From Kineosporia mesophila (GTDB lineage Bacteria > Actinomycetota > Actinomycetes > Actinomycetales > Kineosporiaceae), in the NCBI RefSeq assembly GCF_021129235.1, contig NZ_JAJOMA010000016.1:62001-126000 (forward strand): a stretch of 64,000 nt of DNA. The letters run 5' to 3'. Position 1 is the stretch's first letter. Every line of letters starts with the position of its first letter. The notes under the pieces are model-generated. The model searched no databases. It was given only the letters and a program-made list of their open reading frames with translations, and was not told where the DNA came from. Below, in pieces: positions 1 through 64,000 of the stretch. The position numbers were made by a program, and so were the translations under genes.

Positions 1-227
1 CCGAAGTCCATCGCGACGGTGGTGGTGCGCTTGTCGCTGCGGCCGCGCAGATCGTCCACGCCGACGCTGGCCTCGGTCATCACCTCCTCGGTGCGCAGCG
101 GGGTGATCTCGCTGACCGAGCCGACAAGGGTGGTCTTGCCGACGCCGAACGCACCGACGACGAGGATCTTCGCGGAGCGGGTGACGGTGTCGGGCAGATA
201 CCGGTCAGCGGAACCCGCGGAGTCCAT
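1..227 (-). CDS. cvnD: Conservon GTP-binding protein CvnD (N-terminal part, cut by window start)
   Basis: Small Ras-like GTPase of the actinobacterial conservon, thought to act with a membrane kinase-like protein and a roadblock protein at the cytoplasmic membrane. The first 75 codons are present. A P-loop 'GAFGVGKTT' at about residues 25-33 is followed by the usual 'SVSEI.PLRTEE..TEASVGVDD' and 'KTTTVAMDFG'-like (here 'KRTTTVAMDFG') stretch. I chose the ATG at 227, which overlaps the end of the DUF742 gene by 23 nt, because the N-terminus then has the family's normal length before the P-loop. It is the last gene of the cvnA-B-C-D order. The rest lies outside the window. Confidence 0.9.
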   Translation of the reverse strand, partial: MDSAGSADRYLPDTVTRSAKILVVGAFGVGKTTLVGSVSEITPLRTEEVMTEASVGVDDLRGRSDKRTTTVAMDF

Positions 228-573
228 GCAGCACCTCCAACAGGAGCTGGGAGTCGGGAGCGGCCTGCTTCGGGGTGCCCGAGCGGGCCGAGAGGTATCC
301 GGCGTCGATGAGGTCGGAGGCCAGCACGCCGACCAGGCTCACCGGTAGGTCGAGATGGGCCGAGGCCTCGACCAGGGAGATCAGGCGGGCGCACATCTGC
401 ACCAGGGCCCGCTCCTCCCGGGAGGCCGTGACCGGCAGCTCCCGGGTGGGATCGGGTGCGATGAGCAGGGTCTCCACCCCGACGGTGTTGCGGGTGGCGC
501 GGGCCCGGCCCCGGGTGATGACGTAGGGACGCAGGGCCCGCGCGCAGAAGTCCGGTTCCCCAGACCTCGTCAC
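205..573 (-). CDS. cvnC: DUF742 protein CvnC of the conservon
   Basis: A 122-residue DUF742 protein, a small winged-helix-like conservon component whose biochemical role is unclear. 'RPYVITRGRAR' near residue 15 and the ending 'LLLEVLHGLRGF' are typical of the family, which usually ends '...LLERVLDGLRAL'. The GTG start overlaps the stop of the roadblock gene by 4 nt (GTGA), indicating translational coupling. It shares its operon with cvnA, cvnB and cvnD. Confidence 0.9.
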   Translation of the reverse strand: MTRSGEPDFCARALRPYVITRGRARATRNTVGVETLLIAPDPTRELPVTASREERALVQMCARLISLVEASAHLDLPVSLVGVLASDLIDAGYLSARSGTPKQAAPDSQLLLEVLHGLRGFR

Positions 574-986
574 TGGACGGGTTCCTGGCGGGCCGGACTG
601 CTGAGGTTCGCGGCACCGATCTTGAGCACCTGCGCCTGCATCGCGCGGGCCACCTGGCGGGGGTCGACCACCGGGTCGGCGACGACGGCCAGATGGGCCC
701 CGTCGGCGCTGCGCAGGAACAGGAAACCACCGTCGAACTCGATCATCTGGTGGCGTACGAGGCCGTCGCCGGTGCCGAACTCGTGGCCGAGGGCACGCCC
801 CAGCGACTGGAGCCCGGAACAGGTCGCGGCCAGTCGCTCGGCCCGGTCGCGCGCGAGGCCCGGTGAGCCGGCCAGGAGCAGGCCGTCCACGCTGAAGACC
901 ACGACGTCTCGCACGCCCGGGACGATGCTCACCTCGGCGATCATCCAGCCGCGATCCTGCTGTCCGTAGTTCTGCGAGTCGCTCAT
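570..986 (-). CDS. cvnB: Roadblock/LC7 domain protein CvnB
   Basis: A 138-residue single-domain Roadblock/LC7 protein, expected to regulate the partner GTPase CvnD, by analogy with MglB acting on MglA. The segment 'VPGVRDVVVFSVDGLLLAGS' at about residues 22-41 and the later 'FLFLRSADGAHLAVVADP' are the alternating strand pattern of the family. The ATG start overlaps the cvnA stop by 4 nt (ATGA). The short alanine-rich C-terminus is not conserved. The family assignment is clear; the signal it senses is unknown. Confidence 0.92.
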   Translation of the reverse strand: MSDSQNYGQQDRGWMIAEVSIVPGVRDVVVFSVDGLLLAGSPGLARDRAERLAATCSGLQSLGRALGHEFGTGDGLVRHQMIEFDGGFLFLRSADGAHLAVVADPVVDPRQVARAMQAQVLKIGAANLSSPARQEPVQ

Positions 987-2524
987 CCCTGGGCGGCGTC
1001 CTTCCCGGCGGTCGAGGGTTTCACGTTCCCCCCGAGATCGGAGTCATGCGTGGTCGGGGTGCTCGTGGGTGCCGGCGACAGGTTCTCCGCCGGTTCGGCA
1101 CCGGCCGGAGCGGCGGGGGTCACCGGGATCGGCTGGGACCCCTCGAAGAACCGCTCCATCCAGTCGCCGGCCTCTTCGGGGGCGACCTCGGGGGCGGACG
1201 GGACCACGGGCCGGGGTCGGCCGGCCGCAGTTTCTCCTCCGGGACGGCCCGCGTCTTTACGCCGGGCCGAACGTCGTTGCGGCAGGCGTACTTCCGAACC
1301 GTCCAGCCCATCCGGGGGCGTGGGGTCGGCCGGTGGGTCGACGCGGGTGTCGATGAGGTCCGCAGCGGCGGGCGGTGCGGCTTCCGTCGTGGGTTCCAGC
1401 GCGGCTTCCGTCGTGGGTTCCGGATCACGGACGGACGCGGGGGCCGGCAGTTCGACCGTCTCCACCAGGGTGGCGGGAACCAGCACCACGGCCCGCACCC
1501 CGCCGTAGGGCGAGATGCCCAGGTCGACGGTGAAACCGTGACGGCGGGCGAAGCGCCCGACGACGGCGAAGCCGGTCTGCGGGATCTCGCCGACGTCACC
1601 GACGCCGAGCGGACGGCGGCCGGAGACGATCTCCCGGGCCTCGGCCAGGCGGTACTCGTCGAGACCGAAACCGCTGTCGTCGATCTCGATCACGGCGCCG
1701 CGCTGCACGCCGCGCACCGCCACGGTGACCGGGGCGGAGGGCGCGGAGTACTCGGTGGCGTTGGCCAGCAGCTCGGCCACCAGGTGGATGAGCGGCTCGA
1801 CGACGGACGGGACGACAGCCGCGGTCTGGTCGCCGGTCACCTGCACCCGGCTGAAGGCGACGATGCGACCCGAGGCGGCGCGCACCACGTCGACCAGGGC
1901 CAGCGCGGCGGGCCACTGCTGGCCGGGCCACTCGTCACACAGCACCTTCACGCTCTGGGCGTGGCGGGCCTGCTGGGTGGCGGCGTGGTCGACGCGCATC
2001 GTGGTCTCGAGCAGGGCCGGGTCGCCCGGGTGCTGCTCGGCCAGACCGCTCATCGCCTGCTGGATGCGGTGGGCCGAGGTCTGCACCCGCCCGGCCAGTT
2101 CGACCAGGGCCAGGCGCCGCGACTCCTCACGCTCGACCAGGGCCGAGGTCACCTGGGAGATCAGGTCGTCGATCGAGGTCGAGGCCTCCGGCAGCAGATC
2201 CGCGGTGTACCGGGCCCCCGGCACGTCCCGGCCGGCGAGGGCCGCGGGCAACCGCACCTTCACCAGATGTTCCAGTTCGTGCTGCATCTGAGCCAGGCGC
2301 TGCCGGTCGAAGGCGGCCGTGGCCTCGATCTCGGCGAGACGTGACGGCGAGAGATCCGGGGCCGACGTGAGAGCGGGAGCGGCGTGGGCACCGAACGTGG
2401 AGGCCGGCGCCGGAGGCCAGGAGATCGCACCGCGGTGGCGGGCCCAGGCCGCGGCTCCCGCGACCAGCGCCCCGACCAGCCACGGGGACGGGGAACGACG
2501 AGGAGATCGCGCTGGGCTCGTCAA
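983..2524 (-). CDS. cvnA: Conservon sensor-kinase-like ATPase CvnA
   Basis: A 513-residue histidine-kinase-like protein heading the conservon. One weak N-terminal hydrophobic stretch (about 14-28) is followed by a helical region and an HATPase_c domain: N box 'ELLANATEYS' (251-260), G1 box 'DDSGFGLD' (282-289) and G2-like 'GFAVVGRFARRHG' (318-330). It has a proline/alanine/threonine-rich C-terminal tail (about 360-513) with a short internal repeat 'EPTTEAA'. No canonical phospho-acceptor H-box with E/D-R/K context is evident, as is usual for CvnA. The start is TTG with AAGGG six bases upstream, and no better ATG is in frame. Transcription probably starts in the AT-rich gap at 2525-2679. Confidence 0.88.
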   Translation of the reverse strand: MTSPARSPRRSPSPWLVGALVAGAAAWARHRGAISWPPAPASTFGAHAAPALTSAPDLSPSRLAEIEATAAFDRQRLAQMQHELEHLVKVRLPAALAGRDVPGARYTADLLPEASTSIDDLISQVTSALVEREESRRLALVELAGRVQTSAHRIQQAMSGLAEQHPGDPALLETTMRVDHAATQQARHAQSVKVLCDEWPGQQWPAALALVDVVRAASGRIVAFSRVQVTGDQTAAVVPSVVEPLIHLVAELLANATEYSAPSAPVTVAVRGVQRGAVIEIDDSGFGLDEYRLAEAREIVSGRRPLGVGDVGEIPQTGFAVVGRFARRHGFTVDLGISPYGGVRAVVLVPATLVETVELPAPASVRDPEPTTEAALEPTTEAAPPAAADLIDTRVDPPADPTPPDGLDGSEVRLPQRRSARRKDAGRPGGETAAGRPRPVVPSAPEVAPEEAGDWMERFFEGSQPIPVTPAAPAGAEPAENLSPAPTSTPTTHDSDLGGNVKPSTAGKDAAQG

Positions 2525-2663
2525 TGGACACCCTTCATCGCCGATGATCGGATCAAGCGTTCAGGAAAATCCCATACGAAATGGCGGTCTTCGGGCTGAC
2601 CTATATATGCCGTATCGGACTAATGGGCGGAAAACCTAGCACAAATGCCTAGGAGGAAGACCA

Positions 2664-2680
2664 CCCGTAGGCTGGGCACG
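2664..2680 (+). promoter_or_regulatory. Possible -10 box for a leaderless S4-gene transcript
   Basis: A TAGGCT hexamer at 2669-2674 lies about 6 bases before the GTG at 2680, and no Shine-Dalgarno sequence precedes that GTG. Together these suggest transcription starts at or next to the start codon (leaderless mRNA, common in actinobacteria). No convincing -35 box was found, so this stays weak. Confidence 0.3.
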
Positions 2681-3048
2681 TGGATGTGGCAGAGGTGCGA
2701 CTGGACGTCTGGGTCTCGTCCGTGCGGCTGTTCAAGACCCGGTCGGCGGCCTCGACCGCCTGCCGCGGCGGGCACGTGTCGGTCAACGGGCACAAGGCGA
2801 AACCGTCGACGGTGGTGCGCGTGGGCGACAAGGTGGAGGCCATCACGCCCGGCGGTGAGCGCATCGCGATCGTGCTCAAGCTGATCCAGAAGCGGGTGGG
2901 GGCGGCCGTGGCCGTGACCTGTTTCGAGGACCTCACGCCCGCTCCCCCACCGAAGGAGGAGATCGTGCACGTCGCCGTGCGCGACCGCGGGGCGGGCCGG
3001 CCGACCAAGCGAGAGCGCCGTCAGCTCGACGCCTTCCGGATCCAGTAG
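2680..3048 (+). CDS. S4-domain RNA-binding protein (Hsp15-like)
   Basis: A 122-residue protein with an S4 domain in its first ~60 residues ('VRLDVWVSSVRLFKTRSAAS', then 'GGHVSVNGHKAKPSTVVRVGD'). It ends in a basic tail 'GRPTKRERRQLDAFR' typical of actinobacterial Hsp15-like proteins. In E. coli, Hsp15 binds 50S subunits that still carry nascent chains and helps recycle stalled ribosomes; a similar role is inferred. The GTG at 2680 has no clear Shine-Dalgarno sequence. Divergent from the conservon. Directly after its stop, in the same frame, lies a chemotaxis-receptor remnant (separate entry). Confidence 0.88.
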   Translation: MDVAEVRLDVWVSSVRLFKTRSAASTACRGGHVSVNGHKAKPSTVVRVGDKVEAITPGGERIAIVLKLIQKRVGAAVAVTCFEDLTPAPPPKEEIVHVAVRDRGAGRPTKRERRQLDAFRIQ

Positions 3049-3285
3049 CGGAAGATCAACTCCTCACTGGCCCACGAGACCACCGAGGACATCGTCCACC
3101 AGGTGCAGGCCATCAAAGTGCGGGCCATCCAGACGGACGCCTCCGCGGCGGTGGCCGCCATCGGGGAGATCTCCGAGGTCATCAACCACATCAGCACCGG
3201 CCGGAACACCATCACCGCCGCGGTGGCCCTGGACGCCCCGTCCTAGGAGTTGCAGGACGTGGTGCGCCGGTTCCGGGTGGGACCG
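3049..3285 (+). pseudogene. Decayed C-terminus of a methyl-accepting chemotaxis protein
   Basis: Frame 1 after the S4 stop reads 'LAHETTEDIVHQVQAIK', 'ASAAVAAIGEISEVINHIS' and 'NTITAAVALDAPS', then a TAG at 3244 and 'ELQDVVRRFRV'. This matches the order of motifs at the end of actinobacterial chemotaxis receptors (A.ATEDI..RV.AIQ, AV.AI.EI..VI..I, TIA.AVEEQ, ELQ.LV.RF). The segment between the hairpin-proximal helix and the terminal helix is deleted and a stop is present. There is no start codon or ribosome binding site, so this is a fossil. The alignment is from memory of the family, not a search. Confidence 0.7.
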
Positions 3286-3451
3286 GTTCAAGGGGACACC
3301 CTTGATGTCCACATAAGACGGATTGTCCGATTGGGCGCGGCCCGGCTTACTGGAGATGCGCCACCCGTCCCCGGCACCGCCCCAGATCGCGGATGCCGGA
3401 CGCCCTGCGGGTGGGCCCGGCGCCGAAGGGGCAGCGGCGCACGACACCGGG

Positions 3452-3484
3452 GCGCGGTCCCTGCTAACGGGGGAGGGACCGCGC
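3452..3484 (-). terminator. Strong hairpin after the lacI-family gene
   Basis: A perfect 11-bp stem (GCGCGGTCCCT / AGGGACCGCGC) with an 11-nt loop lies 28 bp downstream of the regulator's stop codon on the minus strand. There is no clear U-tract, as is common in high-GC actinobacteria. It may work in both directions. Confidence 0.65.
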
Positions 3485-3512
3485 TCCTATGTTCGTGCCA
3501 GACCTCAGGACT

Positions 3513-4595
3513 TCAGTGCCGGGGGGCCGCGGTGCTCTCGCGGATCACCAGTTCCGGCCCGATGACCGTGCGGCCGGCGGGTTCACCCACGCCGGTCTCG
3601 ATCTGCGCCAGCAGGGCCTTGAGACTGCGCCGGCCGACCTCTTCGAACGGCTGGCGCACGGTGGTGAGGGGCGGGCTGAAGTACCCGGCCTCGGGAATGT
3701 CGTCGAAACCGACCACGCTGATGTCGCCCGGCAGGTCGCGGCCGTTCTCCCGCAGCGCGCGCAGCACGCCGACGGCCATCGAGTCGTTGGCCACGAACAC
3801 CGCGGTGACGTCGCGCATGCGGCTCAGGATCTGACCGGCGTCATACCCCGTCGCCGCACTCCAGTCACCGTGCAGCAGAGGCGGAACTTCCGCCCCGGCA
3901 TCCTCGAGCGCCGCGGTCCAGCCGGCCACCCGGTCCTGGGCCTCGTAGAAGTGACCGGGACCGGAGACGTGCCACACCGTGCTGTGCCCGAGGCCCAGCA
4001 GATGTTCCGTGGCGAGCCGGGCCCCGGCGATCTGGTCCACCGAGATCACCGGCAGTGAGCTTTTCAGCGAACTCTCGACCGCGACCAGGGGAAGATGCCG
4101 GGCCATCGTGGCAAGCGACTCCCCCACCGAGGTGAGAGGTGCCACCACGACGATGCCCTCGACGCCCTGGCGTTCCAGGCGGGTGACGGCTCTCTCGACC
4201 GAACCACCCTCCCCCCAGCCGACGTTCACCACGGTGAGGATGTAGCCTTCTTCACGGGCAGCCGCTTCGACGCCGTAGAGCATCGACATCGGCCCGTAGA
4301 GCGCGCCTCCGATGGTGACCAGGCCGAGCACTTTCGACCGGCCGGTCACGAGTGTGCGGGCCGCCGAGTTCGGGCGATAACCCAGTTCGTCGATGGCGGC
4401 CAGAACGACGGCACGAGTGCGGGAACTGACGCCGTCGCTACCGTTGAGCACTCGCGAGACGGTCTGGTGAGACACCCCTGCGAGCTTGGCGACGTCGTGC
4501 ATCCCGGGCCGTTTACGTTGCCCCACACTGCCCGGACTGCCGGAGTTCCCTGGATCACTGCCGGCCTGGGCCGACGCCCGGGACGGAGGAGTCAT
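3513..4595 (-). CDS. LacI-family transcriptional regulator, probable arabinose-operon repressor
   Basis: A 360-residue LacI/GalR regulator. The N-terminal helix-turn-helix 'MHDVAKLAGVSHQTVSRVLNG' spans about 32-52, and the hinge 'YRPNSAARTLVTGRSKVLG' follows. A periplasmic-binding-protein-like sugar domain occupies ~85-360 ('VSVDQIAGARLATEHLLGLG', 'VVGFDDIPEAGYFSPPLTTV'). A ~30-residue disordered extension precedes the DNA-binding domain. It lies downstream of the transporter permease on the same strand, separated by a terminator-like hairpin. Two sites of LacI type upstream of araB (11711-11726, 11880-11895) are its likely targets. The effector, arabinose or a derivative, is inferred from context only. 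Confidence 0.9.
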   Translation of the reverse strand: MTPPSRASAQAGSDPGNSGSPGSVGQRKRPGMHDVAKLAGVSHQTVSRVLNGSDGVSSRTRAVVLAAIDELGYRPNSAARTLVTGRSKVLGLVTIGGALYGPMSMLYGVEAAAREEGYILTVVNVGWGEGGSVERAVTRLERQGVEGIVVVAPLTSVGESLATMARHLPLVAVESSLKSSLPVISVDQIAGARLATEHLLGLGHSTVWHVSGPGHFYEAQDRVAGWTAALEDAGAEVPPLLHGDWSAATGYDAGQILSRMRDVTAVFVANDSMAVGVLRALRENGRDLPGDISVVGFDDIPEAGYFSPPLTTVRQPFEEVGRRSLKALLAQIETGVGEPAGRTVIGPELVIRESTAAPRH

Positions 4596-4650
4596 GAATC
4601 TGATCCTAACGTCGTGGGATTCACGCGCGGGATCGCTCGTGGGGAGGAGG

Positions 4651-4693
4651 AACCCCGGCCCGGACGCCGGAACGGCGCCACGGGCCAGGGGTT
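4651..4693 (-). terminator. Terminator-like hairpin ending the arabinose/transport operon
   Basis: AACCCCGGCCCG and CGGGCCAGGGGTT form a 12-bp stem with one bulge around a nested GCCG/CGGC hairpin. It lies 23 bp downstream of the permease stop and upstream of the regulator gene on the minus strand, so it probably separates the transport operon from the regulator transcript. Confidence 0.6.
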
Positions 4694-4715
4694 CAACCCG
4701 AAACTTCGGAACTGG

Positions 4716-6311
4716 CTAGCGTGAGCTAGCACCCGCCCGACGCTTGGTCCAGACGTCGAAGGCGACCGCGGCGAGCAGTACCAGACCCTTGACCAGCATG
4801 ACCTGCTCGCTACCGGCGCCCAGCAGGGACATGCCGTTGTCGATGACGGCCATGATCAGACCACCGGTGATGGCGCCGATCACCTTGCCGACACCACCCT
4901 GCACAGCCGCACCACCGATGAAGGCAGCCGCGATGGCGTCCAGCTCGAAGCTGTTACCGGCGGTCGGGCCGGCCAGGTTCAGACGGCCGGAGAAGATGAT
5001 GCCCGCGACGGCGGACAGCACACCCATGTTGACGAACAGCCAGAACGTCACCGACTTGACCTTGACACCGGAAAGTGTTGCGGCGTTGAGGTTGCCACCG
5101 ATGGCGTAGATGTGACGGCCGAACACGGCCCGGGCGGTGATCAGCGAGTAGATGATGACCAGCGCGCCGAGCAGGAGCAGCACCCACGGCAGGTTCTTGA
5201 ACCGGGCGAGCTGCACGATGACGAACATCAGCACCACGGACGGCGCGATGATCTTGAGCAGGAACACGGTCATCGACTCGACGCTCTGGCCGAGCTTCTG
5301 ACGCGCCGTGCGGCCCCGCCACTGCGTCCAGACGATCGTGACGACCAGGGCCACACCGACGAGCAGAGTGATCACGTCGGCGCCACCGAGCGAGCCCAGA
5401 GCGACGTTCCCGAGCCAGCCCGGGGTGAAACCGTTGGCCATGTCCCGAACCGTGTCCGGGAACGGGCCGATGCCCTGGTTACCGAGGATCACCAGGGTGA
5501 GTGCCCGGAAGACGAGCATGCCGGCCAGGGTGACGATGAAGGCCGGGATGCCGAAGTAGGCCACCCAGTAGCCCTGCCAGGCGCCGATCAGAGCACCCAT
5601 CAGCAGGGTGAGCGGGATCGCGATCGCCCAGTGCACATCATGATTGACCATGAGTACGGCGGAGAAGGCACCGGTCGCACCGAGCACCGATCCCACCGAC
5701 AGGTCGATGTGACCCGCGATGATGATCAGGATCATCCCGATCGCCAGGATCAGGATGTAGCTCTTCTGCACGATGATGTTCGACAGGTTCTGCGGCTGCA
5801 GCAGGTCGCCGCCGGTCAGAATCGCGAAGAGCACCACGATCAGCGCGAACGCGATGTAGATGCCGTTCTGGCGCAGGCTGTTCGCGTTGAACGAGAACCG
5901 GCTGCGCGCGGCGGCCGGAGACTTCGGGGCCGGAGCCGGGGCCTTGGGCGCCGGGGCGGATGACGTGGAAGCCGCCACCAGGGCGGGCTCCTCGACCTTC
6001 GCGGGCTCCTCGACCTTGACCGCGTCCTCAGTCTTGACCGCGTCCTCAGTCTTGACCGCGTCGTCCGTCGTGACCGCGTCCCCGGTCTTGACCGGCCCGT
6101 CGACCGTGACCGCGTCCTCAGTCCTGACCGCGTCCTCAGTCTTGACCGGCTCGTCGACCTTGACCGGTTCCTCGGCCGTGACGGCGTCCGAGGCCTTCGG
6201 GGTGACCTTCGTGGTGACCTCGTCCGTGGGCTCCGTGACCGGTGTTCCCTCGGAGGTGACCTCGTCGGGCTTCTCGGTGTCGGGCTTGGAGGAGGAATCA
6301 GTGCTGGCCAT
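4716..6311 (-). CDS. gguB: Sugar ABC transporter permease (GguB/XylH type) with a repetitive N-terminal extension
   Basis: A 531-residue inner-membrane permease of the ribose/xylose/multiple-monosaccharide family. The conserved core begins near residue 140 ('FSFNANSLRQNGIYIAFALI'), contains about 10-12 membrane helices, and shows the family signatures 'AGHIDLSVGSVLG' (about 198-210) and 'IGGAAVQGGVGKVIGAI'. Such permeases are usually ~390-430 residues. The extra ~130 N-terminal residues here are cytoplasmic, acidic/valine-rich and built from hexapeptides like VKTEDA (see repeat entry). The start has GGAG 9 bases upstream. It lies 6 bp after the ATPase stop. It works with the binding lipoprotein and ATPase to import a pentose, probably L-arabinose by context. 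Confidence 0.92.
   Translation of the reverse strand: MASTDSSSKPDTEKPDEVTSEGTPVTEPTDEVTTKVTPKASDAVTAEEPVKVDEPVKTEDAVRTEDAVTVDGPVKTGDAVTTDDAVKTEDAVKTEDAVKVEEPAKVEEPALVAASTSSAPAPKAPAPAPKSPAAARSRFSFNANSLRQNGIYIAFALIVVLFAILTGGDLLQPQNLSNIIVQKSYILILAIGMILIIIAGHIDLSVGSVLGATGAFSAVLMVNHDVHWAIAIPLTLLMGALIGAWQGYWVAYFGIPAFIVTLAGMLVFRALTLVILGNQGIGPFPDTVRDMANGFTPGWLGNVALGSLGGADVITLLVGVALVVTIVWTQWRGRTARQKLGQSVESMTVFLLKIIAPSVVLMFVIVQLARFKNLPWVLLLLGALVIIYSLITARAVFGRHIYAIGGNLNAATLSGVKVKSVTFWLFVNMGVLSAVAGIIFSGRLNLAGPTAGNSFELDAIAAAFIGGAAVQGGVGKVIGAITGGLIMAVIDNGMSLLGAGSEQVMLVKGLVLLAAVAFDVWTKRRAGASSR
5995..6168 (-). repeat. 18-bp tandem repeats encoding VKTEDA-type hexapeptides
   Basis: Degenerate direct repeats of an 18-bp unit (e.g. 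GACCGCGTCCTCAGTCTT on the plus strand, two adjacent near-identical copies at 6018-6053) make about nine hexapeptides at residues ~47-105 of the permease. Variants include VRTEDA, VTVDGP, VKTGDA and VKVEEP. The period preserves the reading frame, so copy number can change without breaking the gene. Confidence 0.85.
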
Positions 6312-6317
6312 CGTGGC

Positions 6318-7853
6318 TCACTCCTGCCCTCTGGTCATGTACTGCATGAGCAGCTCCTGGTTGGCTTTTTCACGGGGCACCTCACCGGTGATCCGCCCCT
6401 CCGAGAGGGTGTAGATCCGGTCGCAGATACCCAGCAGCTCAGGCAGCTCGGAGGAGATCACCAGGATCGCCTTTCCCTCCGCCGCAAGCTGGTTGATGAT
6501 CTGGTAGATCTCGTACTTGGCACCGACGTCGATACCGCGCGTCGGCTCGTCGAGGATCAGCACGTCGGGGTTGGTGTAGATCCACTTGGCCAGCACGACC
6601 TTCTGCTGGTTACCACCACTGAGCTTGCCGGTGATCGAGGCCACGGTGGGCGCCTTGATCCGCAGGCTCTTGCGGAATCCCTCGGCGACGGACAGTTCCT
6701 GGTTGTCGTCGACCCAGCCGGCCTTGGCCAGCTTGCCCAGGGCCGCGGCGGAGACGTTCCGCTGGATGTTGTCGATCAGGTTGAGGCCGTAGCGCTTCCG
6801 GTCCTCGGTGGCGTAGGCGAGGCCGTGCGCAATGGCCTGCTGAACGTTCTTCGCCTCGATCGGCTTGCCGAACTTGTAGAGCTGACCGCTGATGTTCGTG
6901 CCGTAGCTGCGACCGAACACGCTCATGGCGAGCTCGGTGCGACCGGCGCCCATCAGACCGGCCAGGCCGACAACCTCGCCCTTGCGCAGGTTCAGGTTGG
7001 CGTTCCGGATCAGCACCCGACCACGCTGGGTCGGGCTGTGTACGGTCCAGTTCTCGATCCGCAGAACCTCTTCACCGATCTCGATGCTGGGATCGCGATC
7101 GGGGTAACGGTTCTCGAGCGAGCGGCCGACCATCAGCGAGATGATCCGGTCTTCGGTGACCTCGTCACGCTTCATGTGCAGGGTGTCGATCGTCTGACCG
7201 TCACGGATGATCGTGACCTGGTCGGAAATCGCTTTGATCTCGTTCAGCTTGTGCGAGATGATCACACAGGTGATGCCCTCGTCACGCAGGCCGCGTAGCA
7301 GGTCGAGCAGGTGCGCGGAGTCGTCATCGTTGAGAGCCGCGGTGGGCTCGTCGAGGATGAGCATGCGCACCTTCTTCGACATCGCCTTGGCGATCTCGAC
7401 GAGCTGCTGCTTACCCACACCGAGCTCGATGATCTTGGTGGTGGGGTTCTCGTCCAGTCCGACGCGCTTCAGCAGTTTCGCTGCGCGCGCGTTCGTCTCG
7501 TCCCAGTTGATCAGGCCCCGCTTGGCCGTCTCGTTGCCCAGGAAGATGTTCTCGGCGATCGACAGCTCCGGCACCAGCGCGAGTTCCTGGTGGATGATGA
7601 CGATTCCGCGCTCTTCGCTGTCCCGGATACCGGAGAACTCGCAAGTCTTGCCTTCGAAGACGATGTCGCCTTCGTACTCACCGAACGGGTAGACCCCCGA
7701 CAGAACCTTCATCAGGGTGGACTTCCCGGCGCCGTTCTCACCGCAGATGGCGTGGATCTCGCCCTCCGCCACCGTGAAAGTGACGTTCTGCAGCGCCTTC
7801 ACGCCCGGGAAGGTCTTCGTGATGTTACGCATTTCAAGGATATTGCTGGGCAT
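6318..7853 (-). CDS. gguA: Sugar ABC transporter ATP-binding protein (GguA/MmsA type, double ABC)
   Basis: A 511-residue tandem ABC ATPase powering monosaccharide import. The first half has Walker A '[12 protein letters not shown]' (about 38-49), signature '[13 protein letters not shown]' and Walker B '[11 protein letters not shown]'. The second half has the degenerate Walker A '[11 protein letters not shown]', signature 'LSGGNQQKV' and '[14 protein letters not shown]', the usual asymmetry of RbsA/XylG/GguA. The length is typical. The ATG has GAGGAG 5 bases upstream. It lies between the binding protein and permease. A strong hairpin in the 84-bp gap upstream probably lowers its expression relative to the binding protein. 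Confidence 0.95.
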
Positions 7854-7875
7854 CCGCGCTCCTCAAGAGGGATGC

Positions 7876-7922
7876 GCCGGTCCGCCCACCGACCGGAAGG
7901 GCTGGCCTGTGGGCGGACCGGC
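7876..7922 (-). terminator. Intercistronic hairpin (partial terminator or mRNA stabiliser) after the binding-protein gene
   Basis: A perfect 14-bp stem (GCCGGTCCGCCCAC / GTGGGCGGACCGGC) with a 19-nt loop sits between the binding-protein stop (7938) and the ATPase start (7853). Hairpins at this point in import operons typically give more binding protein than membrane components. No U-run follows, consistent with partial readthrough or 3'-end protection. Confidence 0.65.
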
Positions 7923-7937
7923 AGCTGGGGGTATCAG

Positions 7938-9065
7938 CTACTTGAGGTCAGACTCTTTGTAGTAGCCCGATTCCACGAGAACCTTCTCGTAGTTGTCCTT
8001 GTAGACGATGACCGGCTCAAGGAGCTGCGACGGCACGACCTTCTTGCCGTTGTCGTAGTCCTTGGTGTTGTTCACCTCGGGCTCTTCGCCCTTCATCACC
8101 TTGTCGGCCATGTTCACGGCGACGTCGGCGAGCTCACGCGTGTCCTTGTAGATGGTCGCGTACTGCTCACCCTTGATGATCGACTTGACCGACGCCTCCT
8201 CGGCGTCCTGGCCGGTGACGATCGGGAAGGGGTCACCCTTGCCGTAACCGGCGCTGCTCAGGGCCGAGAGGATGCCGATGCTCATGCCGTCGTACGGGGA
8301 CAGCACACCGTCAACCTTGGTGTCGCCCTTGTACGCCTTGGTGATGACGTTCTCCATGCGGGCCTGAGCGGTCTCCGGCTTCCACTGGAGGGTGGCGACC
8401 GTCTTGAAGTCCGTCTCGCCGCTCTGGACCACGAGGGTCTTGTCGTCGAGGTACGGCTTCAGGGTGTCCATCGCGCCGTTGTAGAAGAACGTGGCGTTGT
8501 TGTCGTCGGGCGAACCGGCGAACAGCTCGATGTTGAACGGGCCCTTGGCGTCGCCGTCGGAACCGTCCTCCTTCTTCAGGCCGAGGCCCACGAGGAGGGA
8601 GGTGGCCTGCTGGACGCCGACCTTGTAGTTGTCGAAGCTGGCGTAGTAGTCGACAGCGTCGGTGTCACGGATCAGGCGGTCATAGGAGATGACCTTGATG
8701 CCCTGCTCCTTGGCCGACTCCAGCTGCGTGGTCAGCGCGGTGCCGTCGATCGCGGCGACGATGAGAACACGGGCGCCCTGGGCGATCTGGTTCTCGATCT
8801 GCTCGACCTGGGTCGGGATCTTGTCCTCGGCGTACTCGAGGCTGACCTTGTAACCGAGCTTCTCGAGCGCGGCCTTGACGTTGTCACCGTCATTGATCCA
8901 GCGCTCGGACGACCGGGTCGGCATGGTCACGCCGACCAGCGAGCCCTTGACGTCCTCGCCCGCCTTGGGAGCGTCTCCACCGGTCTTCTCGGCCGACCCA
9001 CAGGCGGCCAGGGCCGCCATCAGGGTGAAGCCGGCGACGATCCGGGTAACTCTGCTGCGTTGCAT
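7938..9065 (-). CDS. chvE: Sugar-binding lipoprotein of the ABC importer (ChvE type)
   Basis: A 375-residue extracytoplasmic solute-binding lipoprotein. Its signal peptide ends in a lipobox 'MAALAAC', followed by '[16 protein letters not shown]'. The mature part is type-I periplasmic-binding fold: '[20 protein letters not shown]', '[12 protein letters not shown]', '[17 protein letters not shown]' and '[14 protein letters not shown]', the pattern of ChvE/multiple-monosaccharide-binding proteins. I prefer the ATG at 9065 over the one at 9095 because GGAGAG lies 5 bases upstream and it yields a compact signal peptide. It follows araA by 71 bp. The ligand is probably L-arabinose or another aldose. 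Confidence 0.93.
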
Positions 9066-9136
9066 CTGTTCTCTCCGGTGCTCTGAGACGGCCATCCTTG
9101 GCCGCCGGGCAGTTTGTGATACAGGGGAGCGTTACG

Positions 9137-10642
9137 TCAGAAGCCTTGCGCCAGGCGGTAGTACGCCTGGTTCCACCTCAGTTCACGGCCGAACGAACGG
9201 ACGTCGGTCGAGGCGTCGATCAGTGCGAGCTCGGTCTCGAGCATGTCCGCGAGGTCGCCGAGGTGCTCACCGGTGAGAGCCGTGGACAGCACCGTGTGGT
9301 GCGGGCCACCGGCGGTGAGCCAGGCCTCGGCGGACGTCGCCAGGTCCGGCTGGGGCTTCCAGACGGCCCGGGCAACGGGGAGGTTCGGTAGTGCTTCCAG
9401 TGGTTCGACAACCTCGATCTGGTTGGCGACGAACCGGAACCGGTCGCCCATGTCGGCGATACCGATCGTGACCGCCTCGCCCGGCGCGGCGTCGAACACC
9501 ATGCGCACCGGGTCCTCACGGCCTCCGATACCCAGCGGATGGATCTCGATCCTCGGCTTGCCGACGGCGATGCTCGGGCAGACCTCGAGCATGTGCGCAC
9601 CGAGAATGAGCTCCTGGCCAGGCACCAGGTGGTAGGTGTAGTCCTCCATGAACGACGTGCCGCCGGGCAGGCCCTGCGCCGTCGCCTTCAGGGTGTGGAG
9701 GAGGACCGAGGTCTTCCAGTCGCCTTCGCCTCCGAAGCCGAAGCCGTCAGCCATCAGCCGCTGCACGGCCAGGCCGGGCAGCTGGCGCAGACCGCCGAGG
9801 TCTTCGAAGTTCGTGGTGAAGGCCTTGAAGTCACCCTCGGCCAGGAAGGTCCGCAGCCCGACCTCGATGCGGGCGCCGTAGCGCAGCGACTCGTGCCGCT
9901 CGCCACCCACCCGCAGCTCGGGGGCCACGTCGTAGAGGTCTTCGTACTCCGCGACCAGCGCGGTGATCGCCGCGTCGTCCACCGCGTCCACGACCTCGAC
10001 CAGGTCGTTGACACCGTAGGTGTTCACCGAGGTACCGAACTTCAGCTCGGCCTCGACCTTGTCGCCCTCGGTCACCGCGACGTTCCGCATGTTGTCGCCG
10101 AACCGGGCCAGGCGCAAGGTGCGCATGGCGTGGCGGCCGGCCGCGGCGTGCGCCCAGACCCCGACCTTCGCCAGCGTGCGCGGCGAGCTGACGTGGCCGG
10201 CGACGGTCTTGCGCGGGGTGCCGAGACGGGTCTGGATGTAACCGAACTCGCGGTCGCCGTGGGCGGCCTGGTTCAGGTTCATGAAGTCCATGTCGATCTG
10301 CGCCCAGGGCAGGCCCTCGTTCGCCTGGGTGTGCAGGTGCAGCAGGGGCTTGTCGAGCGCGTCCAGGCCGGAGATCCACATCTTGGCCGGGGAGAACGTG
10401 TGCATCCAGGCGATCAGGCCGATGACGCTGTCGTCGGCGTTGGCCTCGAGCATCAGGCGGCGGATCGAGGACGAGTCCTTCAGGACCGGCTTCCAGACGA
10501 TCTCGACCGGGACCTCGGCCGCGTCGTTCAGCGCCCGGGCGATGGTCTGCGACTGGGAGGCGACCTGGTCGAGCACGTCGTCGCCGTAGAGGTTCTGGCT
10601 GCCCGTGAGGAACCAGATGGTGCGGTTGGTCGTTGTCGTCAT
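9137..10642 (-). CDS. araA: L-arabinose isomerase
   Basis: Converts L-arabinose to L-ribulose in the cytoplasm. The 501-residue length is normal. Visible family motifs are '[15 protein letters not shown]' at the N-terminus, '[12 protein letters not shown]', '[15 protein letters not shown]', '[10 protein letters not shown]' and '[13 protein letters not shown]'; the last two carry the metal/catalytic glutamates and a histidine. A late 'GGPHHTV' supplies another histidine. The ATG at 10642 has AAGGA 8 bases upstream, which is better than the upstream GTG at 10660. A 7-bp hairpin (CCCTGGG/CCCAGGG, 10687-10714) separates it from araD. Confidence 0.97.
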
Positions 10643-10724
10643 ATCAAGAATCCTTGTCACGCAGGCCGATCACAGGATGCGAAGGCCCCTGGGACGACGA
10701 TGGACGCCCCAGGGACCGACGCGG

Positions 10725-11399
10725 TCAGCGGCCGTAGACGTTCTGGTAGCGGGCGTAGAGGCTGTCGATGTCGGTCTGGTCGAGGCGGTTCACCGGGCCG
10801 AGCGTGCGAGCGATGTGCACGGTGCGCGCGACCTCTTCCAGCATCACCGCGGCCTTGACCGCAGCCTTGGCGCTCTTGCCGATCGTGAACGGGCCGTGCT
10901 GGGCCATCAGGACGGCCGGGGAGTTGTGGCCGGTCAGCGTCTCGACGATGCCGCGGCCGATCGAGTCGTCGCCGATCAGCGCGAACGGGCCGACCGGGAT
11001 GTCGCCGCCGAACTCGTCCGCCATCATCGTCAGCACGCACGGGATCGACTCGCGCCGGGCCGCCCAGGCCGTGGCGTAGGTCGAGTGCGTGTGCACCACG
11101 CCGTTGACGTGCGCCATGTGCTTGTACACGTAGGCGTGCGCGGCGGTGTCGGACGACGGGGAGTGGTTGCCCTCGACCAGGTTCCCGTCGAAGTCGACCA
11201 CCACCATCGACTCCGCGCCGAGCTCGTCGTAGCGCACGCCCGAGGGCTTGATCACGAGCAGGTCGGCATCGGGCACGCGGGCCGACACGTTGCCGGCGGT
11301 CCAGACCACCAGGCCGTTGGCCGGCAGTTCGGCGTGCAGGGCGGCGACCTCTTCGCGGACGGAGGAGATCGTGGAGCGGATGTCTTCGGTGATGGTCAC
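10725..11399 (-). CDS. araD: L-ribulose-5-phosphate 4-epimerase
   Basis: A 224-residue class II aldolase-family epimerase, making D-xylulose 5-phosphate from L-ribulose 5-phosphate. 'WTAGNVSARVP' (about 33-43) and 'VIKPSGVRYDEL' bind substrate phosphate. 'GVVHTHSTYATAW' supplies two zinc histidines and 'AVLMAQHGPFTIG' the third. The GTG start overlaps the stop of the araB remnant by 4 nt (GTGA), so translation is coupled to that truncated ORF. This coupling is the likely reason the remnant has kept its ribosome binding site. Confidence 0.96.
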   Translation of the reverse strand: MTITEDIRSTISSVREEVAALHAELPANGLVVWTAGNVSARVPDADLLVIKPSGVRYDELGAESMVVVDFDGNLVEGNHSPSSDTAAHAYVYKHMAHVNGVVHTHSTYATAWAARRESIPCVLTMMADEFGGDIPVGPFALIGDDSIGRGIVETLTGHNSPAVLMAQHGPFTIGKSAKAAVKAAVMLEEVARTVHIARTLGPVNRLDQTDIDSLYARYQNVYGR

Positions 11400-11677
11400 G
11401 GCTTCCCAGCAATCTGCCCGGCGCGCACCTGGTGCCGCAGAGCCGTCAATCTCTTCGGTACGTCGTTGCCACCGCGCGCGAAGTGGTCCTGCGGCGCGGT
11501 GTGCTCACGGAACAGCGGATCAGCTGCCGCGGCTTTCGGGGTACGGGCGGCGGGGACGTTCACACCGGGGAGAACGCACTCGACCACGGTGTGCGGACGG
11601 TTGCCCCGCGACAGGGTTCCGGGGCCGACGCCGACGGCAACAGCCGCCGGATCGTCGAACAGCGGTACCGCTGTCAT
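11396..11677 (-). pseudogene. araB: L-ribulokinase (AraB) deletion remnant, about 93 codons
   Basis: The ORF sits where araB normally starts the operon and has a strong ribosome binding site (GAAGGAG 7-8 bases before ATG). Its first ~40 residues ('AVAVGVGPGTLSRGN', 'HTVVECVLPGVNVP') resemble the AraB N-terminus (V.GVD.GTLSGRA ... HAVVERVLPG). Its last ~45 ('DPLFREHTAPQDHFARGGND', then 'VPKRLTALR') resemble the actinobacterial AraB C-terminus (LFAEY..LHD.FGRG.NDVM.RL). Everything between, roughly 450 residues including the substrate and ATP sites, is missing. The phosphate-binding motif is also altered (GVGPGT for GVDFGT). It cannot be an active kinase. Motif comparison is from memory of the family. 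Confidence 0.65.
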
Positions 11678-11710
11678 GGTCGTCTCCTTCGACGTACTCA
11701 AACACCAAGA

Positions 11711-11726
11711 TTGTGAACGTTAACAA
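11711..11726. promoter_or_regulatory. LacI-type operator O1 downstream of the ara promoter
   Basis: TTGTGAACGTTAACAA is a 16-bp palindrome with one mismatched pair and a central CG, the usual form of LacI-family operators. It lies just after the predicted transcription start and upstream of the ribosome binding site of the araB remnant, a typical repressor position. A near copy is at 11880-11895. Confidence 0.7.
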
Positions 11727-11742
11727 CGCTCGCTGGGGTGAG

Positions 11743-11772
11743 AGCTTGAGGTACACGCCACATCGCTGTCAA
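11743..11772 (-). promoter_or_regulatory. Predicted sigma-70-type promoter of the arabinose operon
   Basis: A perfect -35 box TTGACA (11772-11767) and a weak -10 box CAAGCT (11748-11743), 18 bp apart, lie on the minus strand. The predicted start near 11736 is followed by operator O1 and then the ribosome binding site at about 11685-11691. Confidence 0.5.
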
Positions 11773-11879
11773 GGACTCCTTTCGGCCCTTGCGCGCAGCC
11801 TTTGGCAAGCACTGAACCGCAGCTCAAAAGGGGCAAAGCTCTTCGTGTTGTAACCGGTACTGCACTCTGAGCTGCGCAT

Positions 11880-11895
11880 TTGTGACCGTTAACTA
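11880..11895. promoter_or_regulatory. Second LacI-type operator O2
   Basis: TTGTGACCGTTAACTA matches O1 at 13 of 16 positions. The two centres are 169 bp apart, about 16 helical turns, which would put both sites on the same DNA face and allow a repression loop. The remaining sequence from about 11900 to 12155 shows no gene I can support. Confidence 0.6.
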
Positions 11896-12155
11896 GTCCC
11901 GCGCCATCCAGGTCTTTCGGCGACTCTGAAACCGGAACGGATGTGGCTGAAGTGACAACGATTTGGTCACCGCACGACGAACGGTAGCCCAAGCGCGACG
12001 AATGGACGATTCCGGACCACCAGCGGTTGGCGAGCGTGGAACGGTCCGGACGCCCGCAGTGCCGCGTCCCTGCCCCCGCCCTTGTCGAAACACCCCGTGA
12101 CGCACCATAAACTGAGCGCTATCAAAGCTGGTCACGGCGGGATTGAGGGTGACGT

Positions 12156-12494
12156 GTGAACAAGACGGGGACAGCTCGCCGGCTCGTGCGCTACCGGCGG
12201 TACATCGACGCCCTCCGGGCCGGCCTGCTGGCCGTCGGCACCCTGGCCCTCACCGTGACCCTGGAGGTGATCGTCCTGCTCACCGCGGACGACCGGGCCC
12301 GCGGTGACGAGCTGCTCGACGCGGCCCTGCTCACGGCGGGCCTGGTCGTCGCGCCACTGGTCACCGCGGGCCTGGCGTCTCTCGTGCTGACCCGGTCAGT
12401 GCTGCACCACCGCCAGCTGCTGGCCGAAACCTGTTACTGGGTGGTCGGTTGCGACCTTGCCATAGGAATCGTGGTGGTACTGGACAGGCCCTAG
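12156..12494 (+). CDS. Small hypothetical membrane protein
   Basis: A 112-residue protein not assigned to a family. It has a basic N-terminus ('RRLVRYRRYIDALRAG') followed by three hydrophobic segments at about residues 24-44, 57-78 and 93-109. Most charged residues sit in two short loops ('TADDRARGDEL', 'RSVLHHRQL'). The GTG start has a GAGGG-like sequence ahead. It converges on the exporter gene with a 4-nt overlap. The hydrophobic, third-position GC-rich composition supports a real gene. Function unknown. Confidence 0.65.
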   Translation: MNKTGTARRLVRYRRYIDALRAGLLAVGTLALTVTLEVIVLLTADDRARGDELLDAALLTAGLVVAPLVTAGLASLVLTRSVLHHRQLLAETCYWVVGCDLAIGIVVVLDRP

Positions 12495-12805
12495 TGGGCC
12501 AGCTTCAGGCCGACCACGCCGCCGACGATCATGAGCAGCAGCAGAATCTTCACCGTCGACACCGGTTCTTCGCCCGAGGCCATGGAGTACCCCACGGTCA
12601 GGACGGCGCCGATGCCCACCCAGACGGCGTAGGACGTGCCGACCGGAAGGGAGCGCATCGCCACGCCCAGCCCGGCCGTGCTGGCGAGGATGGCGACCGC
12701 GAACACCACGGTGGGAAGGGGTTTGGTGAATCCCTCGGAACGGCCCAGGGCCGTGGCCCAGACGGCCTCGAGGACACCGGAGAGACAGAGCACGAGCCAC
12801 GACAC
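12491..12805 (-). CDS. sugE: SMR-family guanidinium exporter (SugE/Gdx)
   Basis: A 104-residue four-helix small multidrug resistance protein. The membrane-embedded glutamate occurs in 'LSGVLEAVWATALGRSEGFT' (about residues 7-26), whose W and GFT positions fit the Gdx/SugE guanidinium-export subtype rather than EmrE. 'LPVGTSYAVWVGIGAVLTV' is the usual helix 3. I moved the start from the longest frame to a GTG at 12805, which has GGAGG 6 bases upstream and gives the family's ~105-residue length. A guanidine-III riboswitch sits directly ahead, supporting guanidinium as the substrate. Confidence 0.93.
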   Translation of the reverse strand: MSWLVLCLSGVLEAVWATALGRSEGFTKPLPTVVFAVAILASTAGLGVAMRSLPVGTSYAVWVGIGAVLTVGYSMASGEEPVSTVKILLLLMIVGGVVGLKLAH

Positions 12806-12818
12806 GACGAGCCTCCAG

Positions 12819-12862
12819 ATGCCGTCTTGTCGCGCTCCGGGTACGGCACCCCTCGTCCGGGA
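12819..12862 (-). promoter_or_regulatory. Guanidine-III (ykkC-III) riboswitch
   Basis: The minus-strand sequence reads CCGGACGAGG, a short linker, GCCGTACCCGG, a linker, then GACAAGACGGC. These are the conserved blocks of the guanidine-III pseudoknot aptamer, in the right order and spacing. The ribosome binding site GGAGG follows 5 bases later (12816-12812), so guanidinium binding probably exposes it and switches on translation of the exporter. Confidence 0.88.
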
Positions 12863-12921
12863 GCCACGTCGAAGTGGCCCTACGGACCAGGGAAGCACGT
12901 ACCCGGAGCAGTGTCCAGCCC

Positions 12922-13833
12922 TCAGCCCTGTCCGGCGGGGTAGGCCTTCAGCACCTCGTCGCGGGTCGGGATACCGCTGGCCGCACCGGGCCGCTGAACG
13001 GCCAGGGCACTCACCGAGGTGGCGAAACGGGCTGCGGCGGTGAGGCGTTCGAGCAGGTCGCCAGCGGGGTCGGAGCGGTCGAGCTCGGCCGCGAGCGCGC
13101 CGCAGAACGCGTCGCCGGCTCCGGTAGTGTCGACGGCGCGGACCCGGTGGGCGGGGATCGCGACCGGTTCGCTGCCCCGTACCGCGATCAGGGAGCCCTC
13201 GGCGCCCAGGGTCAGCACCACGGCCGGAACCTGTTCCAGCAGACGGGTGATCAGTTCGGGGGCGGGGGCGGGAGCGCCGTTGAGGTCGGCGGCCTCGTGC
13301 TCGTTGACGATGAGGACGTCGAGAAGCACGAGCAGATCGGGAGAGACCTCCCGGGTGGGGGCCGCGTTGAGGAGGACCAGCCCCTGGGACGTGCGGGCCG
13401 CGTCCACCATCGAGCTCTCCGGGATCTCCTGCTGCATCAGCAGAATCTTCGCCGAGGCGACGATCTCGCGTTCCGGGTCGGTGAGTGCGGTGATGGACGC
13501 GTTGGCGCCGGGCACCACGATGATGACGTTCTCGCCGTCGTCGCCGACCGTGATCCAGGCCGTGCCGGTCGGGACGGAGGCCGTGCGGGTGCGGGTCCGG
13601 ACACCGGCCCCGCGCAATTCCGACAGCAGGCGCGCAGCCGCCGCGTCGTCCCCCAAGGCTCCGACGAAAACTGTCTCCGCGCCGCTGCGACCTGCCCCGA
13701 CGGCCTGGTTGGCGCCCTTGCCGCCCGGGTGCTCGGCGACGTCGGTGCCGAGGATGGTCTCCCCCGGCCCGGGGATCCGGGGCGCGCGAACCACATGGTC
13801 AAGATTCACACTGCCGACGACAACGACGGACAT
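12922..13833 (-). CDS. rbsK: Ribokinase (PfkB family)
   Basis: A 303-residue sugar kinase that phosphorylates D-ribose or a related pentose. N-terminal 'VVVVGSVNLDHVVRAPRIPG' and 'HPGGKGANQAVGAGRSG' are PfkB signature 1. 'VRAVDTTGAGDAFCGALAAE' is signature 2 with the catalytic Asp in 'GAGD'. The length is normal. I start at ATG 13833, with AAGGAGG 8 bases upstream, rather than the longer frame. Downstream of it lies the riboswitch-exporter unit on the same strand (60 bp gap), so they could share a transcript. The exact sugar cannot be decided; deoxyribose or other pentoses remain possible. Confidence 0.88.
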   Translation of the reverse strand: MSVVVVGSVNLDHVVRAPRIPGPGETILGTDVAEHPGGKGANQAVGAGRSGAETVFVGALGDDAAAARLLSELRGAGVRTRTRTASVPTGTAWITVGDDGENVIIVVPGANASITALTDPEREIVASAKILLMQQEIPESSMVDAARTSQGLVLLNAAPTREVSPDLLVLLDVLIVNEHEAADLNGAPAPAPELITRLLEQVPAVVLTLGAEGSLIAVRGSEPVAIPAHRVRAVDTTGAGDAFCGALAAELDRSDPAGDLLERLTAAARFATSVSALAVQRPGAASGIPTRDEVLKAYPAGQG

Positions 13834-13893
13834 CCCTACAGCCTCCTTGGCGTGAAAGGACGACAGCCTAGGTCCTGACATTCCCGGGCCCGC

Positions 13894-14080
13894 TCAGGGC
13901 CGACGGCGGTTCAGCGCCCCGACCCCGGCCGGCAGCACCATCACGTCGGCGGGCAGCTTCGCGGTGAGGGTCTGGGCCGCCGATGTTCGCGGCGGTGGAG
14001 ACCATCTCGAACCGCTGCGACGGGGCGCCGGGACGGGAGTTCCACCACCGGGGCCCCGGGCCTGATCGGGATGCTCCGCG
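13894..14080 (-). pseudogene. Possible decayed coding remnant between rbsK and the CNNM genes
   Basis: The stretch 13834-14209 holds no intact gene. On the minus strand two short segments look coding: 'RPGAPSQRFEMVSTAANIGG' ending near 13980, and then, in another frame, 'AQTLTAKLPADVMVLPAG' running to a stop at 13894. A single frameshift near 13983 would join them. I do not recognise the family. The chance of this being ordinary GC-biased non-coding DNA is real. Confidence 0.3.
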
Positions 14081-14209
14081 AGCGCCGGTTCACGGGCCCG
14101 GTTCACACCGGGGCCCGAGCTGCCGAGGATCCGGTATGAGCAGGCCGGGAACCCAGACCCGCAGCGACACGTTGTGCCCGGGAGACAGATACCCCCCAGA
14201 GAGCGAGCG

Positions 14210-14281
14210 ATGGACGACCACGACTATCCATGCCCCCGGAACTGTGCCGATCCTGACGCGGTGAAGGGGGGAACGAACTGA
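14210..14281 (+). CDS. 23-codon ORF coupled to the CNNM gene
   Basis: An ATG at 14210 (GAGAG 7 bases upstream) opens 23 codons with a cysteine-containing centre ('DYPCPRNCADPD') and ends with TGA whose last base is the first base of the next gene's ATG (TGATG). The arrangement suggests translational coupling. It could be a leader peptide sensing a metal or translation state, or a chance ORF. The two-cysteine CxxxxC pattern is notable because the next genes belong to a metal-related transporter family. Confidence 0.4.
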   Translation: MDDHDYPCPRNCADPDAVKGGTN

Positions 14282-15660
14282 TGTGGGTCCTGTCCCTGCT
14301 CCTGGGTGTACTGGTGGTGCTGGCGATCACTGCCGTCACCGGATACTTCGTGGCGCAGGAATTCGCGTACATGGCGGTGGACCGGTCGGCCCTGAGGGCC
14401 CGGGCGGATGCCGGTGACACGGCGGCCGAGCGGGCCCTGAAGGTCACGCAGCGCACGTCGTTCATGTTGTCGGGCGCCCAGCTGGGCATCACCGTCACCG
14501 GCCTGCTCGTCGGTTACGTGGCCGAGCCGCTGATCGGTGAGGCCCTGGGTGAGGCCCTCGGCGGTGTCGGGGTTCCCACCGGTGTCGGCATCGCGATCGG
14601 CACCGTTCTGGCCCTGCTGTTCTCCACCGCCGTGCAGATGATCTTCGGTGAGCTGTTCCCGAAGAACCTGGCCATCGCCCGGCCCGACCCGGTCGCCCTC
14701 TGGCTGGCCGGCTCGACCAGCGCCTACCTGACCGTCTTCGGCTGGCTGATCCAGATCTTCGACAAGTCCTCGAACGCCCTGCTGAAGGTGCTGGGCATCG
14801 AGCCGGCGCACGACGTGGAGCACTCGGCCACGGCCCGCGACCTGGAGCACATCGTGGCCGAGTCGGCGCAGAGCGGTGACCTGCCCCAGGAGCTGTCGCT
14901 GCTGCTCGACCGCATTCTCGACTTCCCGCAGCAAGATGTGCAGCACGCGATGATCCCGCGCACCGCCGTCGGGGTGGTGCACTCGGACGACCCGCTGACC
15001 CGGGTGCGTGAGCTGATGAGCACGGGGCACAGCCGCTACCCGGTACTGGGCCCGGACGACGCCGTGCTCGGCGTCGTGCACCTGCAGGACGTGCTGACGC
15101 TGAAGCCCGACCACCCGGGAACGGCGACGGACATCATGCGCCCCGCCACCCTGGTGCCGACCACCATGCCGCTGACCTCCCTGCTGCGACTGCTGGTGAC
15201 CAAGCGGGCCCAGCTGGCCTGCGTGCTGGACGAGTGGGGCGGTTTCGCCGGCCTGATCACGTCCGAGGACCTGGCCGAAGAACTGGTCGGTGAGATCACC
15301 GACGAGCACGACCCGGCGGATTCGGGCAAGCGTCTCCGGCCCCCGCGGGCCGACGACGGCACCTGGCTGCTGCCCGGTTCCACTCCGCTGGACGAGGCGG
15401 AACGGGCCGTGGACAGCGAACTTCCGAGGGGCGACTTCGAGACCCTGGCCGGGCTGGTCATCGCCCGCCACGGTTCGCTGCCCGGGGTGGGCACGGTGGT
15501 CGAGGTGGAACTGCCCACCGACCCGGCCCTGCTGGCCCTGGACGGCGACCCACCCGTCTTCGTGATGTCCGCGGAGGTGATGCGGGTGGAGCGGCACGTC
15601 CCGGCCGAGCTCCGCCTGCGCATCGACGAGCAGAAGACCGACGAGGAGGTGGAGGCATGA
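14281..15660 (+). CDS. CNNM/CBS/CorC_HlyC membrane protein (hemolysin III-like, putative Mg/Co efflux)
   Basis: A 459-residue member of the DUF21 (CNNM) family. Three to four membrane helices lie in residues 1-160 ('GYFVAQEFAYMAVDRSALRA' and 'FGELFPKNLAIARPD' are signatures). A CBS pair spans about 215-335 ('MIPRTAVGVVHSDDPLTRVR', 'VLDEWGGFAGLITSEDLAEE'), and a C-terminal CorC_HlyC domain about 345-435 ('ETLAGLVIARHGSLPGVGTV'). Bacterial relatives export magnesium or cobalt. GGGG lies 9-12 bases before the ATG. It is followed by a shorter paralogue with a 4-nt overlap, forming a pair often seen in actinobacteria. Confidence 0.9.
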   Translation: MWVLSLLLGVLVVLAITAVTGYFVAQEFAYMAVDRSALRARADAGDTAAERALKVTQRTSFMLSGAQLGITVTGLLVGYVAEPLIGEALGEALGGVGVPTGVGIAIGTVLALLFSTAVQMIFGELFPKNLAIARPDPVALWLAGSTSAYLTVFGWLIQIFDKSSNALLKVLGIEPAHDVEHSATARDLEHIVAESAQSGDLPQELSLLLDRILDFPQQDVQHAMIPRTAVGVVHSDDPLTRVRELMSTGHSRYPVLGPDDAVLGVVHLQDVLTLKPDHPGTATDIMRPATLVPTTMPLTSLLRLLVTKRAQLACVLDEWGGFAGLITSEDLAEELVGEITDEHDPADSGKRLRPPRADDGTWLLPGSTPLDEAERAVDSELPRGDFETLAGLVIARHGSLPGVGTVVEVELPTDPALLALDGDPPVFVMSAEVMRVERHVPAELRLRIDEQKTDEEVEA

Positions 15661-16670
15661 GCAACCCGTTCGTGGTCGTGGCGGTGACCTTCGCGCTGAT
15701 CGCCCTGTCCGCCTTCTTCGTGGCGATCGAGTTCGCCCTGCTGGCCGCCCGCCGCCACCGGCTCGAAGACCTGGCCACGTCGAGCCGTTCGGCCCGGGCC
15801 GCGCTGCGCAGCTCGAGTGAGCTGACCGTGCTGCTGGCCGGTTCGCAGCTGGGCATCACGGCCTGCACCCTGGCCCTCGGCGCGGTCACCAAACCGGCCG
15901 TGCACCACTGGCTCACCCCGCTGTTCGAGCACTGGGGCATGGGTGAGCTGCCCGCCGACGTGGCCGGCTTCGGGCTGGCCCTGATCATCGTCACCTTCCT
16001 GCACCTGGTGGTGGGTGAGATGGCGCCGAAGTCGTGGGCGATCGCGCACCCGGAGACCTCGGCCGTGCTGCTGGCCCTGCCGATGCGGGCGTTCATGGCG
16101 CTCACCCGGCCGCTGCTGAACGGGCTGAACGCGATCGCCAACTGGTGCCTGAGCCAGGTGAACGTCGACCCGGCCGAGCAGGTCGCCTCGGGCCGCGACC
16201 CGGCGGCGCTGCGCAGCCTGGTCGAGCACTCGGCCAGTGTCGGGTCGCTCGAGGCGGGGTACTCGGACCGGCTGAACAACGCCCTGCACCTGGAGACCCT
16301 GACCGTGGGGGACCTGGTGCGACGTGACGGGGGCACGACCAGCGTGCTGCCGGACGCCGACGTGCGGGCCGTGCGGGAGGCCTCCCTGTCGTCGGGCCAC
16401 CTGCGGATCCTGATCGGTGAGGGCGCCACGATGAACGCCGTGGTGCACGTGCGCGACACCCTGCTGGCCCCGGACGACGCCCCCGCGCAGTCCCTGGCCC
16501 GCCCGGTGTACGCGCTGCCGGCGCAGACCAAGGTGTTCCAGGCGATGAACCAGATGCGGGAGACCCGCAGTCACCTGGCCACGGTGACGGACGGCGGCCA
16601 GTTCGTCGGGGTCATCACCCTGTCGGACCTGCTGGCGCGGCTGTTCCCGGAGTCCGAGTCGGCGATCTGA
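15657..16670 (+). CDS. Second CNNM/CBS membrane protein, short form
   Basis: A 337-residue paralogue of the upstream gene lacking the CorC_HlyC domain. The DUF21 membrane region (about 1-150) has 'FFVAIEFALLAARRHRLEDL' and 'VVGEMAPKSWAIAHPETSAV'. A CBS pair follows (about 215-335, 'LATVTDGGQFVGVITLSDLL'). The ATG overlaps the previous stop (ATGA). The two proteins probably assemble as a heteromer, inferred from constant adjacency and from CNNM proteins being dimers. Substrate not determined. Confidence 0.88.
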   Translation: MSNPFVVVAVTFALIALSAFFVAIEFALLAARRHRLEDLATSSRSARAALRSSSELTVLLAGSQLGITACTLALGAVTKPAVHHWLTPLFEHWGMGELPADVAGFGLALIIVTFLHLVVGEMAPKSWAIAHPETSAVLLALPMRAFMALTRPLLNGLNAIANWCLSQVNVDPAEQVASGRDPAALRSLVEHSASVGSLEAGYSDRLNNALHLETLTVGDLVRRDGGTTSVLPDADVRAVREASLSSGHLRILIGEGATMNAVVHVRDTLLAPDDAPAQSLARPVYALPAQTKVFQAMNQMRETRSHLATVTDGGQFVGVITLSDLLARLFPESESAI

Positions 16671-16723
16671 CCGGGCCACGGGTCACGGGAGGGCCGGGAG
16701 AGAGTTGAGGGAGAATGGCGGAC

Positions 16724-17239
16724 ATGGCGCCGTACCGGATCTGTTTTGTCTGCACGGGCAACATCTGCCGTTCTCCCTCGGCCGAGGTGATCGCACGGGC
16801 CCGCATCCATGACGCCGGGCTGGCCGCGCAGGTCGACTCGACGGGTCTCGACAGCTATCACGTGGGTGACGGCGCCGACGAGCGCGCGGTGTGGGCGCTG
16901 AAGCGGGCCGGGTACGACGGCAGCGAGCACGTGGCCCAGCAGTTCCACGAGGGTCTGTTCGCCGAGCGCGACCTGATCGTCGCCCTCGACCGCGGCCACT
17001 TCCGGCAGCTGCACGCGATGGCGCCCGACGCGGAGTCGGCGGCGAAGATCCGGCTGCTGCGCTCGTTCGACTTCGACCTGGAAGACGTGCCCGAAGACGA
17101 CCGGCGCATCGACGTGCCCGACCCGTACTACGACCGCAGCGCCGAGAACTCCGAGTTCGTCGAGATGATCGAGCAGATCGAGGCCGCGGTCGACGGCATC
17201 GTCGACTACCTCGACGAGCGTCAGGGGCACCCCGCCTAA
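16724..17239 (+). CDS. Low-molecular-weight protein-tyrosine-phosphatase family (possible deglycation phosphatase)
   Basis: A 171-residue LMW-PTP. The active-site loop 'CTGNICRSPSAEV' follows the first strand (C-x5-R-S), and the catalytic aspartate lies in 'VPDPYYD' (about 126-132). I prefer the ATG at 16724 because GAGGGAG lies 10 bases upstream; the ATG at 16715 would be only 1 base from it. The next gene, one base-pair junction away, is a fructosamine-kinase family member. That adjacency is known for bacterial and plant LMW-PTPs that dephosphorylate ribulosamine 5-phosphates on proteins, so a protein-repair role is as likely as phosphotyrosine signalling. Confidence 0.92.
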   Translation: MAPYRICFVCTGNICRSPSAEVIARARIHDAGLAAQVDSTGLDSYHVGDGADERAVWALKRAGYDGSEHVAQQFHEGLFAERDLIVALDRGHFRQLHAMAPDAESAAKIRLLRSFDFDLEDVPEDDRRIDVPDPYYDRSAENSEFVEMIEQIEAAVDGIVDYLDERQGHPA

Positions 17240-18010
17240 ATGGTCTTCACCAAGCAGGACCCGAACGCGCCGGCCGGTTTCTACCCGGTCGAGGCGGCCG
17301 GGCTGCGCTGGCTCGGCGAAGCCACCCCGTCCGGTGGTACCCCGGTGGCCGACGTACTCGAGGTGACCGACTCGTCCATTGTTCTGCCCCGCTACCCCAC
17401 TGTGAGCCCGACACCCGAGGCGGCCCGCGAGTTCGGCCGCCGGCTCGCCCTCACACACGGCGCGGGGGCACCGCACCACGGGTGCGCGCCTCCCGGTGTC
17501 GCCGACGGGTTCATCGCCACGCTGCCCCTGCACCACCTCACCCAACCCCCGCCGCACTGGGGTGACTTCTACGCGCGCTGCCGCGTGGAGCCCTTCGCGC
17601 GCGCCGCGGAGGCTTCCGGAGGGCTGAGTGGGAGCGGGCTCAACCTCGTCCTCAAGCTCTGCGACCGACTGCGCGAAGGCGACCCGGCCCTCATCGGCCC
17701 GGAAGCGAAACCCGCCCGGCTGCATGGAGATCTGTGGTCGGGCAACATATTGTGGACGTCGGCGGGCACCGTGGTCATCGATCCCGCCGCCCACGGTGGT
17801 CACCCGGAGACCGATCTGGCCATGCTCACCCTGTTCGGCCTGCCCCATCTGGAGATCGTGATCGACGGATACCAGGAGACAGCACCTTCGGCGGACGGCT
17901 GGAGGGACCGCGTGTCCCTGCACCAGGTGCACCCGTTGCTGGTGCATGCGGTGTTGTTCGGGGCGTCGTACGGAGAGCAGGCGGCGCGGGTGGCGCGGTC
18001 GTATGTCTGA
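17240..18010 (+). CDS. Fructosamine/ketosamine-3-kinase family protein
   Basis: A 256-residue kinase of the FN3K family, which phosphorylates sugar adducts on protein amines so that they fall off. The catalytic motif 'LHGDLWSGNIL' lies at about residues 160-170, followed by 'VVIDPAAHGGHPETDLAML', the metal-binding aspartate and family-specific 'GHRE.DLAM' stretch. The N-terminal 'EAAGLRWLGEA' is typical of bacterial members. It directly abuts the phosphatase stop (ATG follows TAA), implying joint action. Bacterial members usually prefer ribulosamines and erythrulosamines. Confidence 0.88.
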   Translation: MVFTKQDPNAPAGFYPVEAAGLRWLGEATPSGGTPVADVLEVTDSSIVLPRYPTVSPTPEAAREFGRRLALTHGAGAPHHGCAPPGVADGFIATLPLHHLTQPPPHWGDFYARCRVEPFARAAEASGGLSGSGLNLVLKLCDRLREGDPALIGPEAKPARLHGDLWSGNILWTSAGTVVIDPAAHGGHPETDLAMLTLFGLPHLEIVIDGYQETAPSADGWRDRVSLHQVHPLLVHAVLFGASYGEQAARVARSYV

Positions 18011-18620
18011 AAACCACCGGCCGGAGATGACCGCCCCTCGCGGCGCCGTGACCAGTCTGCCCGCGCGCCGCTGGCCCCGGCGACTGGCGATCTTCCTCGT
18101 GGTGGCGGTGCTGGTGATCGTGCCGACCGGCGGGCGGCTGTACTCGTTCCCGCACACCGACACGCTGGCGGACGGTGAGACGGTCGACGCGATCCTGGCC
18201 CTCGGCGGGCGCACCGAGACGGCCCTCTACGCACAGCAACTGGTGGAGCAGGGCGGGGCATCGGTGCTGATCGTGTCCGACCCGTACCCCACAGACGATC
18301 CGGATTTCCAGCCGGTGCACGATCTGTGTGCCTCGAAACCGACCGATTATCAGCTGATCTGCTTCCGCCCCGACCCGATGACCACCCGGGGGGAGGCCCG
18401 CGAACTGGGGCGCCTGGCGCAGGAGAACGACTGGGACCGGGTGGGCGTGGTGGCGGCCAAGTATCACATCAGCCGCACCCGGTCGATCGTGGACCGTTGC
18501 TACCCGGGCACTTTGCTGATGATCGAGGCGCCGCTGAGCATTCGCCCCCTGAACTGGACCTACCAGTACGTGCGCCAGACCCTGGGTTACGTGAAGGTCG
18601 CGCTGCAGGACGGCTGCTAG
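18003..18620 (+). CDS. DUF218 (YdcF/SanA-like) membrane-anchored protein
   Basis: A 205-residue protein with a single N-terminal membrane anchor (about 31-49, 'RLAIFLVVAVLVIVPTGGRL') and an extracytoplasmic DUF218 domain: 'DAILALGGRTETALYAQQL', 'MTTRGEARELGRLAQENDWD' and 'VVAAKYHISRTRSIVDRCY'. This family includes SanA and YdcF, linked to envelope integrity, but its reaction is unknown. The start overlaps the previous stop by 8 nt; the exact ATG is uncertain (another is at 18027). The C-terminus overlaps the convergent LuxR gene by 4 nt. Confidence 0.85.
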   Translation: MSENHRPEMTAPRGAVTSLPARRWPRRLAIFLVVAVLVIVPTGGRLYSFPHTDTLADGETVDAILALGGRTETALYAQQLVEQGGASVLIVSDPYPTDDPDFQPVHDLCASKPTDYQLICFRPDPMTTRGEARELGRLAQENDWDRVGVVAAKYHISRTRSIVDRCYPGTLLMIEAPLSIRPLNWTYQYVRQTLGYVKVALQDGC

Positions 18621-19282
18621 AGCAGACCGGCCCTCAGTGCGTAGGCCACGGCGTGGGATCGATTGCGCAGGCCCAGCCGGGCCATCACGCCGGACAGGAT
18701 GTTCTTCACCGTGCGCTCGGAATACTGCATGCGCTCGGCAATCTCGGCAGTGTCGAGGCCGTCGGCGATCAGGGCGAGCACCTCTACCTCACGGCGTTCC
18801 AGGCCCGACGGGGTGAGGCCGCGAGGGATCAGCACCACCCGCTGGAGCTCGGCCATGTCGCGCACCAGACGGCTCTGTACCTCGCGGGGCAGGTCGCTGT
18901 CACCGGTGGAGATCGTGCGGATCAGCGCGGTGAACCGGTTGGAGGTGACCTGGGAGCGCCAGAGCACGCCGCGCAGGCCCACTTCCACCGCCGTGAGCAG
19001 GTCGACCTCACCGAAACGCTCGATGATCGTGGCGATCGGCAGGTCCCGACCGGCCACCAGATCGCGGATCTGGCGCAGCAACTGGGCGGAGAGGGCGTTG
19101 GCGACCACCACCAGCACATCCGCCTCGGCCAGACGGTTCATCGGTTGCAGGATCAGCTCGGACCGCCGGCCGACCAGGTTGACCACACCGGCCTCGTCGA
19201 GCTGATCAGCCGCCAGCACACTGATGCGCAGCAGCGACGTGCCCGGGGCCGGGGTGATGGTGCCGCTCGGGGTGGGTATCAC
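18617..19282 (-). CDS. LuxR-type transcriptional regulator with degenerate receiver
   Basis: A 221-residue regulator. Its C-terminal LuxR/NarL helix-turn-helix spans about 160-221 ('LERREVEVLALIADGLDTAE', 'SERTVKNILSGVMARLGLRN'). The N-terminal ~130 residues have receiver-like strands ('LLRISVLAADQLDEAGVVN') but no acidic pocket or phospho-aspartate in the usual place, so activation is probably not by phosphorylation. The GTG overlaps the upstream paralogue's stop by 4 nt. It is a tandem duplicate of that gene (same HTH, same 'GV.WRS' segment). Confidence 0.88.
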   Translation of the reverse strand: MIPTPSGTITPAPGTSLLRISVLAADQLDEAGVVNLVGRRSELILQPMNRLAEADVLVVVANALSAQLLRQIRDLVAGRDLPIATIIERFGEVDLLTAVEVGLRGVLWRSQVTSNRFTALIRTISTGDSDLPREVQSRLVRDMAELQRVVLIPRGLTPSGLERREVEVLALIADGLDTAEIAERMQYSERTVKNILSGVMARLGLRNRSHAVAYALRAGLL

Positions 19283-19956
19283 AGAACGCCCTTTCGCCAG
19301 GCGTAGGCCATGGCCTGGGTACGGTTGCGCAGACGCAACCGGGAAGTGACCGCGAACAGTGTCTTCTGCACCGTGCGCTCGGAATATTGCAGGCGTCGGG
19401 CAATCTCGGGGATGGCAAGCCCTTCGGCGAGTAGTCTCAGCACATCGGCCTCACGCCCGTGCGGGGCACTTTCGGCCGCGTCCGGGGCGTGCAGACGGCG
19501 GTGCTCGTCCAGGTCGTGCACCAGCCGGGCCGCCAGTCGCCGGTGCGAGACCGGGTGCGTGACGAGGGCGTGGACGTCGGTGATCTCCGCGACCAGTCGC
19601 TGGGCGGAGATGTCGCTGCGCCAGAGGCAGGCCACCACACCCAGCGCGGACAGTCGTTCCTGGGCCTCGTCGCCCGGCGTGTCGAGCACCGCCAGGACCG
19701 GCAGCGGCCGGGCCCGGGTGGCGGCGCGGACGACGTCGGCGATCTGCGGATCCGGCCGGGGCGCGACCAGCACGATCAGGTGGGCGTCGCCGGCCCGGGA
19801 GACCGGCACCAGGCGCAGACGAGGATGCTCCGCGAGCATGCCCTCCACCCCGGCCTGACTCAGCGGGTCGGCCGCGACCAGCACGATCCGCACCTGACTG
19901 ACCCGGGGCACCGGCGCGACCTCGACCAGGTACGGGGCTACCTGCGCCCGGCTCAT
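19279..19956 (-). CDS. LuxR-type transcriptional regulator, tandem paralogue
   Basis: A 225-residue protein with the same layout as its downstream neighbour. A pseudo-receiver ('VSQVRIVLVAADPLSQAGVE', 'IADVVRAATRARPLPVLAVL') precedes a LuxR HTH ('READVLRLLAEGLAIPEIAR', 'SERTVQKTLFAVTSRLRLRN'). The usual phosphorylated Asp is replaced in a 'HLIVLVAPRPDP' strand. I take the ATG at 19956, which has GGAGG 7 bases upstream, over the longer frame at 20037. Divergent from the NIT-domain kinase at 20299; whether they form a circuit is unknown, since no phospho-acceptor is visible. Confidence 0.88.
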   Translation of the reverse strand: MSRAQVAPYLVEVAPVPRVSQVRIVLVAADPLSQAGVEGMLAEHPRLRLVPVSRAGDAHLIVLVAPRPDPQIADVVRAATRARPLPVLAVLDTPGDEAQERLSALGVVACLWRSDISAQRLVAEITDVHALVTHPVSHRRLAARLVHDLDEHRRLHAPDAAESAPHGREADVLRLLAEGLAIPEIARRLQYSERTVQKTLFAVTSRLRLRNRTQAMAYAWRKGVL

Positions 19957-20298
19957 CGCGAGACCTCCATCGAGCACCCTCCGCGTCGTTCGCCGGTCCT
20001 TTCTCCCATCACGCGACAGAGGCTCGAACTGGTTCAAAACATTACGAGAGGCGTACTTGAAACATCACACAGCGTTGCCCGAGCACCGACTCCTACCGTG
20101 ACCCGATCGGTAAATCAAGACAGAAATTCAAAGTTGGACTTTTCGTGCAGACCTCTTGCCAATCACATTTTGTAACAATGCGTTCCATATCGGTTAAGTC
20201 GGCTGCGGCAACATCATGGGCGGACAAGGGGTTTACCCCCGCACCACGAGGCACTTGACGTGCCGGATCCGCCGCACTGCTTCCCGAGAGGCTGCCTC
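19957..20298. other. Divergent regulatory region, no gene
   Basis: This 342-bp gap separates the LuxR pair from the NIT-domain kinase. The part at 20095-20200 is noticeably richer in A/T than its surroundings (for example around 20110-20140 and 20160-20200, with TTTTGTAACAA near 20167), as expected for promoters in both directions. I could not fix individual -10/-35 boxes with confidence, and saw no RNA gene. Confidence 0.5.
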
Positions 20299-22341
20299 AT
20301 GGTTCGACTGCTCGCGCACCGCCGTCCCACGATCCGGCGGCAGTTGCTCGCCATCGTGCTGGTTCCCTCGATCACCCTGATCGCGGTAGCGCTGACCGTC
20401 ACGGGCTACCTCGCCGTCGACGCCCGGAACAGTAGTTCCCTGCAGAAGTCGGTGTCGGACGCCTCCGCACCGGCGGCCCAGGCCATCCTCGGCCTCCAGG
20501 AGGAGCGCCGCCTGTCGATGACCCTCCTGGCCGGCGGTCAACGGGCCGGGCTCGACGGGGCCCGGCAGCAGGTGGACACCTCCCTGACCGACCTGGCTGC
20601 CGTGATCGGCCCGCTGATCACGAATTCCGACTCCACCTCCGTGCAACGCCAGATGGGCGCGCTGACTCAGCAGGGCGACCAGATGACCAAGCTGCGGGCC
20701 GGGGTCGACTCCGGCCAGGTCGACATCCCCACCACCTACCTGGCCTACGGTCAGGTGATATCCGCGTTCGGCGCCAGTCTGCGCACCGCCACCCAGGAGG
20801 CCCCGAACGCTCCCTCCGCCTACGACCAGCTGACCTCGGTCGACCTCTTCTACGGGGCCGAGTCGCTCTGGCGCAGCACGAGTCTCACCGAGGTGGCGAT
20901 GCTCGGCGGAAACCTGCCGGACACCCTGGCCGCGGACTTCCAGCAGCGCTTCGGCGCGTACCACTCCCAGCTGGCCTCCCTGGGCGAAGTGCTCGGCGAC
21001 AGCGAGCGCGCCCAGTTGCAGACCCTGATGAGCGGCGCGAACTGGCGGCTGCTCGACCAGACCCAGACGGCGCTGAGCCGGCAACTGGCCGAGGGGAGCA
21101 AGCTCCCGAAGAACTGGTCCCCGGTCACGCTCGACCAGTGGCGGGCAGCTGTGGCCCAGGTCGGTGAGCAGCTCGCCTCGCTCTACGGGCAGCACGCCCA
21201 GAACGCGGCCGACCGCAGCGCGACGACCGTGCACGACGAGGAGGTGCGGGCCTGGACGGTCGGCGCGATCCTGCTGATGGCGGGGCTTCTCGTGGTGCTG
21301 GTGGCGGTGCAGATGTCGGGGCGGGTGGCGCAGCGGCTGCGGAACCTGCGTGACGACACCCGGCGGATGGCCGGCAGCAAGCTGCCGGAAGCCGTCGAGC
21401 TGTTGCGCCACGGCAAGGAACCGGGCACCACGATCTCGCCGCTGCGCCACGGTGACGACGAGATCGGTGAAGTGGCGCAGGCCTTCAACGAGGCGCAGGA
21501 TATGGCCGTGCGGGCGGCGGCGGAGGAGGCGAAGTCCCGGGCCGGTACGCGTGACGTGTTCCTGAACATCGCCCGCCGGACCCAGGGCATCGCCTACCAG
21601 CAGCTGAAGCTCCTCGACCAGGCCCAGGAGCACGTCGAGGACCCGGTCCACCTGAAACTGCTCTTCCAGCTGGATCACCTGGCCACCCGGGCCCGGCGGC
21701 ACGCCGAGAACCTGGTCATCCTGGGCGGCAAGCAGCCCGGCCGGCGCTGGAGCCGCCCGGTGCCGCTGATCGACGTGGTGCGGGGAGCGACCGGCGAGAC
21801 GATCAACTACGAGCAGGTGGTGGCCCGCCGGATCCCGGACGTCTCCATCGCCTCCGACCGGGCCGCCGACGTCATCCACATCCTGGCCGAACTCATCGAC
21901 AACGCCACCAGTTTCGGACCTCCCGGATCCACCGTGGAGGTGAGCGGCGAGATGGTCGGCAAGGGCATGGTGGTCGAGATCGAGGACCGCGGCCTGGGCA
22001 TGAGCGCCGACCAGCGGGAGCAGCTGAACCGTCAGCTGATCGAGGTCCCGGACTTCGGCGACGTGGCCCTGTCGTCCGACACCCGGCTCGGCCTGTTCGT
22101 CGTGGGCCGGCTGGCGAGCCGTCACGACATCCGGATCACCCTGCGGGAGTCGCTCTCCTACGGCGGCACGATCGCCGTGGTGCTGCTGCCGACGTCCGTG
22201 CTGGTCGGGCCCCCGACCCCGATCAGCCCTCCCACCGGTGGTTTTCCGATGATGAACAGTGGTGCCATCCAGATGCCGGGCGTGTCCCAGGCGCAGCTCT
22301 TCCGCGCTTCCGCCACCCCGAGCGGCGTGCAGGAAACGTGA
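20299..22341 (+). CDS. NIT-domain sensor histidine kinase-like protein
   Basis: A 680-residue membrane sensor. TM1 at about 18-40 ('QLLAIVLVPSITLIAVALTV') precedes an extracytoplasmic NIT (nitrate/nitrite-sensing) domain to about 310, with the characteristic 'LGLQEERRLSMTLLAGG'. TM2 follows (about 316-337) with a HAMP-like segment and helical region ('RTQGIAYQQLKLLDQAQEHV'). Last is HATPase_c with N box 'ELIDNATSFGPPGS' and G1 'EDRGLGMSADQRE'. The ATG at 20299 has GAGAGG upstream. It is followed by a DUF742 gene 3 bp downstream, so this is a conservon-like unit without the roadblock and GTPase genes. The true ligand is not shown by sequence. Confidence 0.9.
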   Translation: MVRLLAHRRPTIRRQLLAIVLVPSITLIAVALTVTGYLAVDARNSSSLQKSVSDASAPAAQAILGLQEERRLSMTLLAGGQRAGLDGARQQVDTSLTDLAAVIGPLITNSDSTSVQRQMGALTQQGDQMTKLRAGVDSGQVDIPTTYLAYGQVISAFGASLRTATQEAPNAPSAYDQLTSVDLFYGAESLWRSTSLTEVAMLGGNLPDTLAADFQQRFGAYHSQLASLGEVLGDSERAQLQTLMSGANWRLLDQTQTALSRQLAEGSKLPKNWSPVTLDQWRAAVAQVGEQLASLYGQHAQNAADRSATTVHDEEVRAWTVGAILLMAGLLVVLVAVQMSGRVAQRLRNLRDDTRRMAGSKLPEAVELLRHGKEPGTTISPLRHGDDEIGEVAQAFNEAQDMAVRAAAEEAKSRAGTRDVFLNIARRTQGIAYQQLKLLDQAQEHVEDPVHLKLLFQLDHLATRARRHAENLVILGGKQPGRRWSRPVPLIDVVRGATGETINYEQVVARRIPDVSIASDRAADVIHILAELIDNATSFGPPGSTVEVSGEMVGKGMVVEIEDRGLGMSADQREQLNRQLIEVPDFGDVALSSDTRLGLFVVGRLASRHDIRITLRESLSYGGTIAVVLLPTSVLVGPPTPISPPTGGFPMMNSGAIQMPGVSQAQLFRASATPSGVQET

Positions 22342-22344
22342 TCC

Positions 22345-22707
22345 GTGGACGATGACGAATTCGTCTGGATGGACGACGCCGGGGGCAAGCTGGTGCGGCC
22401 GTTCTCGGTGGTCCGGGGCCGCACCCGGCCCAGCCACCGCGAGCTGGACCTCTTCCTCATGCTCGAGACCACCGCCGGCCTGAACGACCCGCAGGTGCCG
22501 GACGCCGAGTACCACAAGGTGCTGGCGCTGTGCCGGAACCCGATGTCGGTCGCCGAGGTGGCGGCCTACTCGGGCCTGCCGATGGCGGTGGCCAAGACCA
22601 TCATCAACGACCTCCTGGACAACAACTATCTGACCGCGGGCACCACGGCCCAGGAACGTGACCCACGGCTCCTCATGCTGATCCTCGAAGGGCTGAAGCG
22701 GCTATGA
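22345..22707 (+). CDS. DUF742 protein (CvnC-like)
   Basis: A 120-residue DUF742 protein: 'LVRPFSVVRGRTRPSHRELD' near the start, a winged-helix core ('MSVAEVAAYSGLPMAVAKTI', 'DLLDNNYLTA') and the ending 'LLMLILEGLKRL'. The GTG start is 3 bp after the kinase stop. Compared with the conservon at 205-2524 it has a better preserved winged-helix part. No roadblock or GTPase gene follows; the next gene is an unrelated oxidase. Confidence 0.9.
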   Translation: MDDDEFVWMDDAGGKLVRPFSVVRGRTRPSHRELDLFLMLETTAGLNDPQVPDAEYHKVLALCRNPMSVAEVAAYSGLPMAVAKTIINDLLDNNYLTAGTTAQERDPRLLMLILEGLKRL

Positions 22708-22801
22708 CCAGTTAGGGGTCCGTCCTAGGAGCCCGGCCGGACGGGTGGCAGGATCGCTCCCAGCGCCACGCGGTTGTGGCAGGGATCGAGAGGAACGCGG
22801 C

Positions 22802-24052
22802 ATGACGCTGACCAACTGGGCCGGGAACGTGGTCTTCACCCCGGAACGCTACGTGCGGGCCGACCGGGTGGAGCAGGTGCAGGAGCTCGTCGCCGGGGCT
22901 CCCCGGGTGCGGGTGCTCGGGAGCGGCCACTCGTTCAGCGAGGTCGCGGCCACGGACGGGCTCCTGCTCAGCCTCGAGGACCTGCCGCTGAGCGTGGACG
23001 TCGACACCGCCACCTCCAGTGCCCGGGTCACGGCCAGCGCCCGCTTCGCCCACGTGATGCCCGCCCTGCACGCCGCCGGGCTGGCCCTGCACAACACCGG
23101 ATCGCTGCCGCACATCTCGGTGGCCGGGGCCGCGGCCACGGGGACCCACGGTTCGGGTACGGGTAATCCCTGCCTGGCCGCCGGGGTGATCGGGATCGAG
23201 CTGATCGGGCCGGACGGTGAACTGCGCACGCTCGACACCGGCGACCAGGACTTCCACGGTTCGGTCATCGCGATGGGGCTGGCCGGGGTGGTGACGGCAC
23301 TGACCCTGAAGGCCCAGCCCACCTTCGACGTGCGCCAGTACGTGTACGACGACCTGCCGCTGGACGCCCTGATCGCGGACTTCGACGAGATCATGGGCAG
23401 CGCCTACAGCGTCAGCGCCTTCACCCACTGGCGCCGCCCGGTGATCGACATGCTCTGGCGCAAGCAGCTGGCCTCGGCCCCCGAGCCCCCGGCCGGCTAT
23501 TTCGGCGCCGCCCTGGCGGATTCGCCCCGCCACCCGATCGTCGGCATGCCCACGCAGAACGCCACCCAGCAGCTCGGCGTGCCCGGCCCCTGGCACGAGC
23601 GACTGCCGCACTTCCGGTTCGAGTTCACGCCCTCTCGCGGTGACGAGGTGCAGTCCGAGTACCTGCTGCCCGTCGAGCAGGCCGGGGCCGCGCTGGCCGC
23701 CGTGCACGCGGTGTCGGCGCAGTTCGCGGACGCCCTCCAGGTGGCCGAGATCCGCACGATCGCGGGTGACGACCTGTGGCTCAGCCCCTGCTACGGACGC
23801 ACCACCGTGGCCCTGCACTTCACCTGGGTCGACGACATGAGCAAGGTGACGCCCGCCCTCGCCGCGCTGGAGGGAGCCCTGTCCAACTTCGACGCCCGCC
23901 CGCACTGGGGCAAGGTGTTCGGCCTGGGCCGCGACCGAATTCGCGCCCTCTACCCGCGCCTGGCCGACTTCGAGGAACTGGTGCACCGCACCGACCCGGC
24001 CGGCAAGTTCACCAACGAGTTCACAGCCCGCTACCTGGACCTGAGGAACTAG
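22802..24052 (+). CDS. FAD-dependent alditol oxidase (AldO/xylitol oxidase type)
   Basis: A 416-residue oxidase of the vanillyl-alcohol-oxidase fold that oxidises sugar alcohols such as xylitol or sorbitol at C1, releasing hydrogen peroxide. 'VLGSGHSFSEVAATDG' puts a histidine at residue 43, the position of the covalent FAD-linked His in AldO. 'ISVAGAAATGTHGSGTGN' is the FAD pyrophosphate loop, and the C-terminal 'HWGKVFGLGRDRIRALYPR' and 'DPAGKFTNEFTARYL' match the family end. Start chosen at 22802 (GAGAGG 8 bases upstream). The length equals that of AldO (~418). It fits the pentose-rich neighbourhood. Confidence 0.92.
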   Translation: MTLTNWAGNVVFTPERYVRADRVEQVQELVAGAPRVRVLGSGHSFSEVAATDGLLLSLEDLPLSVDVDTATSSARVTASARFAHVMPALHAAGLALHNTGSLPHISVAGAAATGTHGSGTGNPCLAAGVIGIELIGPDGELRTLDTGDQDFHGSVIAMGLAGVVTALTLKAQPTFDVRQYVYDDLPLDALIADFDEIMGSAYSVSAFTHWRRPVIDMLWRKQLASAPEPPAGYFGAALADSPRHPIVGMPTQNATQQLGVPGPWHERLPHFRFEFTPSRGDEVQSEYLLPVEQAGAALAAVHAVSAQFADALQVAEIRTIAGDDLWLSPCYGRTTVALHFTWVDDMSKVTPALAALEGALSNFDARPHWGKVFGLGRDRIRALYPRLADFEELVHRTDPAGKFTNEFTARYLDLRN

Positions 24053-24080
24053 CGGAAGGAAGGAGGGGCCCTGCCTCGCC

Positions 24081-27000
24081 CTAGTCGTCGTTTTTCCGCC
24101 GCCGGCGACGGGCCAGGAGCAGGAGCAGCCAGGGCCACCACAGGTACCAGGTGCTCGCCGCCAGCACCGCTACCAGCAGGGCGCCGATGCCGATGATCAG
24201 CGGGATCAGCAGGCTCTTGGGCAGGGCCCCGTTGAACACCGTGGGGGCCGGGGTCGGGCTCGGGGTCGCGGCTTCGGGTACGGGGGATGTGGTCGGGACC
24301 GGGGAGACGGGCGACGTGGTCGGCGTGGGGACGCCGATCGTCGGGTCCCCACGGCCGGGGGTGTCGTTGCCCCCGCCACCACCGGATCCCGAACCTCCCC
24401 CACTACCCGGTTTGCCGCTGCCCGACCCACCGCTGTTGTCATTACCGCCGCCACCACCCGATCCGGTGCCGCCGCCGTCGTTTCCCCCACCCCCGCCGGT
24501 ACCTTGCCCACCGGGATCGTTCTCGACCACCGTGATCCGCACGGCCTGCGTCGCGGTCTGCCCGATCGCATCGGTGATCTGCATCGTGAAGGCGTCGGTG
24601 CCCGCCTGGTCCGGGGCGGTGTAGCGGCAGAAGGCCGCACTGGCGGCGACCGAGCTGGCGCCCCGGTTCGGGATCGAGCACGCCAGCACCTTCAGGCCCG
24701 CGGACAACGAGCCCTGCGGAGCCACGGCCGTGGCCGCGTTCACCTCCACCTCGAGACTGATCGTGGCCTCCAGCAGCGGCGGAACGTAGGTGAAATCAAT
24801 TTCCGCGTCTGCGCTTCCGGCCGTGTTCGTCACGGTGACCGCGGCCGGTCCCTCGGCGTGCGCGGGAGTCAGTACCGTCAGCGAGGTGGACGAGGCGGCC
24901 CGGATCCCGCTCGGCAGGGCCCGGAACAGGCGGGTCGTCGAGGCCCCGACCACCACCCCGGAACCCGGCACACCGTCGAACGTCACCGTGGTGTCCGCGT
25001 CGAAACCGGTTCCGGTGATGGTGATCGGCGTGCCGCCGGCAACCGGCCCGAAGGCCGGTGTCACCCCGGTGACGGTCGGCGCCACCGGCGGCTCCACGTA
25101 GGAGTAGCTCACCGTCCCACCGGTCGTACCGTTCGGCGTGGTCACGGAAACCAGCACCGCACCGGCAATTCCGGCCGGGACCACAGCCGTGACCGTGGAG
25201 TCGTCGACCACCGTGAAACTCGCCGGCCCGGCGCCGAACTTCACCTCGGTGGCCCCGGTGAATCCCACCCCGGTCAGCGTGACCGTATTTCCGCCCGCCT
25301 CCGGCCCGCTCGCCGGGTCGACCGACGACAGCACCGGCGTGGATTGCGGCGCCACGTAGGTGAACTGGCTGTCCGCCGCCCCTCCGGCGGTCGCCACCCG
25401 CACGGTCACCGTCCCGGCCGGGTGGGCGGGAGTGCGGAGAATGATGGACGAATCGGTCACCGAGTCCGGTGTGACACTCGCGCCGTCCACGGTCACGGTG
25501 CCCCCGGCCAGGCCGGAACCATTGATGGTCAGGGTGGTTCCGCCCGCGGTCGGGCCGGCGTCCGGCGAGAGCGTCACGATCAGGGGCACCGGGACGTAGG
25601 TGAAGGTTCCCGGCGCGGAGTCACCTCCGACGGTGGTCACCACGACATCGGCCGCACCCGAGGATCCCGGTGGGGTGACGGCCGTGATCGTCGTGTCGTC
25701 CTGAACGGTGAAAGTGACCGCCACCCCACCGATGAGCACCTTGGTCGCGCCGGTGAGACCGGCACCGCGGATCGTCACCGAGGTGCCGCCGGTCACCGGT
25801 CCGCTCACACGGGTCACCCCGGTCAGGACGGGTGCGGCCACGTAGGCGTAGGTGCTGGTGGACGTCGCCGGTGTCGGTCCCCCGGGAGCCGTCACGGTCA
25901 CGTTCACCGGGCCGCCGGTCGGGGGGGTGGGCCCCACCGCCGTGATCGTGGTGTCGTTGCTGACCGTCCAGTTCGTCGCGGACAGCGCCCCGAACCGCAG
26001 GGCGGTCGCGCCGGTGAAGCCCGAACCGCGCACGGTCACCACGGAACCACCGGCCAGCGGTCCGGAAGCCGGTGTCACGCTGCTGATTCCCGGGATGTCC
26101 AGGTAGCTGAAGATCTCCGGCGCGGAGTCACCACCCGCCGTCGTGACCACCACGTTCACCGCCCCCGCGGAACCCGCCGGGCTGACCACGTCCAGGCGGT
26201 TCGCCGAGACGTACTGCACCGAGGCCGGTAGGGAACCGAACCTCACCGTCGACGCCGGGGTGAAACCGGAACCCGACAGGGTCACGGTGGTCCCCCCGGC
26301 CAACGGCCCCGAGGACGGCGCCACACCGCTCAGGACCGGTGCGACCTGGTACTCGAAAGCCCCACCCAGCAACGATGACCCGCCCGCCGTGGTGACCACG
26401 ACGTCCACAATTCCAGCCGGGTGCGCGGGACTGGTCGCGACCAGCTCGGTGGCCGAGACGAACTGCACCGAACCGGCGGGCGTGCCGTCGAATGTCACCT
26501 GTGAGCTATTGGTGAAGCCGGTGCCGGTGATCGTGACGCCGGTGCCCCCGGCGGTCGGGCCGGCATCCGGAGCCAGGCTCGAGACCACCGGCACGGCCAG
26601 GTAGAGGTAGCGGCCGCCGATCGTGATCGGTGATGTGCCACCGGTTCCGCTGATCAACACGTCCACCGGCCCGGCCCCCTGGGCGGGCGCCACGGCCGAG
26701 ATCTCGGTGTCACTGATGACCGAATAACTCACTGCCGCCACCGGGCCGAAGCTGACCCCGGTGGCGCTGTTGAAGTCGAAACCACTGATCACTACCGTAT
26801 TCCCCCCGTTCAACGGGCCCGATGCGGGCTGAACGCCCGTGATCACCGGAACGTCGGTGTAGATGAAGTCGCTGACGGCGCCGGAATTGCCGTAGGCGGT
26901 GGTCACGACCACGCTGACGGTGGACGCCGACGGCACTGCGGGCGCAGCGGCCACGAGCCGGGTCGGACCGACGAACTGGACGGACGCGGCCGGCTGGGCA

Positions 27001-30000
27001 CCGAAGGCGACCGTGGACGCGAGCGTGAACCCGGTGCCGTCAATGGTCACCGACGTCCCGCCGGAGAGCGGACCGGCCGCCGGAGCGAGGGCCGTGACGG
27101 TCGGAGCGGCCGCGAAAGTAAAGATGGAACCGGCCGATCCACCGGCGGTCGAGATGATCACCGCGGCCGCACCGGTGCCCGCCGGAGTGGTGAAGGCGAT
27201 GGTGAAGTCGTCGGCCACGCTGAACGGCACGGCCACTCCCCCGACCCTCACACTGGTCGCACCGTCAAACCCGCTGCCCGACAATGTAACCGGGGTACCA
27301 CCGGTCACCGGCCCGGAGCTGGGCGAGAGCGCACCGATGACCGGAACCGCACGATAGGTGAACCGGTCGCCGCTGCTGGTCGCGGTGGTTCCGCCCGGCC
27401 CGGTCACCCGCACGTCGACCACGCCCACGGCCTGGGCCGGGCTGGTCGCGGTGATCTGGGTGGGGCTCATCACCGCGAACCCGGTGGCAGGCACTCCACC
27501 GAATGCGACAGCCGTGGCGCCACCGAACCCGGTACCGGTGATCGTGACGATCGCGCCCCCGGCAATCGGCCCTTCGTCCGGTGAAACGCCATGGACGGAG
27601 GGGATATCGGCGTAGGTGAACATCACCGGCGCGCTGACTCCGCCCGGCGTGGTCACGACGATGTCCGCGGAACCGGCCGACCCCGGCGGGGTGGTGAAGG
27701 TGATCGTCGAGTCGTTCAGCACGGTGAACACCACGGGGACGCCGCCGATGGTGAGGCCCGTCGTCCCGATGAACCCGCTGCCCGAGAGTGTGACCACGGT
27801 ACCGCCGGCAAGCGGTCCGGTGTCCGGGGCCGCGGTGCCGATCGAGGGCACCGGGGCGTAGCGGTAACGATCAGCAGAGGACGACGCGGAGACTCCGCCG
27901 GGAGCCGTCACCACGACGTCAACGGTCCCGGTTCCGGGTGGCGCGAACACGGAGATCCGGGAATCACTGCTGACGGTGAAGCCCGAGGCCGCGACCGCCC
28001 CGAAGCGCACGACCGTCGCGCCGAAGAAGCCCGAACCGTCGACCGTGACCAGCGTTCCGCCGGCCTCCGGCCCGGCGACCGGCGAGACCCCGGAAACGAT
28101 CGGCACATTCGCATAGCGGAAGACACCGGTACTGGAACCACCCACGGTCGTCACCCGCACCACGGCATTACCCGGGGAACCCGCCGGAGCGACCGCGGTG
28201 ATCGAAGCGTCGCTGTTCACCGTGTACGAGACGGCCGCCACCCCGTCGAAGGTCACCCCCGAAGCCCCGGTCAGCCCGGAACCCGCAAGGGTGACCGTGG
28301 TGCCACCCGAGAGAGGCCCGGCTCCCGGAGAGACGGACGAGATGGTCGGGGCATCGGTGTAGGTAAAGGTGTTCCCCGGCCCCGAAGACCCGTAGGCCGT
28401 GGTGACGACGACATTCACCCCACCCGCCGAACCGCGGACGGGCAATACCGCAATGAGCTGGGACGGGCTGATGAACTGCACCGAGGCAGCCGCCGCCCCG
28501 CCGAACGCCACGGTGGAGGCCAGGGTGAATCCGGTACCGGACACGGTCACCGCGGTACCGCCGCTCAGCGGCCCGGCATCCGGCGTCAGGGCGGTCACGG
28601 TCGGGGCGTTGACGTAGGTGAAGGTGACGGGAGCCGAGGTCCCACCCGGCGTCACTACCACCACCGGCACCGACCCGGCCGCATGAGAGGGCGTGGTCAG
28701 GGTGAGCGTCGAGCCGTCGACCAGGCTGAATCCGACGGAAACACCGTCCACGGTGACATCCGTAGCGGCCGAGAACCCGGAACCCGTGACAGTGAACGAA
28801 GTCCCGCCGGACAGAGGACCCGACGAAGGGTTCACTCGGGTAACAACGGGAACCGGCGCATACCGATACCGGCCAGCCACCGACACGGCCGAAACTCCAC
28901 CAGGAGCGGTGACCACCACGTCCACAATCCCCGAACCAGCCGGAGCGAAGACAGTGATCCGCGTATCACTACTGACCGTCAGACCGGTCCCGGCAACCCC
29001 ACCGAACGAAACATTCGAAGCCCCGGTAAATCCAGACCCGTCAACGGTGACCAGCGTTCCCCCGGCCTCCGGACCGGCACCCGGCGAGACCCCACTGAAA
29101 GTCGGAGAAACTTTATAGGTGAAAAGATTTCCGGTGGCGGAGGTTCCGTAGGCCGTTGCCACCACCACGTTCACAGCTCCCGCCGACCCCCGCGCCGGCG
29201 AGTCCGCGATCAGCTGCGTCGGGCTCACGTACTGCACGACAGCAGCAACGCCCCCGAACGTCACCGTCGAGCCCGGGGCGAAATCGGTACCGGTGACCGT
29301 TACCGCGGTACCGCCACCGAGCGGCCCGGCATCCGGCGAAAGACCGCTCACCGATGGAGCATCCGCATAACGGAACGAGATCGGCGCGGACGTTCCACCC
29401 GCCGTCGTCACCACCACGGCCGCGTTCCCCGGCAACCCGGGCGGAGTAACCAGAGTGACGACGGAATCACTGACCACGGTAAAAGAAACTGAACTACCGC
29501 CCACCGCTAACGAACTGACATCCGTCAGGCCGGTACCGGTCAGGGTCAGCGTCGTTCCACCCGCGGTCGGCCCGAAAACAGGAGACAGCGACGTGACCAC
29601 CGGCACCGGCGCATAACGGAAGCGATCGGCCACCGAGAGAACCGAAACACCGCCCGGCCCAGTCACCGTCACATCAACACTGCCGGTACCGGCCGGAGCG
29701 GTGGCGGTGATCCGGGTGTCCGTGGAGACGGTGAAGGTGGCCACGGACGACCCGAACCGCACCTGGGTGGCATCGGTGAACCCGGTGCCGGTGATCGTGA
29801 CGACGGTACCGCCGGACTCCGGGCCGGCGTCCGGGGTCAGGGCCGAGACCGAAGGCGCTGTGCAGTAGACGTATCCACCGGTCAGCGAATCCTGACCGTA
29901 CGGTGTGGCCACCACCACGTCGGCCGGACCGGCGCTGCCCGCCGGCACCACGGCCGACAGCTGGGCCGGCGACACGTACTGCACCGAGGTGGCCGCGTTG

Positions 30001-33000
30001 CCCCCGACGGTCACGGTCGAGGTCAGGGTGAAGCCGGTTCCGGCGATGCTCACCACCGTGCCACCGGCCAGCGGCCCGGCCGAGGGGGTCACGCCGGTCA
30101 GGGTGGGTCCGGCGGCGTAGGTGAATCGATCAGAGGACGAGGTGGCTGAGGTCACGTACGGGCCCACCACGGTCACGTCGACCGTCCCGACCGCACCGGC
30201 CGGGCTCACCGCGGTGATCTGCGAGCCGCTGCTGACGGTGAACGACGCGGCCGGGACCGAGCCGAAACGCACGGCTGTCGCCCCGCTGAACCCGGAACCA
30301 CTGATGACGACGACGGCGCCGCCGCCAGTAGCACCGCCGGCCGGCAGGAGTGACGCGACGACCGGGTCGGCAACGTAAATGAATGATGTTCCGGCCGAAG
30401 AAGTCCCCCCATCACCGGTGGTCACCCGAACATCCACCGGCCCCGCACTACCCGCCGGGGTGGTGGCGGTGATCTGCGTCGGCCCCACCACGGTGTACGA
30501 CGTCGCCGCGACACCACCGAACGACACCCCGGTGACGCCGTAGAACTGCGTGCCGGTGATCGTCACCGATGTTCCCCCGGCCACCGGACCACTGGTGGGG
30601 CTCACCGAGGTCAGGGTGGGCGTCCCCACGTACCGGAACCGATCGACCGCGCCGGTGGCCGAGGCCCCGCCGACCGTGGTCACCGTGACGTCGGCCCGGC
30701 CGGTACCGGCCGGGGCGACGGCGGTGATCCGGGTGTCCGAGTCCACCGTGAAGGAGGCCGAATTCCCGTCGAAGCGCACGGAACTGGCCGTGGTGAAACC
30801 GGTTCCGCCGACGATCACGCTGATGCCGCCCGCCTCCGGCCCCTGGGCGGGCGAGATCCCGGTGACGGTGGGCACGGGAATGTAGGTGAAGGTACCGGGT
30901 GCCGAGGTACCGCCGTCAGCGGTCGTGACCGTGACCCCGGCCGCCCCGGCCCCGTGCGGCGGGGTCACAGCCGTGATCTGGGTATCGCTGTTCACCGTAT
31001 ACGTCGAAGCGTTCGTTCCACCGAACTGCACGGCCGTCGCCCCGGACCCGGTGGTGAACCCCGTCCCGGTGATGACGACCGAGGTGCCGCCCGCGATCGG
31101 CCCGTTCAGCGGTGACAGACCGGAAACGACTGGTGTGCCGACATACAGGAAGCCGGCCGCCGCCGAGGTCCCGCCCGGCGCCGTCACCACCACGGAGACC
31201 GGGCCCGCGACGTGGGCGGGAGCCTGGGCGATGATCAGCGTGTCAGTGCTGACCGCGATCACCCCGGCCGCCGCGATCCCGTCGAACGTCACCGTGGTCG
31301 CGCCGGTGAAGCTGGATCCGGTGATGGACACCAGGGTCCCGCCACCGACGGGCCCGTGCGTGGGCGAAAGCCCCGTGATGGCGGGTGCGGCCTGGTAGCT
31401 GAACCGATCGGCGACCACCACGGCAGAGGTGCCGCCGACCGCGGTGACCCGGACGTCCACTGTTCCGGCGGATCCGGGGGGAGCCACGGCAGTAATCTGG
31501 GTCGCCGAGTTGACCACGTAGGAGGTGGCCGACCCCGACCCGAACGAAACCGCCGAAGCCCCAGTGAATCCGGTACCCGTCACCACGACGGTGGAGCCGC
31601 CGGCCAGCGGTCCGGCCGAAGGAGCGACCAAGGTGACGGTCGGGGCGGCGACGTAGGTGTAGACGTCTCCCCCCACCACACCCGAGGTTCCACCGACCGT
31701 GGTGACCCGAACGTCCACTGCTCCAGCAGTTCCGGCGGGGGCAACGGCGGTGATTCGCGTGCCCGAGTCGACCGTGAACGAGGTGGCAGCAGTCGAGCCG
31801 AACGACACGGAGGAAGCACCGGTGAAGCCGATACCCGTGACCACCACGGTAGTGCCCCCACTCACCGGTCCGGCCGAAGGCGCGACAGCAGTCACCACCG
31901 GGGCAGCAACGTAGGTGTAAACGTCTCCCGCCACCACAGCCGAAGTTCCACCGACCGTGGTGACCGTGACGTCCACCGGCCCGGCCGCCTGAGCCGGAGC
32001 GAAAACCGTGATCAGCGAGCCAGAACTGACCGACACCCCGGTAGCCGCCACCCCACCGAACGAAACCCCGGTCGCCCCGCTGAATCCGGTGCCGTTGATC
32101 GTGACCACCGTGCCCCCGCCCACCGGACCGGCGACAGGCGAGACCGAGGTCACCGCAGGCGCCACGACGTAGGTGTACTGCAACGGGCTCGAACCCCCGG
32201 TGAGCCCGTAGAGCGTGCTGACCACCACGTTCACGGCCCCGGCCGATCCGGCGGGTACGGTCGCGGTGATCTGGCTGTCCGAGTTCACCGTGTAGGTGGC
32301 CGCGTTCGCCCCGAACGAGACGTCGGTGGTGGTCAGGAACCCGGTGCCGGTCAGCACCACGGTGTTGCCCCCGGCCGTCGGCCCACTGGCCGGCGAGATC
32401 GAGGTCAGCGTGGGCAGACCCTGGTAGGTGTACAGGTCGGCGGGGATGGCATCGCTCGTGCCGTAGGGGTTGGTGACCTGGACGTGCACCTGTCCGGTGG
32501 GATGCGGTGGGATACCGCGGATCTGGATCTGGGTCGGGGTCACGCTGAGGATCTGGATGGTCGGGTAGCCGTCGAAGGTCACGCTGGTGGCCCCGGTGAA
32601 ACCCGTTCCGGTGATGGTGACCACCTGGGTCAGGCTGCCGATGGCCGCGCCGCCGCTCGGGTTCAGGCCGGTCACGGCGGGCGGGGCGACGAAGGTGAAC
32701 CGGTCGGCGGCGCTGGTGGCCGAGACCCCGCCCGGGGCGGTCACGGTCACGTCGACCGGGCCCGCCGCGTGGGCCGGGGAGACGGCGGTGATCTGGGTGT
32801 CGGAGCTGACCGTGATGACGCCGGTGGCCGGGGTACCGCCGAACGACACGGAGGATGCGCCGGTGAAGCCCGTTCCGGTCACGGTGACGGTGGTTCCGCC
32901 CGTGGTGCTGCCGGTGGTGGGCGAGACGGCCGTCACCGTGGGCGCTGCCACGTAGCTGTACTGGCCGGCCGACGACGTGGGCGAGGTGCCGCCCAGGGTG

Positions 33001-35681
33001 GTCACGGTCACGTCGACCGGGCCCAGCGAGCCGGCCGGGGCCACGGCGGTGATCTGGGTGGCACTGTTCACCGTGAACGACGCGGCGTTCGACGTACCGA
33101 ACCTCACCACGGACGCGCCGGTCAGGTTCGCGCCGGCGATCACCACCGAGTTGCCCCCGCCGAGCGGTCCCCGTCCGGGGCTCACCGCCGAGACGGTCGG
33201 CGCCGCGAGGTAGGTGTACCGGTCGGCCGGGGTAAGGGCCGAGATGCCGCCGGGCGTGGTCACCGTGACGTCGACCGGGCCCACGCTCCCGGAGGGTGCC
33301 ACCGCGGTGATCTGCGTGGAACTGGTGACGACGAAGCTGCTCGCGGTGCCGGCCCCGAACTTCACCGCCGTCGCCCCGGTCAGGCCGGTACCGGTGACGA
33401 CCACACTGGCACCCGCCGTGGTGGGGCCGGAGGCCGGGGAGAGCGCGGTCACCGTGGGGGCGTTGTAGTAGGTGAACTGGTCGGCGCTGCTGGTCGCCGA
33501 GACGCCGCCGGGGGCCGTCACGACGATGTCCACGGTGCCCGCGGTGCGGGCCGGGGCGGTGACGACCATCTGGGTGTCGCTGCTGACCGTGACCGAGGTG
33601 GCGGCCGTGCCGCCGAAGGTCACACTCGTGGCGCCGGTGAAATCCGTGCCCGTCACGGTCACGCCGGTGCCGCCCGCGATCGGGCCCGCAGGGGGCGAGA
33701 CGTTCGTGACCGCCGGGGCGGCGACGTAGGTGAACCGGCCGGCGGACGAGGTGGCCGAGGTTCCGCCCACGGTCGTCACGGTCACGTCGACGGTGCCGGC
33801 GGCCCCGGCCGGGGCCACGGCGGTGATCTGCGTGGGGCTGTTCGGCACGAACGAGGTCGCGTTCAGGGCACCGAACCGCACGGCCGACGCCCCGCCCAGG
33901 GTGGTGCCGGTGATCACCACCGTGGTGCCCCCGGCGAGCGGGCCCCGGGTGGGACTGATGGACGTCACGGCGGGCGCGGTCACGTAGGTGTACTGGTCGG
34001 CGGCGGAGACCGGGGAGGTGCCGCCCGGTGTGGTCACGGTGACGTCGGCCGGGCCCGCGGTACCGGCCGGGGCGGTCGCGGTGATCTGGGTGGCGGAGTT
34101 CACCGTGAAGCCGGTCGCGGCGGTGGTCCCGAACTTCACCGCGGTCGCGCCGGTCAGGGCCGTGCCGGTGATGACGACGCTGGTGCCCGCCGAGGTGGGT
34201 CCGGAGGACGGCACCACGGCGGTCACGGTCGGCACCGCGGCGTAGGTGTAGAGGTCGGCGGAGCCGGTGGCCGAGGCGCCGCCGACGGCCGTCACGGTGA
34301 CATCGACCGGCCCCACACTGCCGGCGGGAGCGACCGCGGTGAGCTGGGTGGCGCTGTTGACGGTGTAGCTGACGGCGTTCGTGGCGCCGAACCGCACGGC
34401 CGTGACCCCGGTGAAGTCGGTACCGGTGACCGTGACGTTCGTACCGGCGGTGAGCGGCCCGGTCGGGGGCGACACGTTCGTCACCGTGGGCGGGGCGACG
34501 TAGGTGTACTGGTCGGCCGTCACGGCGTCCGAGGTGCCGCCCACCGCCGTCACCGTGATGTCGATCTGCCCCGCCGAGCGGGCCGGGGCCACCGCCGTGA
34601 TCTGCGTGTTGCTGTTCACGACGAAGCTGGTTGCGGTGTTCGCCCCGAACTTCACCCCCGTCGCGGTTGCCAGGTTCGTCCCGGTGATGACGGCAGAGGT
34701 TCCCCCCGCGGTCGGCCCGATGACCGGATTTACGGCCGTGACGGTGGGTTTGGGGATGTAGGAGAAGTCGTCCGTCGCCGTGTCGGCCGAGGTGCCGGCC
34801 ACGTTGGTGATCCGGATGCTGGCAATGCCGGTGCCGGCCGGGGCCACGGCGGTCAGGGTCGTCCGACTGACGTTCATCGCGTAGCTCGTGGCGTTCGCCG
34901 CGCCGAACGTCACGCTGGTGATGGCGAACAGGTTGATGCCGGTGACGGTCACCGTGGTACCGCCGGTCCCCGGGCCCTGGTTCGGGGCGATCGAGCTGAT
35001 GACCGGGGTGATCGGGGCGGTGGTTCCGCACTCCACGTGGGCCAGCTCGATATTGCCGGTGACCACTCCGGCCGTGGTCTTGTTCACCACGTGCACCGCA
35101 TTGGTGACCATGTAGTACTGGCCGCCCGAGGTGGTGTAGGTCTGCTCGTTGAACGTGATGTAGCCGGTGTTCTGGCCGAAGAGGTCCGTCTGCTGAATCG
35201 TCGTGTTCGGCGGGATGTTGCCGGCCGGGACGGTGTTCACCGGGAGCCCGAGCAGGGTCAGCCCTGATGCCTGGACGGTGGCGGTGGCCCCGCTCGGTGT
35301 CGCTGTGCACGTCGCCGAGGCCGCGGCCAGGCTGAGAACGCCCGCGACGGACAGACCACCGGAGTTGGCGGTCGAGGAGGCGGTGTCGGTCAGGGGGTCG
35401 GCCGTGGCTGTGCTGCTCATGGCCCCGAGGGTGGTCAGGCCGCCCACCGACCCCTGGTTCGCGCTGGGGGTGGCGGGATAACTGGCCTGGGAGTAGATCG
35501 TGTTCGCCGGGCTGGCCGCGCTGCCCAGGTCCCGGCCGCCGTAGGCGCCGGCTATCACGATGCCGGCGAAGGCGTCGCTGCGCTGGGCCGTGAGCGGGAT
35601 CAGCACCCAGGCCAGGAGCACGACGACCAGCACCCTGGCCGGCCAGGGTGCCGTTGTCCCCCAGGAGCGAGACGACGACAT
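24081..35681 (-). CDS. Giant surface protein with 40 IPT/TIG repeats and C-terminal membrane anchor
   Basis: A 3866-residue protein. The signal peptide (about 1-39, ending 'QRSDAFA') is followed by a ~190-residue N-terminal domain with two cysteines, resembling actinobacterial 'choice-of-anchor' modules. I count 40 tandem IPT/TIG immunoglobulin-like domains of ~85 residues, each opening with a variant of 'VTSVSPTSGPLAGGTTVTVTG' shortened or altered, and containing 'VTFGG..A...V.S.TQITA.AP'. A last ~100-residue domain precedes a Gly/Asn/Ser and Pro/Thr low-complexity wall-spanning linker. The end is a hydrophobic helix with 'ARRRRRKNDD'. No sortase motif is visible. Likely an adhesin or surface fibre. 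The start is ATG 35681 with a G-rich but weak ribosome site. Confidence 0.92.
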   Translation of the reverse strand: MSSSRSWGTTAPWPARVLVVVLLAWVLIPLTAQRSDAFAGIVIAGAYGGRDLGSAASPANTIYSQASYPATPSANQGSVGGLTTLGAMSSTATADPLTDTASSTANSGGLSVAGVLSLAAASATCTATPSGATATVQASGLTLLGLPVNTVPAGNIPPNTTIQQTDLFGQNTGYITFNEQTYTTSGGQYYMVTNAVHVVNKTTAGVVTGNIELAHVECGTTAPITPVISSIAPNQGPGTGGTTVTVTGINLFAITSVTFGAANATSYAMNVSRTTLTAVAPAGTGIASIRITNVAGTSADTATDDFSYIPKPTVTAVNPVIGPTAGGTSAVITGTNLATATGVKFGANTATSFVVNSNTQITAVAPARSAGQIDITVTAVGGTSDAVTADQYTYVAPPTVTNVSPPTGPLTAGTNVTVTGTDFTGVTAVRFGATNAVSYTVNSATQLTAVAPAGSVGPVDVTVTAVGGASATGSADLYTYAAVPTVTAVVPSSGPTSAGTSVVITGTALTGATAVKFGTTAATGFTVNSATQITATAPAGTAGPADVTVTTPGGTSPVSAADQYTYVTAPAVTSISPTRGPLAGGTTVVITGTTLGGASAVRFGALNATSFVPNSPTQITAVAPAGAAGTVDVTVTTVGGTSATSSAGRFTYVAAPAVTNVSPPAGPIAGGTGVTVTGTDFTGATSVTFGGTAATSVTVSSDTQMVVTAPARTAGTVDIVVTAPGGVSATSSADQFTYYNAPTVTALSPASGPTTAGASVVVTGTGLTGATAVKFGAGTASSFVVTSSTQITAVAPSGSVGPVDVTVTTPGGISALTPADRYTYLAAPTVSAVSPGRGPLGGGNSVVIAGANLTGASVVRFGTSNAASFTVNSATQITAVAPAGSLGPVDVTVTTLGGTSPTSSAGQYSYVAAPTVTAVSPTTGSTTGGTTVTVTGTGFTGASSVSFGGTPATGVITVSSDTQITAVSPAHAAGPVDVTVTAPGGVSATSAADRFTFVAPPAVTGLNPSGGAAIGSLTQVVTITGTGFTGATSVTFDGYPTIQILSVTPTQIQIRGIPPHPTGQVHVQVTNPYGTSDAIPADLYTYQGLPTLTSISPASGPTAGGNTVVLTGTGFLTTTDVSFGANAATYTVNSDSQITATVPAGSAGAVNVVVSTLYGLTGGSSPLQYTYVVAPAVTSVSPVAGPVGGGTVVTINGTGFSGATGVSFGGVAATGVSVSSGSLITVFAPAQAAGPVDVTVTTVGGTSAVVAGDVYTYVAAPVVTAVAPSAGPVSGGTTVVVTGIGFTGASSVSFGSTAATSFTVDSGTRITAVAPAGTAGAVDVRVTTVGGTSGVVGGDVYTYVAAPTVTLVAPSAGPLAGGSTVVVTGTGFTGASAVSFGSGSATSYVVNSATQITAVAPPGSAGTVDVRVTAVGGTSAVVVADRFSYQAAPAITGLSPTHGPVGGGTLVSITGSSFTGATTVTFDGIAAAGVIAVSTDTLIIAQAPAHVAGPVSVVVTAPGGTSAAAGFLYVGTPVVSGLSPLNGPIAGGTSVVITGTGFTTGSGATAVQFGGTNASTYTVNSDTQITAVTPPHGAGAAGVTVTTADGGTSAPGTFTYIPVPTVTGISPAQGPEAGGISVIVGGTGFTTASSVRFDGNSASFTVDSDTRITAVAPAGTGRADVTVTTVGGASATGAVDRFRYVGTPTLTSVSPTSGPVAGGTSVTITGTQFYGVTGVSFGGVAATSYTVVGPTQITATTPAGSAGPVDVRVTTGDGGTSSAGTSFIYVADPVVASLLPAGGATGGGAVVVISGSGFSGATAVRFGSVPAASFTVSSGSQITAVSPAGAVGTVDVTVVGPYVTSATSSSDRFTYAAGPTLTGVTPSAGPLAGGTVVSIAGTGFTLTSTVTVGGNAATSVQYVSPAQLSAVVPAGSAGPADVVVATPYGQDSLTGGYVYCTAPSVSALTPDAGPESGGTVVTITGTGFTDATQVRFGSSVATFTVSTDTRITATAPAGTGSVDVTVTGPGGVSVLSVADRFRYAPVPVVTSLSPVFGPTAGGTTLTLTGTGLTDVSSLAVGGSSVSFTVVSDSVVTLVTPPGLPGNAAVVVTTAGGTSAPISFRYADAPSVSGLSPDAGPLGGGTAVTVTGTDFAPGSTVTFGGVAAVVQYVSPTQLIADSPARGSAGAVNVVVATAYGTSATGNLFTYKVSPTFSGVSPGAGPEAGGTLVTVDGSGFTGASNVSFGGVAGTGLTVSSDTRITVFAPAGSGIVDVVVTAPGGVSAVSVAGRYRYAPVPVVTRVNPSSGPLSGGTSFTVTGSGFSAATDVTVDGVSVGFSLVDGSTLTLTTPSHAAGSVPVVVVTPGGTSAPVTFTYVNAPTVTALTPDAGPLSGGTAVTVSGTGFTLASTVAFGGAAAASVQFISPSQLIAVLPVRGSAGGVNVVVTTAYGSSGPGNTFTYTDAPTISSVSPGAGPLSGGTTVTLAGSGLTGASGVTFDGVAAVSYTVNSDASITAVAPAGSPGNAVVRVTTVGGSSTGVFRYANVPIVSGVSPVAGPEAGGTLVTVDGSGFFGATVVRFGAVAASGFTVSSDSRISVFAPPGTGTVDVVVTAPGGVSASSSADRYRYAPVPSIGTAAPDTGPLAGGTVVTLSGSGFIGTTGLTIGGVPVVFTVLNDSTITFTTPPGSAGSADIVVTTPGGVSAPVMFTYADIPSVHGVSPDEGPIAGGAIVTITGTGFGGATAVAFGGVPATGFAVMSPTQITATSPAQAVGVVDVRVTGPGGTTATSSGDRFTYRAVPVIGALSPSSGPVTGGTPVTLSGSGFDGATSVRVGGVAVPFSVADDFTIAFTTPAGTGAAAVIISTAGGSAGSIFTFAAAPTVTALAPAAGPLSGGTSVTIDGTGFTLASTVAFGAQPAASVQFVGPTRLVAAAPAVPSASTVSVVVTTAYGNSGAVSDFIYTDVPVITGVQPASGPLNGGNTVVISGFDFNSATGVSFGPVAAVSYSVISDTEISAVAPAQGAGPVDVLISGTGGTSPITIGGRYLYLAVPVVSSLAPDAGPTAGGTGVTITGTGFTNSSQVTFDGTPAGSVQFVSATELVATSPAHPAGIVDVVVTTAGGSSLLGGAFEYQVAPVLSGVAPSSGPLAGGTTVTLSGSGFTPASTVRFGSLPASVQYVSANRLDVVSPAGSAGAVNVVVTTAGGDSAPEIFSYLDIPGISSVTPASGPLAGGSVVTVRGSGFTGATALRFGALSATNWTVSNDTTITAVGPTPPTGGPVNVTVTAPGGPTPATSTSTYAYVAAPVLTGVTRVSGPVTGGTSVTIRGAGLTGATKVLIGGVAVTFTVQDDTTITAVTPPGSSGAADVVVTTVGGDSAPGTFTYVPVPLIVTLSPDAGPTAGGTTLTINGSGLAGGTVTVDGASVTPDSVTDSSIILRTPAHPAGTVTVRVATAGGAADSQFTYVAPQSTPVLSSVDPASGPEAGGNTVTLTGVGFTGATEVKFGAGPASFTVVDDSTVTAVVPAGIAGAVLVSVTTPNGTTGGTVSYSYVEPPVAPTVTGVTPAFGPVAGGTPITITGTGFDADTTVTFDGVPGSGVVVGASTTRLFRALPSGIRAASSTSLTVLTPAHAEGPAAVTVTNTAGSADAEIDFTYVPPLLEATISLEVEVNAATAVAPQGSLSAGLKVLACSIPNRGASSVAASAAFCRYTAPDQAGTDAFTMQITDAIGQTATQAVRITVVENDPGGQGTGGGGGNDGGGTGSGGGGGNDNSGGSGSGKPGSGGGSGSGGGGGNDTPGRGDPTIGVPTPTTSPVSPVPTTSPVPEAATPSPTPAPTVFNGALPKSLLIPLIIGIGALLVAVLAASTWYLWWPWLLLLLARRRRRKNDD
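25060..35030 (-). repeat. About 40 tandem ~255-bp units encoding IPT/TIG domains
   Basis: The DNA repeats with a period of roughly 250-260 bp, each carrying a version of the 'GP..GGT' codon block (plus strand: ACCGCCGGCC..GGGCC-type). Units have diverged to differing degrees. Those encoding the C-terminal half share phrases such as 'SPDAGPLSGGTAVTV' and 'PVVTSLSP', suggesting several rounds of block duplication rather than one. Confidence 0.85.
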
Positions 35682-35854
35682 CCCACACCCCCACCGTAGA
35701 ACCCGGCCGCGGGTCGACCGTTCCGGGAAAGTGCCCCGGTTCAGTCACACTCGGTTGCCGCGGCCCGGTTCTAGAGGGATGGACGGGGAGAGTTGAGTCG
35801 TAGCCCGTCCGCAGCAAGATCGCTGACTGCGAGCGATGCGCCCCTTCAACCCGC

Positions 35855-35937
35855 CGTGATCATGCAAAACCTCCCCAGCGTTCTAGAACTCCCACTCTCA
35901 GAGTTCTAGAATTCCGGGGAGGTTTTGCATGATCACG
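35855..35937. repeat. Long palindromic element (REP/MITE-like), intergenic copy
   Basis: Two 37-bp arms, identical apart from 3 positions, face each other around a 9-nt loop (arms at 35855-35891 and 35901-35937). The arm begins CGTGATCATGCAAAACCTCC and includes a nested GTTCTAGAAC palindrome. It sits between the GH2 stop and the start of the giant gene and may terminate GH2 transcription. A relative with the same CGTGATCAT...CCCC end lies at 42242-42301. Confidence 0.9.
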
Positions 35938-35952
35938 AGCAGGATTGTGCGG

Positions 35953-38286
35953 TTAAGGGGCCCAGGGGGCTTCCACGGCCCAGGTGGTGTCGGCGTCGAA
36001 CGAGGGATCGGCGTCGTAGGCCGAGTTCCCGCCCGGGGTGGCCAGCCAGAGTTCGGCGTTGTAGTGCCGCAGGTACTGTCCGGGATAGTTCCAGGAGCTC
36101 AGTTTCACCCCGTTGGTGCCCTTCTCCGCGCACCAGGTGGCATCGGCGGCGAACAGCGCGGATCCGTCACTCTTGTTCTGCTTCACCCGGAAGGCCTGGT
36201 GTCGCAGGTAGGTTCCCGGATAGTTGACGGACTCCAGCGAGTAGCAGGAACTGTCGGCCAGACCCGGCACGACGTTCCAGGTCGCGTCCTGCTTGAGCAG
36301 GTCGGAGCTGGCCGTCTCGACGACCTCGGTGTAGCCGAGGCCTTCCCGGTGCCGGATGTAGCGGTTGGCGAACCCGTCGGTGGTGACCCGGATCGAGTGC
36401 CTGCCCTTCTCGATCGTGACCGGAGCCGGTGAGGGGGACGCCGCGATCAGCTTCTCGTTGGCCGCCTTCAGCCGGGCCACGTCCACCTTGACCACCTGCC
36501 GGTCGTAGGTGGCCAGACCGTTGACCTCGTTCTCCACGTCGGTCGTCTCGGTGTAGACCGAGGCCGAGAGTCCCGACGGCACGCCGGACGTGGTCATCTG
36601 GGTCCACAGGCCGACCAGACGGCGGTTCAGGCGGTCCGCCGTGCCCTGGTCCTCGTAGCTGAAGCCACCGCCCGGGAACCATTCGTGCCCGGCGACCTTC
36701 AGGCCCAGACCACCGAACTCACCGACCACCCCGGCGCGGGTCGCCGTCGGCCGGGCCGTTCCGGGCCCGGTGTAGTTGTGGTTGTCGAGCACGTCGCCGT
36801 TACCGCCGTCGACCGCGCCGCAGCAGTTCACGCCGCTCATGTTGTCGACGAGACGGGTCGGGTCGTAGGCCTTCACCATGTCGGCGATGCGGGCCTGGTC
36901 GTACTGCCCCCAGCCCTCGTTCTGCGCCACCCACAGCACCACCGACGGGGAGCTGCGGTGCTGGTCGATGATCGCCTTGAACTCCTTCTCCCACTGCGCC
37001 TTCGCGGCCGCGTCGGCCTTGTAGTCGGGGCGCATGGAGGGCATGTCCTGCCAGACCATCAGGCCCAGCCGGTCGGCCCAGTAGTACCAGCGCTGCGGTT
37101 CGACCTTGATGTGCTTGCGCACCATGTTGAAGCCGGTCGACTTCAGCAGCTCCAGGTCGTACTTCAGGGCCTCGTCGGTGGGCGCCGTGTAGATCCCGTC
37201 GGGCCAGTAGCCCTGGTCGAGAGTGCCCGACTGAAAGAGGAAGTCGCCGTTGAGCACGAGTCGCTGCTTGCCGTCGACCTGCTTCACCGCGATCGAGCGC
37301 ATACCGGCGTACGAGCCCACCGTGTCGACAGTGTTCTGCCCCTTGCGCAGCTCCACCTTGACGTCGTAGAGGAAGGGGTCGTCCGGCGTCCAGAGGTGAG
37401 GCTTCGGAATCTTCAGCGAAATGGTCTGCCCGGCCGCCCCACTCGCGCTGACCACTTTCTGGCCGTTCGAGGAGACGGTGACCACCGACGTCCCCTGGCC
37501 CGTGACCGCCGCCTTGACCTTCAGCGTGGACGACGTTAGATCGGGGGTCAGGTCGACCTTGGTGATGTGCGTGGCATTGACCGGCTCCAGCCAGACCGTC
37601 TGCCAGATACCGGAGGCAGAGGTGTAGAAAATGCCGCCACCGGTCTCCGGCTGCACGCTCTGCAGTTCCTGCTTGCCCACGGCCTGCGTACCCGCGTTGC
37701 CCGGGTCCCAGACCCCGACGGTCAGCGTGTTGTCCCCGGCCTTGAGCAGGCCGGTGATGTCGTACCCGAAGGCGTCATAGCCACCGTCGTGCGTGGCACC
37801 GGCCTTGGTGCCGTTCACCCAGACGTCGGTGCGGTTGTCGACACCGTCGAAGTTCAGCCGCACCCGGTCCTGCCAGCCCGAGGGAACCACGAACGTCCTC
37901 TGATACCAGAGCCTGTCGTCACCGGTGATGCGCCGCTGGATGCCCGACAGCGCCGATTCGGCCACGAAGGGCACGCGGATCTTCTCGCTGAAACTGTCCG
38001 GCGGGGTGGTGCGGCTGCTCGGGGTGACCTCGAAGTCCCAGATCCCGTTGAGGTTCTGCCACTGCGCACGGGTCAATTGAGGACGCGGGTACTCGGGCAG
38101 GGGTTTGTCGGTGGACACCTGGTCGGTCCACGGGGTGGTCATCGGTGGGGTCTTGGGTTCCCAGACGGCGGCGGCCGAGGCCGGTCCGGCCCCACCCGCC
38201 AGCAACGTGCCCACCACGAGGACGACCGCTGCCGTGACCGACGTCCCCCGTTTGAATGTGGCTCTCCGGAATGACTGCTGACGCAT
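35953..38286 (-). CDS. Secreted glycoside hydrolase family 2 enzyme with C-terminal AbfB (arabinose-binding) domain
   Basis: A 777-residue exported enzyme. The Sec signal peptide is at ~1-38 ('VVLVVGTLLAGGAGPASA'). GH2 sugar-binding, Ig-like and TIM-barrel domains cover ~60-625. The acid/base is probably E457 in 'LWVAQNEGWGQYD', and the nucleophile probably E523 in 'GVVGEFGGLG'. A C-terminal AbfB/CBM42 beta-trefoil (about 635-775) has three blocks with 'YIRHREGLGY', 'YLRHQAFRV' and 'YLRHYNAEL'. AbfB domains bind arabinofuranosyl side chains, so the likely substrate is an arabinose-bearing galactan or xylan. The exact bond cleaved (beta-galactoside or other) is not decided. The ATG has GGGAG 6 bases upstream. 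Confidence 0.9.
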   Translation of the reverse strand: MRQQSFRRATFKRGTSVTAAVVLVVGTLLAGGAGPASAAAVWEPKTPPMTTPWTDQVSTDKPLPEYPRPQLTRAQWQNLNGIWDFEVTPSSRTTPPDSFSEKIRVPFVAESALSGIQRRITGDDRLWYQRTFVVPSGWQDRVRLNFDGVDNRTDVWVNGTKAGATHDGGYDAFGYDITGLLKAGDNTLTVGVWDPGNAGTQAVGKQELQSVQPETGGGIFYTSASGIWQTVWLEPVNATHITKVDLTPDLTSSTLKVKAAVTGQGTSVVTVSSNGQKVVSASGAAGQTISLKIPKPHLWTPDDPFLYDVKVELRKGQNTVDTVGSYAGMRSIAVKQVDGKQRLVLNGDFLFQSGTLDQGYWPDGIYTAPTDEALKYDLELLKSTGFNMVRKHIKVEPQRWYYWADRLGLMVWQDMPSMRPDYKADAAAKAQWEKEFKAIIDQHRSSPSVVLWVAQNEGWGQYDQARIADMVKAYDPTRLVDNMSGVNCCGAVDGGNGDVLDNHNYTGPGTARPTATRAGVVGEFGGLGLKVAGHEWFPGGGFSYEDQGTADRLNRRLVGLWTQMTTSGVPSGLSASVYTETTDVENEVNGLATYDRQVVKVDVARLKAANEKLIAASPSPAPVTIEKGRHSIRVTTDGFANRYIRHREGLGYTEVVETASSDLLKQDATWNVVPGLADSSCYSLESVNYPGTYLRHQAFRVKQNKSDGSALFAADATWCAEKGTNGVKLSSWNYPGQYLRHYNAELWLATPGGNSAYDADPSFDADTTWAVEAPWAP

Positions 38287-38330
38287 GCGAGCTCCCTTCG
38301 CCGTGGCGTCAGCACATCAGGAAAACGGAC

Positions 38331-38364
38331 AAAAGACACCTACCCTTTCGGTGAGGTGCCTTTT
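38331..38364 (-). terminator. Rho-independent terminator downstream of galK
   Basis: On the minus strand GGCACCT pairs with AGGTGTC around a small CC-GAAA-GG loop and is followed by TTTTGTC; the other strand also ends in TTTT, so it may act in both directions. It lies 58 bp after the galK stop and 45 bp before the GH2 start. Confidence 0.75.
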
Positions 38365-38421
38365 GCCCGTCCGGGCAACGAGAAGTGCCCAGTCGGCCTG
38401 CTGACCTGCCGACCTGCTGAC

Positions 38422-39585
38422 CTACTGGTCGCGGCCCGCGCCCCGGGAGGGCTCCATCACGCGGATGATCGGCGTGACCCAGCCCTTCTCGGCGAAGGTG
38501 GCGAGAACGGCGTCACCCAGCGCGGTCACCTTCTCGACCGGCACCAGCGCGATCGCCGAACCACCGAAACCGCCACCGGTCATCCGCGAGCCGACGGCCC
38601 CGTTGGCCAGCGCGACCTCCACGGTCACGTCGATCTCCTCGCAGGTGATCTCGAAGTCGTCGCGCATCGAGGCGTGCGACTCGACCATCAGACGGCCGAA
38701 CGTGGTCCAGTCGTCGTTACTCATCGCCTGGCCGGCGGCCACCACCCGGTCGTTCTCGGTGACGATGTGGCGGGCGCGCTTCTTCAGCACCGGGTCGGTC
38801 AGCCGGTCCAGGTCGGCGACGGTCGCCTGGCGCAGCGCGGGCACGCCGAGCTCGGCGGCGGCCTGCTCGCACGACCGGCGGCGGTCGCCGTACTCGCCAC
38901 CGGCGTGGCTGTGCGCGACCCGGGTGTCCATCACGACCAGGGACAGGCCCGCGGAAGCCAGGTCGAACGGGACCTGCTGGGTGCTGAGCTCCTGCACATC
39001 GAAGAGCAGGGCGTGACCCTCGGTGCAGAGGATGGAGGCGGCCTGGTCGAGCAGACCGGTCTTGGCGCCCACGTACTCGTTCTCGGCGAACTGCGCGAGC
39101 TGCGCCAGGGCCAGGCCCTGCGGCGGGTCGGACAGCTCGGCCAGGTCGACCAGCGCGATCGCGACGGCACACTCCAGCGCGGCGGACGAGGACAGGCCCG
39201 CGCCCAGCGGCACCCGGCCGTCCAGGAACAGGTCGGCCCCCGGCAGGGCGAAGCCCTTGCTCTGCAACGCCCAGGCGACACCGGCGACGTAGGCGACCCA
39301 GCCCTCGGCCGAACCCGGCTCGAGCTGGTCCAGGTCGATCTGCGCCGTGCCCTCCTGCTGGGCGGAGGCGACGCGCAGCACCCGGCCCTCGGTCTTCGAG
39401 GCACCGACGGTGACCCGGTCGGGGATCGCGCAGGGCATCACGAAGCCGTTGTTGTAGTCGGTGTGCTCACCGATCAGGTTCACCCGGCCGGGTGAAGACC
39501 AGATGCCCTGCGGAGCGGTTCCGTAGAGGTCGGCGAAGGCGGCGGCGACGGCCTGAGTGGGTTCGACATCATTGTTCTGGGTCAC
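38422..39585 (-). CDS. galK: Galactokinase
   Basis: Phosphorylates galactose at C1 (Leloir pathway). A 387-residue GHMP kinase with the galactokinase signature 'GRVNLIGEHTDYNNGFVMP' (about 33-51), the ATP loop 'PLGAGLSSSAALE' (about 126-138) and 'GSRMTGGGFGGSAIALV' near the C-terminus. The GTG start has GAAGG 6 bases upstream. It is transcribed divergently from the DeoR regulator across a 180-bp gap that contains two direct TTGAA motifs (near 39685 and 39708). galT lies on the other strand rather than in the same operon. Confidence 0.96.
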   Translation of the reverse strand: MTQNNDVEPTQAVAAAFADLYGTAPQGIWSSPGRVNLIGEHTDYNNGFVMPCAIPDRVTVGASKTEGRVLRVASAQQEGTAQIDLDQLEPGSAEGWVAYVAGVAWALQSKGFALPGADLFLDGRVPLGAGLSSSAALECAVAIALVDLAELSDPPQGLALAQLAQFAENEYVGAKTGLLDQAASILCTEGHALLFDVQELSTQQVPFDLASAGLSLVVMDTRVAHSHAGGEYGDRRRSCEQAAAELGVPALRQATVADLDRLTDPVLKKRARHIVTENDRVVAAGQAMSNDDWTTFGRLMVESHASMRDDFEITCEEIDVTVEVALANGAVGSRMTGGGFGGSAIALVPVEKVTALGDAVLATFAEKGWVTPIIRVMEPSRGAGRDQ

Positions 39586-39765
39586 GACACGCCTTCGGCG
39601 ACGGGTGCACGGTCAACGGGCACGGTTCTGCTCGGGCCCACATCGTGGCCCACGAGCTCGGGCTACACCAGATTATGACTGCTCTTGAACCGGATGCTGA
39701 TCGGGTTGAAGCCCCTTCTGATCACTTAGGACCGTTCTTCCACCTGTCCGGTCTATGCTCGCCGG

Positions 39766-40551
39766 ATGTTCGCCGACGAGCGCCGCCAGAAGATTCTCGA
39801 GCTGGTCCGGGCCAACGGCGCGGTCTCCCTGCGTGAACTCGCCCGGGTCGTGGGCAGTTCCGAGGTGACGGTGCGCCGTGACCTGCGGCTGCTGGAGTCG
39901 CAGGGGCTGCTCGACCGGCGGCACGGCGGCGCCGTCTCCACCGGTGGCCTGAATCACGAGCCCAGCTACTCGGAGAAGTCCGTGGTGGCGGCCCGGGAGA
40001 AGGTCGCGATCGGGGCGCTGGCCGCGGGCCTGGTGGAGGAGGGTGACGCGATCTGCGTCGGCGCCGGCACCACCACGCAGGCCTTCGCACGGCATCTGGC
40101 CGGGTTCCGCGAGCTCACCGTGATGACCAACTCGGTGCTGGTGGCGCAGGAGCTGGCCCGTTCCCGGGGCATCGAGGTGGTGATGACCGGGGGCACGCTG
40201 CGCGGGTCGATCTACGCGCTGGTCGGGTCGGTGGCCGAGCAGGCCCTGGCCGGGATGCGGGTACGGCGGGTGTTCATGTCGGGCAACGGGCTCACTCCGG
40301 AGCGCGGGCTGTCGACACCCAACCTGGTGGTGGCCGGGATGGACCGGGCGATGGCCGCGGCGGCCGAGGAGATCGTGGTGCTGGCCGACCACACCAAGAT
40401 CGGCCTGGAGACGATGGCGCAGACGGTGCCGTCCGACCAGATCGGGCACCTGGTCACCAGTGATCGCACAGCAGGGGACGCGATCGATCAGTTCCGGGCG
40501 GCCGGGACCGAGGTCCTGGTCGCGCAGTGCGCCGACGAGGTGGAGGAGTGA
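39766..40551 (+). CDS. DeoR/GlpR-family transcriptional regulator
   Basis: A 261-residue repressor. An N-terminal winged HTH ('RRQKILELVRANGAVSLREL', 'SSEVTVRRDLRLLESQGLLD', 'RRHGGAV') is followed by a sugar-phosphate-sensing domain ('ICVGAGTTTQAFARHL', 'VMTGGTLRGSIYALVGSVAE', 'VVLADHTKIG'). It lies between the divergent galK and the co-directional galT, so control of galactose use is the obvious inference. The effector may be a phosphorylated sugar. The length is standard. Confidence 0.92.
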   Translation: MFADERRQKILELVRANGAVSLRELARVVGSSEVTVRRDLRLLESQGLLDRRHGGAVSTGGLNHEPSYSEKSVVAAREKVAIGALAAGLVEEGDAICVGAGTTTQAFARHLAGFRELTVMTNSVLVAQELARSRGIEVVMTGGTLRGSIYALVGSVAEQALAGMRVRRVFMSGNGLTPERGLSTPNLVVAGMDRAMAAAAEEIVVLADHTKIGLETMAQTVPSDQIGHLVTSDRTAGDAIDQFRAAGTEVLVAQCADEVEE

Positions 40552-40560
40552 CGCATCTGT

Positions 40561-40585
40561 TGTCACTTTCCGATCGGTCATGACA
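40561..40585. promoter_or_regulatory. Imperfect dyad upstream of galT, candidate DeoR operator
   Basis: TGTCA (40561-40565) and TGACA (40581-40585) flank a central CGATCG, and the outer flanks ATCTGT and ACAGAT repeat the symmetry. The arms are off-centre by one base. It lies 16 bp before a TTGACA hexamer. No binding site for this regulator is known to me, so the link is inference. Confidence 0.4.
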
Positions 40586-40600
40586 GATTATGTTCGAGTC

Positions 40601-40629
40601 TTGACAGCAGAGTCAGGACCAGCGATTAG
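40601..40629 (+). promoter_or_regulatory. Predicted promoter for the small ORF and galT
   Basis: A perfect -35 TTGACA (40601-40606) is followed after 17 bp by GATTAG (40624-40629), a weak -10. The predicted start lies 5-8 bases before the ribosome binding site GAGGG of the small ORF at 40642. Confidence 0.45.
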
Positions 40630-40641
40630 CGAGGGTTTGCG

Positions 40642-40763
40642 GTGGCGATGATCCGCGACGAGACGACCATGGACGACGGCAGGCGCATCACGTATTACTA
40701 CGGATCGCCGGCCTCGGTGCCCGCTGACGCGGCGGCAGCTGTCGAGCAGGACGGTGAAGAGCA

Positions 40764-40767
<4 letters not shown>
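40642..40767 (+). CDS. 41-codon ORF coupled to galT, resembling a detached GalT N-terminus
   Basis: GTG at 40642 (GAGGG 6 bases upstream; an ATG follows at 40648) opens a short protein with 'TTMDDGRRITYYYGSPAS' and an acidic end 'VEQDGEEQ'. Many actinobacterial GalT proteins begin with a segment like 'TRLADGRELIYYD' before the catalytic domain, and this ORF looks like that segment. Its stop overlaps the galT GTG by 4 nt and is in another frame, so it is not part of galT as read. It may be a separate, translationally coupled peptide, or the product of an ancestral frameshift. Confidence 0.55.
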
Positions 40768-41758
<991 letters not shown>

Positions 41759-41762
<4 letters not shown>

Positions 41763-43468
41763 ATCAGGGGTCCCGCGGCTCGCACGGTCAGAGCCAGACC
41801 GACCACCAGAACGAGGGACGCCGTTCCCCACGGCGCCCAGCGCGTCCAGTGCCCTGCCAGGTTTCCCGCAATCCGGAACCTGAGCAGGGCACTGTTGCGT
41901 TCGGTGTCACGCAGCCGGTCGGCGAACCGCACCAGGAGCAGCCCAACCGCGGTGAGCAGCCCGGCCATGCCCACGCCGTAACCGATCACCAGCAGGATGC
42001 CGAACCAGGTCCGCCCCAGCCCGATCGCGCCGAGCAGCACGACCAGCGCGGACGGACTCGGGACGAGCCCACCGGCCACGCCCATGCCGATCAGGGTCAT
42101 CCGGCCGAGGGGGGTGCGGGAGGCGGTGGAGAGCTCGAAAAACCCGTGGCCGTGCCCATGACCGTGGCCGTGGCCGTGGCCGTGGCCATGTCCGTGGCCA
42201 TGTCCGTGCTCAATCTCGGGGACCACCACCGCCACTTCTTCCGTGATCATACGAACCTTCCCCACATTCACCTCGTGCCGGGGAAGGTTCGGATGATCAC
42301 GACCGGGGTTGGCAGGGGGGTGGCCGTGTCCGTGGCCGTGCCCGTGTCCGGGTTCGTCTCCCTGATCGGGACGTTCGGTCAGGTCGATGACGTGACCGTC
42401 CGCGTCCTTCATTGACCGCCGGGCCCGGACCGCCCCCACGAGAAGCCCGGTGCCGACGCCCGCGATCAGCAGCCCGCTGACCACGCCGAGGTAGGCCAGC
42501 ACGGTCTCGCCCGCGACGGCCGCCGCTGCGCTGAGCAGGAGCCCGAGCACGATCACGCCCGCGGTGTGGGTGATCGTCACGGTCAGGCCGACGGTGAGGG
42601 CGTCGCGCACGGTGCCGTTGCGGCCGGCGAGATAGGCGGCGATCACGGTCTTTCCGTGTCCGGGCAGGGCCGCGTGGGAGGCGCCGAGCAGCAGGGACAG
42701 CAGCACGGCGAGCAGTCCCACTGCCGGGGTCAGGTGGCGGGTGGCAGCCAGCTCATCGAAGCGGTGGCTGAGCGCACCGGTCCAGCGGCCCAGGATTCCG
42801 GTGGTCGGCAGATCAACAGCAGAGGACGCGTCGACTCCCGATCCCGGAACCACCTCCAGTGAGGCGGTGGTCAGGGAGAGGGGCGAGCTGAGCAGGTCGT
42901 TGGGATAGGCCCGCAGCTCCTGGCTGACCGTCGCGGCCGGCACCGAGGAGGCGGCCAGTCGCGCGCCGTTCCCGGCCGTGGCTGTGATCTCACGCCAGCC
43001 GACCCGGTCGGAGCGGTAAGTGTTCCGGAACTCGATCCGGGTCGACCCGGTCAGGGCCGGGAGATCGGCCTCCAGGGTGCACTCCAGCCGGCTGGTCTCC
43101 AGTCCGGCGGCACCGGGCCGATAGTCGAAACCGCTGTGCCGCGCCAAGAACGACACGGCCGTTCCGCCCACCTCGGCGCGGGTCGCGCGGGCCAGTTCCG
43201 CGCACGACCCGACGGCGTGGGCGGAGCGTTCGGCGACCGACACGACTCCGTCGTGGTCCGCGTCCACCATTGACCGCTCTTGCACCGTCGGAATCTCGGC
43301 GCTGTCGACGACCGCCCGATCCTCGATCTTTCCGGGCGAAATACTCAGCCCGTCGTAGTGATTCACGGTGAAATTGCCCAGGGGATGAGCCTGCGCCGCT
43401 CCGGCCCCGAGAAGGATCGGCACGGTCGTGAGCAAGCCGGTGGCGAGAACCGTCAGGAGGCGTTTCAT
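41759..43468 (-). CDS. NicO-family nickel/cobalt transporter with N-terminal extracytoplasmic domain and His-rich loop
   Basis: A 569-residue protein. The signal peptide (1-27, 'AAQA') precedes an extracytoplasmic domain (to ~230) with a canonical EF-hand loop 'DADHDGVVSVAE' at 69-80. A six-helix NicO/RcnA-like core follows, with 'GASHAALPGHGKTVIAAYLA' (metal-binding helix 1) and 'LVPSPSALVVLLGAIGLGRT'. Between the core halves is a long cytoplasmic loop of His-Gly repeats (about 373-455), interrupted at codons 390-409 by a palindromic DNA element read in frame. Last gene of the DUF4331-TPR-NicO operon, overlapping the TPR gene by 4 nt. The direction of transport (uptake or efflux) is not clear. 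Confidence 0.9.
42128..42212 (-). repeat. HG-dipeptide (6-bp) repeat tract
   Basis: The plus strand reads CCGTGGCCATGT/CCGTGG units in tandem, encoding about a dozen His-Gly pairs on the minus strand. A second, shorter tract (about 42312-42350) lies on the other side of the palindromic insertion, suggesting one original His-rich loop was split. Confidence 0.85.
42242..42301. repeat. Palindromic repeat inserted in frame inside the nickel transporter gene
   Basis: Arms of 22 bp (42242-42263 and 42280-42301) differ at one position and face each other around a 16-nt loop. The arm CGTGATCATNCGAACCTTCC resembles the intergenic element's CGTGATCATGCAAAACCTCC. The element is exactly 60 bp, starts on codon position 1 (codon 390) and adds 20 codons ('RDHPNLPRHEVNVGKVRMIT') with no stop. 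Confidence 0.85.
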
Positions 43469-44820
43469 CGTCCACCGTTCTGTGATTTCAGCTTTTCGAT
43501 GGTGCTTCTCGCCTGCTGCGCCCCGGCCGGTGAGAAGTACGGGTTGATGCGCAGGGCCAGTTCCAGATGGGTGCGGGCGGCGGTCCGGTCACCCAGAGCC
43601 AGCTCGATCATTCCGCGGTGGTAGCTGAAGGTCGCGTTCCGCCAGCCGAGCCGGCCTGCGATCTGGGTGTACCGCTGGGCCTCCTGGTCGTTCCCGGCCC
43701 GGTGCAGAGCCCAGGCCAGCGCGTCGGCCACCAGAACGCTCTTGCGACGCGACCATTCGGCCCGGGCGTGACGTACCGCCTCGGCGGGCGAACCGTGGTC
43801 GGCGGCGACCTGGGAGGCCATCAAATCGTCCACCACGCCGTTGGTCGCCTGGAGCCGGGTCTGGGCGTCGATCAGGGCGAACTGCTGCTGGGCCTCGTCG
43901 GGGCGGTGCATCAGCTGGAGCAGTTCGGCGTACTCCAGCAGGTACTGAGGCAGGGGCAGCCGGGCGACCACGGTGATGTAGTCGGCGCGGGCGGCGTCCA
44001 GGTCACCCGTGGCGACCAGCGCCCGGGCCCGGCCGGCGATCAGGGAGGCGTCGGTGGGATCGGCCTTCAGGCCCGCGCGATAGTGCCGCAGGGCCTGGGC
44101 CGGGTCTCCCTCGTTGAACGCCAGCTCGCCGAGATAGCGACGGCAGTAAGCAATGTCGGCCGGCTGCGAGGCCTCGGACAGGGCCCGCTCCAGCGCCTGT
44201 TCGGCGGCCTTCACGTCGCCGGCCATCTCGAGGTGGTACGAGGCCCGGGTGAACGACGGGATGCCGGGCGCCAGGTCCAGCATCTTCTGGGCCGCCTGAC
44301 GGGCACCGGCGTAGTCGCCGAGCTGGGTCAGCGCGTCGTCTTCCACTCCTCGGGCGGTGGCGTCGAACGGATCGGCCTTCTCGGCCTCGTGGGCCCGGTC
44401 GAGGGCCTGGGCGAAGTCGTGGCGGGCGTTGGCCAGGGCTCCGAGACCGGTCTGCGCTGCGACGTTCTCCTGCGGCCGTTGCGCCAGAGACGTCTTCAGC
44501 GCGCCCTCGGCCTTCGGGTAGTAGGTGGGGTCGCCGCTGATCCGGGCCTGCTGCACGTAGGCCGCGCCGAGTGTGGCCCAGCCGGTCGCGTCTTTCGGGT
44601 ACTCCCGCAGATGGGCCTGGGTGCGGGCGACGGCCGCGGCGAGTGATCCGTCGAACGGGGCGGCGGCCGGGCTTTCGAGATTTGCCGGGCTTTCGAGGTT
44701 TGCCGGGCTGACCGGGCCATCGGGATCGCCTGGGCCCCTCAGCACGGACACCCCCGCGGCCGCCAGGAGGAGAACCCCGGCGGCCGCGGCGATGAGCGGG
44801 GTGAGCGAACGGGTCGTCAC
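43465..44820 (-). CDS. TPR-repeat lipoprotein-like or membrane-anchored protein
   Basis: A 451-residue protein with one N-terminal membrane segment (about 8-27, 'LIAAAAGVLLLAAAGVSVLR') and about nine tetratricopeptide repeats over 70-450 ('GWATLGAAYVQQARISGD', 'AEQALERALSEASQPADIAY', 'ALRHYRAGLKADPTDASLIA', 'THLELALRINPYFSPAGAQQ'). I take the GTG at 44820; the longer frame runs back into the upstream gene and lacks coding character. It lies between DUF4331 and NicO genes, with a 4-nt overlap to the latter. Probably a scaffold for the metal-transport complex; this is inference. Confidence 0.85.
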   Translation of the reverse strand: MTTRSLTPLIAAAAGVLLLAAAGVSVLRGPGDPDGPVSPANLESPANLESPAAAPFDGSLAAAVARTQAHLREYPKDATGWATLGAAYVQQARISGDPTYYPKAEGALKTSLAQRPQENVAAQTGLGALANARHDFAQALDRAHEAEKADPFDATARGVEDDALTQLGDYAGARQAAQKMLDLAPGIPSFTRASYHLEMAGDVKAAEQALERALSEASQPADIAYCRRYLGELAFNEGDPAQALRHYRAGLKADPTDASLIAGRARALVATGDLDAARADYITVVARLPLPQYLLEYAELLQLMHRPDEAQQQFALIDAQTRLQATNGVVDDLMASQVAADHGSPAEAVRHARAEWSRRKSVLVADALAWALHRAGNDQEAQRYTQIAGRLGWRNATFSYHRGMIELALGDRTAARTHLELALRINPYFSPAGAQQARSTIEKLKSQNGGR

Positions 44821-44833
44821 CAGGTTGGGCGGA

Positions 44834-46525
44834 TCAGGCCGGCTGAGCCGAGGGACGCCGGGCCGGCGAACCCGGGCGCAGCTTGCGCCCCCGGGCCAGC
44901 ACGAGAGCGCCGCCACTGACGAACAGCAGCCCGAGCCCACCCGCGAGGGTCTGCCCGGTCTGGCCGCCCAGGAGCGACGAGGCCGGGTCCTGGGCGGAGG
45001 GGCCGCCGGACGCACCCGGGGCCGCGACCGCGGAAGCCGACTCCATCTGCGCCTGCTTGGCCTTCCAGCCGTTCGCCATCATCGTGTTCGGCAGCGGCAG
45101 GTACGGGAAGACCTTGCCGAACTTCTGACCGTTGGCGTTGACCTTGTCGCCGTCCTTCAGCGGAGCCACGATCTTGCCGGACTGCGCCGCACCGGCCACG
45201 GCCTGGAGCGAGATGTCGAGGACGTCGTCGGTGAGTCGGCGACCGTTCGGGAAGCCCTGGAAGTCACCGCCGATCACGCCGAGCCGGTTCGGGTTCTTGG
45301 CCGAGGGCACACCCATGTTCAGGCGCAGCATCTCGGAGGGGACGAACTTGGTGGCGTCCGCGTCGCCGTTCAGCACCTGAGAGTTCAGGTCGGCCTGGAT
45401 CGGCGGCGCCGTGCCGTCGAGCGTCGGCGCGCTCTTGGCGATCCCGGTGAGGTAGATCTCGACCAGGTCGTTGCGGGGCGTGGTCGGGATCTTGAGCTTG
45501 TAGATCGCATTCAGCAGGTGAGGCAGCTCGGGATCGAGCACCTTATCCACCACCGGCGTCACGGTGTGGTCGGTCTCCGGCTTGATCGAGTTGAAGGCGT
45601 CCTTCAGCCCGGCCGGGACGACCACCTCGTTGACCAGCGGGTTACCCAGCCGGGAGACCTGCACGTAGTCGCCGCTGGCCTCGGCCTGGCCCGGCGTCAG
45701 TGTCAGGGTCTGCTTCTCGGTGCTGCTCCAGATGCCGACCACCGGGTTCTTCGTGGCGTCACCGTTGATCGCCAGCGCCGACTTGGGCACCTGGAGGGCG
45801 ATGGAGTTGACGTTGTACCCGGCCAGGGTGTCGGTGCCGACCTTCTTCAGGTTGCCGCCGTAGAGCAGGTCGAAGACCCGCAGGTCGAGGAAGAACGGGT
45901 CGTCGGACTGACCCGCGAAGGTGCGACCACCCCCGTCGACCGTCTCGAACGAGGAGGTGCGCAGCTTGCCGTAGTTCGGGATCGTCGAGTTGCCGATGTT
46001 CGAGGGCGCCGCCTGGCCGGAGGCGATCGTGGTGGCCCCGGCAACGTCGCCGTCCACGATCTTCTGCAGCGTGTAGGTCTGCTTGAACAGCAGGTTCGCG
46101 TCGTCCAGCGAGGTGACCGGGCCGTTCGCGTACAGGAACGTGTCGGTGCCGCGGGAGTCTTCGGTGGTGAAGGTCCAGCGGTAGGTCAGGTCGGCGACCG
46201 CGTCACCGTCGTTGTCGATGTTGATGTCGTAGTGCGCGTTGTCCTGGAACGGGTAGAAGTTCGGGCCTCCGTTGGGCTCCTCGAACGGGATCCAGGTGCC
46301 GATCAGGGTCACCGTGTCGCTCTTGTCCGGACTGACGAACGCGTACACATCCGTGTTGTCGATCTTCGGGTCGCCGGCCGTCAGCGGCGCCTCGCGGTGG
46401 CTGGAGGCCGAGGCCGGCCCCACCCCGGCGGCGAACACCGAGCCGGCCGCCAGGCCGACCGCCACCAGGCAGCCAGTCCTCCGGCGAACCATCCTGACAT
46501 CAGATCTGTCTCGCTGATTCCGCAT
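44834..46525 (-). CDS. DUF4331 secreted protein with C-terminal membrane anchor
   Basis: A 563-residue protein. The signal peptide (about 1-40, ending 'GPASA') is followed at once by 'SSHREAPLTAGDPKIDNTDV', the hallmark DUF4331 start. Further family motifs are 'DDPFFLDLRVFDLLYGG' and 'RLNMGVPSAKNPNRLGVIGG'. A Ser/Ala linker, a hydrophobic helix ('AGGLGLLFVSGGALVLA') and an Arg-rich tail suggest anchoring at the outer face of the membrane. GGGGGAG lies 5 bases before ATG. It heads the operon with TPR and NicO genes, a grouping common in actinobacteria. The family's biochemical role is not known. Confidence 0.92.
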   Translation of the reverse strand: MRNQRDRSDVRMVRRRTGCLVAVGLAAGSVFAAGVGPASASSHREAPLTAGDPKIDNTDVYAFVSPDKSDTVTLIGTWIPFEEPNGGPNFYPFQDNAHYDINIDNDGDAVADLTYRWTFTTEDSRGTDTFLYANGPVTSLDDANLLFKQTYTLQKIVDGDVAGATTIASGQAAPSNIGNSTIPNYGKLRTSSFETVDGGGRTFAGQSDDPFFLDLRVFDLLYGGNLKKVGTDTLAGYNVNSIALQVPKSALAINGDATKNPVVGIWSSTEKQTLTLTPGQAEASGDYVQVSRLGNPLVNEVVVPAGLKDAFNSIKPETDHTVTPVVDKVLDPELPHLLNAIYKLKIPTTPRNDLVEIYLTGIAKSAPTLDGTAPPIQADLNSQVLNGDADATKFVPSEMLRLNMGVPSAKNPNRLGVIGGDFQGFPNGRRLTDDVLDISLQAVAGAAQSGKIVAPLKDGDKVNANGQKFGKVFPYLPLPNTMMANGWKAKQAQMESASAVAAPGASGGPSAQDPASSLLGGQTGQTLAGGLGLLFVSGGALVLARGRKLRPGSPARRPSAQPA

Positions 46526-46920
46526 ATGCGCTCCCCCGTTCCGGTCGGGCTCCGAGACCCGTACCGCGACTTCCCCTGCCAGAAACCGCGTCCCGTTGCT
46601 AATCGGTCACAGTTAGTGGTCTGACATCACGGAACGTACACCGCAGTGGACGTCGATCACCACTTGTGGCCCAACCGTCGTCCGCCTTGCTCGACATGAA
46701 TGACCCTTTCATCCGATGAATTTCGGCTTGATTGCCTCCATATCGCTCACGCTTGATCCGGAATTATTAGCGCTGAGTGACGATTTGCCTACCCAGAGCG
46801 CAAGTTGCCCGGCTGTGTCCTTGAAAAGAACATCAACGGGGACGGATGTGGCACGATCCGTGTCGTTCCAGCCACAATTTCCGGTTTCCACAACGTTGCG
46901 AGAAATGGGACGACACGAAA
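46526..46920. other. Divergent intergenic region, no gene
   Basis: About 395 bp between DUF4331 and the XRE-cupin regulator. The portion 46690-46900 is less GC-rich than the surroundings (e.g. GGAATTATTAGCGC near 46758). An open frame on the plus strand there (starting 46716) continues into the regulator in a wrong frame and is not a gene. Promoters for both neighbours are expected, but I could not place boxes reliably. Confidence 0.5.
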
Positions 46921-47559
46921 ATGGCGGACGCGGGGGTTCCCGGAACGGTCAGGTCGGTCACGCAGGCGCGCACGGTGCCGGCCAGCAGACCGGCGGGCAG
47001 TTTCGAGGCCGAACGAACCATCCGGATGATGGGCGCACGCGTCCGGCTGCTGCGCAAGCAGCAGAACCTCACGCTGAAATCGCTCGCCGACCGCACTGGG
47101 GTCAGCGTCTCGATGCTCAGCATGGTGGAGCGTGGCCTGGCCAGCGCATCGGTGGGCACCCTGGTGTCGGTGTCGACCGCGCTGGGCGTGCACATGTCCG
47201 ACCTGTTCGGCCCCGGTGACGAGGTCACCCGCTCCCCCGTCACCCGCGTCGACGAGCAGATGACGGCCACCACAGGAGCCGGCGGAGTTCACCGCATCGC
47301 CTACCGCGACCCGCGGGCCGGGGTGGAGATGACCGTGCAGCAGTACGTTCCGGGCGGCGCCAGCTCCGGGGTGCCCGAGCACTCCGACGGTCGCGAGGTC
47401 GGTGTGCTGATCTCCGGCCAGCTCACGGTCGAGCTGGACGGCGACGTGCACACCCTCAACCCCGGCGACTCGATTGCCTACCTGTCGTCCCGGCCGCACC
47501 GCATTGTCAACCGTGGCCCGGAACCGGCTCAGGCCCTTTGGGTGAGCCTGGAAGCCTGA
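46921..47559 (+). CDS. XRE-family regulator with cupin domain
   Basis: A 212-residue transcription factor. The HTH_3 domain covers about 35-90 ('VRLLRKQQNLTLKSLADRTG', 'VSVSMLSMVERGLASASVGT'), and the C-terminal cupin about 135-207 ('PEHSDGREVGVLISGQLTVE', 'LNPGDSIAYLSSRPHRIVN'). Members of this type control amino-acid, polyamine or detoxification genes with a small-molecule ligand in the cupin. The ATG at 46921 is preceded by a weak GGGA 11 bases upstream. The longer frame from 46846 lacks a ribosome site. The target genes are unknown. Confidence 0.9.
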   Translation: MADAGVPGTVRSVTQARTVPASRPAGSFEAERTIRMMGARVRLLRKQQNLTLKSLADRTGVSVSMLSMVERGLASASVGTLVSVSTALGVHMSDLFGPGDEVTRSPVTRVDEQMTATTGAGGVHRIAYRDPRAGVEMTVQQYVPGGASSGVPEHSDGREVGVLISGQLTVELDGDVHTLNPGDSIAYLSSRPHRIVNRGPEPAQALWVSLEA

Positions 47560-47760
47560 GCCCCAGCCCACCTCCGCTCCCCGGCCCAGCTCCCGCCCCG
47601 GCCTACCTTTCACCTTTCACCTTTCACCTCTCACCTCTCACCTTTCACCTCCAGCCCAGCCCTCACCCCGGCCGACCTTTCACCCCCAGCCCAGCCCTCA
47701 CCCCGACCCACCTCTCATCTCCAGCTCACCTTTCATCTCCGGCTCACTCCTCATCCGGCT
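47560..47760. repeat. Pyrimidine-rich tract with CCTTTCA heptamer repeats
   Basis: Nearly 200 bp is almost purely C and T on the plus strand with scattered A. From 47605 to 47651 it consists of about six tandem heptamers CCTTTCA/CCTCTCA. Longer 30-35 bp units (CCAGCCCAGCCCTCACCCCG) recur at 47651-47705. It sits just after the XRE-cupin stop, where a terminator would be expected. Such polypyrimidine mirror repeats can form triplex DNA. Confidence 0.8.
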
Positions 47761-48803
47761 CACGTCTGGTCTCCACCATCGCCCTCTTTGTCACCCGAGA
47801 CGGCCCCCGCCCGCCGCAGGTACGGCGCCTGCTTGGTCTGATGTAACAGACGATGGTGAAACTCACTCAGTGCCAATGAGTCACGGGCATATAGGTCGAT
47901 GCGGTCGGCCACTTCCGGCGGGACATCGTTGCGCCCTTCCCCGGCGATCCAGCGACGTAGCAACTCCGTGGGCTCATCGACTTTTGCAACCGGAAGATAG
48001 TGGTACAGCAACAGGTGGCTCATCACGTAGCGCCGGTCGTAGTCCAGATGGTTTGCCAGGAAATGCTTTTCCTGCGGTGTCAGATTGAAGTCGCGGCTCA
48101 GCGCCAGACCCAGATCGGCGAGGAAAAGGCTGCGGCCATCGGTCAGGACGTTGTGGAAATGAGCGTCGAAATGGACCATCCCGTGGGCACTCATGAAGTC
48201 CGCTGCCTCCGCCAGGCCTTGTTCCACCCAGGTCTGCGGCGCGGGATTGTGAGCCAGCCAGGTAGCGAGAGTCTGCGGCACGTATTCCATGAAGAGCACC
48301 AGGCTGTGCGTAGAGGCGGCGATGGCCTGCAACCGCCCTCTCACCGCCGCGGACCCTTCCCAGTGAGCGACGGCACCGTCGATACCACCGAACTCGGCCC
48401 CCACGTCCTGGGGAACAGAGTCCGGAAGGACGCGCCAATGGTAGAGCAGCGGAAACCCTGAGAACTGATTCGTCATAACCCACGTGGTACTGATGATGTG
48501 GGCCGCCAGCTCGCGCCAGGCACCGAAACCCGCTGACCCGATGCCGTACTGGTAGTACATCGGCAGATCGAAGAGGTTGGCAGTCGATCGAACGTTCTCG
48601 GGCAGCAGTTCCAGGTCGGTCATGGGGACCCTTTTGATGAAGACCATAGTTCCCCGAATCCGCGCCCGCCCCCATCGGCCACCGATACCCGCCCCCAGCA
48701 GGGTAGCCCCGGCCACAACCTCGCCAACCTGCCGGTCACTCAGGAGCGACAGATGAGAGGAAACGGACCGGTAGCCATTCAGGCGAGGAGTGCCTTCCAT
48801 CAT
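47760..48803 (-). CDS. Protein-kinase-fold phosphotransferase-like protein
   Basis: A 347-residue protein of the kinase-like fold. The Brenner-type motif 'GMVHFDAHFHNVLTDGR' (about 200-216) supplies the catalytic Asp and metal Asn, followed by 'LFLADLGLALSRDF' in place of DFG. An upstream 'VFIKRVPMTDLELLPENVRS' could carry the ATP lysine. Substrate unknown; it might phosphorylate a small molecule, lipid or protein. The ATG at 48803 has GGAGG 6 bases upstream, which beats the longer frame. Its base composition (about 60 percent GC by eye) is below its neighbours and its promoter is strikingly AT-rich, suggesting acquisition by transfer. Confidence 0.75.
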   Translation of the reverse strand: MMEGTPRLNGYRSVSSHLSLLSDRQVGEVVAGATLLGAGIGGRWGRARIRGTMVFIKRVPMTDLELLPENVRSTANLFDLPMYYQYGIGSAGFGAWRELAAHIISTTWVMTNQFSGFPLLYHWRVLPDSVPQDVGAEFGGIDGAVAHWEGSAAVRGRLQAIAASTHSLVLFMEYVPQTLATWLAHNPAPQTWVEQGLAEAADFMSAHGMVHFDAHFHNVLTDGRSLFLADLGLALSRDFNLTPQEKHFLANHLDYDRRYVMSHLLLYHYLPVAKVDEPTELLRRWIAGEGRNDVPPEVADRIDLYARDSLALSEFHHRLLHQTKQAPYLRRAGAVSGDKEGDGGDQT

Positions 48804-48821
48804 CAGAATCCTCCAATTCCA

Positions 48822-48870
48822 TTTCACTAAAACATTTTACATAAAATTTTTCAAAATATTTTACTAGCAA
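48822..48870 (-). promoter_or_regulatory. AT-rich promoter/upstream island
   Basis: A run of about 45 bp is over 80 percent A/T (TTTTACATAAAATTTTTC and AAAATATTTTAC), exceptional in this window. Several -10-like hexamers (TATTTT, TAAAAT) occur on the minus strand ahead of the kinase-like gene. This is also the kind of sequence bound by Lsr2-type silencers. Confidence 0.6.
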
Positions 48871-49045
48871 GGACATACGGCCGAATCTCTGAGCATCTAA
48901 CGCTTTGACAATGACTTCAGTGCAACCCAGATGCCAGCGGGACATCGCGTAGCCCTGGCCTCACCCCACCGTCCCGCCACCGCCGAGCGAGCGAGCGGTC
49001 AGCATCCGATCAAGCCAGTCACCTCAGCAGAGCATCCCGCCTCGT

Positions 49046-49061
49046 TCGCAAGTATGTTCGA
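49046..49061. promoter_or_regulatory. Candidate SOS (LexA) box upstream of the HNH gene
   Basis: TCGCAAGTATGTTCGA matches the actinobacterial LexA consensus TCGAAC-N4-GTTCGA at 10 of 12 defined positions. It is about 200 bp upstream of the DUF222/HNH start. The gap 48804-49261 contains no other gene I can support. Mycobacterial 13E12 genes are known members of the SOS response. Confidence 0.5.
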
Positions 49062-49261
49062 ATCCGTCCCGGCTACTACAGCACTCTTGCCTCAGCTTCG
49101 CAAGCTCGAAAACTCTTGCAAAATGACTCTTTCCAATTCACCCGAGCCACCTCTCATCCCAGAAATCCTCACGCGTCACTCCCGGTTTGAGCGGTCTTGC
49201 CTACGCAAAAATGACGTAGGCTGTGGACACCTGTTCGAACCAGGAGTGCGGGGGCGCGGTC

Positions 49262-51355
49262 ATGGGAGAAGCTCTGCTGTCGGCGTGGCCGGAGGTCGAT
49301 CTCCGGTCCCTGTCCGCCCTCGAACTGCATCAGGCCATCAAAAGCTCTTCCTGGTCAACGGGTTCGGAGAGCGTCTGCCTGGGATCCGTCGCAGCGTCCG
49401 AGCGGATCAAACGGAACCTCGACGCAACCCAGGCCGAATGCCTCCACCGGGCGGTCATTCTCGCGGCGCGGAGCACCCCGTCGAACACCTCCTACGACGC
49501 GCTCGACGGCATCGAGCTGGTCGGCAGTGAGATCGCCCTGAACCTCGGCCTGAGCAACCGCGACGCCATGGAACGAGTCGGGGACTCCATCGAGATCTGC
49601 GAAGACCTGCCACTGATCCTGGCCCTGGTCCGCGAAGGCAACCTGGACTGGCGGGCCGCGGTCTCGGTCAACACCCAGATGCGCATCGCCCTGCAACCCG
49701 GCACCCCCGCCTGGAACGCCGTCCAAAAAGCCCTGGCCGCCCGTCTGGCCGGCAAGAACCAACGCCAGGCACGAGACATCGCCCAGCAGGAGATCCAGAA
49801 GGTCGACCCCGAAGCCGCCCGCAAGCGTCGTGAAGCGCGCATGAAAGAACGCTGCGTCTACGCCAGCCCGCTACCCGACGGCATGGGCCAACTCCAAGCC
49901 ACCCTCTCAGCCGAGCACGTCATGCTCATCCACTCCGTCCTGGACGCCCTGGCCGACGCCTGCCGCAACTACTCACGCCGCGCCGGAACCCCCGACCCCC
50001 GCACCCACCAAGAGCGCCGAGCCGACGCACTCATAGCCATCTTCCATGCCATCCACCACAACCACCCCCTGCCCTTCATCCCCCTACCACCCGACCCCAC
50101 CGACACCTTCAGCACTTTCAGTGGTCGCGTCGTGCCACACGACCACCCCGACGCCCCGATCCCCTCCAAGCAAGCGACCCCTTCCGGACATGGAGCTCCC
50201 TCCGGGAATGCAACGGGATCGGGAACGCAGGCTTCTCCTACCAACCGGACTTTTTCTGGAGCACCGAATTCGTCCGGTGAAGCAAACCCGTCCAACGGAT
50301 CCGCGAGGGCAGGCGCACCGAGCAGCTCTGGCCGAGCACACTCTTCAGGCCCCACGAGCAGGCCAGACGCCACCAATAGGTCGGGCGCCACCAGTACGTC
50401 AGGCTCCACTCATGAGCAAGACGCCCAGGACCGGTCAGGTAGAGCGAACTTGTCTGACAATCGGAGCCTCTCGGACGCAACCAGTGCGGCCAATCACCCG
50501 CACTCATCCAATGATCGGGAACCTTCGGATGCTCAGGCCATGTCCGATGCCCCGATTCCTCCTCACGCCTCGACCTCATCGGTTCCGCCTACCGTGTCCG
50601 ACGGGGCGAATCCCTCCGATGTCTCGCAATCGTCCGACCCTGCCACGACGGACAACCTGGCCGTTATCGGTTGGTGGCTGCCGCCATCGCTGCCCAGCCA
50701 GCAGGGCCGCAAGCCCCACCTCGTCGTCACCGTCAGCGCCGACACCCTGCGAGGAGCCAACGATCTGCCCGGCGAGCTCAAGCGTTTCGGTGCTATTTCC
50801 GCCGACCTCGCCCGGGAGATCGCCCGTCAAGCCGGCCAGGTCACCGTCATCCCGGTCAACGGGACTCTCGGTCAGCACGCTCACGGACCGGGCGATCAAG
50901 CCCACTGCACCGAGACCTCACCTCGCTACAAACCACGTCAGACGGTCATCGACAAAGTCCTGGGACGCTTCCAGCAATGCGTCCACCCCGGCTGTGGCCG
51001 CGACGCCGCACAATGCGACGTCGACCATGCCACTCCCTTCGCCCAGGGCGGAAAGTCTTGCCCCTGCAACCTTGTTCCGCTGTGCCGCTTCCATCATCGC
51101 CTCAAGACACACGCCGCCTGGACCTTGCGTCTGACCCGCCCCGACGAGCCGTACCCAGAAGGAACCATCGAATGGCGTAGTCGCCTGGGTCAGCAACACA
51201 TCGAGATTCCCGAACCGCTACCTGGCGAACCCGACCGCGCCACCCGGGACCGCCTTCGTCAGGAGGATTGGGAGATGGAACTGATGCGCGTCGATCCCCG
51301 CGTTCGTCCTGCATCCGAAGTCCAGGAAAAAGACCCGGGCGAGCCGCCCTTCTGA
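49262..51355 (+). CDS. DUF222/HNH endonuclease (13E12 family) with central low-complexity insert
   Basis: A 697-residue protein. The DUF222 helical region covers about 20-280 ('YDALDGIELVGSEIALNLGL', 'GNLDWRAAVSVNTQMRIALQ'). A Ser/Thr/Ala/Pro/Gly/Asn-rich insert follows at about 283-460 ('SNGSARAGAPSSSGRAHSSG'). The C-terminal HNH domain (583-616, 'QCDVDHATPFAQGGKSCPCN', 'LVPLCRFHHRLKTHAAW') has its metal-binding cysteines and histidines intact. The ATG at 49262 is preferred to the GTG at 49223, which lies too close to a TAGGCT -10-like box. The family is multicopy in actinobacteria; a role in DNA damage response or mobility is suspected. Confidence 0.88.
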   Translation: MGEALLSAWPEVDLRSLSALELHQAIKSSSWSTGSESVCLGSVAASERIKRNLDATQAECLHRAVILAARSTPSNTSYDALDGIELVGSEIALNLGLSNRDAMERVGDSIEICEDLPLILALVREGNLDWRAAVSVNTQMRIALQPGTPAWNAVQKALAARLAGKNQRQARDIAQQEIQKVDPEAARKRREARMKERCVYASPLPDGMGQLQATLSAEHVMLIHSVLDALADACRNYSRRAGTPDPRTHQERRADALIAIFHAIHHNHPLPFIPLPPDPTDTFSTFSGRVVPHDHPDAPIPSKQATPSGHGAPSGNATGSGTQASPTNRTFSGAPNSSGEANPSNGSARAGAPSSSGRAHSSGPTSRPDATNRSGATSTSGSTHEQDAQDRSGRANLSDNRSLSDATSAANHPHSSNDREPSDAQAMSDAPIPPHASTSSVPPTVSDGANPSDVSQSSDPATTDNLAVIGWWLPPSLPSQQGRKPHLVVTVSADTLRGANDLPGELKRFGAISADLAREIARQAGQVTVIPVNGTLGQHAHGPGDQAHCTETSPRYKPRQTVIDKVLGRFQQCVHPGCGRDAAQCDVDHATPFAQGGKSCPCNLVPLCRFHHRLKTHAAWTLRLTRPDEPYPEGTIEWRSRLGQQHIEIPEPLPGEPDRATRDRLRQEDWEMELMRVDPRVRPASEVQEKDPGEPPF

Positions 51356-51665
51356 GCAGCATCACCGCATCTACAGCCGCACAAAGCAGTCATCGTGCGA
51401 ACCAGTCATCCTGCGAACCGGAACCCGGAGATAGTTATGCCTATGAAAGTCATTGCTGCCAAGGCGTCCTCGACGTCCGAGCCGACCCTCACGAAGAATT
51501 CATGAGAGCGCTGATCCGGTCAGGGCTGTTATTCATCGGCCTGTCGATCCACCGCCGGGTGTGCTTGCTCAGTGCGCTTTCCTGGCCGGACCCAGAACGG
51601 CCACCGCGATGGGGCAGCCTCCGCGACTCGATCCGTTACGGCGCCCGGCGCCCCATTGCAGGGAA
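51356..51665. other. Intergenic region with a 16-bp tandem duplication
   Basis: No gene is supported in these 310 bp between the convergent HNH and SepX/GlpR genes. It holds a direct duplication CAGTCATCGTGCGAAC / CAGTCATCCTGCGAAC (51387-51402 and 51403-51418, one mismatch). The plus-strand frames here run antisense into the sepX gene and lack a ribosome site. No clear terminator hairpin was found. Confidence 0.5.
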
Positions 51666-54600
51666 CTACTCGTTGACCGCGCGAGGACGTTCCGGGTTTT
51701 CGTCGAGCTTGAGGATGCGCTCGATGTCGGCTGCCCGTCGCGGCATAGTGCTGCGCGACTGGTCGGAGGCGGCCGGTGTCTGCGGCTTCTCCACCGGCTC
51801 TTCCAGGGGCGGAGGTGGCCTACGGTGCACCGCGGGCTTGAGCTGGTAGGTGGGCTTCGGTACTGGTACCGGGTCCCAGGTGTCGCCGGTGACCGCGGCG
51901 TTGCGACGGGCCACCCGCTCAGGCACCGGCTTGGTGGCCTCTGCCTCAGCCTCCGCCCGGGCGCGCAGTCGGGCCGCGGTCTGGCGGCGGCGCTCTGCGT
52001 GCTCGCGGGCCATCTCGGCGGCGTACAGGTGCGCGGCGAGCATGGTGAGCGTCTCCCGGCTACGCACGGCGGCCGTACGCGAAGCGACACCGTTGGCCGC
52101 CAGCAGGAGAGTCACAGCGATCGGAACGAAGAGGGGCACCGGTCCCACCAAGGCGAAGACCCAGGCTCCCATTGTCGAGACCAGAAGCACCGTCATGCTG
52201 CGCGCCCGACGTCTTGCCGCGACCCTGGCGCTCAGCCGTGCCGCGTCAAGATCGGTGGTGGTGAGCGTGGACTCGGGATCCGTTGCTTCGTCATCCGACC
52301 CACGCTGTTCCAGATGCTGGTCCAGGTCGGCCCGCTCGAGATTGGCCCGTCTCAGCAGGGCTTGGTCGAGGTCGGCCTGGCTGTAGGCCGCGGCGGTCCG
52401 GCCCGGCTGACTCGCCTGGTCCGAACTACCGGCCTGCTCAGAACTGCCCGGCTGACGTGAGTCACCTACCGGGCCCGTATCTCTGGCCTGACCCGAACCC
52501 TGTACCGGCCCCGGGCTGCCTGCCTGGCCCGAACCACTTCCCTGGCCCGAACCACTTGCCAGGCCCGAACCACTTGCCAGGCCTGAACCACGTCCCTGAG
52601 CCGAACCACTTCCCTGAACCGACTCCTTTACCTGGCCAGAACCGTCTACTTGACCCGAGCTGTTTCCCTCGCCCGAGCGCCTTGCCTGGGCTGAACCGCT
52701 TGCCCGGTCTGAAGTGTCTGCCTGGCTGGAGCTGTCCACCGGGCCGGAGCGACGGGTCTGCGCTGGGGCACCCGCCGGGCGGGTTCGGCCGGAACTGCCT
52801 GGTTCGCTGGAGGTACCTGTCCCGTTGGAACCGCCCGTCCCACCAGAACTGTTTTTCGGGGTCGCGGCGGCGACCTGGCCGATATCAGCTGCCTGGTCGA
52901 AGACCTGATCAGAGCGGCCGGGCCGCCTTGACGTGCTGGCCGGTCCCGAAGCACCGGCCTGTCGCGAAGAGCCGGTCTGGCCAGAAGGGCTGGTCTGGCT
53001 CGAAGCGCTGGTCTGGCTCGAAGCGCTGGTCTGGCTCGAAGCGCTGGATCGGCCTGAGTGCCGGGCCTGACCACCCTGACCCAAGCGGTTTCGGGACGAC
53101 TGCTGGTCGGACCCGGGACGGCCCAGCAGTTCCTGGAACGACACCTGCGCCACTTCGGCGCTCTCCGAGATCGGCGCCGAGATGGTGACCGGAACCATGA
53201 CGGACGCCGCCGGGGGCTCGACCACCCAGGCGGGTTCGTCGTCCACGTCGCTCGGGTCGATCGCCGGCATCTCGGCCCGGGGAGCTACGTTCCGGGAGGT
53301 GTAGCTGGGCTGCGCGGTGGGAGCGGCCTGGTCGTAGGGCTCACGATCCGACTGAGCCCCGGACGGGTTGTAGGTCTCGGTGTAGGTCCCGGTCTCGGTG
53401 TAGGTCCCGGTCTCGGTGTAGGCCCTGGTTTCAGGTAGGGAAGGAGTTACGGGCGCGATCTCTTGCTGCGCGTGTGCCTGCCGTGGTTGAGCAGGTTCCG
53501 GGGGCGCTTGCACCGTGGGCGGCAGTTGGACCTGGGGAACCAGAGGTGTACCGAGAGACGCCGCTCGATCCTGCGGCGCCGGCGGGTAGCTGTCCTCGCT
53601 GGTTCGGTCCGGCGCCGCCGTTGTCGTCGCCAGCGGGTTGTCCTGCTGGCGGTTCTCCGCGCTCTGTCGGTTCTCTTCGCCTGGGCGGTTCTCTGTGCTG
53701 GGTCGGCTGTCTGTGCCGGGCCGGTTCTCTGCGCCGGGTCGGCTGTCTGCGCCGGGCCGGTTCTCTGCGCCGGGCCGGTTCTCTGCGCCGGGCCGGTTCT
53801 CTGCGCTCGATCGGCTTTCTCCGAACGACGGCAGGGCGCGGGGGTCCAGGCCGAACCCGGCCAGTAGTCCGGCCTCGAGTTCCGCCATCTCTTCGTCGGA
53901 CGCCTTGGACGGTGCGGCCGCCGTACCGCCGAGCGTCTCAGGCGCTGTCCCGGCCTTGGACACCACCCCAGCTTCGGGATTCGCCTCGACCCTGGCGCTC
54001 ACAGCCCTGACGCTTACAGCCTCGGCACCCTTGACCTCGGCACCCTGGGCCGAAGTGGTGCCCGCTGCCGCCTGATCGGCCTTGACCTTCCGATCAGCTT
54101 CCCCGGCCTGCTCAGCTTCCCCAGCCTGCTCGGGTCTGCCGGTCCAGGGAGCTGCCGTGGTCTTCGGCGTGTTACCAACCAGGTCCGACCAGCCCTGCGC
54201 CTCGGGTTCCCTAGTTGCGGAAGCCTTGGAAGGAGCAGCCAGCCCGAAACCGGCGAGCAGCCCCGCCCCCAGCTCGTCCATGTCACCGCCGGCCTCATCC
54301 ACCGGCACCGGTACTCCGGCTCCAGAAACCTTGCCCCCCGAAACCTTGCCCCCAGAAGCCTTCCCCTCCGAAGCCTCGTCGCTCCTCACCCCGCCCACCG
54401 AAGCGGGAGCTGAGGCGTCCTTGGACTGGGGCTGGTGCGCGTCCTCAAGCTGGGAGGCCGAACCCCCGAGCCGCTGCGAACCGGTCAGCGTCTCACCCGG
54501 CTGGGCACTCTGCGGCAGGTTCATGGACGACCCGGTCAGCCGCTCGGAGAGCATTTTGTCGGCGGGGATGTAGAGCAGTTCGCCGTCGGTGTCGACGATC

Positions 54601-54803
54601 ACCCGCGGGGACGTCAGCAGCGGATCGCCGGAACGGCCGGAGCCTCCGGAACGCTCACGACGCTTCAGCACGCGCAGACCGCTGGAGAACCGATCGTGAC
54701 CGCGCGATTGTGACAGTTCGTCACGGCGCCTCACCCAGTGCGGCACCAGATAGGCAGCCCACACCAGCACGATGGCAAGGAGAATGAGGCTGCTGGGCTG
54801 CAC
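51666..54803 (-). CDS. sepX: SepX/GlpR divisome membrane protein with a very long repetitive disordered region
   Basis: A 1045-residue member of the SepX (Streptomyces) / GlpR (Corynebacterium) family, which places the gephyrin-like protein Glp and FtsZ-associated factors at the division site. TM1 is at 4-20 ('SLILLAIVLVWAAYLVPHWV'), and the conserved N-terminal part reaches ~90. Two close membrane helices follow at about 864-905 ('VLLVSTMGAWVFALVGPVPL'), then the 'DTWDPVPVPKPTYQLKPAV' motif (about 973-991) and a conserved end 'ADIERILKLDENPERP'. Family members are usually a few hundred residues. Here ~750 residues of Gly/Ser/Gln/Pro repeats lie between. It is in an operon with glp, galU, moaC, mogA and rimJ-like genes, as in other actinobacteria. 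Confidence 0.88.
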   Translation of the reverse strand: MQPSSLILLAIVLVWAAYLVPHWVRRRDELSQSRGHDRFSSGLRVLKRRERSGGSGRSGDPLLTSPRVIVDTDGELLYIPADKMLSERLTGSSMNLPQSAQPGETLTGSQRLGGSASQLEDAHQPQSKDASAPASVGGVRSDEASEGKASGGKVSGGKVSGAGVPVPVDEAGGDMDELGAGLLAGFGLAAPSKASATREPEAQGWSDLVGNTPKTTAAPWTGRPEQAGEAEQAGEADRKVKADQAAAGTTSAQGAEVKGAEAVSVRAVSARVEANPEAGVVSKAGTAPETLGGTAAAPSKASDEEMAELEAGLLAGFGLDPRALPSFGESRSSAENRPGAENRPGAENRPGADSRPGAENRPGTDSRPSTENRPGEENRQSAENRQQDNPLATTTAAPDRTSEDSYPPAPQDRAASLGTPLVPQVQLPPTVQAPPEPAQPRQAHAQQEIAPVTPSLPETRAYTETGTYTETGTYTETYNPSGAQSDREPYDQAAPTAQPSYTSRNVAPRAEMPAIDPSDVDDEPAWVVEPPAASVMVPVTISAPISESAEVAQVSFQELLGRPGSDQQSSRNRLGQGGQARHSGRSSASSQTSASSQTSASSQTSPSGQTGSSRQAGASGPASTSRRPGRSDQVFDQAADIGQVAAATPKNSSGGTGGSNGTGTSSEPGSSGRTRPAGAPAQTRRSGPVDSSSQADTSDRASGSAQARRSGEGNSSGQVDGSGQVKESVQGSGSAQGRGSGLASGSGLASGSGQGSGSGQAGSPGPVQGSGQARDTGPVGDSRQPGSSEQAGSSDQASQPGRTAAAYSQADLDQALLRRANLERADLDQHLEQRGSDDEATDPESTLTTTDLDAARLSARVAARRRARSMTVLLVSTMGAWVFALVGPVPLFVPIAVTLLLAANGVASRTAAVRSRETLTMLAAHLYAAEMAREHAERRRQTAARLRARAEAEAEATKPVPERVARRNAAVTGDTWDPVPVPKPTYQLKPAVHRRPPPPLEEPVEKPQTPAASDQSRSTMPRRAADIERILKLDENPERPRAVNE
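52500..52630 (-). repeat. 18-bp repeats encoding Gly-Ser-rich hexapeptides (GLASGS, GQGSGS)
   Basis: Plus-strand units such as CCCGAACCACTTGCCAGG recur six to seven times, encoding 'GSGLAS' and 'GSGQGS' at SepX/GlpR residues ~724-767. It is the third 18-bp array in this gene, in each case keeping the frame. Confidence 0.85.
52979..53045 (-). repeat. 18-bp tandem repeats encoding SASSQT hexapeptides
   Basis: Three to four copies of CTGGTCTGGCTCGAAGCG-type units, three of them identical, encode 'SASSQT' at SepX/GlpR residues ~586-608. This is a second, independent expansion within the same gene. Confidence 0.88.
53640..53830 (-). repeat. 18-bp tandem repeats encoding ENRPGA/DSRPGA hexapeptides
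   Basis: About ten copies of an 18-bp unit (plus strand GGTTCTCTGCGCCGGGCC and variants) make 'AENRPG'-like hexapeptides at SepX/GlpR residues ~325-388. Several adjacent copies are nearly identical, so recent expansion by slippage or recombination is likely. Confidence 0.88.
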
Positions 54804-54888
54804 GCCAAAACGCTACGATGCCCCGCCCAAATGATCACGTAATGCCTGCGGTGTGTCGGCTGCGTTCAGGCAATCCTAAGCATTTACC

Positions 54889-55548
54889 TTACGTCTGTTC
54901 AGACCACCGAGTGTGTTGCTCGTGCTCTCGGGCCGCGAACACCCGTTGTGACCGGCGCCAGCGGGTGAGCATGCCGCCGGGTACGTCGTCCGCGGTGACG
55001 GCGAAGGTTGCGTGGTCACGCCAGGCTCCGTCGATGTGCAGATAGCGGCGGCGGATGCCCTCGGACCGGAAACCGAGCTTCTCCACCACCCTCAGGCTGG
55101 CGGCGTTCTCCGGACGGATATTCACCTCGAGCCGGTGCATGCCCAGACCGAAGATGCAGTGGTCGACCATCATCGCGACGGCGGTAGGAGTGATGCCCTG
55201 ACCTGCGACGGAACGGTCGACCCAGTAGCCGATCTGCCCCGAGCGCAACGAGCCCCAGACGATCCCGCTGACGCTGACCTGACCGACGAGCCGGTCGTGC
55301 AGCTGCACGGCGAGCGGGATCATCCGCCCGGCGCGGGCCTCGCGGTCGAAGCTGCGCACCATGGCCCCGAAGGTCAGAGGACGCCCGGCACCTTCCGGAT
55401 GGGTGGCTTCCCAGGGCGCGAGCCACTCGGCGTTCGCGGAGCGCACGGCGTTCCAGGACTTCGCATCGCGCCGCCGCAGGGGCCTCAACGTGATCAGGCC
55501 GTCGGACAGCTCGATCGGCCAGCCCAGACCGGCCCCGATCTCGGTCAT
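54889..55548 (-). CDS. GNAT acetyltransferase (RimJ/RimL type)
   Basis: A 219-residue N-acetyltransferase with 'ITLRPLRRRDAKSWNAVRSA' (N-terminal), the acetyl-CoA loop 'DRSVAGQGITPTAVAMMVDH' (about 125-144, Q-x-G-x-A/T form) and 'ENAASLRVVEKLGFRSEGIR'. Relatives acetylate N-termini of ribosomal proteins, but the substrate here is unknown. It overlaps mogA by 4 nt and is followed after 85 bp by sepX/glpR, the standard order of this actinobacterial cluster. Confidence 0.92.
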   Translation of the reverse strand: MTEIGAGLGWPIELSDGLITLRPLRRRDAKSWNAVRSANAEWLAPWEATHPEGAGRPLTFGAMVRSFDREARAGRMIPLAVQLHDRLVGQVSVSGIVWGSLRSGQIGYWVDRSVAGQGITPTAVAMMVDHCIFGLGMHRLEVNIRPENAASLRVVEKLGFRSEGIRRRYLHIDGAWRDHATFAVTADDVPGGMLTRWRRSQRVFAAREHEQHTRWSEQT

Positions 55549-56042
55549 CGGTGATCGCCGCCATGGATCTGCTCGACTGCGTGCACGAGCACCCCGTCGA
55601 GCACCGCCATGCCGTCGCGGCAGCCGCCCTTCGAACCGGGCAGGTTGACGATGAGCGTGCGGGACGCGATCCCGGCCAGCCCCCGGGACAGGAGAGCAGT
55701 GGGCACCCCCTTACTCACCCCGAAGCCCCGGATCGCCTCGGCCAGACCAGGAACCTCAAGATCCAGCAGAGGACGCGTCTGCTCGGGAGTGCGGTCGGTG
55801 GGCGAGAGTCCGGTGCCACCGGTGGTGAGCACCACGTCGTAGCCGTCGCTCACGGCCTTCTGCAGAGCTTCGCCGACGGGGTCGCCGTCGGGCACCACAA
55901 CCGGCCCGTCCACCGAGAAGCCCAGGTCACGCAGGCCCTCGGCGAGCACGGGACCGCCTGTGTCCTCGTAGACCCCGGCTGCCGCACGGTTGGAAGCGGT
56001 GACGACGAGGGCGCGACGGGGCGCGCTGGGTACCTCAGTCAC
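55545..56042 (-). CDS. mogA: MogA/MoaB-family molybdopterin adenylyltransferase
   Basis: A 165-residue MoCF-domain protein, adenylating molybdopterin before metal insertion. 'ALVVTASNRAAAGVYEDTGG' is the N-terminal strand, 'YDVVLTTGGTGLSPTDRTPE' the substrate-binding GGTG loop, and 'LIVNLPGSKGGCRDGMAVL' the conserved end. I start at GTG 56042, overlapping the moaC stop by 8 nt, which gives the family's length; the ORF can be extended upstream only through moaC. Confidence 0.92.
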   Translation of the reverse strand: MTEVPSAPRRALVVTASNRAAAGVYEDTGGPVLAEGLRDLGFSVDGPVVVPDGDPVGEALQKAVSDGYDVVLTTGGTGLSPTDRTPEQTRPLLDLEVPGLAEAIRGFGVSKGVPTALLSRGLAGIASRTLIVNLPGSKGGCRDGMAVLDGVLVHAVEQIHGGDHR

Positions 56043-56517
56043 GTCGCCAGTCACCGGAACGTCCACCGCTCTTGGCCACCACCCGGACACGGCCGATCTC
56101 GGCCAGCCGGTCTACCGCTTTAATCATATCGATCAGCGCCAGACCGGCCACCGCGACGCAGGTCAGGGCCTCCATCTCGATTCCCGTGCGATCAGCGGTG
56201 CGGACGGTCGCGGTGATCTCCACCCCGTGGTCCTGCACGTCGAGGTCGACCTTCACCCCGTGCACCGCGATCGGGTGCGCCAGCGGGATCAGGTCGGGCG
56301 TGCGCTTGGCCGCCTGGATTCCCGCGATCCGCGCCACGGCGAGGGCGTCACCCTTGGGCACACCCTCACCGCGCAGCAGATCGATCACGGTGGACGAGCA
56401 GAGCACGACCCCCTGGGCCGTGGCCTCGCGAGCGGTGATCTCCTTCGCGGAGACATCGACCATGCGAGCTGCCCCGGCCTCGTCCACGTGGGTCAGGTGT
56501 TGCGCGTTCACCGGCAC
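56035..56517 (-). CDS. moaC: Cyclic pyranopterin monophosphate synthase
   Basis: A 160-residue MoaC acting in the first step of molybdenum cofactor synthesis together with MoaA. 'HLTHVDEAGAARMVDVSAKE' at the N-terminus, 'IPLAHPIAVHGVKVDLDV' (the catalytic His region) and 'GIEMEALTCVAVAGLALIDM' with 'KAVDR' (active-site Lys/Asp) are all present. The GTG at 56517 lies 1 bp after the glp stop. No moaA, moaD or moaE occurs in the window. Confidence 0.95.
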   Translation of the reverse strand: MPVNAQHLTHVDEAGAARMVDVSAKEITAREATAQGVVLCSSTVIDLLRGEGVPKGDALAVARIAGIQAAKRTPDLIPLAHPIAVHGVKVDLDVQDHGVEITATVRTADRTGIEMEALTCVAVAGLALIDMIKAVDRLAEIGRVRVVAKSGGRSGDWRRD

Positions 56518-56518
56518 A

Positions 56519-57739
56519 TCATGAGCCAGATTCCAGCACGATGTACGGCAGTTCGTCACCCTCGCTCACCTGGGTGACGTCTTCCGGCACGATGACCAGG
56601 CAGTTCGCCCCGGCCAGGTCGGCCACCAGGTGAGATCCCTGCCCTCCGACCGGCCTCACGGTGGGCCCGGCGGCCGTGACCGTGAGCAGACAGCGCGCGA
56701 ACTGACGGCGGGCCGCCGGGGATCGCCAGCCCTCCACCACGGTCGCGGTCGGCGTACTCCGGTCGAGGTCGGGCCGGCCCGCCAGACGACGCAGGGCGGG
56801 CGCGACGAACACCTCGAACGACAGCAGGGCGCTGACGGGGTTGCCGGGCAGGGTGAACAGCGGGGTGCTGCGGGGCCCGATCGTGCCGAAGCCCTGCGGT
56901 TTGCCCGGCTGCATCGCGACCTGCACGAACTCCATCGTGCCGAGCTCACGCAGCACGGCCTTCACGGTGTCGTAGGCCCCGGCACTGACACCGCCGGTGG
57001 TGATCAGCAGATCGGCCTCCGCGGCGGCCGCCTCGAGCATCGACCCGACCGCCTCCGGGGTGTCGGGCATGATGCCACCGTGCCGCGCGACGGCTCCGGC
57101 AGCCTGCGCCGCGGCGAGCAGACCGTAACCGTTGGAGTCGTGGATCTGGCCGGGCTGCAACGGCTTTCCGGGCGGTACGAGCTCACTGCCGGAGGGCAGC
57201 ACGACCACGCGCGGACGCGGGTGCACGGTGAGACGGTCGATACCGACCGAGGCGGCGAGCGTGACGTGGCGGGCCGTCAGCCAGGTGCCCGCGGTGAGCA
57301 CCGTCTCGCCCTCACGAACGTCTTCGCCGGAACGGCGGATGTTCCTGCCCGGCGGGACCGGACGATCGATCCGGACCTGACGCACCCCACCGTCGGTCCA
57401 CTCGACCTGCACCACCGAGTCGGCCCCGGCCGGCACCGGGGCGCCGGTCATGATCCGCAGCGTGGTGCCGGGCTCCAGCTCGAGCGCGTCGCCGCGCCCG
57501 GCCGGGATGTCGCCCAGCACCGGCAGATTCACCGGACTGCCCGCGGTGGCCGAGGCGACCTCGGCCGCGCGCACGGCGTAGCCGTCCATCGAGGAGTTGT
57601 CGAAGCGCGGCATGTCGATGCCGGAGACGATGTCCTGGGCGAGCACGCACCCGGCCGCCTCCGACAGCAAAACCTCCACTGCCGGAAGCGGACCCAGGTT
57701 TTTCAGGCAGAGCTTGAGATGCTCGTCGACGGAGCGCAT
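56519..57739 (-). CDS. glp: Gephyrin-like molybdotransferase Glp (MoeA family)
   Basis: A 406-residue MoeA-type protein. 'DMPRFDNSSMDGYAVRAAEV' (about 39-58), 'IMTGAPVPAGADSVVQVE', 'LLITTGGVSAGAYDTVKAVL' and 'LPGNPVSALLSFEVFVAPAL' are the ordered family motifs. In actinobacteria the copy that accompanies sepX/glpR is the Glp that binds FtsZ and the GlpR receptor, so a cell-division role is expected besides or instead of cofactor synthesis. The ATG overlaps the galU stop by one base (TGATG); a GTG three bases earlier is also possible. Confidence 0.93.
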   Translation of the reverse strand: MRSVDEHLKLCLKNLGPLPAVEVLLSEAAGCVLAQDIVSGIDMPRFDNSSMDGYAVRAAEVASATAGSPVNLPVLGDIPAGRGDALELEPGTTLRIMTGAPVPAGADSVVQVEWTDGGVRQVRIDRPVPPGRNIRRSGEDVREGETVLTAGTWLTARHVTLAASVGIDRLTVHPRPRVVVLPSGSELVPPGKPLQPGQIHDSNGYGLLAAAQAAGAVARHGGIMPDTPEAVGSMLEAAAAEADLLITTGGVSAGAYDTVKAVLRELGTMEFVQVAMQPGKPQGFGTIGPRSTPLFTLPGNPVSALLSFEVFVAPALRRLAGRPDLDRSTPTATVVEGWRSPAARRQFARCLLTVTAAGPTVRPVGGQGSHLVADLAGANCLVIVPEDVTQVSEGDELPYIVLESGS

Positions 57740-58695
57740 CACTCAGCCGGCAGGCCGGCCACGAACTCCCGCAGGAAGGCTCGCAGCTCGGGACCCAGGT
57801 CGTCACGCTCACTGGCGAGCCGCACGACGGCCTTGAGGTAGTCGAGCCGGTCGCCGGTGTCGTAGCGGCGGCCCTTGAAGACGACACCGTAGACGCCGCC
57901 ACCCTCGGTCGCCGGGTCGGCGGCCAGGGTCTGTAGGGCGTCGGTGAGCTGAATCTCGTTGCCCCGGCCCGGCTTGGTGTCTTTCAGCACCTCGAAGACC
58001 CGCGGGTGCAGCACGTACCGGCCGATCACCGCGAGGTTGCTCGGGGCGTCTTTCGGGTCGGGCTTCTCGACCATGCCGGTCACGCGCAGCACGTCGTCGA
58101 CGCCCGTGGCCTCCACCGCGGCGCAGCCGTACAGGTGCACCTGCGTCGGGTCGACCTCCATCAGGGCCACGACACTGGCCCGGGTCTGGCGCTGGACGCC
58201 GATCATCCGGGTCAGCAGCTCGTCGCGCTCGTCGATCAGGTCGTCGCCGAGCAGCACGGCGAACGGGTCGTCGTCACCGACGTGGTGGGCGGCGCAGAGC
58301 ACGGCGTGGCCGAGGCCGCGCGGGTCGCCCTGGCGGGTGTAGTGGATGTCGGCCAGGTCGGCCGACTCCCGCACCTGCTCCAGGCGGTCCTTGTCGCCCT
58401 TGGCCTCGAGGGCGGCCTCGAGCTCCCAGGCGCGGTCGAAGTGATCCTCCAGCGAGCGCTTGCCCCGCCCGGTGATCATCAGGATGTCGCCCAGCCCGGC
58501 CCGCACGGCCTCCTCGACGACGTACTGGATGGCCGGCCGGTCGACGACCGGCAGCATCTCCTTCGGCGTCGCCTTGGTGGCGGGCAGGAAGCGGGTGCCG
58601 AGCCCCGCAGCGGGGATCACGGCCTTGACCACGGCAGGGCCGGGGTTACCGTCACCCAGGGGCGCGAGGTCGGCGGGGATGGTCGGTTCCGTCAT
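57739..58695 (-). CDS. galU: UTP-glucose-1-phosphate uridylyltransferase
   Basis: A 318-residue enzyme making UDP-glucose. 'AVIPAAGLGTRFLPATKATP' (nucleotide loop), 'KEMLPVVDRPAIQYVVEEAV', 'VLLGDDLID' and 'MVEKPDPKDAPSNLAVIGRY' are diagnostic. UDP-glucose also feeds the galT reaction at 40.8 kb. The ATG at 58695 is preferred over a TTG six bases upstream. Its ribosome site overlaps the end of the diguanylate cyclase gene (stop 9 bp away), so the two are almost certainly co-transcribed. Confidence 0.95.
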   Translation of the reverse strand: MTEPTIPADLAPLGDGNPGPAVVKAVIPAAGLGTRFLPATKATPKEMLPVVDRPAIQYVVEEAVRAGLGDILMITGRGKRSLEDHFDRAWELEAALEAKGDKDRLEQVRESADLADIHYTRQGDPRGLGHAVLCAAHHVGDDDPFAVLLGDDLIDERDELLTRMIGVQRQTRASVVALMEVDPTQVHLYGCAAVEATGVDDVLRVTGMVEKPDPKDAPSNLAVIGRYVLHPRVFEVLKDTKPGRGNEIQLTDALQTLAADPATEGGGVYGVVFKGRRYDTGDRLDYLKAVVRLASERDDLGPELRAFLREFVAGLPAE

Positions 58696-58704
58696 GGTCA
58701 AAAC

Positions 58705-60909
58705 CTACCCAGAGACAGGCAGGATCGGCGCGTTGTGACTCGGCTCGGCGACTCTCCAACGGTTACGACCGTCACGTTTAGCCGCATACAGAGCGGAATC
58801 GGCCGCCTGCAGCACGTCATCTGCCGTTCGGCCGTCACGCGGGTATGCTGCCACGCCGATCGACACGGTGACCTGCTGCCGGATGTCCGCATCCTCGAAA
58901 GGCCTTGACCGGGCTGCCTGGAGGACGCGTTCGGCGACGCGACAGCCGCCGTCGGCGTCGGTGTCGCGCAGGAGGACGACGAACTCCTCTCCCCCGTAGC
59001 GCGCCACGGTGTCCGCCTCCCGCACACAGGCCAGGAGGCGGGCGGCGAAATCGTGCAGCACAATGTCACCGAAGCCGTGACCCCAGGTGTCGTTGACCAT
59101 CTTGAAGTGGTCGATGTCGAGCATGAGCACAGTCAGTACGCCGTTGCCGCGCCCGGCGGCGGCGATCTCTCGCGAGAGGGAACTGACGAGCTGCGCGCGG
59201 TTGCCCAGACCGGTCAGCGGGTCGGTCATCGAGAGTCGCCGAACCTCCAGGTAGCGGCGGACATTCGTGATCGCGGCACCGGCTTGGCCGGCCAGTGCGC
59301 GCAGTCGGGTGAGGTGCAGCGCGTCGAACGGCCGGGCCCCTTCACCACGGGCCACGGCCAGCACTCCGATGAGCCGACGGCGGGCCGGGCCACGTTCGGC
59401 CGGGCTCTCCACGGGCAGGGCGTCGACCCCGATGCCGATGGCCGCCACCGGGCCCGCGCCGGGCACGTCGACCAGCTGGGGCTCACTGAAAACCTGTTGG
59501 TTCTGTGAGTTCTCGATGAGTTCGGCGAAATGCTGCTCAGCAAAGGCTGGTAAGACCGCCCGGGCCTGGTCACCCTCCGGATCGGGACGGCCGGTCTCGG
59601 AGCGCACGCTGAGCCGTTCTCCGAGAGGCCGGGCGCCGCGCGCGTCACCGGCCCGTTCGGCCGACCGCCGGTCGGCGGGGCCCTGGCTGCGGGATCCGGG
59701 TACGGATCCAGGTACGGACGAAGTGAGCGAGTTGGTCTCGCTGGGCTCTCCCGACTCGTCGGTCGCCAGGATGATCACGGCGGATGCCGCTCCGGTGCCG
59801 GACAGCGCGGTGCCCGCGATGGTGGCCAGCAGCTCGTTCAGGTCGTGGGTGTGGGCCAGCGCCTCGCCGAAGCGGTCGAGGCTGTCGGCCAGCGCCATCC
59901 GCCCGGCTTGCACCTCGTCGCCGACCGCGGCGATCTCGTCGGTGACCGGGCGGGTCAGGCGCACGATCACGATCCAGAGCGGGGCCAGGGCGAGAAGGGC
60001 CAGCGCGAGCAGCGACCAGCCGAGCAGGCGCAGGCCCCCGCCCCCGATCTCCCGGGTCGCCAGCACCCGGTAGGGCAGGCCGGGACCGGTGTCGGTGAGC
60101 CGGAAGCCGAGTCCGCCCCGGGTGCCCCCGGCCGCGCCGGTCGAGGGCAGGTTGCGCAGCAGCCGGGTCAGGGTGGCCCGGGCCCGGGCGTCGCCACTGG
60201 AGGCCAGCACCACGGTCTGGCCCCGTGCGGGCAGGACGCTGAGCTGGCCCGAGGTGCCCAGCCGGGCCCCCAGGGCACCGAGCGAGGCCCGGTCGAGGGG
60301 GAGCCACATCACCACGGTGGCCACGTCGATCTTGGTGGTACTCCCGGCCGGGATGATCTGCACCGGCGAGACCTCGGCGAGCCCGGCGGCGTCACCGGTG
60401 GATCCGGCCCGGCCGGCCCAGCACGAGGGTCCCGCGGTGCCGGACTGGACCCCGATGTTGACCACGGTCGCGCGCGCCTGGGCCGGGCCCGCTCCGGCCA
60501 GCAGCTGGGCCCGGTCGTCGTAGACCGCCACGGCGCTGCCGGGGCGGCGGGCGGCGGCCCGGTCGGCGAAGGTCTGGGCCGCCTCGGTCGTGACCGCACC
60601 TTCGCCATCACCCGAGTCGAGGGCCTCGGCGTTGCGGGTGGCGAACGCGGCGACCTCGCCGGCGGCGACCCGGGCACTGGCCCGCACCGCCTCGCAGCTG
60701 CCACTGAGCGCCACCGCGGCGGCATCGGCGTCACGGGCCGCGGCACCGACCGCGGACGACCGGGCCTGGGCGGGAGCGATCAGGCCGAGCAGCACCACGC
60801 CGGTGACCAGGGGCACGACGGTCACCACGGCGAGCACCACGGCAAGATGAGAACGCAGCCTGGCCAGCGCCTCACGGCCTGGCCGAACCGGAAGGGCCGG
60901 CCCGGTCAT
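58705..60909 (-). CDS. Membrane diguanylate cyclase with extracytoplasmic sensor and GAF-like domain
   Basis: A 734-residue cyclic-di-GMP synthase. TM1 is at about 24-46, then an extracytoplasmic region (to ~295) with two cysteines. TM2 lies at about 297-320, followed by a HAMP-like stretch and a GAF-like region (about 345-560) with a disordered Ser/Arg insert. A GGDEF domain covers about 565-720 with active site 'RYGGEEFVVLL'. An intact inhibitory I-site 'READ' lies five residues ahead, so product inhibition is likely. It immediately precedes galU, glp, moaC, mogA, the GNAT gene and sepX on the same strand, an unusual partner for that cluster. Confidence 0.92.
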   Translation of the reverse strand: MTGPALPVRPGREALARLRSHLAVVLAVVTVVPLVTGVVLLGLIAPAQARSSAVGAAARDADAAAVALSGSCEAVRASARVAAGEVAAFATRNAEALDSGDGEGAVTTEAAQTFADRAAARRPGSAVAVYDDRAQLLAGAGPAQARATVVNIGVQSGTAGPSCWAGRAGSTGDAAGLAEVSPVQIIPAGSTTKIDVATVVMWLPLDRASLGALGARLGTSGQLSVLPARGQTVVLASSGDARARATLTRLLRNLPSTGAAGGTRGGLGFRLTDTGPGLPYRVLATREIGGGGLRLLGWSLLALALLALAPLWIVIVRLTRPVTDEIAAVGDEVQAGRMALADSLDRFGEALAHTHDLNELLATIAGTALSGTGAASAVIILATDESGEPSETNSLTSSVPGSVPGSRSQGPADRRSAERAGDARGARPLGERLSVRSETGRPDPEGDQARAVLPAFAEQHFAELIENSQNQQVFSEPQLVDVPGAGPVAAIGIGVDALPVESPAERGPARRRLIGVLAVARGEGARPFDALHLTRLRALAGQAGAAITNVRRYLEVRRLSMTDPLTGLGNRAQLVSSLSREIAAAGRGNGVLTVLMLDIDHFKMVNDTWGHGFGDIVLHDFAARLLACVREADTVARYGGEEFVVLLRDTDADGGCRVAERVLQAARSRPFEDADIRQQVTVSIGVAAYPRDGRTADDVLQAADSALYAAKRDGRNRWRVAEPSHNAPILPVSG

Positions 60910-61074
60910 CGCTGGATCACCGTGATCATCTGTCCCATCGGAGAAGTCCCAGTGCTACTAGTGCGCTGTTACCAATGCGCTTTCTGGTTTCGCTGATACT
61001 GCTGGTGCAAGGTGGGGCTCATCGGACGGCTGACGACAACCGCCCGTAAACAGGTACACACCGAGAGTAGCGTC

Positions 61075-61725
61075 ATGACGGACAGGTCTGAATCACCGGA
61101 TGCCGGGAGTCCGGCCGACGTGGTCGCCGCCAAGAAGGCCTTGCGCCGTACCGTGCGCCGGAGCCGGGCGGAGCGGGACGAGGAGCTCAAACACCGGGAT
61201 GCCGCCGATCTCTCGACGCGCGTGCTGGCGCTGGAGGCCGTGCGCAGGGCGTCGTGCGTGGCGGTCTACGCGTCGCTGCCGGACGAGCCGGGCACCGCGG
61301 ATCTGCGCCGGGCGCTGCAGCAGCAGGGCATCAGGGTGTTGCTGCCGGTGGTGGTGGAGCCGACGAGCTCACCGGTGCTCGACTGGGGACTGGACACCGG
61401 GCACCTGGAGGACAACAACGTCCTCAATCTGTGGCAGCCCAGTGGGGAACGGCTGGGACCGGACGCGATCGCGCAGGCCGACGTTCTTCTGATCCCGGCC
61501 CTGGCTGTCGACACCAACGGTGCGCGGATGGGGCAGGGACGTGGGTACTACGACGCGACGCTGGCGCGCCTGTCGTCACTGAGGCCGGACGCGCTCGTCA
61601 TCGCCCTCGTGCACGATGACGAACTGCTCGACGCCGCCACCACGCCGGTGCCGCGCGAACCGCACGACCGGCCGGTGGACGGCGTCGTCACTCCCCGACG
61701 GAGTCTCAGCTTCCCTCGGGCTTGA
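61075..61725 (+). CDS. 5-formyltetrahydrofolate cyclo-ligase
   Basis: A 216-residue enzyme converting 5-formyl-THF to 5,10-methenyl-THF with ATP. 'AKKALRRTVRRSRAERDEE' at the N-terminus, 'CVAVYASLPDEPGTADLRR' (folate-binding), 'LLIPALAVDTNGARMGQGRG' and 'YYDATLARL' (ATP loop) are clear. I start at ATG 61075; the longer frame from 61012 has no ribosome site. In actinobacteria this gene typically neighbours galU and glp; here the cyclase gene intervenes. Its end overlaps the convergent acylase gene by 20 nt. Confidence 0.93.
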   Translation: MTDRSESPDAGSPADVVAAKKALRRTVRRSRAERDEELKHRDAADLSTRVLALEAVRRASCVAVYASLPDEPGTADLRRALQQQGIRVLLPVVVEPTSSPVLDWGLDTGHLEDNNVLNLWQPSGERLGPDAIAQADVLLIPALAVDTNGARMGQGRGYYDATLARLSSLRPDALVIALVHDDELLDAATTPVPREPHDRPVDGVVTPRRSLSFPRA

Positions 61726-64000
61726 AGGTCTGCTCCTCGTCCTTGGCCGCCTTCACCGCGTCCGCGGTGAACGGCCAGGCGAAGTCCTCGCCCTTCAGCC
61801 AGGCGGAGACCTGGTCGTCGTAGTGCTTGTCCCAGGGGTGCCCGGAGACGCCGGTCTGGTTCACCCAGCGGCTGTTGTCCAGGTTGGACAGGTCGACGAT
61901 CATCCGCATCGACGGCGCGGCGGTCACCGAGAAGTCGCCCGAGGCGTCCCACGAGAACGCGTTGACGATGGACGAGCCGCCCGGCGCCTCGTACGGGCCC
62001 TTGTTGAACAGCTTGCTGACCAGGTCGGGAACGTCGTCGCCACCCAGCGGCGTCTGCTCCAGGGTGACGCGGTGCAGCTTGCCCCAGCGCCACTTCGACG
62101 GGTCCTTGCCCAGACGCTGCGTCAGCTCCAGGCGGGCCGAGGTCATCGCCCGGCGCAGCACCTCGTCGCGGGTCTCGACCACGTCGTCGGTGCGGCCGTC
62201 GTCCCACCACTCGTCGCGCGGCTGCTTCATCAGTTCCCGGACCACCTCGAACCAGCGGTCGCCGCCGTCCGGTTTGAAGCCCTCGGGCAGCTCGTCGGAG
62301 AACGTCAGGTCGAGCAGCTTGGCCCAGACGGTGTTGAAGTACGCCGCGGCCGCCGAGTCGGTCGGCTGGGTGAAGTCCCAGTCCTTCAGCAGGTCCACGG
62401 CGGACTGGGTGAAGTCGTCGGTCTTCTGCTCCAGCAGCATCGGCACGAGCATCTCGGCGATCGGGTTGTACGTGTCGTTCTGGATCTCACGCATGTCGTC
62501 GACCGTGATCGGGTGCTCGGCGTGGGCCTTGTCGAGCAGGTCCTTGATCCGCTCGGAGCGGTAGCCGTAGTCCCAGTCACTGGTGATCTGCGCGGTGCCG
62601 TCCGGGCCGGTGACCGCCTGGTTCGCGGCGATGATGTAGCCGCTCTGCGGGTTCTCGACCCAGGGCAGGTCGCGCTTCTTGACGTAACCGGTCCAGTCGT
62701 AGCGCGAGTCCCAGCCGATCTGGGGCCAGGTGCCGTCGGCCGGCACCTTCTGGTTCTGCGTGTCACCCGTACCCCGCACCGGGATGCGGCCCGGCGCCTG
62801 GTAGCCGATGTTGCCGTCGACGTCCGCGTAGATCACGTTCTGCGCGGGGGCGTCGAGCTTCGTCACGGCCCGGCGGAACGAGGGGAAGTCCTCGGCCACG
62901 TCGAGTTCGAGGATCGCGTCCATGGCCGTGCCCGGGGTCAGCGCGGACCAGTTCAGCGCCACCCCGTAGCTGGTGCTGCGCAAGACTTTCTCGCCCGGCA
63001 CCGGGGAGGTCTTCCCCGCCTCGGCGACGTCGGAGAGCACGTCGGAGACCAGTGGGCCGTGCTTGGTGGAGCGCACCTTGATCGTCACCGGGTCGCCCCC
63101 GGCCACCTTGATCGTCTCGTCCCGGGTGGTCAGCTGCAGGGTCTTGCCGTCCTGCTGGTACGTGTCGCCGGTGACCTTCTCCAGGAAGAAGTCGGTGACG
63201 TCGGGCGCCAGGTTGGTGAGACCCCAGCTGATGCGCGCGTTGTGGCCGATCACCACACCCGGCAGGCCCGCGAACGAGTAGCCGGAGACGTCGAACGGGC
63301 AGTCCGCCGACACCGTGTTGCAGTGCAGGCCGACCTGGCTCCAGACACCCGGCATCGAGACGCCCAGGTGCGGGTCGTTGGCCAGCAGCGGCAGGCCGGT
63401 CTCGGTCAGGTCGCCCGCGACCACCCAGGAGTTCGAGCCGTTGCCCTCGCTGCTGCTGCCGACCACGTCGGGCAGGGACTGGAGGGCCTTGTTCGCGGAG
63501 GTGAGCGCGTCCTGCGCGGCCTGGCTGGAGTAGACGTCGGCGACGTTCTCCGCGGTCGTGGAGGTCTTGGTGGTCTGAGTGGTCTTGGTGGCGGTCGGGA
63601 CCAGGGAGGCCGACGCGTCCTCGGTGCTGGTGCTGTCGCTGGTGTTCGCGTCGGTGCCGGTGCCGGTCTTCGCGTCGCCCTCGGTCCCGCCGTCGGCCTT
63701 GCTGCCGCCCGCGTTGCCGTTGTTGCCGCCCGCGTTGCCCTTGGTGCCCGAGCCGGTCTGGTTACCCGCCGCGGCCTGGCCGTCGATGATCGTGGCGTGC
63801 TCGTCGTACGGGTACTCGGGGAACAGCTGGGCGATGCGATCGGCGTTGCGGACCACGTTGATCGCGCTGGCCCGGTTGAGTTCCTCGTCGTAGTTGCTGC
63901 GCAGGTCCCAGGCCATCGCCTTGAGCCAGGCCAGCGAGTCGACCGGGGTCCAGGGTTCGATGTCCCCGAGCTTGTTCTTGCGCTCCAGCACCGAGTAGCT
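61706..64000 (-). CDS. Penicillin-acylase-family (Ntn hydrolase) protein, 5' end outside window
   Basis: At least 764 residues; the frame is open to the window edge and the true start lies beyond it. Penicillin acylases are secreted precursors cut into two chains, and the beta chain should begin at the Ser of 'SNSWVVAGDLTETGLPLLAN' (encoded near 63435). 'DPHLGVSMPGVW' and 'LPGVVIGHNARISWGLTNL' are family motifs, and 'ASAINVVRNADRIAQLF' lies in the alpha chain. An unusual Gly/Asn/Thr-rich insert of about 75 residues (about 63550-63775) sits in the spacer region before the cut. Family members also cleave acyl-homoserine lactones, so the natural substrate is open. Confidence 0.88.
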   Translation of the reverse strand, partial: SYSVLERKNKLGDIEPWTPVDSLAWLKAMAWDLRSNYDEELNRASAINVVRNADRIAQLFPEYPYDEHATIIDGQAAAGNQTGSGTKGNAGGNNGNAGGSKADGGTEGDAKTGTGTDANTSDSTSTEDASASLVPTATKTTQTTKTSTTAENVADVYSSQAAQDALTSANKALQSLPDVVGSSSEGNGSNSWVVAGDLTETGLPLLANDPHLGVSMPGVWSQVGLHCNTVSADCPFDVSGYSFAGLPGVVIGHNARISWGLTNLAPDVTDFFLEKVTGDTYQQDGKTLQLTTRDETIKVAGGDPVTIKVRSTKHGPLVSDVLSDVAEAGKTSPVPGEKVLRSTSYGVALNWSALTPGTAMDAILELDVAEDFPSFRRAVTKLDAPAQNVIYADVDGNIGYQAPGRIPVRGTGDTQNQKVPADGTWPQIGWDSRYDWTGYVKKRDLPWVENPQSGYIIAANQAVTGPDGTAQITSDWDYGYRSERIKDLLDKAHAEHPITVDDMREIQNDTYNPIAEMLVPMLLEQKTDDFTQSAVDLLKDWDFTQPTDSAAAAYFNTVWAKLLDLTFSDELPEGFKPDGGDRWFEVVRELMKQPRDEWWDDGRTDDVVETRDEVLRRAMTSARLELTQRLGKDPSKWRWGKLHRVTLEQTPLGGDDVPDLVSKLFNKGPYEAPGGSSIVNAFSWDASGDFSVTAAPSMRMIVDLSNLDNSRWVNQTGVSGHPWDKHYDDQVSAWLKGEDFAWPFTADAVKAAKDEEQTFKPEGS

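Follow-up and report, generated by a model that had tools for sequence, protein, structure and literature searches.

The sepX locus and its gene neighbourhood

In the window, the whole 64,000-nt stretch of Kineosporia mesophila DNA analysed here, sepX/glpR occupied nt 51666–54803 of the minus strand and, from a GTG start in the list of open reading frames, encoded a protein of 1045 aa. Upstream of it, on the same strand, were genes for a GNAT acetyltransferase (nt 54889–55548, PF13302), a MoaB/Mog-type protein (nt 55545–56090, TIGR00177), MoaC (nt 56035–56559, TIGR00581), the gephyrin-like divisome protein Glp (nt 56519–57742, NF045515, 531.1 bits with a cut-off of 475), and GalU (nt 57739–58701, TIGR01099, 339 bits with a cut-off of 327). 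Thus glp was the fourth gene upstream of sepX, within the conserved neighbourhood of GNAT, Mog, MoaC, Glp and GalU genes. The 1045-aa protein matched NF050099 in two separate stretches (E 1.7e-31; 110.1 bits, below the cut-off of 150, which was reached in none of 198 genomes of the order, even those with SepX of typical length) and NF050100 and NF050101 weakly at the N-terminus; no family was found in Pfam or PHROGs at E values up to 0.001. The assignment to SepX/GlpR, as in the original prediction, is therefore upheld by the partial, below-cut-off family matches together with the architecture and the glp neighbourhood, and SepX/GlpR of this genus is likely the membrane receptor of Glp.

Both ends of the protein were normal, as had been predicted, whereas the region between them, put at ~750 repeat residues, was a low-complexity loop of 840 residues (25–864). 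TM1 (about residues 4–22, nt 54738–54794) was a hydropathy peak with a predicted helix at 3–30; the TM2-TM3 hairpin (about residues 868–910, nt 52074–52202) was a single long hydrophobic stretch with predicted helices at 850–885 and 893–907; and the WDPVPVP motif (residues 976–982, nt 51858–51878), read from the translation and the genus alignment, lay within a basic C-terminal tail. Hydropathy of four genus members gave the same three-TM layout, an N-terminal peak plus a hairpin-sized C-terminal stretch; the AlphaFold helices come from a model of low confidence (mean pLDDT 41.3, six sequences). The loop and the tail were oppositely charged, as IDR1 and IDR2 should be, with pI values of 4.88 and 10.28, respectively, and in all six genus members the values ranged from 4.45 to 6.12 and from 9.78 to 10.99. 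The weakest loop acidity, pI 6.12, was that of a single congener.

As described in PMC10522489, GlpR of C. glutamicum (Cgl0885) has three TM helices, an acidic IDR1, and a basic IDR2, and is encoded near glp in a conserved context. All of these features were shared by Kineosporia SepX, although IDR1 spans 192 residues (27–218) in the former versus 840 in the latter. SepX of S. venezuelae (Vnz_14865), according to PMC8748795, follows the same plan of three TM segments and two largely disordered cytoplasmic regions in 344 instead of 1045 aa.

Tandem arrays and conserved blocks in the loop

Tandem Repeats Finder (TRF) located seven non-overlapping arrays in the sepX coding region, totalling 560 bp, with periods of 15, 18, 15, 18, 18, 18, and 54 bp, that is, five of the seven at 18 bp or its multiple. 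On the minus strand these included a 15-bp array of GGKVS type (nt 54325–54376) and 18-bp arrays encoding EQAGEA (nt 54094–54131, 2.1 copies), ENRPGA (nt 53650–53806, 8.7 copies), YTETGT (nt 53373–53422, 2.8 copies, 100% match), SASSQT (nt 52947–53047, 5.6 copies), and GSGLAS (nt 52523–52616, 5.2 copies). The last two lay within a degenerate S/G/Q hexad stretch (residues 576–803, nt 52395–53078) delimited with TRF and lag-6 self-identity, which over residues 576–818 was 0.35 at lag 6 versus 0.08 to 0.16 at lags 2 to 5. Three unrelated 18-bp arrays had been predicted; the three were real, but there were more than three, and SASSQT and GSGLAS, which conform to a common pattern, S-[SG]-[QL]-x-x-x, with their phases offset by one residue, are not clearly unrelated. 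The homologous array in a relative, G008, read SGQAGV/SGQASA. An artefact of frame or assembly as the source of the long protein was rejected: the frame was open throughout, the other five congeners also had a long SepX, including G009, whose genome is a single contig, and when the loop codons were shuffled 200 times an array appeared in 2 shuffles and in none of the remaining 198, with a best score of 55 versus 195 observed.

The shared 18-bp period had been regarded as noteworthy, a view that did not hold, since 15, 21, and 18 bp were the commonest periods (10, 6, and 4 of 32 arrays, respectively) in a 220-kb sample of the K. mesophila genome. In sepX of the other congeners, periods ranged from 9 to 93 bp. 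The hexapeptide array predicted in a sugar permease was also real, located by TRF at nt 6007–6197 in the N-terminal part of a 531-aa ORF (nt 4716–6311, minus strand).

Alignment of the six genus members revealed three conserved blocks in the loop, all on the minus strand. Block 1 (residues 51–105, nt 54489–54653) contained SPRVIVDTDGELLYIPAD; the second comprised a 14-residue motif, MAELEAGLLAGFGL (residues 306–319, nt 53847–53888; predicted helix at 305–314, block pLDDT 49–59), of which an earlier copy, MDELGAGLLAGFGL (residues 175–188, nt 54240–54281), was found by the alignment and 14-residue matching; and block 3 (residues 524–562, nt 53118–53234) contained VPVTxSAPISESAEVAQVSFQEL. The three blocks were present in the alignment in 6/6 congeners and, in profile searches, in 0/47 loci outside the genus, in which the TM1 and TM2-to-C profiles found 45 and 23, respectively; the block profiles are short and less sensitive than that of TM1, and the 47 loci, some of them repeated genes, represent 38 distinct genomes by hand count, C. 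glutamicum itself not being among them.

The motif was present twice in five of the six genus members and once in the sixth. These 11 copies were recovered both with a fixed core string and without it and matched at 11 to 14 of 14 residues, whereas the next best matches reached 5 to 6 and those in shuffled sequences never exceeded 8. Its third position was Glu or Asp in 11/11 copies; the second Glu was missing from copy 1 of K. mesophila, and the AlphaFold pLDDT rose at copy 2 only. Core positions were encoded by up to 4 codons each, indicating that selection acts on the protein, and all nine exact matches to the MAELEAGLLAGFGL DNA pattern in 13 family genomes were within sepX. The motif was unlike the FtsZ tail of the same genome (DDDLDVPDFLK). 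Its sole match besides the K. mesophila one in 394 genomes of the class, in G268, was followed almost directly by a stop codon and was read as chance. As judged from these comparisons, the three short blocks are kept by selection. The loop had been proposed as a long tether, which is plausible; however, the presence of the blocks in all six congeners indicates that not all of it is spacer.

Length variation and array turnover among relatives

SepX was enlarged in all six genomes of the genus sampled, to 675 to 1089 aa, or two- to threefold its usual size, with loops of 443 to 884 residues (two loci from a genome-contig search were the same genes as those of G005 and G007 and were counted once). 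The usual length is ~300 to 450 aa, which is typical but not defining. Among four other genera of the family, G001 to G004, represented by one genome each, SepX was found with the TM1 profile in G001 and G003 and with the C-terminal profile in G002 and G004 (best six matches per profile), in open frames of 320 to 454 aa that lacked the loop blocks. A further genus, g6, with three genomes, yielded sepX pieces cut by contig ends in two, one of which (L075) had a short loop between TM1 and TM2, and no SepX match in the third (G012). Among the matches listed, most open frames outside the genus were 270 to 620 aa; the six largest (788, 692, 668, 639, 632, and 616 aa) included upstream read-through and were rejected as equally long SepX, and the longest real one was ~565 aa by eye (G380). 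No SepX match was obtained in 35/198 genomes at order level or 40/246 at class level. The predicted enlargement was thus confirmed against the other genera sampled, while equal length in all relatives, named beforehand as evidence against an expansion, was half borne out: SepX was long, in varying length, in all six genus genomes and shorter in the other genera sampled. No repeat-expanded SepX was seen in titles and abstract openings of the literature, among which subscription journals and bioRxiv are little covered.

Between K. mesophila and G008 the C-terminus was 98% identical, yet all seven arrays differed, YTETGT for example having 2.8 copies in the former and 7.9 in the aligned region of the latter. 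Amino acid differences amounted to ~1.5% at the two ends of the protein; for the aligned part of the loop they were ~25%, a figure that is approximate because alignment inside arrays is partly arbitrary, whereas synonymous-only codon differences were equal (13.7% and 14.2%); these percentages leave out codons 526–560, 35 codons that were themselves 94% identical. Repeat units varied by species (ENRPGA, AEGQQG, RRAEAE, GQAARG, VPVVE). The loop arrays turn over fast, and the variation expected between lineages was borne out between species; the spacers seem to be kept only in length, composition and, more loosely, acidity. Fast-evolving in-frame tandem repeats likewise produce disordered stretches in Borg-encoded proteins, which are often extracellular or membrane-bound (PMC9879509); Borgs, however, are archaeal extrachromosomal elements, whereas Kineosporia sepX is a division gene on the chromosome, and its arrays are separated by conserved islands.

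Possible roles of the expanded loop

We propose, at about even chances, that SepX of this genus is a Glp receptor with an expanded spacer presenting duplicated docking motifs. The species comparison shows that this first cytoplasmic loop has been lengthened by in-frame arrays that are continually born, duplicated, and decaying. Because of their conservation, the blocks are candidate docking elements for a septal partner, which may be Glp, FtsZ, DynB, or Wag31; the spacers could then extend both sites of a receptor into the Z-ring zone and so raise avidity at the septum. The genus member with a single motif, the loss of the second Glu from copy 1 in K. mesophila, the low-confidence model with its pLDDT rise at copy 2 only, the dissimilarity to the FtsZ tail, the loop pI of 6.12 in one congener, and the representation of the genus by six genomes count against this reading. 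Division of S. venezuelae proceeds with a SepX of 344 aa (PMC8748795), so great length is not a general requirement. In C. glutamicum, cells that have lost the C-terminal IDR2 partly resemble those that have lost Glp (PMC10522489), which points to a Glp site elsewhere than in the first loop. This result also lowers the odds of a stronger proposal, which we consider quite unlikely: that a one-site Glp receptor has become multivalent, the duplicated MAELEAGLLAGFGL serving as a novel type of docking site, either for Glp or for FtsZ directly, with its copies spaced by an evolvable ruler of repeats, the number of which would tune septal reach and avidity.

A possible, though not probable, alternative that is compatible with the other readings is neutral slippage, in which an unstructured loop tolerates functionless arrays in a G+C-rich, minisatellite-rich genome and only the conserved blocks matter. 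Arrays of 15 to 21 bp are indeed common: 32 were counted in 220 kb of this genome, and a 200-kb sample from a congener had 82. Close species also carry different units, with no change in the synonymous rate. On the other hand, seven arrays in 3.1 kb of sepX represent, in a post hoc comparison, ~15 times the sampled genome density, SepX is long in 6/6 congeners, and in a sister genus, whose sampled genome has 25 arrays per 100 kb versus 14.5 here, SepX has stayed short, with an open frame of 375 aa. That the GxxxG-bearing AGLLAGFG helix is an element for self-association or membrane dipping instead of partner docking we regard as unlikely: it is hydrophobic and glycine-spaced with a predicted helix at copy 2, and SepX of S. 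venezuelae self-interacts in two-hybrid tests (PMC8748795), but the invariably acidic third position disfavours binding to an acidic membrane. That the repeats drive septal condensate formation, which had been suggested beforehand, is very improbable, for although the loop is low-complexity, repeat-rich, membrane-anchored, and mostly acidic alongside a basic tail, the repeat units differ by species and no sticker pattern recurs by eye outside the conserved blocks.

The docking proposal bears on contacts of the GlpR/SepX loop with Glp, FtsZ, DynB, and Wag31, for which the consulted parts of PMC10522489 and PMC8748795 give no residue-level map. The loop of this genus, scrambled save for a few short blocks, amounts to a natural mutagenesis experiment, and the comparison singles out stretches of ~14, 40, and 55 residues as candidates. 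It also indicates that intragenic repeats can quickly remodel a divisome protein. If the multivalent-receptor proposal were true, SepX would represent a bacterial counterpart of the gephyrin-mediated clustering of receptors.

Identity of SepX and its tandem arrays

The sepX open reading frame (51666-54803, minus strand) encoded 1045 aa. The NCBIfam SepX/GlpR models matched the two ends of the protein separately, with scores below the cut-offs; this says little, because the NF050099 cut-off was passed by 0 of 198 genomes of the order. Architecture and gene neighbourhood were better evidence. Hydropathy in four genus members revealed an N-terminal hydrophobic segment and a hairpin-size hydrophobic stretch near the C-terminus, with which a low-confidence structure model of the Kineosporia mesophila protein agreed; the loop (residues 25-864, between TM1 and TM2-TM3) is acidic (pI 4.88) and the tail basic (pI 10.28); the neighbours are GNAT, Mog, MoaC, Glp and GalU, with Glp scoring above its curated cut-off. 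This architecture and place fit the available text of the reports on Corynebacterium glutamicum GlpR (IDR1 of 192 residues; PMC10522489) and Streptomyces venezuelae SepX (344 aa; PMC8748795). Architecture, loop and tail charge and the glp neighbourhood thus support the identity proposed in the original prediction; the enlargement is real and the protein was correctly named, but it was partly misread.

TRF on the coding sequence alone detected seven non-overlapping arrays (560 bp in total); after 200 shufflings of the loop's codons, arrays appeared in just 2 versions and scored at most 55, versus 195 in the real sequence. The three arrays originally named were present at their positions, the total rising to seven, but two of them are not clearly unrelated, since both follow a loose hexad pattern, S-[SG]-[QL]-x-x-x, and lie in a degenerate hexad stretch at about residues 576-803. 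The SASSQT array aligned with SGQAGV/SGQASA in the homologous place of the close relative G008. In the C-terminal basic tail of the K. mesophila protein no array was found by TRF; that of G006, the shortest congener SepX (L019), carries a 15-bp array, (ETAAR)n.

Spread of the enlargement and repeat background

Equal length in all relatives was to speak against an expansion; SepX was long in 6/6 same-genus genomes (open frames of 677, 831, 894, 1048, 1068 and 1091; 675-1089 aa from the conserved start) and shorter in other genera, among the matches listed. Four other family genera, with one genome each, had frames of 320, 359, 375 and 454, and in a sixth genus pieces of sepX were found in 2/3 genomes, both cut by contig ends, the loop of one being plainly short. 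The survey covered 198 order and 246 class genomes (no match in 35 and 40, respectively). The six largest frames outside the genus (788, 692, 668, 639, 632 and 616, among the matches listed) were rejected as long SepX proteins, as each contains read-through from upstream; by eye, the longest genuine protein of the six has about 565 aa (G380). Therefore, among the matches listed, none outside the genus reaches the length of the shortest congener SepX.

A 220-kb sample of the genome contained 32 arrays, with periods of 15 bp in 10, 21 bp in 6 and 18 bp in 4, and a codon-shuffled sample contained one; the background is therefore rich, and the 18-bp period, originally noted as common to three arrays, is ordinary. 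In a post hoc comparison, sepX, with 7 arrays in 3.1 kb, was about 15 times denser than the sample. Arrays per 100 kb numbered 14.5 here, 25 in G002, of a sister genus, and 41, nearly three times the K. mesophila value, in the congener G009 (loci L087-L096). As G002 is dense in arrays yet has a short SepX, a high background alone does not yield a long one.

Other repeats were observed in the window. The 531-aa product of 4716-6311 (minus strand), originally called a sugar permease, has an array at 6007-6197, its membrane part being preceded by an N-terminal extension of about 140 residues, largely DAVKTE-like hexads. A 710-aa DUF222 protein (49223-51355, plus strand), HNH-like by eye at its C-terminus, has a long low-complexity insert rich in Ser/Asn/Gly with an 18-bp array at 50364-50409. 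Repeats of 7 bp (ACCTTTC) and 35 bp occupy 47560-47755, between the convergent ORFs 46846-47559 (plus) and 47760-48827 (minus), and long repeats of 258-bp period at 31415-34656 may represent domains that recur within one large protein.

Divergence and conserved blocks in the loop

The ends of the K. mesophila and G008 proteins shared 98-99% of residues. With 35 codons (526-560, 94% identical) left out from ends and loop alike, and in an alignment partly arbitrary within arrays, amino-acid differences affected about 1.5% of aligned codons in the ends (5/335) versus about 25% in the loop (156/619), and synonymous-only differences 46/335 (13.7%) and 88/619 (14.2%), respectively. Thus, from these codon counts, point mutations seem to arise at an equal rate in ends and loop, and constraint is relaxed in the loop. 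Ten gaps were observed, most at arrays and several equal to whole repeat units: the hexad arrays have gaps of 18, 12, 18 and (net) 36 residues, (QAG)n one of 15 and (ARSES)n one of 25; two elsewhere, of 18 and 3 residues, fit no repeat unit. Both (QAG)n and (ARSES)n are present in G008, with little at those places in K. mesophila, and YSETGT/HSETGT units numbered 7.9 versus 2.8.

In the six-species alignment the loop was largely unalignable outside three blocks, which had gone unnoticed: residues 51-105, the 14-residue motif MAELEAGLLAGFGL (residues 175-188 and 306-319) and residues 524-562. Scored without a fixed core, 11 motif copies were found in the six proteins, two in five species and one in G006, each identical at 11-14 of 14 positions; other stretches scored 5-6 at best, and shuffling each protein 200 times (1200 sequences, without the first 24 residues) gave a maximum of 8. 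Core positions use up to four codons, with Phe using just one; this rules out recent DNA duplicates, the copies having been kept as protein. Across 13 genomes of the family, the exact degenerate DNA pattern for EAGLLAGFG occurred nine times, always within sepX; across 394 genomes of the class it matched only K. mesophila and one place where a stop comes almost at once. Outside the genus, loop-block profiles matched none of 47 SepX loci (38 distinct genomes), a zero weakened by the lower sensitivity of short profiles; the TM1 and TM2-to-C profiles matched 45/47 and 23/47 of these loci.

The AlphaFold model was of low confidence (mean pLDDT 41.3). Within residues 100-800 the sole pLDDT rise was a short predicted helix at motif copy 2, with none at copy 1. 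A helix just before TM2 (residues 809-835; 52299-52379, minus strand) was predicted more confidently (block pLDDT up to 85); this stretch, YSQADLDQALLRRANLERADLDQ, was alignable in K. mesophila, G008 and G009 and not in the other three congeners.

Possible role of the loop

These comparisons show lengthening in six congeners, array turnover, relaxed spacer constraint and conserved blocks. The blocks may dock septal partners, with the repeat spacers governing how far and how freely they reach. Glp is a possible partner, by analogy, because C. glutamicum GlpR binds Glp with nanomolar affinity, according to the available text of PMC10522489. Against Glp docking, the same text reports that loss of GlpR IDR2 partly mimics Glp loss, and IDR2 is the other loop than the one enlarged here; likewise, FtsZ of this genome ends in DDDLDVPDFLK, and the motif is unlike the FtsZ tail bound by Glp. 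The genome also has a gene matching dynamin-type GTPases, a candidate dynB. The strongest rival reading is that the spacers expanded neutrally, which is compatible with the conserved blocks. The main interest of the enlarged SepX lies in its conserved, usually duplicated motif.
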